A DNA stretch of 50,269 bases from Thermoflexales bacterium. Lineage in GTDB: Bacteria; Chloroflexota; Anaerolineae; B4-G1; SLSP01. The notes beneath the pieces are model-generated. The model was not told the origin of the DNA. It searched no databases and was given only the letters and a program-made list of their open reading frames with translations. This document shows positions 1 through 50,269 of this stretch, piece after piece. Position numbers and translations under genes: made by a program. Numbering within the stretch: the first letter of the stretch is position 1; each line of letters begins with the position of its first letter. The stretch spans positions 1 through 50,269 of the forward strand of contig SLDA01000262.1 of assembly GCA_007125545.1 (NCBI GenBank), read 5' to 3'.

Positions 1-2
1 AG

Positions 3-1220
3 ACGTTCGAAGAAAAAGAAGAAGAGGAAGAGGACGCAATACCTCTCGCTGATTACTTATCAGGCGAGGATCATCTTCTGGCGCTTGGCCATGAACGTGG
101 CTATGTAACGTATGAGGAAATCCTTCGAGTTTTTCCCGATGCCGAAGATGATGTCGGGCGCCTCGATCTGGCGATTTCCGCGCTGATGGAGGCCAATATC
201 GTTGTCGGTGGCCCTGGTGAGGAGCTTCCCGAGGAATTGACAAAAGCCGTGGAAGACGCTGAAGAAGAGGATGATGGCAAAGCGGAGGAGGATATTTACC
301 GCGCCATTGAAGTCGATGACACTATCGGTTTGTATCTGAAGGAGATCGGCAAGGTAGCTTTGCTCACAGCCGAGGAGGAAGTCTCTCTGGCGGTGCGCAT
401 GGAAAACGGGAAGAAAGCCCAGGCAAGACTGAGCACGGGCAGATATACGAGCGAAGATAAACGTTATGATCTTGAGATTCAACTAGATGACGGGATCCGC
501 GCGAGGGAGCATCTGATTCGCGCCAACTCCCGCCTCGTTATCAGCGTAGCCAAGAAGTATATTGGGCGCGGTGTTCCCTTTCTCGATTTGATTCAGGAAG
601 GCAACATCGGACTGATCCGAGCTTCGAACAAGTTTGATTACAAGCGTGGACACAAATTCTCCACCTATGCGACTTGGTGGATACGCCAGGCAGTGACCCG
701 CGCGATTGCGGATCAGAGCCGTACCATTCGCGTCCCTGTGCATATGGGCGATCAGATCAATAAGATGCTTCGCATTTCACATCAGCTCACCCAACGCTTG
801 GGTCGCAGCCCAACCCCCGAGGAACTCGCTGCCGATCTGGAGATCCCTGTACGCAAGGTCGAACAGATGCTGGATGTCGCTCGTCGTCCGCTCTCCCTTG
901 AGATGCCGACGGATGATGAAGGGGAAAGCACCCTGGGCGATTTCGTCGAGGACGTCGACAGCCCATCGCCACCCGACCGTGTCAGCACGGTGATGCTGCG
1001 GGATCAGCTTATGGAGATTCTCGTCGACCTGCCGCCTCGCGAGGTTAAGATTCTTCAGATGCGGTACGGGCTTCTGGACGGCGAAACCTATACACTTGAG
1101 CAAGTGGGGAAAAAGCTCGGGGTTACGCGCGAGCGGGTCCGGCAGATTGAAGCACAGGCATTGAGCCGTCTACGGCATCCCGCTCACGCCCGGCGTCTCC
1201 GGGATTTTTTGCGCAGTTAG
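3..1220 (+). CDS. sigA: Primary sigma-70 factor (RpoD/SigA), 5'-truncated by window edge
   Basis: Frame is open from nt 3 ([21 protein letters not shown]...), continuous with the listed ORF from 186. Contains region 2 ([77 protein letters not shown]) and region 4 ([30 protein letters not shown]). Confidence 0.96.
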
Positions 1221-1235
1221 CCGCTACGTTAACCT

Positions 1236-1282
1236 TGACCGGGGGGCACGCCACTTCTTGCAGAAGCGGCGTGGCCCCCCAA
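1236..1282. terminator. GC-rich hairpin between convergent sigA and sua5
   Basis: ggggggcacgcc...ggcgtggcccccc inverted repeat with one bulge; no strong U-tract on the plus strand. Confidence 0.6.
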
Positions 1283-1294
1283 TTTGTGTAGCTG

Positions 1295-2371
1295 CTAGCT
1301 ATTCAGCGATTGCTCGCTCACTTTCACCACCCGCCCCGCCGCTGCTCGCGTCAACCGGTCACGAATCGCAAGGCCCAACCCGCATTCCCCAAAGTCCCGC
1401 GTTAAGATGACCGTGACCCCCTGCTCGTCCAGTGCTCGAAGAGAAGCGTAGAGCTGCTGCGCAATCTGCGCAAGCGAATCGAGAGAGCCCAGGAGCTGAG
1501 AACAGACTTGAAGGCCGGCAAACGCTGCCAAATCCTCCTCCGCGAGCAGAACACCCACACGTTCTCCAGCCGCGAGATACCGTTGTACTGCCTCACGCAT
1601 TGCGGTCAGCACCGTTTCACGCCTACCGGAGTAGAGAATCAGCTCGGCTTTCGGCGCGTAGTGCTTTTCCGTGGTTCCCGGTGAAGTCAGGGGCTCATCG
1701 CCGGAGAGAACCCGCCGCTGTACCTCCACCCGTCCGAGGAGCTGCTCCAATACTTCACGGCTTACCCCGCCCGGACGTAGAATCGTGGGAACTGAATCCA
1801 CGAGGGAGAGGACGGTTGATTCGAGTCCGACTGCACTGGGACCACCATCGAGCACCAGATCAATCCGCCCCCCAAGATCTGCCAGGACATGCTCAGCCCG
1901 GGTTGGGCTGACTTGTCCAAAGCGGTTGGCACTGGGCGCGGCGATGGGAACGCCGGCACATTCAACGAGCGCCCTTGCGACCGGATGCGCAGGAACACGT
2001 ACCGCCACAGTTGTACCACCGGACGTTACAATTGCGGGGATGCGCGATCCTCTCTCAAGCACCAACGTCAACGGACCGGGCCAGAGCTGCGCGGCAAGCT
2101 CCCACGCGATCTCCGGAATGTGGGCGACGACGAGAGGGAGTTGGCGCGGGTCGGAAAGATGGACGATCACAGGATCGTAAGCAGGACGCTCTTTAGCACG
2201 AAAGATGCCCGCCACGGCGTCAGCATCCAAAGCATTGGCCCCCAGACCGTAGACCGTCTCGGTCGGAAAGGCAACCAATCGCCCTTCCAAGATAATCGCA
2301 GCGGCCCGTTCAATCGCCTCGGGATCTGGATTCTCCGGATCTACCTTAAGGACTAATGTCTGGTTGACCAT
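1295..2371 (-). CDS. sua5: L-threonylcarbamoyladenylate synthase (Sua5/YwlC type, with C-terminal domain)
   Basis: GRLVAFPTETVYGLGANALDADAV, KERPAYDPVIVHL, VPIAAPSANRFGQVSPT, SPGTTEKHYAPKAEL. Confidence 0.93.
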   Translation of the reverse strand: MVNQTLVLKVDPENPDPEAIERAAAIILEGRLVAFPTETVYGLGANALDADAVAGIFRAKERPAYDPVIVHLSDPRQLPLVVAHIPEIAWELAAQLWPGPLTLVLERGSRIPAIVTSGGTTVAVRVPAHPVARALVECAGVPIAAPSANRFGQVSPTRAEHVLADLGGRIDLVLDGGPSAVGLESTVLSLVDSVPTILRPGGVSREVLEQLLGRVEVQRRVLSGDEPLTSPGTTEKHYAPKAELILYSGRRETVLTAMREAVQRYLAAGERVGVLLAEEDLAAFAGLQVCSQLLGSLDSLAQIAQQLYASLRALDEQGVTVILTRDFGECGLGLAIRDRLTRAAAGRVVKVSEQSLNS

Positions 2372-3563
2372 TCATCACATGGGCAGCTTCAGCGCTTTGG
2401 CAAAAGTGGATACTGTAGCAGTCAGCAATGTCGGGGTGTGCGATGGGATACCGTTCTCCGATATATGCGGTGATCTCATCGCGGTAGTCCGGATGACTAA
2501 GTCCGATACAGGATCCGCGGAATCCCCCCCCACTGAAACGCGCTCCATAGACGCCTGGACAATCGCACATAATCCGATATAGACTGGTTAGATGTGGACT
2601 ACCCGACTCATAGTTGTAGACCGAACTGGAGCCCGAATCGCGCATCAACTCGCCCAGCCTGCCGATATCTCCGGCACGCCACGCCTCAACTCCCTCGCGT
2701 ACGCGCTGCAACTCGGTAAAGAAATGCCGGGCACGGCGGTCAAGCGGGACTGGAAGGCGGTTGCAAAGGTCTTGGTACACCTCCGCAGGCACTTGACGCA
2801 AACGTGCAGCGCCGTTAGCGGTTGGCATCCCCGACCACTCAAGCAGCAGTTGCGCCGCCTGCTGGCATTCGGTCACCCGCTGATTGTAATCGGTGCCGAC
2901 CAACGTCTTGCGCACGCCGGAGTAAACGACCAGAATCTCGAACTCACCAGGATCGGCCGCCGTCGGCACTTTGATAGTGTCCATTGAACTGCAGTCCAGG
3001 TAGGTCAGGCAGTCCCGGTCGCTCAAGAGGATGACGGACTGATCGAGCACGCCATTCTTTAGCCCCAGGTAGACATTCTCGATATAACGATCCAACTCGA
3101 TGTTCTCAGCAGGGCTGACAGTCAGATCATTGACCGCCTCGAGGGCCAAAAGATAGGCAACGCCGACTGCGGCGGAAGAACTGAGGCCACCAATCGGCAT
3201 CGATCCCAAGACGACCGCGTCCATTCCTACTCGGAGCTGATGCGACTGTAACAAGGCCTGCGCCGCACCTCGCGCGTAGTTGCCCCAATCTTGATCCGTA
3301 CGTGGGGGGATGGCATCCAGGCTGAAAGCCATCCCCCCGGGGAAGTTCTCACTCTCCACGCGAACCTGCCGATCAGCGCGTGGCGCGAAGGCGAGGTAGA
3401 TCGCCCGATCCAATGCCATGCCTGTCACGAGGCCGTTTTGATGATCTACGTGCGCTCCAAGCGGCGAGACGCGCAACGGTGAACACACGACGCGAATCTC
3501 GCTATCATCGCAGCCGGATACGGCCTTCAGCCGATCCCTCAGCAACTGCACCTGCATATCCAT
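2346..3563 (-). CDS. GHMP sugar kinase, galacturonokinase-like
   Basis: RVSPLGAHVDHQNGLVTGMAL; GGLSSSAAVGVAYLLALEAVNDLTVSPAENIELDRYIENVYLGLKNGVLDQSVILLS; PGVYGARFSGGGFRGSC. These resemble plant galacturonokinase more than GalK. Start chosen at MDMQVQLL; the longer ORF starts at 3611. Confidence 0.8.
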   Translation of the reverse strand: MDMQVQLLRDRLKAVSGCDDSEIRVVCSPLRVSPLGAHVDHQNGLVTGMALDRAIYLAFAPRADRQVRVESENFPGGMAFSLDAIPPRTDQDWGNYARGAAQALLQSHQLRVGMDAVVLGSMPIGGLSSSAAVGVAYLLALEAVNDLTVSPAENIELDRYIENVYLGLKNGVLDQSVILLSDRDCLTYLDCSSMDTIKVPTAADPGEFEILVVYSGVRKTLVGTDYNQRVTECQQAAQLLLEWSGMPTANGAARLRQVPAEVYQDLCNRLPVPLDRRARHFFTELQRVREGVEAWRAGDIGRLGELMRDSGSSSVYNYESGSPHLTSLYRIMCDCPGVYGARFSGGGFRGSCIGLSHPDYRDEITAYIGERYPIAHPDIADCYSIHFCQSAEAAHVMNGQPDISP

Positions 3564-3622
3564 ATGAGGTACCCTATCCTCCTCCGCGCCGGTCCAGCAC
3601 CGGCCATTCAAGAAGTTAGCAC

Positions 3623-4588
3623 TTACGCTCCGTAGCTCTCACGCACTTGCTCAGCAATCCACGGGTAGGTTTGCTCGATGCCCTCGCGTAAGCTGATCCG
3701 CGCCTCCCATCCTAACTCGTTCATACGAGCCTTACTGAAGTTACGGGCGAGGACGCCGACCGGTCCGTCCACATGCTCGATGCGCACATCTTTGCCGGAC
3801 ACGTCGATAACCGTCTGAACAAGGTCATTGACCGTGACATATTCGTCAGCACCGATATTGGCCGACTTCTGCAGGTCGGACTGGGTAAGCAAGTAAATGC
3901 CATCGACCAAATCATCTACGTAGGTAAAGCCGCGTACGGCTTTGCCATCACCCCAGACCTCTACCACACCCCCGGGCTCGGCCATTGCAACCTTCCGGCA
4001 GATGGCAGCCGGTGCCTTCTCACGTCCACCTCGCCAAGTTCCGTAGGGGCCGTAGCAATTTTGGAAACGCGCTACGCGGATTTCGATGGGATAGTGTCGT
4101 CCGTAGGCCTGTGCCATCCGTTCAGCGTAGAGCTTCTCCCACCCATATTCATTGTCGGGATTCGCCGGAATAGCCTGGTCTTCTGTCATCATCGGATCAC
4201 CCGGCTTCATATCCGGATAGACACAAGCGGACGAGGAGAAGAAATACCGTGGCACGCCCAACTTCGCGGCGACGTCGATCATATGCACGTTAATGAGCGC
4301 GCTGTTGTGCATAATATCGCACTCTGCGGTGTGGATGAAACCCATGCCACCCATGTCCGCAGCCAACTGGTAAACTTCATCTGGAACCTCTCCACCCATA
4401 GACAGCGCTTCCCAGCAGTTCTCAGGACTGCGGAGGTCCAACAGCCGGAATTCATCCGCTTCCAGGGTCCGGAATTCGTGTTCCTTGATATCGACGCCCC
4501 TCACCCAATACCCTTCACGTTTGAGCTTTGCGACCAAGTGGCCCCCGATGAATCCACCGGCGCCACAAACCACAGCTTTTTTCATCAT
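3623..4588 (-). CDS. NAD-dependent epimerase/dehydratase, GDP-mannose 3,5-epimerase-like
   Basis: GAGGFIGGHLVAKL, LAADMGGMGFI, SSSACVYPD, YGWEKLYAERM, YGPYGTWRGGREKAPAAICRK. Confidence 0.85.
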   Translation of the reverse strand: MMKKAVVCGAGGFIGGHLVAKLKREGYWVRGVDIKEHEFRTLEADEFRLLDLRSPENCWEALSMGGEVPDEVYQLAADMGGMGFIHTAECDIMHNSALINVHMIDVAAKLGVPRYFFSSSACVYPDMKPGDPMMTEDQAIPANPDNEYGWEKLYAERMAQAYGRHYPIEIRVARFQNCYGPYGTWRGGREKAPAAICRKVAMAEPGGVVEVWGDGKAVRGFTYVDDLVDGIYLLTQSDLQKSANIGADEYVTVNDLVQTVIDVSGKDVRIEHVDGPVGVLARNFSKARMNELGWEARISLREGIEQTYPWIAEQVRESYGA

Positions 4589-4619
4589 GTATACTCTCCG
4601 AATAGAAGCTTCCGTAATC

Positions 4620-5228
4620 TCAACCGGAAGCTCGCTGGCGATAGAGCGAAGGATCGACCACCGTCGCCATCGCGGCCAGGTCCAGCCGCTTCTGCAGAAA
4701 TGCCTGAACTTCGGTCAGCACAGGCACGGGGTCGACCAGCAACGCATTGTAGTCCACATCCATATAGGTCAGGTTTGGCTGACCTGCCATCCAATCATAG
4801 ATCTGAGCCAGGTGCTTCTCAAAGAGCTGCGCCATTTCGACATCGTCAACAGCGCCTGCATCCTGATGCCGGCGCACGAGCATCTGCTTTTGTGAAGCAA
4901 GGATCTCGTCCATCCGCCGGCGCATGAAAAGTACTTGATAGGTATGTGACGGCGGCAAATGCATCAAGAGTGCACCGATGATCTTCACTGCTCTTCCCTC
5001 TGCATCTGGTAACCACGCCATATCTCCATCAGGCAGCTTCTTGACACGCTCAAACTCGTAATATCCCTTGGGATTGTCGATGTTCGGCGTTCGGATGCCA
5101 TCGACCAGCACCGGTACCCCGCCCAAATCGAGCATCCGCATCACCATGGAGGTTCCCGATCGTGGTAAGCCAGACACAATGATCACAGGTGGCTTGCCCC
5201 GCCCAAACAGCTTCTTTAGAACTCCCAA
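4620..5228 (-). CDS. PAPS-dependent sulfotransferase family protein
   Basis: IIVSGLPRSGTSMVMRMLDLGGVPVLVDG (5'-PSB loop), VLFMRRRMDEILASQKQM. Confidence 0.8.
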   Translation of the reverse strand: MGVLKKLFGRGKPPVIIVSGLPRSGTSMVMRMLDLGGVPVLVDGIRTPNIDNPKGYYEFERVKKLPDGDMAWLPDAEGRAVKIIGALLMHLPPSHTYQVLFMRRRMDEILASQKQMLVRRHQDAGAVDDVEMAQLFEKHLAQIYDWMAGQPNLTYMDVDYNALLVDPVPVLTEVQAFLQKRLDLAAMATVVDPSLYRQRASG

Positions 5229-5258
5229 TGCCTACCTCCCAAAAACTGAAGCTTGCAG

Positions 5259-6989
<1,731 letters not shown>

Positions 6990-7024
6990 TCAACCTCTTC
7001 TCTATCATTCTAACGCCACACGCA

Positions 7025-8449
7025 TCAGCTCGCGACTTGGCCACCATACGCCAACAAGGCGTCCACCTGGCTTGAGGACCGGCCCTCTGCGTAGACGCGC
7101 AGCAGCGGTTCGGTGCCCGACGGGCGAATCAGAAGCCAACTTCCATCTGCCAACCCGTACTTCACTCCATCAAGCAGACCGATGCTCACAACTGATTCGC
7201 CTGCTACGCTCGCCGGCGCGCCATCGGCGAGACGTTTCACCATCTCGGACTTGGCAACAGGACGTTTCAACGGAATATCCCGTCGCGCATAGCAAGTCGG
7301 TCCGGCAACACGCTGAATATCTTTCACCAGCTCAGATAGCGGCGCCTTGGCGTGCGCCATTACCTCCAACAGCAACATACCCATAAGGATACCATCTCCC
7401 TCGGGAATGTGGCCCTTGATCGACAATCCACCGGATTCCTCGCCACCGATAAGAACGTCCTCACACAGCATATAGTCCGCGATATAGTTGAAGCCTACGG
7501 GGGTTTCACGTAGCGGCAGCCCGTATTGCTGAGCCAGACGGTCCACCATCTGCGTCGTGGAGACCGAGCGCACAACCGATCCCGACCATCCGCGCTCTTC
7601 TACCAAGTAGCGAAGCAGAAGCGCGAATATGTGATGTGAATCCACAAAAGAGCCCGAGGCGTCCATCGCTCCAATACGGTCAGCATCCCCGTCCGTCGCC
7701 AGTCCCACGTCAGCATGTCGCGCCTGAATGGCGGCGACCAACGCTTGTAGATAGTGAGCCATCGGCTCTGGATGAATGCCACCAAAGCCAGGATTCATCT
7801 CGCCGCGAATGTCGTAGAGTTCACAGCGGGTGCGACTCAGTAAGTCTCGAAACGCACCACGTCCGGACCCGTACATAGCGTCGGCAACTACCCGTAGTTC
7901 TCCATTGGAGATACAGTCCAGATCTACCAAGGACGAGATGTGTTGATAGTAAGCCCACGCCGGGTCAAAACGTCGGATTTTCCCCTGCGCTAAGGCTTGG
8001 TCGTAGTCCATTAGGTTGGGTCCGCGACCCTCGAGCTGGTTGCGCTCAAGCAGCGCCTCAATTTGGCGTGCCTGCTCCGGCAAAGCAGAACCCCCGAACG
8101 AGGCCTTCAATTTCAGTCCATTGTAGCGGGGAGGGTTGTGGCTTGCCGTGATCATCACACCTGCCAGCGCATGCTTTTCCACCACAGCATAAGAGACAGC
8201 AGGCGTCGGAGCGTCGGCTCTCGTCAGGTGAGCAACGACCCCGTTGCCGGCCATAACGCGAGCGACTTCGCGCGCATACCGGTCAGAGAGGAAACGGGTG
8301 TCAAAGCCAACGATGACTTCAGCTGCATTCCCATGGTCCTGCTCAAGAATATAGTCGGCTATGGCTTGAGAGATGATACGCAGGTTCTCGAAGGTGAACG
8401 TGTCGCTGATAACCGCCCGCCAACCATCTGTCCCGAACCGGATAGGCAT
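7025..8449 (-). CDS. Phosphoglucomutase/phosphomannomutase family protein
   Basis: MPIRFGTDGWRAVISDTFT; TASHNPPRYNGLK; ATDGDADRIGAMD; GGEESGGLSIKGHIPEGDGI; RPSGTEPLLRVYAE. Start moved from 8560 to 8449 because the upstream part overlaps a terminator. Confidence 0.93.
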   Translation of the reverse strand: MPIRFGTDGWRAVISDTFTFENLRIISQAIADYILEQDHGNAAEVIVGFDTRFLSDRYAREVARVMAGNGVVAHLTRADAPTPAVSYAVVEKHALAGVMITASHNPPRYNGLKLKASFGGSALPEQARQIEALLERNQLEGRGPNLMDYDQALAQGKIRRFDPAWAYYQHISSLVDLDCISNGELRVVADAMYGSGRGAFRDLLSRTRCELYDIRGEMNPGFGGIHPEPMAHYLQALVAAIQARHADVGLATDGDADRIGAMDASGSFVDSHHIFALLLRYLVEERGWSGSVVRSVSTTQMVDRLAQQYGLPLRETPVGFNYIADYMLCEDVLIGGEESGGLSIKGHIPEGDGILMGMLLLEVMAHAKAPLSELVKDIQRVAGPTCYARRDIPLKRPVAKSEMVKRLADGAPASVAGESVVSIGLLDGVKYGLADGSWLLIRPSGTEPLLRVYAEGRSSSQVDALLAYGGQVAS

Positions 8450-8477
8450 ATGAGCCTCCCTACAAGAATCGGACAGG

Positions 8478-8514
8478 AAAAAAGCCCATACCTGCCACGC
8501 CAAGGTACAGGCTT
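8478..8514 (-). terminator. Rho-independent terminator upstream of the phosphohexomutase gene
   Basis: Minus strand AAGCCTGTACC-ttggcgtggca-GGTATGGGCTT followed by TTTT (11-bp stem including wobble pairs). Confidence 0.75.
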
Positions 8515-8625
8515 TCCCTCCCCTATACTCGAATCGTAACCCAAGCACGTCGCTTGTCAAGGCAGGAACATCCCAGTCATCCGCAAGACATCGTGCAGGG
8601 GCGCCCGAGATAGGGCAACTACCGG

Positions 8626-9276
8626 CTACTCGCTCTTCGGAATCCGCCCATAGGTCTGAAGAGCATGTCGCAAGCGCACCATTTGTAATGTGCTGGTAAG
8701 GTCGCCTCGTGTGCGCTCCAGCACACCACGAAGCTGATCGACGCGGCGTCGCAGCCCTCGGGTAATCGCATCGGGATAGCCAATCGACATCAGCACTTCA
8801 TAGATAGCGTCCATAGCGGCGAGCAGTCGCTCCGCTTCGTCGAATTCCTCCTGGCGCAGCAGATCAAGGCAGCGGCGCCGCAACTCACTTGCAGCTTCGC
8901 ACACACCGTTGAGGTAGGTATTGAGGGGTATGCCGGCCTCCTCGACCGAAGGCAAGTCACGATGCGAGATCAAGCGCAATGTCACCCGTGCTTCGACCAA
9001 CTCCTTAAGTGCATCCTGAGTATAACCCGCATAGTACAGTTCCGGGTAAGGTGCAAGCAAAGTCTGCATAGCGCGTCCAACCTCATCAGCCTCAGCCAGT
9101 AAGGTCTCTGCCTGATCCCACTCCCCACGGTGTCCGGCGCGGATTGCATTAGAGCAGAGCCGAATGAGTTCACGGCTCTGCTGTAAGGCCTCATCGCGCG
9201 CCCGATTCTGCACACCCAAGTCCTCCTCGGCGAGAGAGGATAGGGCTTCTAACCAGGCTTGTAGCATATCATCCAT
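8626..9276 (-). CDS. Translin-family-like helical protein
   Basis: All-helical; QQSRELIRLCSNAIRAGHRGEWDQAETLLAEADEV..., QDALKELVEARVTL, GIPLNTYLNGVCEAASELRRRCLDLL..., LRRRVDQLRGVLERTRGDLT resembles prokaryotic translin homologs. Confidence 0.7.
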   Translation of the reverse strand: MDDMLQAWLEALSSLAEEDLGVQNRARDEALQQSRELIRLCSNAIRAGHRGEWDQAETLLAEADEVGRAMQTLLAPYPELYYAGYTQDALKELVEARVTLRLISHRDLPSVEEAGIPLNTYLNGVCEAASELRRRCLDLLRQEEFDEAERLLAAMDAIYEVLMSIGYPDAITRGLRRRVDQLRGVLERTRGDLTSTLQMVRLRHALQTYGRIPKSE

Positions 9277-9282
9277 CGTACT

Positions 9283-9603
9283 TTACTCCGTCTCCGGGGA
9301 TGGCTGGGTACCAAAGAAGGAACGGACGAGGTCATCACCCTCGCCGGGTACCAGAATCTCCCCATAGTTAGCCTCATATTTGGCCAGGTTTTCCTGGAGT
9401 GCTCGCAATGTGAGTTTGGCATTGAGAGGGGTCATGATGATTCGCGAACGCACCCGTATCTTCGGCTGATTTGGCAGCATTTGCGCCAGATCGACGATGA
9501 CTTCGGAAGGCGTATGCGAGATCATGGCGAAGTTTGCGTACACCGGTTCGAGTTCGGCCGGCAACTCGACATTCAAAGATCGAGGTTTGGGCTGCGACAT
9601 CAT
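9283..9603 (-). CDS. DUF3467 domain protein
   Basis: LEPVYANFAMISHTPSEVIVDLAQMLPNQPKIRVRSRIIMTPLNAKLTLRALQENLAKYEANYGEI. Start set to MMSQPKPRSL; the longer ORF runs into ssb. Confidence 0.8.
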   Translation of the reverse strand: MMSQPKPRSLNVELPAELEPVYANFAMISHTPSEVIVDLAQMLPNQPKIRVRSRIIMTPLNAKLTLRALQENLAKYEANYGEILVPGEGDDLVRSFFGTQPSPETE

Positions 9604-9612
9604 GCCTCCTGA

Positions 9613-9645
9613 TAAAACAACAGAGGGGAGCATTCCCCTCTGTTG
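9613..9645 (-). terminator. Rho-independent terminator between ssb and the DUF3467 gene
   Basis: CAACAGAGGGGA(9618-9629)/TCCCCTCTGTTG(9634-9645), 12-bp perfect stem with 4-nt loop; minus strand continues TTTTATC. Confidence 0.85.
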
Positions 9646-9670
9646 TCGACTATGATCTGGGCAAAGAACG

Positions 9671-10096
9671 CTAGAACGGAATATCGTCGTCCCGGGGTTG
9701 ATCTTCCAGCGCGCGCCCTCCCTCGGGTCCACTGGGACCTGCTTCACCACGTCCACCCAGCAAGACCAGGCGATCGGCCGTTAATTCAAAGCTGGCACCG
9801 TATGTCCCATCATTACGCTGATAGACTCGCGGCCCACCCGTGGCCTTATCCACCTGCAGGTATCCTTCTACCATCACCTGGCGTCCTTTGGCAAGGTACT
9901 GCGCAGCGACCTCGGCAGTGCGACGCCACGCTGTTACGCGGAACCAAGCGGTCTCCTCGCCACGAGAACCGTCGGGACTGTTCCAGACTCGGTTAACGGC
10001 TACATTTAAGGTGGTTACCGGTGTGCCGTCCGGCGTATAACGCATCTCGGGGTCGCGCCCCAGATTTCCTACAATGATCACTTTCTGGTAGGCCAT
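9671..10096 (-). CDS. ssb: Single-stranded DNA-binding protein
   Basis: MAYQKVIIVGNLGRDPEMRYTPDGTPVTTLNVAVNRVW..., ETAWFRVTAWRRTAEVAAQYLAKGRQVMVEGYL; acidic tail DDDIPF. Confidence 0.96.
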   Translation of the reverse strand: MAYQKVIIVGNLGRDPEMRYTPDGTPVTTLNVAVNRVWNSPDGSRGEETAWFRVTAWRRTAEVAAQYLAKGRQVMVEGYLQVDKATGGPRVYQRNDGTYGASFELTADRLVLLGGRGEAGPSGPEGGRALEDQPRDDDIPF

Positions 10097-10156
10097 GTAG
10101 CTGACTCCTTCCTGTCCAGAGGGCTGCTGCTTACTGTTGCGGGAGTGATGTCATTT

Positions 10157-10184
10157 ATTGTATACCAGCCGTCGCAAAGATCAA
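10157..10184 (-). promoter_or_regulatory. Sigma-70-like promoter for ssb
   Basis: Minus strand TTGATC - 16 nt - TACAAT. Confidence 0.5.
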
Positions 10185-10211
10185 CCACCACGAACCCGTT
10201 CCGCGCACACC

Positions 10212-10976
10212 TCAGCGAGATTCTCCCTCGATAAAACAGACCAGTCCTGCGACGATGCCATTCGCTACCACATCGGGATGTTCCGTCAACAGCGCGCGAT
10301 CATCTAACATAAAACCTGCTTCGATAATGGCAGCGGGAGTATTCGGGTTGATCTCATAGAAAGCGTGGTATCGGGTCATATCATACGTAATCGTGTCTTG
10401 ATCAAAGGGGAGCCCGGTGATGCTACCGTAATGATGCCTGAGGCATTCCACGAACCGATCTTCAGGATGTGGAATGTAGCTGGCTTCCGCACGTGCCACT
10501 TTAAAACCGGTCTTACCTGGCACATTGCAGGAATCTGCATGGATGGAGAGCAGAGCATCAGCTTGATACCCGTTCAGCCGTACGTCGAACTCCTCCAACT
10601 GGTGCACTTGCCAACCGTATCCTGCCAAGAGACGGACAACTCGCTCGGCGACCGCCAAGTTGATCTCGACTTCCGTCAGTCCGTCGGGGCACATAGCTCC
10701 AACATCGCTGCCGGAGTGACCCGCGATGATGCCAATTCGGGGAACGTGCGGGGTAGGTGTGAATTCTGGGGTCGGCGTCGCCGTAGGCACGGGGGTTCCA
10801 AGCTGAATCACGATCACGCTTTCAGCCGGAGTGAGCTCACCGCTCGCATCTGTAGCAATAGCAACAATCGGTACAAGGCCGACCGGAACTGCAAAAGCAG
10901 CCAGGAACGTGACGAGCACGAGTCCCCGCACCAACCATCCGATTGCCCAAGGGTCTGCTTCCGTACCCTCTTTCAT
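10212..10976 (-). CDS. N-acetylmuramoyl-L-alanine amidase (Amidase_3), membrane-anchored
   Basis: N-terminal TM; RIGIIAGHSGSDVGAMCPDGLTEVEINLAVAERV; LSIHADSCN; PAAIIEAGFMLDD. Confidence 0.88.
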   Translation of the reverse strand: MKEGTEADPWAIGWLVRGLVLVTFLAAFAVPVGLVPIVAIATDASGELTPAESVIVIQLGTPVPTATPTPEFTPTPHVPRIGIIAGHSGSDVGAMCPDGLTEVEINLAVAERVVRLLAGYGWQVHQLEEFDVRLNGYQADALLSIHADSCNVPGKTGFKVARAEASYIPHPEDRFVECLRHHYGSITGLPFDQDTITYDMTRYHAFYEINPNTPAAIIEAGFMLDDRALLTEHPDVVANGIVAGLVCFIEGESR

Positions 10977-11010
10977 ACCCCTCCCATCACATCAAGGCAG
11001 GACTATCCAC

Positions 11011-11799
11011 TTACCGCATGCGGCGTTTCCATTCATCTTTGACCTTTATCTTATCCCAATTGTCGCCATAGGTCAAAAAATCTCGGAGCAAGCGGTTGAA
11101 CTTGCTACTTTCCTCCAGCATAGGGAAATGCTGTGACCCTTCAAACATATAGGCGTACGCATTGTATTCGAGGGTGCTCAGCGCGAACTCATCCGGCGGC
11201 TGAATGATCGTATCTTCCTGTCCACTCACAAGGAGCACCGGAACGTCCAAGCTTTGCACGGCACCAAGCACGTTCTGGCTGAGGATCGAGCGCACGCTCT
11301 GGACGACTGCCTCTCCATCCGTCTTGCCCGCCTCGAGATCTACTTCTTCATAGGATTTGAGCCGTCGGCCCAAAATAGCCCGGGCGGGATTTGCTCCACC
11401 GGCAAATGTGCTGAGGGGACGCGCGATATTCGCCGCAGAGAATGGCATATTGACCGTCATTATCTGCTCCACACGATCGGTGTGGGTGAGGGCGAAATAG
11501 ACGGCGACCACCGCACCAAGTCCATGCCCGATGATAGGCAATCGATTGAGCCCCATATGGTCCAGGAAGAGCTCAACCTGTGCGACATACCCAGACAAAC
11601 TGTAGCGCGCCCGGATTTTGTCCGAATCACCAAATCCCCAGAAGTCCACGGCATAAGCACGATAGGACGATGACATATCCACCATCGTCGGAACCCAGTA
11701 CCGCCACGAACCCAGCCAGTCGTGGAGGAAAAGTAAAGGTTTACCCCTTCCCAGGGCTTCGTAATGCACGAGGCTGCTGTCGAGTATAACTGCGCTCAT
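11011..11799 (-). CDS. Alpha/beta-hydrolase-fold protein with missing nucleophile (GHGLG)
   Basis: VHYEALGRGKPLLFLHDWLGSWRYW; IIGHGLGAVVAVYFA in place of GxSxG; acid (GQEDTII) and His (GSQHFPMLEE) retained. Paralog of 21189..21980. Confidence 0.88.
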   Translation of the reverse strand: MSAVILDSSLVHYEALGRGKPLLFLHDWLGSWRYWVPTMVDMSSSYRAYAVDFWGFGDSDKIRARYSLSGYVAQVELFLDHMGLNRLPIIGHGLGAVVAVYFALTHTDRVEQIMTVNMPFSAANIARPLSTFAGGANPARAILGRRLKSYEEVDLEAGKTDGEAVVQSVRSILSQNVLGAVQSLDVPVLLVSGQEDTIIQPPDEFALSTLEYNAYAYMFEGSQHFPMLEESSKFNRLLRDFLTYGDNWDKIKVKDEWKRRMR

Positions 11800-11826
11800 T
11801 GACGTATGTGGGTTACAGCACCCAAC

Positions 11827-12204
11827 TCAAGCTTTCCCCATCTCCGCTAAGACTTGTCGCACGCGTTCGATCAGCTCATCCGGCGCAAAAGGCTTGAGTA
11901 TGTACTCTACAGCTCCGACCCCCAAACCTTCCTGAATCTCACTCTCCTGTCCTTTGGCGGAGAGGAAAATAATAGGGGTATCCTTTGTCTCGGGTAGAGA
12001 CTTGAGAGCTTCGCATGCCTGGTATCCCGTCATCCTTGGCATACGGACGTCCATAAGTATCAGATCGGGATTCAAGGATGGAGCCAGCTCGACCGCTTCC
12101 ACGCCATTGGAGGCGACGTGCACTTCAAAACCTGCAAACTGGAGCGTAAACGAGATCAGGTCCCGAATATCGCGTTCATCCTCAGCAACCAGAATTCTGG
12201 CCAT
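11827..12204 (-). CDS. Single-domain response regulator (REC)
   Basis: MARILVAEDERDIRDLI; PDLILMDVRMPRMTGYQ; PIIFLSAKG; YILKPF. Phospho-Asp intact. Confidence 0.93.
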   Translation of the reverse strand: MARILVAEDERDIRDLISFTLQFAGFEVHVASNGVEAVELAPSLNPDLILMDVRMPRMTGYQACEALKSLPETKDTPIIFLSAKGQESEIQEGLGVGAVEYILKPFAPDELIERVRQVLAEMGKA

Positions 12205-12205
12205 T

Positions 12206-15200
12206 CTACGACTCCTTCTCCACAGTATCCGCACCAAAGAAAGCAGATATACCCATCATCAACTCTTGAGTCTCGGAAACAAAGTGGACTCCTCCGAAGC
12301 CTTGTAACTTCTCGCGAACTTGCCCACCGTCCATCCCCGTGCCCCCGGCCAAGGCCGAGATCACGACCACCGGGATATCAGCCGTGCGCGCATCCCGACG
12401 CAAGCGATCCAGAAACTCACCGCCATCGATGTCCGAGGTACCCAAAACCAGCACCAATGCCGCCGGCTGTAGATCGCGGGCAAAACGGAGAGCTTGCTCA
12501 CTGCGCAACGTCGTGCGCACGGCAATCCCAGCTTGCTGTAATGAAGACCGAAGCCGGCCGAGGGCCTCACGGTCGCCTCCAACCGCCACAACCGTTTCAT
12601 GCCGCTGCAGCGTGCGCTGGACTACCCTCACCACCTGAGGTGCACTAAGCGGCTTGGTCAGGTAATCGAGTGCCCCCAGCGCCATCCCTCGTTCACGGTC
12701 GGCAAGGACGGACACGATCGCGACAGGAATGTCAGCGGTCTCGGGGTCGCGTTTGAGCAATTGCAGTACCTCCAGCCCATCCAAGTCCGGGAGACGCATT
12801 TCAAGAGAGATGAAATCTGGTAGCTTCTGCCGCGCCAACCGAAGAGCAGCCTCACCGGAGCTTACGGTCAGCACCTTCATCCCCTCAGCCTCGAGGGCAA
12901 CCCGCAGGAGTTGTCCGAATTCGGCATCGGCATCCACCACAAGAATTGTGGGTGCAGAGACGGAGAACGTGCAGGGTGGCAGATCCCCAACATCCGCGGT
13001 CGGTTCTCCTGCAGCCAGCGGCAGCGAGAAGGTGAAAATACTACCCTCCCCCAACTCACTCTCTAGCCAGATGCTGCCACCGTGCATCTGAATCAGGGAG
13101 AGCGATATAGCAAGCCCTAACCCCGTACCCGACACCTCGTATACTGCGGGGTCATCTTCCACCCGAGAGAACCGCTCGAAGATCCTTTTCTGATTCTCAG
13201 GTGCAATGCCGATGCCCGTATCTGCGATCGCTATATGCATCATGCCCGCGCGCACATAGGCATAGATTGTGATATCGCCCCCGATCGGCGTGTACTTGTA
13301 AGCGTTGCTGACCAGGTTGGTCAGGATCTGAGCCAGCCGGTCCGGGTCACAGAATACCTGAGGCAACTGGCTCGGCAAAACAGTCGCCAATGTCTGATTT
13401 TTCTCCTTGATTTTCGGTTGCACCAAGTCCATGATCTGGCTAATGAGCGCCTCAACGGATTGGGGTCTACACAAAAGCTCGATCCGACCCTGCTCGATCC
13501 GCGAGATATCGAGCAGATCGTTGACGAGATTTGTTAGCCGGTCTGCGTTCGTCTTGACCTTCTTCAAGAACTCGGCCTGCATCGGCGGAAGCTGGCCCAC
13601 CGCACCGTGGATCATCAGGTCAACATAGCCCACAATAGAGGTCATCGGGGTACGCAATTCGTGAGAGACCGTGGAGACAAAATCACTCTTGGCCCGGTCG
13701 GCTTCGATCTCTACGGTGATATCCCTAAACACGGATACCACACCCAAAAACTCCCTGGTCTCGGAGACCACCGGCGAGAGATGAATGCTCACGAATCGTC
13801 GTCCCACTTCCAGTCGATGTGCCAGGTAGGTCTCTGTCCCATGATGCTGAGGTTTATCACGCCAGACTGCAACCTGAGTCATCCATTCGTGTGTCTCACA
13901 CCCATATAATCCGAAAATCTCATCCTGCGAGCGCCCCAACGCCTGTTCTCTGGCAATGGACAGGATTCGCTCCGCCGCCACATTGAAAAGGATGATGCGT
14001 CCCGAGGCGTCAGCCACCATCACCCCGTCGGCGATGCCCTCAAGGATGGCTTCAGTCTTGGCAGCATCGATCTGCTGCACCCGGAGCATCGTCCCGAGAC
14101 GTTCAGCCTGCTCTCGAATCAACCGGTAGAGCTCCGCGTTGTTGAGAGCGTTGCCTAACTGCACCGCTGCGGCTTCAACGAGCCGCAACTGGGTCTCATC
14201 AAACACATCGACGACGGGTGATTGCAGCAGGATCACGCCCACGGATTCCCCACCACCACCCAGAATGGGAACCGCCATAACCGAGCGGGTCGTTTCATCG
14301 CACTCCAGCGCTAGCCGACCCTCTTTCAGTACGTCGGGGATGATGAGCGGTTCTCGCGTCTGCAAAACAGATCCAACGAGACCTTCACGGCGACCGGAGG
14401 GAACCACCTCTCCGCCCGGCGGGATCGGTTGCGTATGACCGATTGCTGCTCGATATAAGAGCTGCCCGGTATTATGATCCAGCAGAATGACGGCGCTACG
14501 CGACGCGCGTACGGCGCGCTGAAGCAATATCAAGGCTTGGCTCAGGACCCGGTCCATATCAAGACTTGCCACAAGTTCTGAAGCGATGCGGTACAGAATC
14601 TCCGACCGGTCCCGTTGGAACCGCAGCCGTTCAAGCGCTTCGCCTAACTCCTGCGTTCGATCGGCTACGTGCCTTTCCAATTCCTCGTTGAACCGTTTAA
14701 CCTCCTCAAAGAGACGCACGTTGTCCACAGCGACAGCGACCTGATCGGCCAACGCCGTGAGCGTCGCAACCTCCGCCGGAGAGAAGTCACCCGGCTCTTT
14801 ACGGTCTGCAGTGAGCACACCAACCGTCCTTCCCTCAACGCCGAGTGGAACCGCGACGGCGGATCCGACCGGGACACGCCAACCTGCATATCGCTTATCC
14901 TCAGGCGCGTTTTCCACTACTAGGGGCATAGCAGTGCGAACCACATCGCCGATAAATCCCATACTTTTGCTTACAGGGAAATCCGTGACGTAATCTAGCG
15001 TATACCCTGAAGAAGCCATCGGTGTGAACTGATCCCCACTGTTTTCAGCGAGAAAAATCGTCGAGTAGTCATAGCCAAGCAAATTCGTTACCGACTGGAC
15101 CACGGTATTGAGAACCAGAGGCAAATCGAGCTTGGTGGCAATTGACCGGCTCAGTTCGTTGAAGAGCTGCAGCGTCGACACCTGTCGACGCAAGTCCTCG

Positions 15201-17272
15201 ACCAGCCGGTGATTCTCAATCGCTTGCGACACCTGGGCTGCGAAGACCTCTACGACCTCGGCGGTTAGGGCCGTCGGCGCAAGTCCATCTTGCGGCATAT
15301 CCACCGACATAATCCCGATTGTATTGCCTCCGCTGTCTTTGAGGACAACGAAGAAGAAGTCCTCCAAATGCCACCGGTTGGGCTTATCGCTTGCGACGGG
15401 TAACTCGTGGACAAAGACATCCAAGTCATTTGTCAATGCGCGATGTTGCTCGGGAATATAATAGCACTGACCCATGCGGAACTGCTCCTGGCAGAGGCGC
15501 CGTACTCGCTCCCAGGGCAAGCGAAACTCTTTCCGCTTTTCGAGTTCCACCAAGGGCATGCCCGCCCCCGCCACACGCCGCAGATAATTGCCCTCGAGCA
15601 CACTTATCAGCACGACATCAAATCGCGTGCCCTCCTGAACTGCATAGGACACATCCGACAGAATATCCCCAAGAGAGCGGTCGGAACGCACGGTACGACT
15701 GATCTCCAACAACAGCGACATCTGCTCTGCCCGGCGGTGCATCAATTCGCCGCGGCGTAGTTGCTCCTGATAGCGTTGTGCATTCCCCACAGCCAAGGCC
15801 GTTTGGCCTGCCAAGCCTTCAAGGAACTCGACCGCGGCGGGCCCAAAAGCACTGACCCTGCGCGACTGGAGCAGAATCGCAGCCGCCATCCGCTGCTCAT
15901 AGAAGACAGGAACCATCACAAACGACTGGGCGCCGAGTAACCCGCACTCATTGTCGTCAGATTCCCTGTCCCCTTTCCAGTGAATATCGGTCTCGGACGT
16001 TGTTTGCTCGAACTGAAGCCATCTGGACAAGTGAGACTCCGGATTGGCCACAGCAGCTTCTGCAGCCGTCAATTCCGTGGCCGTATAGCCTCGCGATGCT
16101 CGAATTCGGCGAGAGTCCTCCAGCATAATGACAAAGCCGGCATCCGCCTCGGCATTCCTAATGCCTTCCTCCAGTACAACATTCAGGATACGATCGAGAT
16201 CAATAGTAGAGGTAATTTCGCGCGTGACGCGTTGCAGCGCTTCCAGAGCGGCAAAGCGCCTGCGGAGCTCGGCATCCGTCCGAGTATACAACCGGGCATT
16301 CTCGATGGCAGAAGCAGCCTGCGCGGCGAATAATTCCGTCAGTTCCCGATGGTGAGATGAAAAACGGGCCGGTTCCGCCGCCACGATCTCCAGAGTGCCG
16401 ACCAGTTGATTTCGAGCCATCAACGGAATGCCCAAGTACGAACGTGCCCGCGCGGCAAGTGTATGACCCGCCGGATAGATCATCCCGTCCGATGCGAGAT
16501 CCGCGATCAAAAGTGAGCTGTGATGCCGCACCAACCATCCAGATAGTCCTTCATCCGTCCCGTAGACGGCGTCGACGGAATCAGGACGATGGCTCAGCAC
16601 CTCGCTCGCGCGGTAGGCGCGTCGCACCAGAAGGTCTCGCTGAGAATCGTAGAGCGTGATCTCACCTTCGTCATAGGGGACCAAGGTATTCAACGCTTGC
16701 AGGACCTCGTCCAGGGTATCCTGCAGTTCGAGCGACTCATTGATTGTACGCCCTAAATAGTGTAGCGTTTCCAGTTCTCGAACCCGTTGGGCACGCGCCT
16801 GATTTATGCGATCTTGTCGGATAAGACTTGTAGCAGTCAAGCGGGCCATTTCGCTTATAAACAGTCCGGCATCCCAATCTGTAGCCTCGAACGGCCCCTG
16901 CGACCGCCGGAGCACAAGCCATCCCGCCCATGGATCGACCGTGATCGGTAGAAAGAGAAAATGCTGCGCCGTCTGAGGCGCCGTCTGAGGCGCCGTCCGA
17001 GATACCGGATCGGGCCGTGGCGTTAATGTCAAGCCCTTCGGCTCAATGGGAAACGCCGCTTTCGTCAGCGCCAGATTGAAGTCGCCGAAATCGTTGCTAC
17101 CGTTGCCCCCATAGCGCAGGACTTGAGCTTGGGGCGCAGACCAGATCCAGGCACCATCTTCTGCCCGGAGAAATCGCACAGCCAACGTCAACACCTCCGA
17201 CCACACCTCGTCGAGATGAGAAGCGGAGCCTAACTGCTGCTCAATGCCGGCTAACTCCGTCAGATGCGCCAA
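12206..17272 (-). CDS. Giant hybrid histidine kinase: ~6 GAF-like, PAS, HisKA, HATPase, 2 REC
   Basis: DFVSTVSHELRTPMTSIVGY (HisKA), LTNLVSNAYKYTP / DTGIGIAPENQKRIFERF / GTGLGLAISLSLIQMHGG (HATPase), repeated GAF segments, two C-terminal REC-like domains. Confidence 0.95.
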   Translation of the reverse strand: MAHLTELAGIEQQLGSASHLDEVWSEVLTLAVRFLRAEDGAWIWSAPQAQVLRYGGNGSNDFGDFNLALTKAAFPIEPKGLTLTPRPDPVSRTAPQTAPQTAQHFLFLPITVDPWAGWLVLRRSQGPFEATDWDAGLFISEMARLTATSLIRQDRINQARAQRVRELETLHYLGRTINESLELQDTLDEVLQALNTLVPYDEGEITLYDSQRDLLVRRAYRASEVLSHRPDSVDAVYGTDEGLSGWLVRHHSSLLIADLASDGMIYPAGHTLAARARSYLGIPLMARNQLVGTLEIVAAEPARFSSHHRELTELFAAQAASAIENARLYTRTDAELRRRFAALEALQRVTREITSTIDLDRILNVVLEEGIRNAEADAGFVIMLEDSRRIRASRGYTATELTAAEAAVANPESHLSRWLQFEQTTSETDIHWKGDRESDDNECGLLGAQSFVMVPVFYEQRMAAAILLQSRRVSAFGPAAVEFLEGLAGQTALAVGNAQRYQEQLRRGELMHRRAEQMSLLLEISRTVRSDRSLGDILSDVSYAVQEGTRFDVVLISVLEGNYLRRVAGAGMPLVELEKRKEFRLPWERVRRLCQEQFRMGQCYYIPEQHRALTNDLDVFVHELPVASDKPNRWHLEDFFFVVLKDSGGNTIGIMSVDMPQDGLAPTALTAEVVEVFAAQVSQAIENHRLVEDLRRQVSTLQLFNELSRSIATKLDLPLVLNTVVQSVTNLLGYDYSTIFLAENSGDQFTPMASSGYTLDYVTDFPVSKSMGFIGDVVRTAMPLVVENAPEDKRYAGWRVPVGSAVAVPLGVEGRTVGVLTADRKEPGDFSPAEVATLTALADQVAVAVDNVRLFEEVKRFNEELERHVADRTQELGEALERLRFQRDRSEILYRIASELVASLDMDRVLSQALILLQRAVRASRSAVILLDHNTGQLLYRAAIGHTQPIPPGGEVVPSGRREGLVGSVLQTREPLIIPDVLKEGRLALECDETTRSVMAVPILGGGGESVGVILLQSPVVDVFDETQLRLVEAAAVQLGNALNNAELYRLIREQAERLGTMLRVQQIDAAKTEAILEGIADGVMVADASGRIILFNVAAERILSIAREQALGRSQDEIFGLYGCETHEWMTQVAVWRDKPQHHGTETYLAHRLEVGRRFVSIHLSPVVSETREFLGVVSVFRDITVEIEADRAKSDFVSTVSHELRTPMTSIVGYVDLMIHGAVGQLPPMQAEFLKKVKTNADRLTNLVNDLLDISRIEQGRIELLCRPQSVEALISQIMDLVQPKIKEKNQTLATVLPSQLPQVFCDPDRLAQILTNLVSNAYKYTPIGGDITIYAYVRAGMMHIAIADTGIGIAPENQKRIFERFSRVEDDPAVYEVSGTGLGLAISLSLIQMHGGSIWLESELGEGSIFTFSLPLAAGEPTADVGDLPPCTFSVSAPTILVVDADAEFGQLLRVALEAEGMKVLTVSSGEAALRLARQKLPDFISLEMRLPDLDGLEVLQLLKRDPETADIPVAIVSVLADRERGMALGALDYLTKPLSAPQVVRVVQRTLQRHETVVAVGGDREALGRLRSSLQQAGIAVRTTLRSEQALRFARDLQPAALVLVLGTSDIDGGEFLDRLRRDARTADIPVVVISALAGGTGMDGGQVREKLQGFGGVHFVSETQELMMGISAFFGADTVEKES
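16966..17001. repeat. 12-nt x3 in-frame tandem repeat inside the hybrid kinase gene
   Basis: gcgccgtctgag gcgccgtctgag gcgccgtccgag; encodes ...TAPQTAPQTAQ-like residues (RTAPQTAPQTAQHF). Confidence 0.9.
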
Positions 17273-17307
17273 TGTAACCCCTTACTCAGTTAAGTGACCC
17301 CGTTGAC

Positions 17308-18198
17308 CTAGCTAATGCCCCGCCGCCGTGCCTCGGCGGCCGCTTCAGTGATTTCTCGAATATCGGTGAAGGGGCCATCGGCGGATCTCAATGTCCCGAC
17401 CGCCAAGTTCATAAGTGGAGCCTGCAAGGCATTATCCTCATCATCCTTCACAACCAGATATCCCTGCATTCGACTTATGAAATCATAATGGGTTCCCACG
17501 TCGTCATTGAACTGCTTAACGATCTCGTCGCGAAGGGGACCTACTCTATCAGCCTCACTGATCACGATAAAATCGTTGCCGCCGATGTGTCCGACAAAGT
17601 CACCGGGCGTGCCACGTTCCTCCACGGCATGGTTGAGAACCATACCCGTGAAACGCAGCACGTCTTCGCCTGCCACAAATCCGTAAGCTTCATTGAAGTC
17701 ATCCAGCCCGCGAATCCCAAGGTAGATAATGCCCCAGTCTTCTCTCAGCATAAGCTCACGCAGTTGCTGCTCAATCAAGCGCCCACTTGCCAAGCCGGTA
17801 CTGGGACTGGTCAAACTGGCGATCTCGGCACTCTTAATCGTGTTCCGCACACGCAAGCGCAGCTCTTCGACATCAAAGGGCTTCGTAATATAATCGTCCG
17901 CGCCCAACTCAAGCCCATGGATCTTGTCGCTCCGCTCATCCCTCTGAGTAAGGAAAATGATCGGGATATGACTCGTACGCAGGTTCGTCCGCAGCCTCCG
18001 GCACACCTCATACCCATCGAGGTCAGGAAGCATGATATCGAGCACAATCACATTGGGCATTTTCTGACGTGCCAAATCGAGCGCCACACCTCCTCGCAGC
18101 GCAACATGCACCTCATATCCCTGCGACTTGAAGTAAAGCTGCAGCATATTGGAGATATCGGCATCATCTTCTACTACCAGGATGCGACCCTCGCTCAT
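17308..18198 (-). CDS. Response regulator with degenerate GGDEF-like output domain
   Basis: ILVVEDDADISNMLQ; PNVIVLDIMLPDLDGYE; DDYITKPFD; GDFVGHIGGNDFIVIS (GGNDF in place of GGDEF). Confidence 0.9.
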   Translation of the reverse strand: MSEGRILVVEDDADISNMLQLYFKSQGYEVHVALRGGVALDLARQKMPNVIVLDIMLPDLDGYEVCRRLRTNLRTSHIPIIFLTQRDERSDKIHGLELGADDYITKPFDVEELRLRVRNTIKSAEIASLTSPSTGLASGRLIEQQLRELMLREDWGIIYLGIRGLDDFNEAYGFVAGEDVLRFTGMVLNHAVEERGTPGDFVGHIGGNDFIVISEADRVGPLRDEIVKQFNDDVGTHYDFISRMQGYLVVKDDEDNALQAPLMNLAVGTLRSADGPFTDIREITEAAAEARRRGIS

Positions 18199-19280
18199 CC
18201 CATTCCTCCTGCGTAGGCTTGCGCCCTCACCTTCTGGATCACAATGTCATCAAGTTTCTGCTCATAGCTCCGCAGAGCTGCCAACGAGAACCCATGTCTG
18301 GTGGCGATAGCCTCGATGCGCCGGATGTTCGTCAGCGGAATATCCTTGCCCAACGAGTAATCCTCGAAGAGCCCTTCAAAGGTTAAGGCCATTGTCTCAG
18401 CCATACATCCATAGGTCATCCCTGCCGGAAGACCGTAGTCAAATCCAAAATCGACCGCTCCAGGAACTCTGACCAGCCCCCCGTCGATAACCAGCACGTC
18501 CTGTCTTTGCCGGCTCGTCTGCCACGACACATCACGTGGGCGAGAGACATCGCAGACTATGGCACCACGCTTCAGTATGTCGGGCGTTACTAGAGCACCA
18601 CCCGAGCTTGTGACGGTCACAACCACATCAGCCGTCTGGATCTCGTCCACATCGGTTGTCAGGGAAATGTTTGCGTTTCCTGCAGCGGTCACCGCCGCCG
18701 CGGTGACCTGCAGGCGCGCAAGATCGCGTCCCACAAGCAGCATATTCCCGCTTCGGGGCGCGAGTAGTTGCGACACCGCACGACCAATAGCTCCTGATGC
18801 ACCGACCACCGCAACCTGGGCAGAGCCAAGATCGAGGCCCATACGAAGCACCGCCTCAATCGTGGCCTCCACAGAGACGGCTACTGTATAACTATCACCG
18901 CTTGTGACCCCGATATCAAGCTCGCGAGCGATGGTCAAACCCCCGTCACCGACGACCGAGGTATACGCCCCGAGACCGAGCATCTTTGCACCCAGACGCT
19001 CTGCGAGGTGGCCGGCAGCAATGATTTTGCGATAGACCTCCGCGGGCGGAAGCTCCAGCATGCGGCGTGCTGTATAGGGGACGGCAATCAACCAGCCCTC
19101 AATCTCTTTCCCTGTGGCGATCGAGCGCGCTCCTGTGATCCGCGAAAGCTCAACCGGGGGCCAGAATTGTGACAAAAAGTGAATGGCCGATTCCGGCAGC
19201 ACCCTACCGAGAAGCGGGTACTTGCGTGACACATCGCGCTTGGGATCGAGGGGGTGAATGATGAACGCAAAGGAGTCCAT
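18195..19280 (-). CDS. Long-chain acyl-ACP reductase (AAR)-like / Rossmann NAD(P)H dehydrogenase
   Basis: MLGLGAYTSVVGDGG...VTSGDSYTVAVSVEATIEAVLRMGLDLGSAQVAVVGASGAIGRAVSQLLA; GLPAGMTYGCMAETMALTFEGLFEDYSLGKDIPLTNIRRIEAIATRHGF. Layout and C-terminal Cys motif match cyanobacterial AAR from memory. Confidence 0.78.
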   Translation of the reverse strand: MDSFAFIIHPLDPKRDVSRKYPLLGRVLPESAIHFLSQFWPPVELSRITGARSIATGKEIEGWLIAVPYTARRMLELPPAEVYRKIIAAGHLAERLGAKMLGLGAYTSVVGDGGLTIARELDIGVTSGDSYTVAVSVEATIEAVLRMGLDLGSAQVAVVGASGAIGRAVSQLLAPRSGNMLLVGRDLARLQVTAAAVTAAGNANISLTTDVDEIQTADVVVTVTSSGGALVTPDILKRGAIVCDVSRPRDVSWQTSRQRQDVLVIDGGLVRVPGAVDFGFDYGLPAGMTYGCMAETMALTFEGLFEDYSLGKDIPLTNIRRIEAIATRHGFSLAALRSYEQKLDDIVIQKVRAQAYAGGMG

Positions 19281-19282
19281 AG

Positions 19283-20536
19283 TCAATCCCGCGGATAGAG
19301 TCTGGGATGTAAGGTCTCTCCCTGAGCCAGCTTCAGGTGATCGCTTTCTTCCCACAGCACATTTTTGCGAATGACCCGGCGGTCGGCGGTCGCAAATAGG
19401 ATGACATCCGAGTCGATCATTCGCGCCGGGAAGATGACCAACCCGGATCCAATGCGAACGTTGTGTCCGACCGCCCCGCCAATTGCCGTCATGCCCGTCT
19501 CCTCCAACTTACCCCCGAAGTAGGAGCGAATTGGGCGATCGACCAAGTTGAAATCTGTAAAGGTGTTCCCGGCTCCGATGAAAGACCGCCGGCCCACCAC
19601 GCACATCTGTAGGCAGGTATTCTGCGCTACCATGCAATCCTCCATCAGTACACTGCGGTAAAGGGACGCGCGGAACGGCAAGAAACAGCCATCTCCCACG
19701 ACGCTGAGCATCAACTGGCAACCCTGATCGATGGTTACATTGTCACCGATGTAGCAATTGCCGATCACGACACCGGGGCCGATGTGGACGTTGTTGCCGA
19801 TGACAGTGGGTCCTTGGACTGTGACGGTAGGATCGATACTACAGTTCTTACCGATCTTGACCAACTCAGAGGTCTCAAGCACCTGTTTTCGTTCCAGCAT
19901 CCCGCGCCATAACAAACGCAGATTCAACTTCAGATCGCGTTCGGCGCTCTGCTCGAAACGGGCACCTACCGCAAAGATCCCAAAATCGATGTTAGCGTGG
20001 AGAACATGCAACCAGTGTTCGACCGACAGAAAGGGTTTCGTGGGCAGGTCGTAGACCAGATCGCCATATTGATTGGACATATGGGTCGGGATGTGGTAAA
20101 AGCCAATCTCGCGAGACTCTGTATCCATCACGAGTGGGCGCACCACCGGCTCAATACCGTAGGGATAGTACCAGAGGTCAGCTACGAAGTAATTACCCTG
20201 CTGGCGGATACCGCGTTGAAGAAAGACTGCGTGTCCCACAAGTGCGGGATCATCGAGAGCAAAAGCCACCTGACACGCCTTGCCGGATGCCTGCGCCCGT
20301 GTGACAAACTCCTTGATGAACACCTCATCGAAGTAGAGATTATCGCGGTAGACGAGCATCTCTTCTCGCTCCGCCTTGATCTCCAGGAGTGAGTTCACTT
20401 CGAGCTCTTCCGTGGTGTAGGTTGCCAACACATCACGCTGGTGCAACCAGAGCGGCTTCGTCAGCACACTCAGTTCACGCGCCGGCTCGTTGAAGGGTGC
20501 TATCTTACGGCGATCTCGCAGAATAATCTTACGCAC
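19283..20536 (-). CDS. Left-handed beta-helix (hexapeptide repeat) nucleotidyltransferase/acyltransferase-like protein
   Basis: IGKNCSIDPTVTVQGPTVIGNNVHIGPGVVIGNCYIGDNVTIDQGCQ... hexapeptide repeats. Confidence 0.82.
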   Translation of the reverse strand: MRKIILRDRRKIAPFNEPARELSVLTKPLWLHQRDVLATYTTEELEVNSLLEIKAEREEMLVYRDNLYFDEVFIKEFVTRAQASGKACQVAFALDDPALVGHAVFLQRGIRQQGNYFVADLWYYPYGIEPVVRPLVMDTESREIGFYHIPTHMSNQYGDLVYDLPTKPFLSVEHWLHVLHANIDFGIFAVGARFEQSAERDLKLNLRLLWRGMLERKQVLETSELVKIGKNCSIDPTVTVQGPTVIGNNVHIGPGVVIGNCYIGDNVTIDQGCQLMLSVVGDGCFLPFRASLYRSVLMEDCMVAQNTCLQMCVVGRRSFIGAGNTFTDFNLVDRPIRSYFGGKLEETGMTAIGGAVGHNVRIGSGLVIFPARMIDSDVILFATADRRVIRKNVLWEESDHLKLAQGETLHPRLYPRD

Positions 20537-20547
20537 GTCGTCACATC

Positions 20548-21192
20548 CTATGAAGCATGGTCCAGAGGAATCCTGTCAATGCAGAGCGTACACACAGGAT
20601 CGCCACACGCTATGCACGTCGTCTCTTCAACAACGAAATGACGACCGCGGCTGACCCAGAAAAGTGATTCTTCCAAGATGCCGACTGGAAAGGAACACGA
20701 AGGCTCATCCGAGTGCCGCTCCGAACAGAAACCACAGGCCTCCAAGGTGAAAAAGAAGCTGTCCCTGCCCTCACCCAGCGTCACCTGCTGACCCGAGTAA
20801 CGGTTGAAGATCTCGGCCAGAACTTCGATGCCGATTCGCACCCGCAGTACCGGTGGCAAGAGACGTAGAGCAACGTCGGCCACACTGATCGCGCCGCCAA
20901 ATCCCTCCATCCAGTACTTAAAGCTCTCCCTACCCGCCTGCCGCAGCAGGCGCTGCCCGCCGCTCACACCGTAGATGTCCTCAATAGCCTGGGATAACCG
21001 ACCAACCTCTGCAAAGGTTAGCCCTTTTTCAAAGTCAGGGGGCGGATAATTGCCGATCAGATGAGGCAATCGCGCCGTTGTTAGAACAGCACTGTGACCA
21101 TTAGCACCCAGAACATCCGCACTTGCCAACAAGAGTATGCGAGATATGCGGTTTGGAAAGCAAGCATAAAGGTGTGCCCGATCCTCGTTCAC
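20548..21192 (-). CDS. V4R (4-vinyl reductase) domain protein
   Basis: FKYWMEGFGGAISVADVALRLLPPVLRVRIGIEVLAEIFNRYSGQQVTL...ACGFC...EESLFWVSRGRHFVVEETTCIACGDPVCTLCI. GTG start overlaps the upstream stop. Confidence 0.78.
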   Translation of the reverse strand: MNEDRAHLYACFPNRISRILLLASADVLGANGHSAVLTTARLPHLIGNYPPPDFEKGLTFAEVGRLSQAIEDIYGVSGGQRLLRQAGRESFKYWMEGFGGAISVADVALRLLPPVLRVRIGIEVLAEIFNRYSGQQVTLGEGRDSFFFTLEACGFCSERHSDEPSCSFPVGILEESLFWVSRGRHFVVEETTCIACGDPVCTLCIDRIPLDHAS

Positions 21193-21980
21193 AAGTCCTT
21201 GGCCAGAAATCCCAAAATAGCTTCGTGAAAACGGTGCATTTCATCCAGCATTGGAAAGTGCCCCGACCCATCAAAATAATGGATCGTCTGGTTGTTCACG
21301 CCACGCCGGAGCAATTCCGCTTGCTTCGGGCTGACAATATTATCCTTCCGCCCGTATATACCCATTGCAGGCACGCGACACTCGTGAAGCCGTGGGCGGA
21401 GATCAGCACGGCGCAAATCCCGAATGCTGCGCGAGAATGACTCCATCGTTGTGCGCGAAAGATCTTGGCTGAGCATATCCCAGAGCGTGCGCCAGTCTTG
21501 CGCATAGGTAGTCGACAGTAACCGAATCAGTGCCGGCAAGAGCCCCGGAACGCAGTACAGTAACCGAGCGACCTGTGCGTTACCCGCACACTTCAAGAGC
21601 AAACTCAATCCTGAGCCTACGATCGGCGAACCGACGACGGCAACTTTGGAGACCCGCTGAGGGTGTGAGAGCATCAGAGCCAACGAAACTGTCCCGCCCA
21701 TTGAGTGGCCCATCACCTGCGCGGATCCCAATCCCATGCGGTCCATAAATTGATCCACCATTTCGACATACTCGTCGACAGAGAAAGCACCCTGTTTGGC
21801 AGACTCACCGAAACCCCAGAAATCAAGCGCATAGGTCTTATACTGGTGCTGTGCCAGAAACTCCATGGTCGAAAGCCAATAGTTCCACGACCCAAGCCAG
21901 CAGTGTAGTAAGACTACGGGCTTGCCTCGCCCAAAAGTCTCATAGTGTACGATACCACGATCAGTAACGATTGAGCTCAT
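21189..21980 (-). CDS. Alpha/beta hydrolase with intact catalytic motifs
   Basis: VHYETFGRGKPVVLLHCWLGSWNYW; VMGHSMGGTVSLALML; GRKDNIVSP; GSGHFPMLDE. Confidence 0.92.
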   Translation of the reverse strand: MSSIVTDRGIVHYETFGRGKPVVLLHCWLGSWNYWLSTMEFLAQHQYKTYALDFWGFGESAKQGAFSVDEYVEMVDQFMDRMGLGSAQVMGHSMGGTVSLALMLSHPQRVSKVAVVGSPIVGSGLSLLLKCAGNAQVARLLYCVPGLLPALIRLLSTTYAQDWRTLWDMLSQDLSRTTMESFSRSIRDLRRADLRPRLHECRVPAMGIYGRKDNIVSPKQAELLRRGVNNQTIHYFDGSGHFPMLDEMHRFHEAILGFLAKDL

Positions 21981-22030
21981 AGCAATAATGGCGCCCGCGC
22001 CACACCGGCTCAACGGAAGTGCGTTGCCTG

Positions 22031-22564
22031 TTATTCCTGGTCCATCAACTCGAGTATCGAGTAGAGCAATTCCAGTAAAACCTGCTTCACACTCTCCTTG
22101 TCATGAGCCACGCACGGCACAACTTTGATACCGGATTCCACTCGCAGCACAATTCGCAAGTCCTCAGGCGACCATGCATCGTCTAAGTCCTGTTTGTTTG
22201 CCGCTACGATATATGGAACGGTGGAGTAACTGCGAAACGTATCAAGAATACGCCGAGCTTCCCTGAAAGTCTCGGGTCGTGTACTATCAACCATCACCAC
22301 AAAGCCCAGCATTCCCTCTGACAAAATCTCCCACATAAAGTTGAAGCGCTTCTGACCCGGTGTACCGAATAGATAGAGGATTAAGTCGTCATCGATCGTG
22401 ATGCGTCCAAAGTCCATCGCGACCGTAGTATGGTTCTTGATCCGCTCTGATTCACTGCTAATCTTCCGCTCGGTCGAAACGACATCAATCTCGCTGATCG
22501 CTTGGATGAGCTCGGTCTTGCCCGATGAAAAAGGGCCGGTGACGACGATCTTCAACGTTTGCAT
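22031..22564 (-). CDS. Small Ras-like GTPase (MglA/CvnD-like)
   Basis: IVVTGPFSSGKTELIQAI (P-loop), LYLFGTPGQKRFNFMWEIL (G3), IVAANKQDLDDAW (G4). Confidence 0.92.
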   Translation of the reverse strand: MQTLKIVVTGPFSSGKTELIQAISEIDVVSTERKISSESERIKNHTTVAMDFGRITIDDDLILYLFGTPGQKRFNFMWEILSEGMLGFVVMVDSTRPETFREARRILDTFRSYSTVPYIVAANKQDLDDAWSPEDLRIVLRVESGIKVVPCVAHDKESVKQVLLELLYSILELMDQE

Positions 22565-22567
22565 CAG

Positions 22568-23419
22568 CTACAACTCCCGAATGCGCCGAATCAATTTATG
22601 AATGATGCCACGCTTCACGGCTGGACGATGCATCTCGGGTTTGACGGTTGAGGAAGCAGGTCCGCCATCGGACTTAGCCCCTGCCGGCGCTGCCATCGCG
22701 GCCCGCGGTGCACGAACCATCTCGACTAGCCCCGCTTGCAGCAACCCATAGACAATCTTCCGAATCTGGAGTTCGTCCATATTATTGTACTGGGCAACCT
22801 GTCGAATCGTGTTGCGGGGATTGATGAAGGAAATGACCCGCCATTCCTCTACGCTAAGCTTGATGTCGCGCAAGGGTGTTGAGGGCCTTTCGGCAAACTT
22901 GAGGGCCACATCGAGGTTGGGCAGCTCATCTCGCAGCAGTTCCCACTCTTTGAGCCGCCGGTTGCCCTCCATAATCACGTTCTCCAGGGCTATGGACGAG
23001 GTGATTCGACCCCGAATCGGCAACTCAGAGGTCTCAAATCGGAAGGTCCCCCGATTCCACGAGAAGACCTGATACACAACGCTGAGCGTATGGTCACGCA
23101 AGTGGCCCAAGACTACCTGCTGCTTGAGTCGTCCGCTGGTAATCAGCACCTTTGCCACGTCCTGATCGGACTTGCCGGCCATGTTCTGCTTGATCATACG
23201 GACATGCTCGGAGGTGAAAACACCAGCACCCTGCAAAACTATGGGGAGAGAATCATCAACGCCTGACATAGCCGCATAGACAAGCTTGCCCTCCCGGAAA
23301 CACAGGTGAGACTGCTTCTCCGGGCCTTCGAGGTACAGCGTACCGGTCTTGCGAGCCAAGTTGATAAGATTCAGTAGCTGGGTAATCCCAAAGTCCTCAA
23401 GCTTACCTTTTAGCGCCAT
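22568..23419 (-). CDS. DUF4388 (PATAN) domain protein
   Basis: MALKGKLEDFGITQLLNLINLARKTGTLYLEGPEKQSHLCFREGKLVYA; C-terminal winged-helix-like segment. Confidence 0.88.
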   Translation of the reverse strand: MALKGKLEDFGITQLLNLINLARKTGTLYLEGPEKQSHLCFREGKLVYAAMSGVDDSLPIVLQGAGVFTSEHVRMIKQNMAGKSDQDVAKVLITSGRLKQQVVLGHLRDHTLSVVYQVFSWNRGTFRFETSELPIRGRITSSIALENVIMEGNRRLKEWELLRDELPNLDVALKFAERPSTPLRDIKLSVEEWRVISFINPRNTIRQVAQYNNMDELQIRKIVYGLLQAGLVEMVRAPRAAMAAPAGAKSDGGPASSTVKPEMHRPAVKRGIIHKLIRRIREL

Positions 23420-23500
23420 GTACGACCGTCCTTGTTTATCCTTCTAGAGCAGGAAGAGGCTTAACCTGGAACCCTGGCGAATCCCCTGGGAGACCGCAGA

Positions 23501-23531
23501 ACCATTATAATGGTCTTCTAACAATCGGCAA
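23501..23531 (-). promoter_or_regulatory. Promoter for the DUF4388-GTPase operon; -10 embedded in a 14-bp palindrome
   Basis: Minus strand TTGCCG - 16 nt - TATAAT; accattataatggt (23501-23514) is a perfect palindrome. Confidence 0.6.
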
Positions 23532-23627
23532 ACACTGCTGACACCAGCATTGGCAAGTGGTCGCCGCGGTAGGATGGAGCACTCGACCGCAGCGCCACAT
23601 CGATACTGTCGATCAGCCGGCCTGACG

Positions 23628-25439
23628 CTAATCCGACTTCAGCTGAGTGGCCTGCTTCAGAATCTCATGTGCACCGCGCTCGGCTGAAGTACCCTGTGTA
23701 CCCAGCATCTGCGCCAACTCAGCGATCCGCTCCTCTGTCTCCAACGGCTTCACGTGGGTGACCGTGCGCCCGTCTGCCACTTCCTTGACCACTTTGTAAT
23801 GCACGTCCCCAAAACCGGCCAACTGGGGAAGGTGGGTGATGCACAAGACCTGGTGCTGCACTTCGGATGCTTCGTCGACGGCCGTCAGCTGCCACAGCTT
23901 GGTTCCCACGACCGCTCCTATGCGCCCTCCGATTCCCTGGTCAATCTCGTCAAATATGAGGGTAGGCGTCCGGTCGGCGCGCGACAGGACCGTCTTAAGC
24001 GCCAGCATCAGCCGCGCGGTCTCACCCCCGGATGCGGTACGTGCGAGCGGCTTCAGTCCCTCACCAACGTTGGGAGCAACCAAAAACTCTATGCGGTCGA
24101 TGCCGGTCGCGTCAAAGGCGATCCGGTCGGCGAGCGCACCCTCCGAATCTCCTAAGCCGGCGCTACTTATGGTCAGCTGGTGGGGCAGGGGCCTCACCAC
24201 GGGAAGACCGTCCTCGGCCGGTTGCCACGTGAAGGCAACTCCAAACTGCGCCCCCGCCATCCGGAGATCATTAAGTTCCATTTCTACTGCCGAGGCCAAG
24301 CGCTCCGCAGCCTCCTGGCGCTGCTGCGAGAGTTTTTGGGCAAACTCCGAGCAGCGGGCGAGGAGCGTGGCTTCTTCTTCCTGAAGCTGGGCAATGCGTT
24401 CGTCGCTGTGCTCCAAGGTGCCCAACTCCTCGGCGGCTCGCTCCCCGTAGGCCAGCACCTCGCCGAGATCTCCGCCATACTTGCGCTCCAGATGGCGCAG
24501 TACGATCAGACGTTCTTCTACCCAGGCCTGGCGCTGAGGGTTGAACTCCACCTCGAGCACATAATCGCTCAGGGCCCGGGCCAGATCCTCAATCTGGTAG
24601 ACAGTTTCATCAAGCATCTCTGCGTGCGGCTGCAGCGTGGCATCGATACGTGCCAATCCGGCCATATCTTTCTGACTGCGCCCCAGCATATCGAGTACCG
24701 AGGGTGCTCGCTCCTGGCCTTCTTCCAGCCGCGTAATAATTCCGGAAGCGAGATTGACGAGCTGCTCCACATTGCTCAACCGCACCAACTCCCCCTCCAG
24801 TTCCTCCTTCTCTCCCGGCTTGAGAGCTGCGGCCTGGATTTCCTCGACCTGGAAACGCAACAGATCAATGCGCTGCATCCTATCACGCTCACTGCTGAGG
24901 AGATCTTTGAGCGTCCGCCGGATTCGGCGAATCTCACCAACGGACTCAGCCAACTGCTTTTGCAGCGGTTCCAGCCCGGCGAAGCGATCCAGCAGCGTCA
25001 GATGTTCGCGCACGCGCAGGAGGCTCAGATGCTCACTCTGACCGTGCACGTCGACCAAAGTCTCGGCAATTTCGCGCAGCAATGAGAGCGAGACAGCCCT
25101 CCCGTTGACGCGTGCTACAGCACGTCCCGAGCTGCGCAGTTCGCGCGCGAGCCAGAGTGTGTCCGGCGTATCACCATCCAAACCTTCACGCTCAAGAGTG
25201 GGCATAAGAGACGCCTGAAGCGAGGGGGAGAGGACAAACATAGCTTCCACGCGCGCGGAATCTGCGCCCTGGCGAATGGCGGTGGTGTCTGCACGCCCGC
25301 CGAGGACCAAGGCAACAGCGTCGATGAGGATCGACTTACCAGCTCCGGTTTCGCCTGTGAGGATGTTGAACCCACGCTCCATCGTCAAGTGCAGGGCGTC
25401 AATGATGGCAAAATCCTCAATATGAAGTTCTCGTAACAC
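23628..25439 (-). CDS. recN: DNA repair protein RecN
   Basis: MLRELHIEDFAIIDALHLTMERGFNILTGETGAGKSILIDAVALVLGGRA; ARTASGGETARLMLALKTVL; LIFDEIDQGIGGRIGAVVG. Confidence 0.97.
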   Translation of the reverse strand: MLRELHIEDFAIIDALHLTMERGFNILTGETGAGKSILIDAVALVLGGRADTTAIRQGADSARVEAMFVLSPSLQASLMPTLEREGLDGDTPDTLWLARELRSSGRAVARVNGRAVSLSLLREIAETLVDVHGQSEHLSLLRVREHLTLLDRFAGLEPLQKQLAESVGEIRRIRRTLKDLLSSERDRMQRIDLLRFQVEEIQAAALKPGEKEELEGELVRLSNVEQLVNLASGIITRLEEGQERAPSVLDMLGRSQKDMAGLARIDATLQPHAEMLDETVYQIEDLARALSDYVLEVEFNPQRQAWVEERLIVLRHLERKYGGDLGEVLAYGERAAEELGTLEHSDERIAQLQEEEATLLARCSEFAQKLSQQRQEAAERLASAVEMELNDLRMAGAQFGVAFTWQPAEDGLPVVRPLPHQLTISSAGLGDSEGALADRIAFDATGIDRIEFLVAPNVGEGLKPLARTASGGETARLMLALKTVLSRADRTPTLIFDEIDQGIGGRIGAVVGTKLWQLTAVDEASEVQHQVLCITHLPQLAGFGDVHYKVVKEVADGRTVTHVKPLETEERIAELAQMLGTQGTSAERGAHEILKQATQLKSD

Positions 25440-25469
25440 CGTTGATATGCACTCCGGTCCCTGATGATC

Positions 25470-25490
25470 GTTGCATGTTTATGATGCAAC
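25470..25490. promoter_or_regulatory. 7-7-7 inverted repeat in the recN / HMG-CoA reductase divergent intergenic region
   Basis: GTTGCAT-gtttatg-ATGCAAC. Confidence 0.55.
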
Positions 25491-25653
25491 CCCGTTTCGA
25501 GAATAACCCAAACTATGGAGAAAGCAAGGCATTTCAGGGTCAAGACCGTTAGAAATGCGTTACAAGAGTATGAAAAGGGTAAGAAATGCTATCTTGATAG
25601 CTTTTGGAAGAGCTGCTGTGATATCATTGCTGCGAGGAGGGAGAGACCCAATT

Positions 25654-27051
25654 ATGGCGGCAGAACACGGTTCAGCTATCAGCGGCTTCTATCGGCGCAC
25701 ACTCCCGGAGCGTCTCGATCTGATTCGAGCGCGAGTTCCGTTATCAGATGAGGAAGTCGACCTACTCACGAAGGCGATGAGCCTGAACTTGGAGCGGGCC
25801 GACCATATGATCGAGAACGTCGTGGGACTCTACGCTTTGCCACTCGGCATTGCCACCAACTTCCTGGTCAATGGACGCGACGTACTAGTTCCTATGGTGA
25901 TTGAGGAACCTTCGGTCGTCGCCGGTGCATCCTTGGCGGCGAAACTGGCTCGCAGTGGCGGCGGATTCGAGTCGGACGCGGATGAGCCGGTGATGATCGG
26001 GCAGATACAGCTCCTGCATGTGGGGAATGCCGAGGCAGCGCGTCAGACCATCTTGGCGCACAAGCAAGCATTGTTGGAGCTCGCCGATGCGGTCGATCCG
26101 CTGCTCGTCGACTTGGGAGGGGGAGCTCGCGACATTGAGGTGCGCATTCTCGAGACCCGGCGAGCAACAATGGTGATCGTGCATCTGCTGTTCGACGTTC
26201 GAGACGCGATGGGGGCCAATGCGGTCAACACCGCCTGCGAAAGGCTGGGGCAGGAACTGGCAGCGCTCACAGGGGGGCAAGTTCACCTGCGCATCCTGAG
26301 CAATTTGGCCGACCACCGAATGGCACGCGCACGAGTCGCCATTCCGGAAGACGCTCTGGCGTTTGACAGCTTCACAGGGCGCGAGGTTGCGGAGGGCATT
26401 GAAATGGCCTGGGCATTCGCCGCCGCCGACCCTTACCGGGCAGCTACTCACAACAAGGGCATTATGAACGGAATCGATGCGGTTGTCCTGGCCACCGGTA
26501 ACGATTGGCGGGCAGTTGAGGCCGGGGCTCACGCTTACGCGGCACGAGATGGGGCCTACACAAGTCTCAGCACTTGGCGACGGGAGAGCGTGGCTAAACG
26601 CCAAAGTGCCAATGAGTGTGAAGTAACAGATATGCTCGTCGGCACATTGGAGCTCCCGCTAGCTCTGGGTACCGTAGGGGGCGCCACCCGCGTTCATCCC
26701 ACAGCCCAGATCGCGCTGAAGATTCTGGGCACGCAGACGGCAGCTGATCTCGCCCGTATCATTGTCAGCGTTGGTTTGGCCCAGAACTTCGCCGCGTTGC
26801 GCGCCCTGACCACCGAAGGGATCCAGAAGGGGCACATGGGACTCCACGCACGCCAAGTCGCCATCGCTGCGGGAGCTGACGGCGCTGAGATCGAGCGTTT
26901 GGCAAAGCAAATGGTTGCTGCCGGCAAAATACGTGTTGACTATGCCAGGTCTTTGTTGCAAGATACAGCGACTATAGAGTCGCAGGCCAAACGGGGTAGT
27001 AGAAGCACCGGCACGGGAAATGAGAATCGGAAAGGGGGGACGCGTGAGTGA
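25654..27051 (+). CDS. Hydroxymethylglutaryl-CoA reductase, class II (degradative-type) family
   Basis: [91 protein letters not shown]. Start at ATG 25654 after a gaggaggga RBS. Confidence 0.95.
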
Positions 27052-28105
27052 TTACCGTCTGATGAGACCGCAACGAGACGTAGGCGTGAGCGGGTATGGA
27101 TCGTATATTCCCATGTACCGCCTGCCTGGCGCCGAAATCGCACGTGTCTGGTCGGGCGGTGGACGCGGTCCGGTGAAGGAGAAAGCTGTGGCGGGACTCG
27201 ACGAGGACACGGTGACCATCGCCATTGAGGCAGCACGCAACGCAGTAGCCCGGGCCGAAATCGAACCCGGGGAGCTCCGTGCCATCTGGCTGGGCACCGA
27301 ATCGCCTCCCTACGCGGTGAAACCGTCGTCCACCATTGTCGCCGAGGCGCTGGGGGCTGCACCCTATCTCTTGGCTGCCGATTTCGAGTTTGCCTGCAAA
27401 GCCGGTACGGAGGCCGTCCAGGCAGCGATAGGGCTTGTGGGGTCAGGGATGGGTGACTACGCGCTGGCTATCGGTGCGGATACAGCGCAAGGACGCCCGG
27501 GAGATGATCTGGAATACACGGCCGCGAGCGGCGGGAGCGCATTTGTGATTGGTCCTGCGGAGAATGCGGTGGCGACGCTGATTGCTTCGCTCTCCTATGC
27601 GACCGACACACCGGACTTCTGGCGCCGCGGCTATCAACCCTACCCAAGCCACAGCGGACGTTTTACCGGCGAACCCGCATATTTCCACCACACCCTTGCC
27701 GCCGCGAGTGCGCTGATGGAAGAGTTGGATATGGCTGCGGCCGACTTCGACTATGCCGTCTTCCACCAGCCGAACGTCAAGTTTCCTATGCGCGCAGCTG
27801 GGCGTTTGGGGTTCACGCCGGAGCAAGTGCGTGACGGATTGCTAAGCAACGAGATCGGCAACACGTATGCCGGAGCCTCATTGACGGGCCTATCGGCGAT
27901 CCTCGACCGTGCCGAACCGGGGGCCATAATCCTATTGGTGAGCTTTGGCTCAGGCGCCGGCTCCGATGCCTTCGCCTGGCGCGTGACGGAGCGCATCGAG
28001 TCCCGGCGGGACAAGGCTCCAAAAGTGAGCGACTATATCGAACGACGTACCGAAATTGATTACGCGTCCTACGCGCGCTACCGGGGCAAGCTGCAAGGTT
28101 CCTGA
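27044..28105 (+). CDS. Hydroxymethylglutaryl-CoA synthase, archaeal type
   Basis: [95 protein letters not shown] start overlaps the HMGR stop. Confidence 0.93.
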
Positions 28106-28140
28106 GACACGCGATACACGGATACATTGGGAGAGAGACC

Positions 28141-29301
28141 ATGCGGGATGTAGCGATCATCGGCATTGGACAGACATCCGTCGACGAGCATTGGGGTACG
28201 GGCATTCGCCATCTAATGCTCGACGCGGGACTGTCCGCCCTGCAGGATGCCAACGTGGATACAATAGATGCAGTCTATGTGGGCAATATGCTCTCGGGTG
28301 AGATTGCGGGGCAGTCGCATCTGGGTGCCCTCGCCGTCGATTTTATGGGCCTCGAAGGCGTCGAAGCCTATAAAGTGGAAGCCGCGTGCGCCTCAGGAGC
28401 CGCCGCGCTGCGCACAGGTTACATTGCCGTTGCGAGCGGGATGATGGATCTGGTACTGGCACTGGGCGTGGAAAAGATGACCGACACCTCAGGACGCGAG
28501 ACGACGGCAGCACTGGCTGCCGCAGCCGATGCAGAGTATGAAGTCAGCCAAGGTATCTCGTTCGTCGCCCTCAACGCACTCTTGATGCGCCGTTACATGC
28601 ACGAATACGGCTGGAAGCGAGAGGATTTCGCCAACTTCGCCGTTACAGCGCACGCAAATGGGGCCAACAATCCGAACGCGATGTTCCAGCGACCGATCAC
28701 GGCGGAAGCCTACGCTCGCGCGCCCGTGATCGCGTCACCGATTGGCTTGCTAGACGCCTCTCCGGTCTGCGACGGCGCCGCCGCCGTTATCCTGGCCCCC
28801 GTCGAGTATGCTCGCACCCTCAGCCCGGCGCCGGTCAAGATCCTGGCCTCAGCAGTCGGCATGGCACCTCTCGCCGTACACGACCGTAAAGATCCGCTCG
28901 CACTGGAAGCCGCCATCACCTCTTCCCAAAAGGCCTACAAGCAAGCTGGCCTCACGCCGCAAGACCTAGATTTTTTCGAGCTCCACGACGCCTTCACCAT
29001 CATGGCAACGTTGAGCCTGGAAGCCGCGGGCTTTGCCGAGCGGGGCAAAGGGGTGCAGATGGCGCTGGACGGCGAGATCACGCTGCAAGGACGTGTGCCC
29101 ATCGCGACGATGGGCGGCCTCAAGGCACGCGGACACCCAGTAGGAGCGACCGGGATTTACCAGATTGTGGAGTCAGTTCTTCAGCTACGCGGTCTGGCGG
29201 GACCAAATCAGATTCCAGGTGCTCGCTTGGGTATGGTACAGAACATCGGCGGCAGCGGCGCCACGATTATCACGCATATTCTCGAAGCGATGGGGTCGTA
29301 G
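28141..29301 (+). CDS. Thiolase (acetyl-CoA acetyltransferase, archaeal/SCP-x-like)
   Basis: MRDVAIIGIGQTSVDEHW; YKVEAACASGAAALRTGY; FFELHDAFTIM; GGLKARGHPVGATGIYQIVE. Confidence 0.94.
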   Translation: MRDVAIIGIGQTSVDEHWGTGIRHLMLDAGLSALQDANVDTIDAVYVGNMLSGEIAGQSHLGALAVDFMGLEGVEAYKVEAACASGAAALRTGYIAVASGMMDLVLALGVEKMTDTSGRETTAALAAAADAEYEVSQGISFVALNALLMRRYMHEYGWKREDFANFAVTAHANGANNPNAMFQRPITAEAYARAPVIASPIGLLDASPVCDGAAAVILAPVEYARTLSPAPVKILASAVGMAPLAVHDRKDPLALEAAITSSQKAYKQAGLTPQDLDFFELHDAFTIMATLSLEAAGFAERGKGVQMALDGEITLQGRVPIATMGGLKARGHPVGATGIYQIVESVLQLRGLAGPNQIPGARLGMVQNIGGSGATIITHILEAMGS

Positions 29302-29372
29302 CAGCCTGCTTCTCTGGACATTTTCTGTAACGGAATGAATATCGATCGGCATTCAACGCTAAGGAGGATGCA

Positions 29373-29789
29373 ATGGATCCTAAAGTTGTCAACGATTGGC
29401 GGCTGCGCGGACAGCGCTATCGCCTAGAGGGAGAGGTCTGTGATCACTGCGGCGAGTCCATCTTTCCGCCGCGCGACATCTGCCCGGAGTGTAAGGAACC
29501 GGCGAAGACACCACACACGCTGAGCGGCAGAGGCGAGGTCTATACATTCAGTACCATCTACAGCGCACCGGAGGGCTTCGAAGCCTACACACCTTACACG
29601 GTCGCTCTCATTAAGCTCGAAGAAGGCCCCATCGTGACCGCGCAGTTGACCGACGTTGCTCCGACAGATGTTGCGATCGGCATGCCGGTCGAGATGGTCA
29701 CTCGCCGCTTGCGCACGCACGGCGATGAGGGGACCATCGTGTATGGCTACAAATTCCGACCGCTGCATTTGGGTCAAGCCGCAGACTAG
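29373..29789 (+). CDS. Zn-ribbon OB-fold protein (DUF35), thiolase/HMGCS partner
   Basis: YRLEGEVCDHCGESIFPPRDICPECKEPAKTPHTLSGRGEVYTFSTIYSAPEGFE. Confidence 0.93.
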   Translation: MDPKVVNDWRLRGQRYRLEGEVCDHCGESIFPPRDICPECKEPAKTPHTLSGRGEVYTFSTIYSAPEGFEAYTPYTVALIKLEEGPIVTAQLTDVAPTDVAIGMPVEMVTRRLRTHGDEGTIVYGYKFRPLHLGQAAD

Positions 29790-29954
29790 ATACGACAAGC
29801 GTGGAACTGGGTATTGGGAATATTAGTCAGCGGGACGGGGAGCTTTACCGGACGTTACATCGCTGCCGGCCTCTATGCTGGTGGGCTTAGCGCTGTGAGT
29901 GGCACACCGACCATATAAGCATCTCTCTAGACACCGGACAGTTTCACGACAGGG

Positions 29955-29994
29955 AACTAGAAAGCACCCTCAAGTTAAAGGGTGCTTTCTAGTT
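29955..29994. terminator. Bidirectional terminator between convergent DUF35 and UbiA genes
   Basis: AACTAGAAAGCACCCT(29955-29970)/AGGGTGCTTTCTAGTT(29979-29994), 16-bp perfect stem with 8-nt loop. Confidence 0.8.
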
Positions 29995-30010
29995 GCGCGC
30001 AATAGCGCGA

Positions 30011-30859
30011 TCACCATATGAACTGACCGGCCAAAAAAGCTACTATACACAATGTCGCTCCCAAATAGATCCCCCGCATAGCTTGGCGGCCCGACTCGGC
30101 ACTTTCGGATCTTAGTAGGCGGATCGTGAAAAACATGATCAAAGCATCGATGATCAGGATCATGATCAGGTACCCGGTTCCCATCCACCCCAACACAAGC
30201 GGCACAAAGCCTATCACAATCACCATGCTCCACAGTGCCGTGGACACACGCAGCGCGAACGCTTTTCCCTTCTTGAGGGCAATGGAACGCGAGCCCCGTT
30301 TCTTGTCACCCTCCATATCCATAGCGTCACCGGCGATCTCCTCACCAAGGTCGATAAAGAACGCCATCATGCTAAATACCCACACGATTCCACTCCACGG
30401 CTCAGACACCGTGATCGCTCCTAATAGAAAGGTAACGGCGACCGAAGCGCTGACCATCAGGTTTCCGAGTAGACCGCTCTCCTTATAACGCCAGTTGTAG
30501 AGAACGCCTATCAGCCAGAAAACAATGCTGATCACTAGGACGTCCCATCCCAGCGCTAGAGCAGCAACCAATCCTATTAACGTTGTCACTACAGTCAATA
30601 CAACCACATCGCTGCGGCTGACCATTCCCGATGGCAGAGGGCGGTCGGGATGATTGACCTGATCAACCTCAAAGTCGAAGTAATCGTTGAGAATCACCGC
30701 CGCGCTCGACAAAGAAAACGCACAAAGGAAGCCCAGAATGCCTACCCGCGTCGAGGGGAGTCCTCCTAAGGCAAGAATCTGGCCCGCAGCGACGCAGATG
30801 CCCGCAGCAAGAGACAATTCCAGCCGGAATAAGCGGACCATACCGATGAGCTTTCTCAT
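30011..30859 (-). CDS. UbiA-family prenyltransferase, (digeranyl)geranylglyceryl-phosphate-synthase-like
   Basis: VILNDYFDFEVDQVNHPDRPLPSGMVSRSDV; DLGEEIAGDAMDMEGDKKRGSRSIALKKGK; multiple TM helices. Confidence 0.85.
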   Translation of the reverse strand: MRKLIGMVRLFRLELSLAAGICVAAGQILALGGLPSTRVGILGFLCAFSLSSAAVILNDYFDFEVDQVNHPDRPLPSGMVSRSDVVVLTVVTTLIGLVAALALGWDVLVISIVFWLIGVLYNWRYKESGLLGNLMVSASVAVTFLLGAITVSEPWSGIVWVFSMMAFFIDLGEEIAGDAMDMEGDKKRGSRSIALKKGKAFALRVSTALWSMVIVIGFVPLVLGWMGTGYLIMILIIDALIMFFTIRLLRSESAESGRQAMRGIYLGATLCIVAFLAGQFIW

Positions 30860-31203
30860 AAGTCTCCTGCAGTTATCATTTCTACTCTCAACTGCACTCG
30901 GCGTTTACGGGCCGTGCCAGTCGGATCGATCACTGGTAATTCCGCTACAGACAGGATCATCGGCTGGAAGAACCGGGTAACGCTTCCGGCTTCTCCGGAT
31001 CCTGCTCTTGACTAAGCGCTGATTCGCAGCAAGTATACACCCACTTCCTTAGGGACCCAGGTGTAGCGAGGGAACTGTCAGTCGCTATCGGGATTCCTCG
31101 GACCAGATGTTCTGAGTGCGCGAGGTCATGTCTCCCTCGTAGGAGTCAGCTTGATAAGGAAGCGAATGGGCGGCTTCATCTGCCCAAGCAGCTCCCTTAC
31201 ATT

Positions 31204-31232
31204 TTGACATTTATGCGAGCTTGTTGTATAGT
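31204..31232 (+). promoter_or_regulatory. Near-consensus sigma-70 promoter upstream of the Asp-box secreted protein
   Basis: TTGACA (31204-31209) - 17 nt - TATAGT (31227-31232); implies a ~195-nt leader. Confidence 0.75.
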
Positions 31233-31435
31233 TAATTGTAAGGTGTGCACCGTTGGGCACTCAAGACCCACTGCTTCAGCGCCCTGACGGCAGAGGAGCC
31301 AGCTAACTATACCGCGAAAATCAGTCGCAAGTCAGCACTCCCGTTCCTCAATATCGCTTGCTCTCTGCCACTTCCGGCCTTTCCACGCACGGGTGTCTTG
31401 CAGTTCATCTTAGCAATCTGCGGAAGGGAGCGGTT

Positions 31436-33520
31436 ATGCTAGGGAAGATTGCGCGTTGGTTGATTCTGATCCTCACCGTGATGAGCCTCTTGTCCTTGCA
31501 TTCCATCGCTACCGGCAACCGGGGGAACACCAGTCCTGGAGCATGGCTCGATCTTGGCCCGCGCGGTGGAATGGCGCACACGCTAGCGGTCTCGCCCGAC
31601 TTCGCCAACGACGGCGTCGTATTGGCAGGAGAGCACCAGACTTTACGTCACCCCATAAACCAGTGCGGCCTTGGGATCCGTCGCTCCACCGATGGCGGAT
31701 TGAGTTGGCACCCCACCACGATCGCTCCACCCGACGTCGCTCTGAACACCACGCTAGCCCTTCACGATCTCGCCTTCTCTCCAGCCTTCGCTGCCGATGG
31801 GATCATCTTTGCCGCCACCTGGAGCGGTCTCTTACGCTCCAGCGACCGGGGACAGAGCTGGAGCGCCCTCGCTGGAGCGCCCGATCTGTTTGTAACGAGC
31901 GTTGCGGTCGCGCCAGACTTCGCCACGAGTGGGCACGTGATGGCCGGCTATGGCTACGGCATGGCCGCGCTGCTCTACGTCAGCGACGACGGCGGACAGA
32001 CTTGGTCAGACCATCACGGTGTCTCCGCGCGGGCCGATATCGTCTACTCACCCCATTTCTTCGACGACGGCACCGCCTTGTCAGCCGGCGACGGTGTCTT
32101 CCTCACCACCGACCGCGGTATGTCGTGGACGCAGGTCCTGACGTCCGTCACGTTCGCTCTCGCGGTCTCACCGCAGTATGCCACGGACGCTACCCTCTTT
32201 GCAGCCGGAGTGGATGCAGTTCACGTTTCCAACGACGGTGGTACGGAGTGGATCACTCATACCGTGACGACGGGAGCCGCGCGCCTACAAGCCCTCGCCA
32301 TCTCACCTGACTTTACCACCGACGCTACACTCTTTGCCGGAAGCCAACACGGTCTCTACCGCTCCACCGACCGGGGAGAGCATTGGACTGCCGTCGCCAC
32401 GTATCCGGGGCCTGATGTCCACGCCGTCGCCTTGGCCTCCACCTGGCCCACGACGCCCACGCTCCTGGTCGGGAGCACGGCCGGCGTCTATCGCAGCGAT
32501 GATGGCGGGAACAGCTGGTATCAGGGTCAGGGTATCGCCCCCCTCACGGTGACCCGGCTGGTGAGGGGACCGGATGCGCTGCGACTCACCGCGGCGACAG
32601 CCCGTCACGGCATCTACCAGAGCGCTAACGGCGGCACGACGTGGCGCTTCGCCGGACTCAGTCGGCCGACGGGCATCTCCAACATCGCGCTCTCACCGGC
32701 CTTTATCCACGATCAGACCATGCTGGCAGCCGTCCCTGCCGGCGCAGGCATGGGCTTCAGTCGTTCGATTGATGGCGGCGCCACCTGGGAATGGCTCAGT
32801 TCTACCGACTACCCGGGCGGAGGGCTGGCCTTCTCACCTGGCTTCCCGGACGACCCCGTCGTCTTTGCCACCGGGCAGCACGGAAAGGTGCTACGCTCGA
32901 CCGACCTAGGCGACACCTGGCAACCTGTCGGCACCCCTCCCCCCGGCACCTACAGTCTGGGGGCGTGGCACGTAGCCCTTCCACCGAACTACCCGGAGGA
33001 TGGGTCACTCTTTGCAGGAGGTGCCGGTTTTTGGCGGCTGCCGGAGGGAGCAGAGATCTGGCAGCTTGCGGCAACGGAACTGCTTAGCCATATGCAAATC
33101 ACGTCGCTCGCAGTCTCACCCAACTACGTCGTGGACCAGACGCTCGTCGCGACCGCCCAACGCACCGAGCCCGGTTCGGTTACCCACAGCGGTGTATACC
33201 GCTCAACAGACGGCGGGGTGATCTGGACGCGTCTGACCACAGGATTAACCCCGGTTGACACGCCAACGCCACCCCGGCACGTTGCCTTCTCGCCAAACTA
33301 CGCCACCGACCGTATCATCTACGCGCAGTCCGAAGAACAGCTCTACAGGTCAGCCGATGGGGGTGACCACTGGACAGTCATTGAGGTGCCGCAGGATGCA
33401 CTACCGCTCAGGGATCTCAGCGCGGGGAGACAAGGCAGCGCATACAGCGGCGGAGAGACCGGCGTCTGGCACTACAGGATACTCACACAGCGCCTCTACC
33501 TGCCATTGGTGTCGAGGTAG
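31436..33520 (+). CDS. Secreted BNR/Asp-box repeat (beta-propeller, sialidase-like) protein
   Basis: Signal peptide MLGKIARWLILILTVMSLLSLHSIA; 12 S-x-D-x-G-x-x-W motifs (RSTDGGLSWHP ... RSADGGDHWTV); C-terminus RLYLPLVSR. Confidence 0.9.
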   Translation: MLGKIARWLILILTVMSLLSLHSIATGNRGNTSPGAWLDLGPRGGMAHTLAVSPDFANDGVVLAGEHQTLRHPINQCGLGIRRSTDGGLSWHPTTIAPPDVALNTTLALHDLAFSPAFAADGIIFAATWSGLLRSSDRGQSWSALAGAPDLFVTSVAVAPDFATSGHVMAGYGYGMAALLYVSDDGGQTWSDHHGVSARADIVYSPHFFDDGTALSAGDGVFLTTDRGMSWTQVLTSVTFALAVSPQYATDATLFAAGVDAVHVSNDGGTEWITHTVTTGAARLQALAISPDFTTDATLFAGSQHGLYRSTDRGEHWTAVATYPGPDVHAVALASTWPTTPTLLVGSTAGVYRSDDGGNSWYQGQGIAPLTVTRLVRGPDALRLTAATARHGIYQSANGGTTWRFAGLSRPTGISNIALSPAFIHDQTMLAAVPAGAGMGFSRSIDGGATWEWLSSTDYPGGGLAFSPGFPDDPVVFATGQHGKVLRSTDLGDTWQPVGTPPPGTYSLGAWHVALPPNYPEDGSLFAGGAGFWRLPEGAEIWQLAATELLSHMQITSLAVSPNYVVDQTLVATAQRTEPGSVTHSGVYRSTDGGVIWTRLTTGLTPVDTPTPPRHVAFSPNYATDRIIYAQSEEQLYRSADGGDHWTVIEVPQDALPLRDLSAGRQGSAYSGGETGVWHYRILTQRLYLPLVSR

Positions 33521-33650
33521 CCAGGCGCTCCTGATCCACCATGCCAAGGAATGCTAGCAAGACATAGTTGAAGGTTTCGGGACTGTCCATATTAGCATTG
33601 TGCCCAGCTTCGAGGATCTCATAGTAACGGCTACCAGGGACTGATTCGTG
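33483..33650 (-). pseudogene. Remnant of an alpha/beta hydrolase C-terminus
   Basis: Minus-strand frame: HESVPGSRYYEILEAGHNANMDSPETFNYVLLAFLGMVDQERLATSTPMAGRGAV*; in-frame TAG immediately upstream; no N-terminal part present. Confidence 0.6.
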
Positions 33651-33806
33651 CTAGCTGGTGACCCAACATCCATCCATAGACCATGCATCGAGGCAGTGCC
33701 TCTGAAGAGGGTGTTTGGGTCTGGTTTCTCATCCTCTCCACGACGCAAGAGGGAGCAGATTCGTCCGCTCCCTCTTGCTCAAGTGTAGGGCAATACCCTC
33801 CAAGCG

Positions 33807-35108
33807 TCACACCATCGCGCGCAGGACCTCACCCAGTTGGCGGATCTCTTCGACTGTATTGTAGTGTACCGCGCCCACGCGTACCATCCCACCCTCACCC
33901 TCGACTCCCAGCCGCGTCGTGACCGCCAGCGCATAGTAGTTCCCATCCCACACGAAGATCCCACGCTTGCCAAGTGCCTCCGCGATCTCCCGAGGGTGCC
34001 GCGTGCCCCATGTAAAGGACACGGTAGGCACGCGTTCCTGCAACCGGGCGCGGTCAGTGATCCCGTGAATCCGGATGCCGGGCAACGTCTCCAGTTCGTC
34101 TAGCAATGCCGCGCTCAGCACATGGTCGTACTCGCGCAGCACGCTCATGCCTGTGTGGATGTGCAGCCGCCGGTTCGAGAGGTCTCCGGAGTGCTTCTCG
34201 TAAAGCGCACCATAGGCCTGGCCGATCTCAGCGAGGTAGTTCACTGCCGCCAGCGTGCCGGCGATTCCCTCATGGTTCTGTGTCCCGGTCTGATACTTAC
34301 CGGGCGGATCCTTGGGTGCGGGACGCACCTTGTAGGCTTGTAGCCGATCCAGCAGCTCATACTTGCCGTAGAGCACACCCTCGTGGGGGCCAAAGAACTT
34401 GTACGGCGAGACGGCTAGCAGATCGCAGTCTAGCGCCTGCACATCGATGGGCCCGTGCGGCGCATATTGCACGGCGTCGATGAAAGCCAGCGCCCCGACC
34501 TCGTGTGCCCATTTCACGATCGTCCGGACGTCGTTAACTGTGCCGAGTGCGTTCGAGGAATATCCCACGGCCACAATCTTCGTTCGTTCGTTGATCAGTT
34601 CGTGTAGGCCTACCATATCCAGGGTGTAGTCTTCAACATCGAAGTCGGCCCACCGCACAGTCGCGCCCCGGTCCTCGGCAGCAAGTAGCCACGGGGAGAT
34701 ATTGGCATCGTGATCCATCCGGGTGACCACGATTTCATCGCCGGGCTCCAGCTCGCGCGCCAGGGCGCGGCTGATACCCAGGGTCAGCGTCGTCATATTC
34801 GGACCAAAGACGATCTCATTTGGAGAGGCAGCATTGAGCATGTCGGCCATCGCCGCGTGCGCAGCGTCGAGGATCTCGTCGGACCGCAGACTGGTGGTAT
34901 ATGCTCCCCCGTGATTGGCGTTAGACTGAGTCAGATAGCTCACCATAGCGTCGACAACACATTGAGGCACCTGCGTACCGCCGGGTCCGTCCAGAAAAAC
35001 GGCCAGCTCTTCGGTCATACCGTACCCGGTTTGGACATGAGTCTGCATCAGCGCTGGAAACTGAGCTCGGATCTCGTTGGGGTCAAACAAATTAGTCACT
35101 TCTTCCAC
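33807..35108 (-). CDS. Cysteine-desulfurase-like aminotransferase class V
   Basis: FLDGPGGTQVPQCVVDAM; NEIVFGPNMTTLTLGISRALA; VVTRMDHDANISPWLLAAE; DLLAVSPYKFFGPHEGVLYG. Confidence 0.9.
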   Translation of the reverse strand: MEEVTNLFDPNEIRAQFPALMQTHVQTGYGMTEELAVFLDGPGGTQVPQCVVDAMVSYLTQSNANHGGAYTTSLRSDEILDAAHAAMADMLNAASPNEIVFGPNMTTLTLGISRALARELEPGDEIVVTRMDHDANISPWLLAAEDRGATVRWADFDVEDYTLDMVGLHELINERTKIVAVGYSSNALGTVNDVRTIVKWAHEVGALAFIDAVQYAPHGPIDVQALDCDLLAVSPYKFFGPHEGVLYGKYELLDRLQAYKVRPAPKDPPGKYQTGTQNHEGIAGTLAAVNYLAEIGQAYGALYEKHSGDLSNRRLHIHTGMSVLREYDHVLSAALLDELETLPGIRIHGITDRARLQERVPTVSFTWGTRHPREIAEALGKRGIFVWDGNYYALAVTTRLGVEGEGGMVRVGAVHYNTVEEIRQLGEVLRAMV

Positions 35109-35181
35109 TCCTGGTGTATATGCTGTTCAACTCAACCTACTTCGAATGATCTCTTACGACCTCGTGCGACAGCGGCTATAG

Positions 35182-35688
35182 CTATTGACGCTCCACCCGT
35201 GCCAGTTTGCCGCTGTAGCGCGATACACTGCGTTGAATGTCATCGCGGTACCGGTCTAGATAGCTTGCGACGATCCTTGGCAAATCCATCTCACCGGGCT
35301 GCTCGCAGAACAATCCCTCACTGTCAAGCTCGTGCAAGAAGCGCAGCAGGGCTTCTTCGAGCGCAATCGGCACGCCAGCTCCCCGCGCCGTCACCGAATA
35401 GCGCTTGTCCCCGAGGCTCTCAACCTCGGGTCTGCCACACCACAGCTGATATGGGTTACCGTAGCTGGAAAAAGTCACGGGGCGGGCACCTAGCAACGCC
35501 CCTACCGTACGCCGCACGCCCTGCTGCCCCCCGAGACCTTTCAACACCATATGCACCGAGTACCCGTGCTGACCAAAATCGCCCGCCACATCACGAACTT
35601 CGACGCTCTCCACGGTGAAGGTACACAGAGTGTCCCCGGCGAGCGGAAATTCCATCATAGCACGAAACTTCTTGGCAAATGGCATCAT
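35182..35688 (-). CDS. Hypothetical protein
   Basis: Single ORF of 168 aa with good coding character; no recognised family. Confidence 0.6.
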   Translation of the reverse strand: MMPFAKKFRAMMEFPLAGDTLCTFTVESVEVRDVAGDFGQHGYSVHMVLKGLGGQQGVRRTVGALLGARPVTFSSYGNPYQLWCGRPEVESLGDKRYSVTARGAGVPIALEEALLRFLHELDSEGLFCEQPGEMDLPRIVASYLDRYRDDIQRSVSRYSGKLARVERQ

Positions 35689-35889
35689 CGCCTCCTGACT
35701 ATCTTAATCGGTCTCAACGATGAAGAACCCCGTCCAATTGGATCAGGGCACGGCACATCGTAGCTCAAGCCGCGCTGCTTGTCAACGACGCTATGTCCAA
35801 TGCAAGACGCCCCAGATCGCGTGCCTTGTTAGAAGCCATAAAAGGTGCTACGATTAGCTTGTAAATTAACAGCCGAAAGGGGAGTATCC

Positions 35890-36825
35890 ATGAAACTCGG
35901 ATCATCATCACTGGAAGTATCGCCCGTGGCGTTGGGTTGTATGCGTCTGAGCGGCGACACTGAAGAGGCTATGGCGACGGTGCAGGCGGCCCTCGACCAG
36001 GGCATCAACTTCTTCGACCACGCCGATATTTACGGGGGCGGAGAGCGCGAAGCGGTCTTCTCGGCCCTCTGGGAGCGCGCCCCCTCCATACGCGAGAAGA
36101 TCTTCGTGCAGAGCAAGTGCGGGATCCGGCCCGGCGACGACTCAGGACTACCCACCCGCTACGACTTCAGCTACAATCATATCCTCCGTGCGGTGGAGGG
36201 CAGTCTGCAGCGACTTAAGACGGACTACCTGGACGTCCTGCTCCTGCACCGGCCCGATCCGCTGGTGGAGCCGGAGGAGGTGGCGCAGGCCTTCGACGAA
36301 CTGCAGCAAGCCGGCAAAGTCCGCTGGTTTGGTGTCAGCAATCAGACAACCGCACAGATGCAGCTGCTGCAGGCCTACGTGGAACAGCCGCTCGTCACGA
36401 ACCAGGTCGAGATCAGCGTTGTTCATAACCAGCTCTTCAATGACGGCGTCCAGTTCAATCGCGACGAGATGGGCGTGATCTCGCGCAGCGAGGGCACCGT
36501 GGAGTTTTGTCGCATGCAGAACATCACTTTGCAGGCTTGGGGTCCTCTGGCAGCGGGGAGAGTAACGGGCCGGCTGCCAGACAATCCCGATCCGCGCCTG
36601 GAGGCAACCGCCAAGGTCGTCGCGGAAATGGCGGAAGAGAAGGGAGTTCGTAAAGAGGCGATTCTGGTCGCGTGGTTGTTGCGCCATCCGGCGCAGATTC
36701 AGGTCATCATCGGCACGACGAACGCGGACCGTATTGCGGCATCGGCAAATGCGACGCAAATCGAAATGACGCGCGACGAGTGGTACCGGTTGTTCGCCGC
36801 GGGGCGGGGGAGTGGATTACCCTGA
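35890..36825 (+). CDS. Aldo/keto reductase (YdhF-like)
   Basis: MKLGSSSLEVSPVALGCMRLSGD; GINFFDHADIYGGGERE; QSKCGIRPGD; YLDVLLLHRPDPLVEPEEVAQAFDELQQAGKVRWFGVSN. Confidence 0.94.
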   Translation: MKLGSSSLEVSPVALGCMRLSGDTEEAMATVQAALDQGINFFDHADIYGGGEREAVFSALWERAPSIREKIFVQSKCGIRPGDDSGLPTRYDFSYNHILRAVEGSLQRLKTDYLDVLLLHRPDPLVEPEEVAQAFDELQQAGKVRWFGVSNQTTAQMQLLQAYVEQPLVTNQVEISVVHNQLFNDGVQFNRDEMGVISRSEGTVEFCRMQNITLQAWGPLAAGRVTGRLPDNPDPRLEATAKVVAEMAEEKGVRKEAILVAWLLRHPAQIQVIIGTTNADRIAASANATQIEMTRDEWYRLFAAGRGSGLP

Positions 36826-36850
36826 TTAGCGGCGCTCGTGCCGTTCTGAC

Positions 36851-36880
36851 GAAAAGAGGCGGCTCCAGTGGAGCCGCCTC
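36851..36880 (-). terminator. Terminator between rny and the aldo/keto reductase gene
   Basis: GAGGCGGCTCC/GGAGCCGCCTC, 11-bp stem with 3-nt loop; TTTTC follows on the minus strand. Confidence 0.8.
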
Positions 36881-36914
36881 GCGTATTCGATGCTACGCCG
36901 CACGCGCGTCGTCG

Positions 36915-38444
36915 CTACTTAGCATACTCGACGGCGCGTGTCTCCCGGATAACGGTGACTTTGATTTGCCCAGGATATTCCATTGTCTCTTCGATCTTTC
37001 GCGCGACCTCGCGCGAAAGGCGCAGGCTCTCGAGATCATCAATCTCGCCCGGCCGCACGATAATCCGAATCTCGCGTCCAGCCTGAATCGCAAAACTCTC
37101 CTCGACACCGTTGAAGGAACGCGCGATATCTTCCAGGCTGCGAATGCGCTTGATGTAGTGCTCCAGACTCTCGCGGCGTGCGCCGGGCCGTGCACCTGAG
37201 ATCGCGTCAGCCACCTCGACGATGACCGACTCCAACGTCTGCTGTTCGGACTCGTGGTGGTGCGATTCGATACAGTTAACGACGTTAGCCGACACCCCAT
37301 AGCGTCGCGCCAAATCGGCGCCGATAGTTGCGTGGGTGCCCTCAATCTCAAAGTCCACCGCCTTGCCGATGTCGTGCAACAGCCCACCCATTCGTGCGAT
37401 TTCCGAGTTGGCACCGATTTCGGCCGCGAGCAAGCTAGACAGCTTGGCAACTTCGATCGCGTGCCCCAACTGATTTTGTCCGTAACTAGTACGGAAGTAG
37501 AGCCGCCCCAACAGCTTCATCAACTCCGGATGAAGATTGGGCACTTCAGCTTCGTAGACTGCGTGCTCAGCCTGCTCGCGCATGATCAGATCGACTTCCT
37601 TCTGGGCCTTCTCCAACACCTTCTCAATGCGCGCCGGATGGATGCGACCATCCGAAACAAGATAATGCATAGCTCGGGCGGCAGCCTCACGACGCACCGG
37701 ATTGAACGACGAAATCGTAATCAGTTCGGGTGTATCGTCGACAATGACATCCACACCCGCCTTCTGCTCGAAGACACGAATGTTGCGGCCTCCACGACCA
37801 ATGATCCGCCCCTTGAGCTCGTCACTGGGGATCTCTAGCGTCTTAGTTGTCAGCTCGGCAACCGGTTCGGATGCCAAACGCTGTATCGCTGTAATGATGA
37901 TTTCGCGAGCGCGCTGATCCGAAGTCTCGCGCGCACGTAACTCCTCTTCACGAATCACACGCGCCATGTCCTGACGTGTGTCCTGTGCAACCTGCTCCAA
38001 AACCACCTCGCGCGCCTCTTCGGTCGTCAGGTTAGCAATAGCCTGAAGCTCCGCCTGCCGCTGTTCCTCGACCTGCTCCAACTGATTCCACCGCTTGTCC
38101 ATGGTGCTCTGACGCTTATTGAGCTGCTGTTCGCGATTATCGATGCGCTCTTGTCGCGCATCGACCTGCTCCCGGCGCTTCTGAAGGCGGTCTTCCTCGC
38201 GACGCAACTTCTGATTACGCGTCTCCATCTCACCCTCAAGCTCTTCGCGAATTCTGATTGCATCGTCTTTGGCGTTCAGTACGATGTCGCGGGCTTGCTT
38301 CTCCGCTTCCTCCAGCAGGCGGGTGCGCATAGCTTCTAGATTACCCAACTCTTCCTGGAAGCGCTGCTGGCGGTACAAGTACCCTAGTACCCCACCTGCG
38401 GCCAATCCGATGATTAAAGCAATGACACTAATCAACCATTCCAT
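36915..38444 (-). CDS. rny: Ribonuclease Y
   Basis: N-terminal TM, long coiled coil, KH (LKGRIIGRGGRNIRVFEQKAGVDVIVDDTPE), HD (GGLLHDIGKAVDFEIEGTHATIGADLARRYG). Confidence 0.96.
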   Translation of the reverse strand: MEWLISVIALIIGLAAGGVLGYLYRQQRFQEELGNLEAMRTRLLEEAEKQARDIVLNAKDDAIRIREELEGEMETRNQKLRREEDRLQKRREQVDARQERIDNREQQLNKRQSTMDKRWNQLEQVEEQRQAELQAIANLTTEEAREVVLEQVAQDTRQDMARVIREEELRARETSDQRAREIIITAIQRLASEPVAELTTKTLEIPSDELKGRIIGRGGRNIRVFEQKAGVDVIVDDTPELITISSFNPVRREAAARAMHYLVSDGRIHPARIEKVLEKAQKEVDLIMREQAEHAVYEAEVPNLHPELMKLLGRLYFRTSYGQNQLGHAIEVAKLSSLLAAEIGANSEIARMGGLLHDIGKAVDFEIEGTHATIGADLARRYGVSANVVNCIESHHHESEQQTLESVIVEVADAISGARPGARRESLEHYIKRIRSLEDIARSFNGVEESFAIQAGREIRIIVRPGEIDDLESLRLSREVARKIEETMEYPGQIKVTVIRETRAVEYAK

Positions 38445-39090
38445 TCAAACCTCCCCCGCTAAGTCCGTCGTTTAGTTGTGGGAATTCCTGAGAAGCGAGA
38501 GTCTCCTGGATGAGTTCGTACGGGAAGCCACGCCGGGCCAGTCGCTGAAAGAGTCGCCGGCGGCATTCGTCCGGCGGAAGGTGCTGGAGACGCCGCAGTT
38601 GCTGCTGCGCAGCGGCACGTACAGCGGCCTCCTCATCATACTCATTCAGTGCATCTTCTATTGCATTCGAAGATAGGCCCTTCTGCCGTAACTCGTATTG
38701 GAGCATGCGCTTGCCCCTAGGTCGGAACCGGGCGCGGTTATCGCGCCAGTAACGAGCAAAGGCAGCATCGTCGATTAACCCAGCGTCCTCCAAACGAGTT
38801 ATTACTTCTGTCACGACAGCCTCAGGAAATTCCTTCTCATCCAGATAACCGCGCAGCTCAGCTTCGCTGCGCGGCCGATAAGAAAGGTAGTCCAGAGCTC
38901 TGCCGTGCGCGCGCTCTAGCCCATCCGCAGCCTTCAACTCGGCGATGATCTCGTCCGACAGCCACTCCCCTACCTTGAGCTTCATGGCAACGAACCCGGC
39001 CAAGCCGAAAGCGAATTCATCATCCAGGTAAACACTCACTCGATCCTTGGACCGCTTCTGCGGTTCCAAGGACGTAACTGTACCGGCCAT
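38428..39090 (-). CDS. recX: Regulatory protein RecX
   Basis: DRVSVYLDDEFAFGLAGFVAMKLKVGEWLSDEIIAEL; ALDYLSYRPRSEAELRGYLDEK; GKRMLQYELRQKGLSSNAIEDAL. Confidence 0.92.
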   Translation of the reverse strand: MAGTVTSLEPQKRSKDRVSVYLDDEFAFGLAGFVAMKLKVGEWLSDEIIAELKAADGLERAHGRALDYLSYRPRSEAELRGYLDEKEFPEAVVTEVITRLEDAGLIDDAAFARYWRDNRARFRPRGKRMLQYELRQKGLSSNAIEDALNEYDEEAAVRAAAQQQLRRLQHLPPDECRRRLFQRLARRGFPYELIQETLASQEFPQLNDGLSGGGLNGMVD

Positions 39091-39111
39091 CTTGTTCCTT
39101 CGGTTAGACGC

Positions 39112-39145
39112 AAAAAACGGCTAGGGCAGTGCACCCATAGCCGTT
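39112..39145 (-). terminator. Rho-independent terminator 22 nt upstream of the recX start
   Basis: Minus strand AACGGCTA-tGGGtgcactgCCC-TAGCCGTT followed by TTTT. Confidence 0.8.
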
Positions 39146-39500
39146 GATCAACTAGGCTTAGACATGCCCAAGGATTCCGGCTTAACGGATATCCCTTGGC
39201 GCTTCTCGCATATACCTGGCTCGATCGCCAATGCGGCTATCGCCAAGTCTTCTATGTCAGAGCCATCTCGATTGTCATTAACACAACTGTAGGTTGCCCT
39301 ACAGTATGTGATACGCACAACAGCTAGCGCACCTACCGTACATCAGCCGCGTCTCGCCGGTCATTCACCGGATCGAGAACTCACAAGAGCGCCAGGAATT
39401 AGATTGAACGGAACTGTCAGCATCTGCTCCATCTTGAGTTCTACTGCAACCCAAGCTCCAATCATTCCTACGTAAAACACCCGAACGCTCGCGTCATTTC
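39112..39500 (-). ncRNA. Candidate structured leader/sRNA ending in an intrinsic terminator upstream of recX (5' boundary uncertain)
   Basis: Minus-strand terminator AACGGCTA..TAGCCGTT + TTTTTT (39112-39145); hairpin ACTGTAGG-GCAA-CCTACAGT with GNRA loop (39286-39305); CCAAGG..CCTTGG bulged hairpin (~39166-39197); no convincing long CDS. Confidence 0.45.
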
Positions 39501-39661
39501 TAACTTATCTTAACTTCACCTATTTTACACTACTCTACAATAAAAGGAAGTCGGCAAAGACACTTGTACGAATCGCGTTTGCCGCGTGATGAACCCCTCT
39601 GCCGAAGCTTCCACGGCTTGGATACCAGAGGGCGCCGGGTTCGTAGGAAGCGTTTTATGCT

Positions 39662-39689
39662 TGTCAATCCGATCCTTTTGTGTATAATA
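39662..39689 (+). promoter_or_regulatory. Promoter for tRNA-Thr
   Basis: TTGTCA - 16 nt - TATAAT. Confidence 0.7.
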
Positions 39690-39729
39690 TGCGGCGCTGA
39701 GGTGAGAATGTGCATACCTTGGCCAGTGC

Positions 39730-39802
39730 GCCACCCTAGCTCAATCGGCAGAGCAGACGCTTCGTAAGCGCCAGGTTCTGGGTTCGATTCCCAGGGGTGG
39801 CT
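39730..39802 (+). tRNA. tRNA-Thr (anticodon CGT)
   Basis: Cloverleaf: acceptor gccaccc/gggtggc, D-arm gctc..gagc, anticodon loop ttCGTaa, T-arm ctggg-ttcgatt-cccag; CCA not encoded. Confidence 0.95.
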
Positions 39803-39894
39803 CTCAGGAAACACCGCGAGACGAAAACTGAGGCTCGCCCCCACGTGTTGGGGTGTGTATGAAACATCGCCAGATCGTGCACGAGTATGGCACC

Positions 39895-39919
39895 AGCCCC
39901 GATCTATCGGGGCTTTTTT
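39895..39919 (+). terminator. Rho-independent terminator downstream of tRNA-Thr
   Basis: AGCCCCGA-tcta-TCGGGGCT followed by TTTTT. Confidence 0.9.
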
Positions 39920-40015
39920 GATTAAGGGACATCGACGTGATACTCTCTGCGCCGTGCGGGAAACGACGCGCAGGTGCGGGGAAATAAGTTTGATAGATCT
40001 TAAGGGACTTCTCTA

Positions 40016-41059
40016 GTGATGCAGGTCAGACGAATCGCGAATCGAATCTGGGAGGGACTAGCATCTCCAAGAACGACGCTTCTGATTCTTGTTGTTCTGT
40101 CCCTGACCCAGATCACGGCACTGGTCCTACCCCAGATACCGGTCTCCCCCTCTCAGAGCACAGCCTATACTCGTTGGCTGGCTGAGTTCCGCCTCCGACT
40201 GGGGCCGGAAACTGAGATGCTCGCTTCTCTGGGCTTGCTCACAGTGCGAACCGCACCTGGAATGCGTGTGATACTGGGCATTCTCGGGCTATTGGTTGCC
40301 GCCAATCTCGATGGCTTGCGCGAAGCCCGGCAGGATGGTGCGTCGTCTCGCGAGTTCGCCGGCTACGGGTTGCTTGCTTTGGGAGGTCTCCTCGTCATCG
40401 GGGGGTGGATGGCTCAGATGCTTTGGGGCTGGAAAGAGCCAGGCACTATCGTCTGGCCTGGCAGCCGCATCGAACTGGCCCAACACAGCTTGAGCCTCGA
40501 ACCGCCCACTGGTTTTCTCGGCATCTGGAACGACAAACCTGGCCTCTACGCGTTGAATCGTGGAAAACACACGGGGGTCGAGGTCGAAGCCAGGCGCGTG
40601 GATGAGCCCATGCTGCTGTTGCCCTCCGTGGATGAAGAACCCCAAGAGATGTTGCGTCTGACGCTTGCAGCCCAGGAGCCAGAGGCTTTCTTTGCCACCG
40701 AAGAAGCTACGCTCATCTTCCGACTCATTCGCATTCCCGGTGAGATACAGGTCCAGATCTACCGTAGTCCGAGTGGCGAGATCGTGGGAGAAACCGTGCT
40801 CTCCGGATCGGAGGAACCACGCGTCCTGATGGTGGATGATGCAGAAGTCACATTCACGCCTGTGGTGCTCCCCACTTTCGAGGTGATGTACAACCCCGGT
40901 GCTATGTTCGAAACTCTAGGGATGGTCTGCCTCGCCGCCGGAACCGTTCTTCGAATGAAGTTTCTCAAGACGAAGGGCCCGGCAGATTTCGAAGCCCTGG
41001 CGTCATCCGACGAAGCGGAAGATAGCGACTCCTTGGAAGTGGATCCTAAAGATGCATAG
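40016..41059 (+). CDS. Membrane protein, possibly ResB-like
   Basis: IWEGLASPRTTLLILVVLSLTQITALVLPQ (ResB-like N-terminus), several TM segments, periplasmic-like region. Family call is weak. Confidence 0.5.
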   Translation: MMQVRRIANRIWEGLASPRTTLLILVVLSLTQITALVLPQIPVSPSQSTAYTRWLAEFRLRLGPETEMLASLGLLTVRTAPGMRVILGILGLLVAANLDGLREARQDGASSREFAGYGLLALGGLLVIGGWMAQMLWGWKEPGTIVWPGSRIELAQHSLSLEPPTGFLGIWNDKPGLYALNRGKHTGVEVEARRVDEPMLLLPSVDEEPQEMLRLTLAAQEPEAFFATEEATLIFRLIRIPGEIQVQIYRSPSGEIVGETVLSGSEEPRVLMVDDAEVTFTPVVLPTFEVMYNPGAMFETLGMVCLAAGTVLRMKFLKTKGPADFEALASSDEAEDSDSLEVDPKDA

Positions 41060-41188
41060 GGTAAGGCCAGGCGCAGATGCGAAGTCTGCGCCACATAACG
41101 TTGTCTGCGCCCTGCCACCTCAAGCTGGCTGCCTCAGATCTGACAACAGGCAGCGAGCTATGGTATGGTCCATTGTAAGGAGTAGAGT

Positions 41189-41809
41189 GTGCAGATTGTA
41201 GTCATTGGGGTGGCAGGAGGCACAGGGTCAGGGAAGACAACCGTTGCCCATCGCGTTCTGGAGCGGGTGGGGGCTGATCATATCGCCTATATCCCGCACG
41301 ATGCCTACTACAAAGACCTTAGCGATCAACCTCAGGAAGTGAGCGCCGGCGTCAACTTCGACCATCCAGACTCACTCGAGAGCAGTTTGCTTGTCGAGCA
41401 TCTGCACCAGCTGCGCCAGGGCCAGCCGGTAGAGGTTCCTATTTACGATTTCACAACCCACTCTCGCACCAGCCGGACTCGGCGCGTCGCGCCGGCACCG
41501 ATTGTCTTGGTCGAGGGTATCTTGATTTTCGTCGAACCTCAGTTGCGGGATCAACTTGATGTCAAGATCTTCATCGACACTGATGCTGACCTGCGCTTCA
41601 TTCGCCGATTGCGGCGCGATATTATGGAGCGGGGTCGTTCCTTTGACTCAGTCATCGCACAGTACCTGAAGACAGTACGCCCCATGCATCTGGAGTTCGT
41701 GGAACCTAGCAAGCGCTATGCCGACGTCATTATACCGGAAGGCGGGTTCAACGAAGTCGCGATCGAGATGGTGGCCGCAAGAATACGAGGACTACTGGAG
41801 GAAGGCTAA
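41189..41809 (+). CDS. udk: Uridine kinase
   Basis: [70 protein letters not shown]. Confidence 0.95.
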
Positions 41810-41810
41810 T

Positions 41811-42554
41811 ATGAGCAGGGGTTCCGAGCCTGTTGTTCGCGTTATTGTCCCCACGTACAATGAGAAGGAGAACCTGGAGCCGCTCGTCCAGCGTCTGCTC
41901 GCACTACCGATCGACCTTGGCGTGATTGTCGTCGACGATAACTCTCCAGACGGAACCGGCGAAATCGCCGATAGGCTAGCAGCAGAGTATAATGGCCGGG
42001 TACAAGTGCTGCATCGCTCGGGTAAGCTCGGGCTGGGTACCGCCTATGTGACCGGCTTCCAACAAGCCATTGCAGATAGTAGCAGTTTCATCATTACGAT
42101 GGATGCTGACTTCTCACATCCGCCGGAGCGGATTCCGGAACTGGTAGCGAAGACACAGAATGGCTACGACCTGGTCATTGGAAGCCGTTACGTACCAGGC
42201 GGGCGGGCTGTGGAATGCACCCTCCCGCGCAAAATACTTAGTTGGGGCGCCAACGTTTTCTTCGCGCGAACCTTGCTGAGCCTCAAGGCTCGCGATGCAA
42301 CCGCAGGGTTCCGGTGCTACCGGCGGGAGGTTCTGGAGTCGGTCGCCCTCGATCAGATTCTCTCAAACGGCTACTCATTTCTCATCGAACTGCTCTATCG
42401 CGTACAGCGGGCAGGCTGGCGCGTTGGGGAGATGCCGATTATCTTCCACAACCGGCAACAGGGCATCTCCAAAATCTCCAGGAGCGAGATCTACAAAGCT
42501 CTCTACACTGTCTTCCGCCTCTTCAGCGAACGCGTGACCACTCGACGCCGATGA
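41811..42554 (+). CDS. Polyprenol-phosphate mannosyltransferase-like GT2
   Basis: [64 protein letters not shown]. Confidence 0.92.
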
Positions 42555-43486
42555 ACACGACCCGAAAGACAGCCGGCAAGCCGGCATGCAACTTATGCGG
42601 CGCTGGCGATGCAGTAGAGATCATACCGGCGACTGTCCCTGATACGGCCCCCGCTAGTCCTAACCAAACCTATGCCTGCACCAGCATCGGGTACGGACAG
42701 CACGGTTCGATTGTACGCTGTCGGAGCTGCGGTCTTGTCTATGCTGTGCCCCGCGAACAGACGCAAAACGTCCTCGACTTCTACGCCGCAGTACAGGATC
42801 CCCTCTATGTCGCCGAGCGTGCCGGACGTATCCTCACGTTCGATCACCACCTCAAGCCTATGGAGCGCTTCACAGGTCCGGCAGGCGGACGCAAGCTCCT
42901 GGACGTAGGTGCGTATACGGGTGTGTTCGTTGAGATCGCAGCGCAGCATGGGTGGGACGCGTGGGGGATAGAGCCGAGCGCTTGGGCGATCGGCGAAGCT
43001 CAAAGCAACGGGCTGCAGATGATTCATGGCACCCTGGAAAGCGCACATTTACCGGAGGCAAGTTACAGCGTCGTGACTATGTGGGACGTAGTCGAGCACC
43101 TTACCGACCCCCTGGGAACCCTCCGTGCCGGCTGGCAGGCCCTCGAGCCGGGAGGATATCTGATCGTCCACACGATGGACCTCGATAGCCCCTTCGCGAA
43201 AGTGATGGGACGCCGTTGGCCCTGGTTTATGGAGATGCACCTCTATTACTTCTCTCGAAAGACGCTCCGGTTCATGCTAGAGAAGGCAGGCTTCTCTGTG
43301 AGCTGGATGGGTGCCCAGGGACGGTATCTCCACGCGGGGTATCTCAGCAGTCGAGTAAGCGCACTATTACCCCGAATCGGACGAGTTCTCGAATGGACGG
43401 TTGCGAAACTCGGGCTCACCAACCGCGCGCTGCGTGTCAATTTGGGTGATCTCTTCACCGTCTACGCCCGCAAACCGGAAACCTAA
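42551..43486 (+). CDS. Class I SAM-dependent methyltransferase with N-terminal Zn-binding motif
   Basis: CNLCGAGD...[66 protein letters not shown] overlap with the preceding gene. Confidence 0.9.
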
Positions 43487-43658
43487 GTCGTTCCCCCTCC
43501 AATTCTCCTAACGGACGTAAGAAGAAAATCCAACTCAAGCCACCCGCAAAGTCGCCTCGTTTGCACGTAGGATAGATGCGTAGGTTCGATCTCAAATATA
43601 TGCGACGTGTCGGAGGTCGCTATAGAGATGACCCCTGTCATCCGACGAGGAGTGGGAA

Positions 43659-44054
43659 ATGGATACAGTGATCGTACAGCAGGATAGTGAGTTCCGCGTT
43701 GCAGTTCAGGCCCAGTCAGAGGGTGAGGAGGAATTGCACCAAGTCATGCACATCCACGAGCTCTCACCGTACACAATGCTTCTCGTAAGCGTGGGACTGT
43801 GCACTACCGTGGTGCTTCACACTTACGCGCAGCACCATGGTATTGGCCTGGATCTGGCAGAGGTAACCGTCTCCTATCATCGGAAAGAGGAAGCGGATTC
43901 CAAATCAGGGAGGACTTATACGGAGTGGCTGGAAGAGAGCGTCCAGCTCGAGGGCGAGCTCTCGGACTCGCAGCGTGACCGGCTGGAGCACGTCGGGCAC
44001 CAATGCTCCATTCGGAAGATGCTGGAATCAGGTATTGAAGTTCGGGTTGCTTGA
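43659..44054 (+). CDS. OsmC family protein
   Basis: SPYTMLLVSVGLCTTVVLHTYAQHHGIGLDLAEVTVSYHR; LEHVGHQCSIRKMLESGIEV. Confidence 0.82.
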   Translation: MDTVIVQQDSEFRVAVQAQSEGEEELHQVMHIHELSPYTMLLVSVGLCTTVVLHTYAQHHGIGLDLAEVTVSYHRKEEADSKSGRTYTEWLEESVQLEGELSDSQRDRLEHVGHQCSIRKMLESGIEVRVA

Positions 44055-44390
44055 GACGGTGCGACTCGCACCCGTAGTGGAGGATGTAACCAAACAGACG
44101 ATTGTTGTCGATGGCGGACAGACTCTGCCGGAATCTCGTGCCGCGATCTAGCTCCCGCCAAGCAGCGGACCGCAGTGTGAAGAGATTTGACGCACTGTAA
44201 CGCCGGATGCAGGCAGCCGTCGGAGGTGTGGAGCCAGATAAGCCTGTTCGATGGTTGTACAGCTTTTATCAAAGCGTATTCGTGTTTGTGCCGAACTCAA
44301 AGCCAGTTAGAATAGTGCGAGCAATGACATATACGCTATGTGTATGCGCCGAGAACGGAAGAACGTGATATTGTAACAGGGAGAGAACAG

Positions 44391-45509
44391 TTGATCTACC
44401 GAACGCTTGGACGTACAGGACTCAAAGTCTCACAACTTGGCTTCGGCGCGATGCGCCTGCCTATGACCGAGGTGGACGGGAAACAGGTTGCGGACCGCGA
44501 GCTGGCAATTCCGATGATTCACCGTGCTTTTGAAGAAGGTCTGAACTATATCGATACTGCGGTCGGCTATCTCAATGAGGATAGCCAAAGAGTAGTGGGT
44601 GAGGCGCTGAAAGGTTGGCGCGAAAAGATCGTGGTCAGCACCAAGAATCCGTATTACGGCGATGAAGAAAAAGCCTGGTGGAAGAACCTCGAAGATAGCC
44701 TAGAGCGGCTGGATGTCAGCTACATCGACGTCTACAACCATCATGGCATCAACTGGGAGCGCTACGTCAATGATGTCGAGCCGCGAGTGAGCAAATGGAT
44801 GCTGAAAGCCAAGGAACAGGGCTTGATTCACCATATCTGCACCTCCTTTCACGATGACAATGAAGCGCTGAAACGCCTGGTCGATACAGGGTACTTTGAG
44901 TCGATCACCCTCCAGTACAATCTCCTCGACCAGAAACTCGCTGACGGCATCGCCTATGCTCACGCCAACAATGTTGGCGTCGTCGTGATGGGTCCGGTTG
45001 CGGGCGGACGGCTAGGCGGCCCGTCGGAGATCCTCACGGGACTTATTCCCGGTGTCGAGCGTGTTCCAGAACTGGCTTTACGGTTCGTCCTGGCAAATCC
45101 CGGCGTGACCCTGGCCCTCTCGGGCATGAGTACGCTTCAAATGGTCGAGGAAAACCTCGCAACGGCAGCCGACGAAATCAGCCTGACCGAGGAAGACCAG
45201 ACTATGATCGCGACACACATTCAGCAGCTAGCCGAGATGGAGAAACTTTACTGCACCGGCTGCAAGTACTGCCAGCCATGCCCCGAGGGTGTCAACATCC
45301 CGTACATTTTCGATATGTATAATCTGGGCAAGGTCTACGGCCTTTGGTCTGTGGCGCAGGAGAACTACGCAGCCTTTCCAGAACAGCAATGGCAAGGCGG
45401 AAAGCAGGCCGATGCTTGCATCGAATGTGGAATCTGCGAGGAGAAGTGCCCGCAGCACATCCAGATCCGCGAGCAACTGAAGGCAGCCCACGCCGCCCTG
45501 GCAAGCTAG
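44391..45509 (+). CDS. Aldo/keto reductase with C-terminal 4Fe-4S domain
   Basis: IYRTLGRTGLKVSQLGFGAMRLP; YIDTAVGYLNEDSQRVVGEAL; YCTGCKYCQPCPEGVNIPYIF; ACIECGICEEKCPQHIQIREQL. Probable TTG start; the ORF opens at 44340. Confidence 0.93.
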   Translation: MIYRTLGRTGLKVSQLGFGAMRLPMTEVDGKQVADRELAIPMIHRAFEEGLNYIDTAVGYLNEDSQRVVGEALKGWREKIVVSTKNPYYGDEEKAWWKNLEDSLERLDVSYIDVYNHHGINWERYVNDVEPRVSKWMLKAKEQGLIHHICTSFHDDNEALKRLVDTGYFESITLQYNLLDQKLADGIAYAHANNVGVVVMGPVAGGRLGGPSEILTGLIPGVERVPELALRFVLANPGVTLALSGMSTLQMVEENLATAADEISLTEEDQTMIATHIQQLAEMEKLYCTGCKYCQPCPEGVNIPYIFDMYNLGKVYGLWSVAQENYAAFPEQQWQGGKQADACIECGICEEKCPQHIQIREQLKAAHAALAS

Positions 45510-45538
45510 CCGATCTCAGCCAGTAGGCCGGATTCCTT

Positions 45539-45573
45539 ATGGTCGCCGCGCCCTCTTATGACGCGGCGGCCAT
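45539..45573. terminator. Hairpin between convergent genes
   Basis: atggtcgccgcg..cgcggcggccat, 12-bp stem with one wobble pair. Confidence 0.6.
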
Positions 45574-45621
45574 TCTACCCTCAACACGATGCCTCCCTTG
45601 GCTGGGAGGAACTGCCGCGAC

Positions 45622-46797
45622 CTACTCTTGATCAAGCCATTGCTCCAGGCCTTCGGGCACTCCTTCATCACGCGCCTTCTCTCCTTCAATATCCGGCATC
45701 GAGTCGGGGGAAATCCAACCCTGCTCGAGAGCATGCTCCGCTATCGCAAGACTGTTGTCGGCCAGGCGTAGCATGCTACCCGCCTCAACCACCTCCCGCC
45801 TCAACGTTTCGATGGAGGCACTACGCTTGGCTTCTTTTGTTACATCCCGGATATAGACCGCCAGAATTCGGTCGGGGTAGAGATCCACGATGTCTGTGTA
45901 GATTTCAGGGTCCTCCTGGCTGCTATCACCGATCAAGATGAAACGCAAATCGGGATATAGATCGAGGATCCGGCGAACGGCCTCGGTCTTGTAAGGACGG
46001 TTGTTCAGCGGTAGGATCTCATCCTCCGTAATGCCATAGTTTCGCAGCGCGAGAACTGGTCCATTGGGAATGTCGTGGAGACGGAAGAAATCCACAAGTA
46101 GGTCGTAGAGATTCCACGGACTGCTCGATACATAAAAAAGCGGATTCTGCTTGACTCGCTCTTCAGAACCGGCGTGAAAGGCGCGATAGAGTGCGGCCAC
46201 ACCGGGGAACGGCAACCGGGTGCGTGCGTTTCCGAGGAAGACCGTGCGCGCAGCCCGGAGCAAGTCTCCTACATTCATCTCAATTACGGTATCGTCAATA
46301 TCACTGATAACGCCATAGTCCGCATCGGATGGCGGAATGAAGGCTCTACCCTCCGCCCTCACTGTTTCCTTCTGTTTCGGTGATTCAGGACTGAGCAACT
46401 CGTAGTTGACCGGCTGCCATCGTCGATCTTCGGGCAAGGGATCGTCGAACTCAAGCCAAACTTCGAATTGCCCCTCCTCATCCGCCTGAATTTCCTTGGC
46501 AACGCCTTCCGAGCGGGCAACCAACCGCGCCAAAGGTATTTCGTCGCTCTCCATACGCTTGTACGTATTGAGCAGGTTTTCCCACAACGTATCGTTATCC
46601 GTGGCTCTGGGGATGTCTTGATCCTCTAGCACCCGCCCCTGCAGAAAAACCCGCGTCCGATTTCCATAGCCTGTATAGGGTACTATCTTGATCGGATCGA
46701 ACCCGCCCAGCCGTTGCTTCAAGCTGTACTTGAGCCTGTCAAATTCCGTCTCGACGTCATCGACGAGGTGGTGCAACACCTTCCGCCAATCTCCCAT
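45622..46797 (-). CDS. App1/DUF2183 phosphatidate phosphatase family protein
   Basis: YGVISDIDDTVIEMNVGDLLRAARTVFLGNARTRLPFPGVAALYRAF; FYVSSSPWNLYDLLVDFF; FILIGDSSQEDPEIYTDIV. Confidence 0.9.
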   Translation of the reverse strand: MGDWRKVLHHLVDDVETEFDRLKYSLKQRLGGFDPIKIVPYTGYGNRTRVFLQGRVLEDQDIPRATDNDTLWENLLNTYKRMESDEIPLARLVARSEGVAKEIQADEEGQFEVWLEFDDPLPEDRRWQPVNYELLSPESPKQKETVRAEGRAFIPPSDADYGVISDIDDTVIEMNVGDLLRAARTVFLGNARTRLPFPGVAALYRAFHAGSEERVKQNPLFYVSSSPWNLYDLLVDFFRLHDIPNGPVLALRNYGITEDEILPLNNRPYKTEAVRRILDLYPDLRFILIGDSSQEDPEIYTDIVDLYPDRILAVYIRDVTKEAKRSASIETLRREVVEAGSMLRLADNSLAIAEHALEQGWISPDSMPDIEGEKARDEGVPEGLEQWLDQE

Positions 46798-46998
46798 CTG
46801 ATCACTCCTATCCGCTGGTGAGACACGTTACGGTTGTGGCCTATACCACCGAGAGCCGGCAAAAAAAAGACGCTAGCCCGCGCCGTAGTGGCTTCCTCCG
46901 ATAATAAGGTATACTTACTTATATTCTAATACTATCGCTTCCAAAAACCAAAGACTATGGATGGACGATATGCACAAATTTCTGGAGTGTGGAATACT

Positions 46999-47985
46999 AT
47001 GAAGACCTTCGCACGACCCCAAGTAGTTGTGAGCAGATGCTTGGGCTTTGAAGCCTGTCGCTACAATGGCGTCACAATTCCAGACACATTCGTTGAGGCA
47101 TTGAGCCGGCACGTGACCTATGTGACAACCTGTCCCGAGGTGCAGATCGGGCTGGGCGTGCCGCGAGATCCCATACGGGTTGTGGTTGTCGACGGTGAAC
47201 CGCGGCTGATGCAACCAGCATCGGGCCGGGACGTAACCGAGCAGATGCGTACCTTTGCCGAAGAGTTCTTCAACGGTCTGGAATACGTTGACGGTTTCAT
47301 TCTGAAGGGACGATCGCCTTCTTGCGGCATCAAGGATGTCAGGCGATACCGAGCTGAAGTTGGAAAAGACGGCAAGCAGAGCGTCATCGACAAAACCGGC
47401 CTCGGTATCTTCGGCAGTATGGTGAAGGCTCGTTATCCACAGTTGCCTATCGAAGAGGAGGGGCGGCTCACCAATTTCGTGATCCGCGAGCACTTTCTTA
47501 CAGCGCTCTTCACCTTGGCAAGCTTCCGAGCTGTCAAGGTTGCCGGATCAGTTGGAAGCTTGGTGGAGTTCCATAGCAACAATAAGCTGCTCTTACTAGC
47601 ATACAATGAATCGCAACTCCGCAAGATGGGACCTGTGGTTGCGAATCCTGACAAGAAAGCAGCCGGTGACGTCATTGCAATCTACGAGGCCCATCTGTGG
47701 CAAGCGCTGGCCCGTCCTCCGCGGACTACGACCGCTATTAACGTTCTAATGCATGCCCTGGGTTACTTCTCCGAGAAGCTATCCTCAGAGGAAAAAGCCT
47801 TCTTTCTCGATAGCCTGGAGCGCTATCGAGAACGCAAAGTTCCCCTGAGCGTTCCACTCAATCTAATGGGCGCCTGGATTGTCCGTTTCGATGAACCCTA
47901 CCTCGCACGGCAAACTTTCTTTGCGCCATACCCAGAGGAACTTATAACGATCAGTGACTCCGGTAAAGGCCGGGATCTGCGCTAA
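46999..47985 (+). CDS. DUF523 + DUF1722 domain protein
   Basis: VVVSRCLGFEACRYNG...VTTCPEVQIGLGVPRDPIRVV...ILKGRSPSCGIKDVRRY; REHFLTALFTLASFRAVK...LVEFHSNNKLLLLAYNE. Confidence 0.9.
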   Translation: MKTFARPQVVVSRCLGFEACRYNGVTIPDTFVEALSRHVTYVTTCPEVQIGLGVPRDPIRVVVVDGEPRLMQPASGRDVTEQMRTFAEEFFNGLEYVDGFILKGRSPSCGIKDVRRYRAEVGKDGKQSVIDKTGLGIFGSMVKARYPQLPIEEEGRLTNFVIREHFLTALFTLASFRAVKVAGSVGSLVEFHSNNKLLLLAYNESQLRKMGPVVANPDKKAAGDVIAIYEAHLWQALARPPRTTTAINVLMHALGYFSEKLSSEEKAFFLDSLERYRERKVPLSVPLNLMGAWIVRFDEPYLARQTFFAPYPEELITISDSGKGRDLR

Positions 47986-48000
47986 GCGAGGTACTAGCCT

Positions 48001-49506
48001 GTGACACCGAGCCGGTCACGAATAACAGGAGGAGGCGTTCTCCGTGTCGCATCCTATGCCGCGATCATCCTAACCTCGCTCGTTCTGTTGTCGACATTGG
48101 GGAGTTGCATGCCTTTTGTCGAGGGCGCACGTGCGCCAACCGCGTCGTCGATTACACATCGCGTGGACGCCCAAGCGGCTGCCACGCCCTCTCCCACACC
48201 GCTCGGCGATCCCACGGACACAAGCATACCAAGCTCGATGTTAGAAGCCGAACCCGACGAGACGACGGCTGATAGCGTTTCCATCGGGCAAGACTACTAC
48301 CTCGATAGTACTAGCGGATCGGACTCCAACTCGGGACTGTCTCCTGATGAAGCGTGGCAGACATTCCAACCGCTGGCGGACCAAGAGCTCCAGCCGGGCG
48401 ACACGGTCCATTTCAAAACAGACTCGGCCTGGACCGGGGCTTTGTTCATAGACGACCACGGCTCACCCGAGCATCCGCTGACCTTCACGACGTATGGGTC
48501 GGGAAACAAACCGGTCTTTGAGAATCCGCGCGGCAGATCGGCGATTACAATCCGGGGCGACTGGGTCGTTGTGGAGGGCATGAAAGTGCGCAATGTTGTT
48601 GAGGCTGGCGTCACAATCGCCGCGGACCATGCCATCGTTCAGGATATGCAGGTGACGGATGCCGGCATGGGAGTTGCCGTCCGTGGTCAGCACAACATCA
48701 TCCGGAACAATTACATTCATGATCTAAAGATGGTGCGAAATACCCCTGGCGGTGACGATGACTATGGCGCCGTAGGCGTCTGGCTCTTCGACTCGTACAA
48801 CGAAGTGGCGGGCAACCTGATGGTAAACTGCCAGGCTCCCAGCTATGACTATGGGACGGATGGAGGGGGTGTTGAAATCTTTGGGGGAGATATTCACGGC
48901 TCCTACATTCACCACAACTGGATTATTGACAGCGATGGCGGCCTGGAAATCGGTGGCGGTTCGGCCCGCGACCATGTCATCGCGTACAACGTCTTCATCA
49001 ACAATTCATGGGCTATCGTCTTTCACCTCGGAGGACGCTATGCCAGCGAGGTTGACAACATCCGCTTCGAGAATAACGTGGTCATCGAGACACAACCGGA
49101 CCATCGACCATTGTTCAACTTCTTCAGAGGCGAACCCTCCGAAGATACGCTGTCGGTCACGAATAACATATTCTACGTCTTGGAAGGGGCGGTCGCCGAC
49201 CATGATGCTTTCCGACGGCAGAACAACCTCTACTACCTTGGTGAGGGTGCGCTGCTTGGCTTCCAATTGGCATCCGGGGAGCTGGTAGCACATCCGCGCT
49301 TTGTGGACCTCGACAATCATGACTTCCGGCTACGGGAAGGCAGCCCCGCAATAGAAGCAGGCGTCGATCTAGGGTATGAGATGGATTTTGCCGGTCGTCC
49401 GGTGCCGCATGGCGCAGCTCCGGATCTCGGCGCCTTTGAATTCAGCCCCGCCAGCTTGACCGAAGAGGCCTATAAGCCAACCTATCCGGATTTGCAGCTG
49501 CCCTGA
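48001..49506 (+). CDS. Secreted right-handed parallel beta-helix protein
   Basis: Hydrophobic/lipoprotein-like N-terminus (LLSTLGSCMPF); DYYLDSTSGSDSNSGLSPDEAWQTF; repeated helix motifs; C-terminal RLREGSPAIEAGVD...PDLGAFEF. Confidence 0.88.
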   Translation: MTPSRSRITGGGVLRVASYAAIILTSLVLLSTLGSCMPFVEGARAPTASSITHRVDAQAAATPSPTPLGDPTDTSIPSSMLEAEPDETTADSVSIGQDYYLDSTSGSDSNSGLSPDEAWQTFQPLADQELQPGDTVHFKTDSAWTGALFIDDHGSPEHPLTFTTYGSGNKPVFENPRGRSAITIRGDWVVVEGMKVRNVVEAGVTIAADHAIVQDMQVTDAGMGVAVRGQHNIIRNNYIHDLKMVRNTPGGDDDYGAVGVWLFDSYNEVAGNLMVNCQAPSYDYGTDGGGVEIFGGDIHGSYIHHNWIIDSDGGLEIGGGSARDHVIAYNVFINNSWAIVFHLGGRYASEVDNIRFENNVVIETQPDHRPLFNFFRGEPSEDTLSVTNNIFYVLEGAVADHDAFRRQNNLYYLGEGALLGFQLASGELVAHPRFVDLDNHDFRLREGSPAIEAGVDLGYEMDFAGRPVPHGAAPDLGAFEFSPASLTEEAYKPTYPDLQLP

Positions 49507-49631
49507 TCCTGCATAGTGACAAGTCCACGGTCATATTGGAGTCAGCCCGCCCTTGGTAGATGAGCTTGCGGGTATCCTGTGACTCAAGCAGAGACGAAGC
49601 ACGCCCTCGCCTGACAATCGATTTTACGAAC

Positions 49632-49675
49632 GCGCCTGCCGGGGTACGGTCCCGGCAGGCGCGTTTCTGCCTTTT
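49632..49675 (+). terminator. Terminator after the first beta-helix gene
   Basis: CGCGCCTGCCGGG/CCCGGCAGGCGCG 13-bp stem with 7-nt loop, then TTTCTGCCTTTT. Confidence 0.8.
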
Positions 49676-49767
49676 CGCTGTCTGCCTCAGTTCAACCGCT
49701 TGACCGGTTAGCATCACCGCGACAGCACCCTCCTCGATGGCATCCAAACCCTATTCCGACTTGCCCC

Positions 49768-49797
49768 TTGACAGGATTGGCAAACCTGTGGTATGAT
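49768..49797 (+). promoter_or_regulatory. Sigma-70 promoter for the second beta-helix gene
   Basis: TTGACA (49768-49773) - 18 nt - TATGAT (49792-49797); ~195-nt leader before ATG 49999. Confidence 0.75.
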
Positions 49798-49998
49798 GGA
49801 TTCTGTTCAGGTTAGAATATAGCTTAATTAACCAAAACAGCCTGCTTGGGTTAAAAACTTCATACCCGCCCCTTCGTAGTCACACCATCACCCTCCACTA
49901 CACTCTTGCACTCCCTGCATTAGTGGCTGGCCTGAACTCCCGCCAGACGGAAATCCGTCCGCTCCAAGGGTGGGCAACCTATCTCAGGAGACAAAGTG

Positions 49999-50269
49999 AT
50001 GCTTAACATCAAGACTATGATGCGCGTTCGAGCTGGCTGGCGCGGAGCAGCGATGTTAGTACTGCTAGCCCTGTTGGTCGTCACCAGCGTACCTCACACG
50101 GGATCGATTCTTCCTCAAGTCGTTGCAGCAGAGGTCTTGGCACCTAACGCCACCTCATACTACGTGAACAGTATCAGCGGTTCTGACTCCAACTCGGGGA
50201 CATCTCCCGACCGCGCGTGGAGGTCTCTCTCCCCCGTGCGCTCGCATCCCTTCGCTCCCGGTGACACGA
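49999..50269 (+). CDS. Secreted beta-helix protein, 3'-truncated by window edge; paralog of 48001..49506
   Basis: Signal peptide MLNIKTMMRVRAGWRGAAMLVLLALLVVTSVPH; SYYVNSISGSDSNSGTSPDRAWRSLSPV. Confidence 0.85.
   Translation, partial: MLNIKTMMRVRAGWRGAAMLVLLALLVVTSVPHTGSILPQVVAAEVLAPNATSYYVNSISGSDSNSGTSPDRAWRSLSPVRSHPFAPGDT

Follow-up and report, generated by a model that had tools for sequence, protein, structure and literature searches.

Gene content and layout of the locus

The window, i.e. the whole stretch of 50,269 nucleotides of Thermoflexales DNA that was analysed, carries ten genes on the minus strand between positions 11011 and 23419, transcribed from 23419 towards 11011. The first gene encodes a 283-aa DUF4388 protein of PATAN type (22568..23419; PF14332, E=4e-26), found in 41 of the 42 loci with full flanks described below, and the second a 177-aa Ras-like GTPase with motifs of MglA Group 5 type (22031..22564). 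These are followed by ABH1, an alpha/beta hydrolase with an intact GHSMG nucleophile motif (21189..22013, likely start ATG 21980; PF00561, E=1e-30); a 214-aa V4R protein (20548..21192); LbH, a 417-aa two-domain left-handed beta-helix protein resembling GlmU and GMPP (19283..20536), assigned from PF00132, alignment, a structure model and a fold search; and a reductase of the PigE-N/AAR acyl-thioester type (18195..19280) with a catalytic-type cysteine, Cys317 (numbered from GTG 19355). Downstream lie a response regulator with a degenerate GGDEF domain (RR-pseudoGGDEF, 17308..18198; GGNDF in the window), a 1688-aa multi-GAF/PAS hybrid histidine kinase that ends in two receiver domains (12206..17272), a single-domain CheY-type response regulator (11827..12204; PF00072, E=4e-31), and ABH2, an alpha/beta hydrolase-fold paralog whose nucleophile is lost (GHGLG; 11011..11799).

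The initial annotation had described these ten ORFs as same-strand and tightly packed, and all are present with near-zero gaps. With start codons picked by homology (ATG 19280 for the reductase, ATG 12204 for the CheY-type regulator), successive genes are spaced by 3, 17, -4, 11, 2, -4, 35, 1 and 27 nt in the direction of transcription (range -4 to +35). Of the gene overlaps first noted, those of ABH1 with V4R and of the reductase with RR-pseudoGGDEF are real (4 nt each), whereas those of LbH with the reductase and of the kinase with the response regulator in the mechanical ORF list are artefacts of upstream GTG or TTG starts. The proposed domain names also stood: Pfam and NCBIfam searches back every named domain of the ten genes, V4R falling below the Pfam threshold (25.6 bits against a cut-off of 31) but being confirmed by alignment and an AlphaFold2 model. 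Domain searches revealed no gene for a DNA-binding protein within the locus. Upstream of the first gene, the sigma-70-like site with the highest score (TTGCCG-16-TATAAT, minus strand, 23504..23531) is suggestive only, since such sites are common by chance, with 13 found in the region against 8.1 +/- 3.1 expected.

Conservation of gene order in Anaerolineae

The reductase was searched for throughout the class and genome contigs were scanned as well, the scan returning 80 contigs, all from Chloroflexota; together this yielded 110 loci. The reductase, by which the loci were chosen, is necessarily present in each, but the selection has no bearing on how the other nine genes are ordered. When the genes of the window were mapped onto the 110 loci, order and strand were the same almost everywhere. 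Among the Anaerolineae loci with full flanks, 40 of 42 keep the order and strand of the window; all ten genes are present in this order in 28, V4R alone is missing from 9, the two-component half is missing from 2, and other arrangements are found in 3. When the ORFs from 86 long loci were clustered, nine large clusters emerged that correspond to the ten families (ABH1 and ABH2 cluster together), and no other family occurs in more than 11 of the 86 loci, so that the boundaries at 11011 and 23419 coincide with the conserved boundaries. Set against this ceiling for outside families, the retention of order and strand in 40 of 42 loci is beyond chance. The co-location assumed in the initial annotation is thereby borne out across relatives, and it is close to certain that the ten constitute a single conserved cluster.

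The kinase and metabolic halves of the cluster overlap by 4 nt in the window and lie a median of 12 nt apart in relatives. Of 149 further genomes that were sampled, 45, representing 17 families, have a reductase ortholog (at least 45% identity). A V4R relative is found in all 45 reductase-bearing genomes, compared to 25 of the 104 without the reductase, in counts that ignore shared ancestry. The surroundings behave differently from the cluster: closest relatives share SMC/HMGR upstream and amidase-SSB-DUF3467-Translin-like genes downstream, whereas in more distant genomes these flanks are gone and the ten genes stay.

Several local features of the neighbourhoods were also noted. In the window, the flanks at 7025-10976 (PGM, Translin-like, DUF3467, SSB, amidase) and at 23628-27051 (SMC-like, HMG-CoA reductase) are syntenic in the closest relatives only. 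In some lineages a V4R gene is found at the end of the cluster, downstream of ABH2 (loci L044, L045, L047, L057 and L092). Upstream neighbours named by eye, namely a UvrA-like gene in Chloroflexia and GNAT-like genes in some Anaerolineales, were taken to be specific to those lineages.

Reductase, hydrolases and beta-helix protein

Alignment with PigE (4ppm) and AAR (6jzq) spans the reductase and places the active-site cysteine in register: Cys317, equivalent to AAR Cys294 and PigE Cys296, is present in 75 of 75 relatives. The NADPH-binding glycine motif G185-A-x-G188-x-x-G191 is conserved as well, and the AAR-like reductase of the initial annotation thus keeps both hallmarks. Both NCBIfam equivalog cut-offs are missed (208.7 against 850 and 94.3 against 449.7), which makes the protein a relative of AAR and PigE rather than an equivalog. 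Evidence for thioester reduction has been presented for PigE, and its Cys296 has been equated with AAR Cys294 (PMC8341465).

The two hydrolase-fold proteins have diverged at the nucleophile. In ABH1, GHSMG is found in 65 of the 67 readable sequences and another serine in one more (Ser in 66/67). In ABH2, all 59 sequences have G, D, A or N at this position, the serine of GxSxG being absent; what had been called a second hydrolase paralog therefore has the alpha/beta hydrolase fold but has lost its nucleophile serine throughout. The variant GHDLG of 13 ABH2 proteins resembles nucleophiles of the epoxide hydrolase type, and these proteins might retain a different chemistry.

The gene first labelled a beta-helix transferase does encode a beta-helix protein, which is better described as a two-domain protein of the GlmU/GMPP kind: in a fold search with the LbH model (pLDDT 84), both domains align with ST0452, GMPP and GlmU. 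The GxGTR signature is absent from the consensus of 45 LbH sequences, whose N-terminus reads approximately IILxxxxxIxPFNEPARDL. Given the lack of this nucleotidyltransferase signature and what looks like a shortened N-terminal domain, the activity of LbH is uncertain. Directly before LbH, seven loci (L055:3569-4270 and six others) carry a gene for a membrane protein of 233 aa in which an RKxxHxxxG motif like that of phytol/dolichol kinases was recognised by eye; the two of the seven proteins that were searched gave no Pfam or NCBIfam match.

Two-component proteins, V4R and GTPase

RR-pseudoGGDEF retains the phospho-Asp (Asp54) in 75 of 75 proteins. The GG[DE]EF motif occurs in none of the 75, GGDNF being found in 51, which bears out the degenerate GGDEF initially annotated; an active diguanylate cyclase was rejected on these grounds. 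The H-box of the kinase was found in 68 of 73 proteins. The kinase of the window contains a PAS domain, and its first receiver has Glu at the phospho-Asp position (residue 1491). This substitution is specific to the kinase of the window and is not a family feature: its close relatives do not share it, and most relatives with this receiver keep Asp. Most Anaerolineae kinases stop after the ATPase domain. Two tblastn segments that might have indicated two separate kinases in relatives belong to one ORF of about 2470 aa.

The AlphaFold2 model of the V4R protein (pLDDT 93) matches the folds of H-NOX, MopR, PoxR, MJ1460 and TRAPPC3/Bet3, including phenol-bound MopR/PoxR and palmitate-bound TRAPPC3. 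Searches of PDB sequences with the single V4R sequence gave no match, and with the profile only a weak match to MJ1460. Residues C166, E190, C193 and C201 are at least 90% conserved among 40 V4R sequences with the spacing E-x2-C-x7-C, which is that of the zinc set of MopR. The protein keeps a predicted zinc set of MopR type, three Cys and one Glu, the composition given for MopR (PMC10715001). A shared ancestry of V4R and Bet3 has been proposed (PMC2253512). As to a phenol-type pocket, the anchoring His/Trp pair of MopR was not evident by eye in the V4R alignment. A heme sensor of H-NOX type was rejected despite the likeness in fold, as the 40 sequences have no invariant or nearly invariant His.

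A second V4R (36% identical) and a second response regulator of the same type (46%) adjoin one another at L195:3890-5553 (contig G000:C547), beside a large membrane-protein ORF and away from the main operon of the same genome. This lone pair provides an independent link of V4R to this type of response regulator. Second V4R copies similar to that at L195 were seen in many genomes of the class Anaerolineae.

The GTPase is about 65-90% identical across relatives and carries the motifs GxxxxGKT, (F)GTPGQ and NKQD, with FGTPGQ and NKQD at least 95% conserved. GTPGQ in G3 and [NT]KxD in G4 fit MglA Groups 4 and 5 (PMC4316618), and Group 4 is nearly confined to methanogens, for which reason the GTPase is read, by its motifs, as a putative member of Group 5.

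Two separable modules

In Chloroflexia, the corresponding loci consist of LbH, the response regulator and the giant kinase, usually preceded by V4R and sometimes followed by a hydrolase, with no reductase between them; the GTPase-DUF4388 pair sits away from the kinase locus. The reductase homologs of Chloroflexia (about 41% identity) are part of proteins of about 700 aa. One of these, at L189:565-2631, was seen to comprise 689 aa, with the reductase homolog as its C-terminal part and an N-terminal stretch of about 300 aa that gave no family match. Conversely, the Thermoflexus loci L095 and L105 and those of similar genomes, L150 and L155, have DUF4388-GTPase-ABH1-LbH-reductase alone, without a kinase. 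LbH is what the two arrangements share. Since Chloroflexia do without the reductase and Thermoflexus-type loci without the two-component half, the two halves are separable, and reduction is not essential to the signalling half. The locus is best explained as a conserved ten-gene signalling operon of Anaerolineae, to which a shorter version in Chloroflexia is related.

Possible functions of the cluster

Substrates, ligand, interactions and output of the ten-gene system are inferred here from its observed gene content and order, conservation, catalytic and degenerate residues, and predicted folds. Degenerate enzymes recur in this conserved operon (GGDNF, ABH2, the N-terminus of LbH), which suggests roles in binding or sensing. 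The best single explanation in our opinion, to which we nevertheless give somewhat less than even credence because the halves are separable and the reading rests on sequences and models, is that acyl chemistry is coupled to two-component and GTPase signalling, as the initial annotation reasonably proposed. The reductase would convert an acyl thioester to an aldehyde, and ABH1, perhaps with LbH, would make or remove a related acyl or glycolipid compound. This compound or its level may be read by V4R as a zinc-stabilised domain for hydrophobic ligands, and possibly by ABH2, a hydrolase fold without serine chemistry, as a second reader. The giant GAF/PAS kinase would add cytoplasmic signals and phosphorylate RR-pseudoGGDEF and the CheY-type regulator. 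As the locus includes no DNA-binding protein, output is likely by protein contact, probably via the MglA-type GTPase (Group 5) together with the DUF4388/PATAN protein as its partner, with the cell surface, polarity or the envelope as candidate target.

A possible but less likely explanation is that the reductase, LbH and ABH1 serve ordinary lipid or glycolipid biosynthesis, yielding for example a fatty alcohol, a wax or an envelope glycolipid, and that the kinase, regulators, V4R and GTPase adjust the pathway to lipid supply without any signal molecule being made. The DUF4388-GTPase-ABH1-LbH-AAR set that stands alone in Thermoflexus-type genomes would be expected of such a pathway, as would the GlmU/GMPP-like nature of LbH and the small membrane protein that precedes it in seven loci. 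However, regulatory genes outnumber metabolic genes, the pseudoenzymes (ABH2 and the GGDNF protein) point to sensing, and Chloroflexia keep the regulatory half and LbH without the reductase.

Alternatively, the genes could make up an MglA-like system for polarity or motility. In this case RR-pseudoGGDEF and the CheY-type regulator would control pili or filament behaviour by acting on the GTPase/PATAN pair, the metabolic genes being accessory. Group 5 motifs, the PATAN genes reported near MglA Group 1 and 5 genes (PMC4316618) and a locus devoid of a DNA-binding output gene are in keeping with this proposal; it is nevertheless unlikely, given that an MglB/roadblock gene is missing from the locus and that Chloroflexia, gliders included, have their GTPase-DUF4388 pair somewhere other than at the kinase locus. 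Least probable of all is a loose co-inheritance of two independent, functionally uncoupled modules kept together by descent, which the separability of the halves in some lineages would allow but which sits poorly with ten genes that stayed in order while their flanks changed over the same phylogenetic span, and with the 4-nt overlap that joins the halves in the window.

It is tempting to speculate on a self-contained lipid-signalling circuit, in which an acyl aldehyde or alcohol derived from the reductase is read by V4R and a dead-hydrolase receptor and passed on to the Ras-like GTPase. This is a rather improbable scenario, which if true would represent a bacterial counterpart of the eukaryotic pairing of the TRAPP Bet3 fold with a small GTPase. 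Among filamentous bacteria the Chloroflexota are a major group that has received little study, and ten genes preserved as a system throughout one of their classes probably matter to them. With V4R (Bet3 fold), a Ras-like GTPase, two conserved pseudoenzymes and acyl reduction in one place, the locus offers a concrete test bed for what a prokaryotic V4R senses and for the wiring of MglA GTPases of Group 5.

Comparison with known systems

We found no description of this combination of genes in the open-access literature, in agreement with the initial annotation, and the cluster is apparently undescribed, a variant among GTPase-linked two-component loci. GTPases of MglA Group 5 that have PATAN neighbours (PMC4316618) share with it GTPGQ, NKxD and an adjoining PATAN/DUF4388 gene, but here there is no MglB/roadblock gene and the pair is set in a ten-gene lipid and two-component locus. 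The conservons of actinobacteria (CvnA-D) are likewise conserved small operons with a histidine kinase and a small GTPase. Domain searches and ORF clustering, however, revealed no roadblock CvnB gene and no CvnC gene among the ten conserved families, and G4 reads NKQD rather than the NxFD of Group 2; membership in the conservons was therefore rejected, and the GTPase is MglA Group 5-like rather than conservon-like.

The N-terminal domain of PigE and cyanobacterial AAR match the whole reductase and share its active-site cysteine, whereas the reductase described here is a stand-alone protein within a signalling operon, with neither an aminotransferase nor ADO among the ten conserved families. 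With the V4R sensors MopR/PoxR and the TRAPPC3/Bet3 fold, the V4R protein has in common its predicted fold and the zinc-type set of three Cys and one Glu, but unlike MopR/PoxR it stands alone, without a sigma-54 activator domain. LbH can be aligned by fold over its full length, nucleotidyltransferase-like and beta-helix domains included, with GlmU, ST0452 and GMPP, from which it differs by its low identity (about 12%), the missing GxGTR and the shortened N-terminal domain. Finally, units of RsbQ with a kinase or GGDEF protein are a precedent for hydrolases within sensing modules (PMC3183031). In these RsbQ-PAS modules, as here, an alpha/beta hydrolase is encoded together with a PAS-containing kinase or GGDEF output; the present locus differs in having two hydrolases, one of them without its nucleophile and neither encoded directly next to the kinase gene, and several GAF domains in the kinase.
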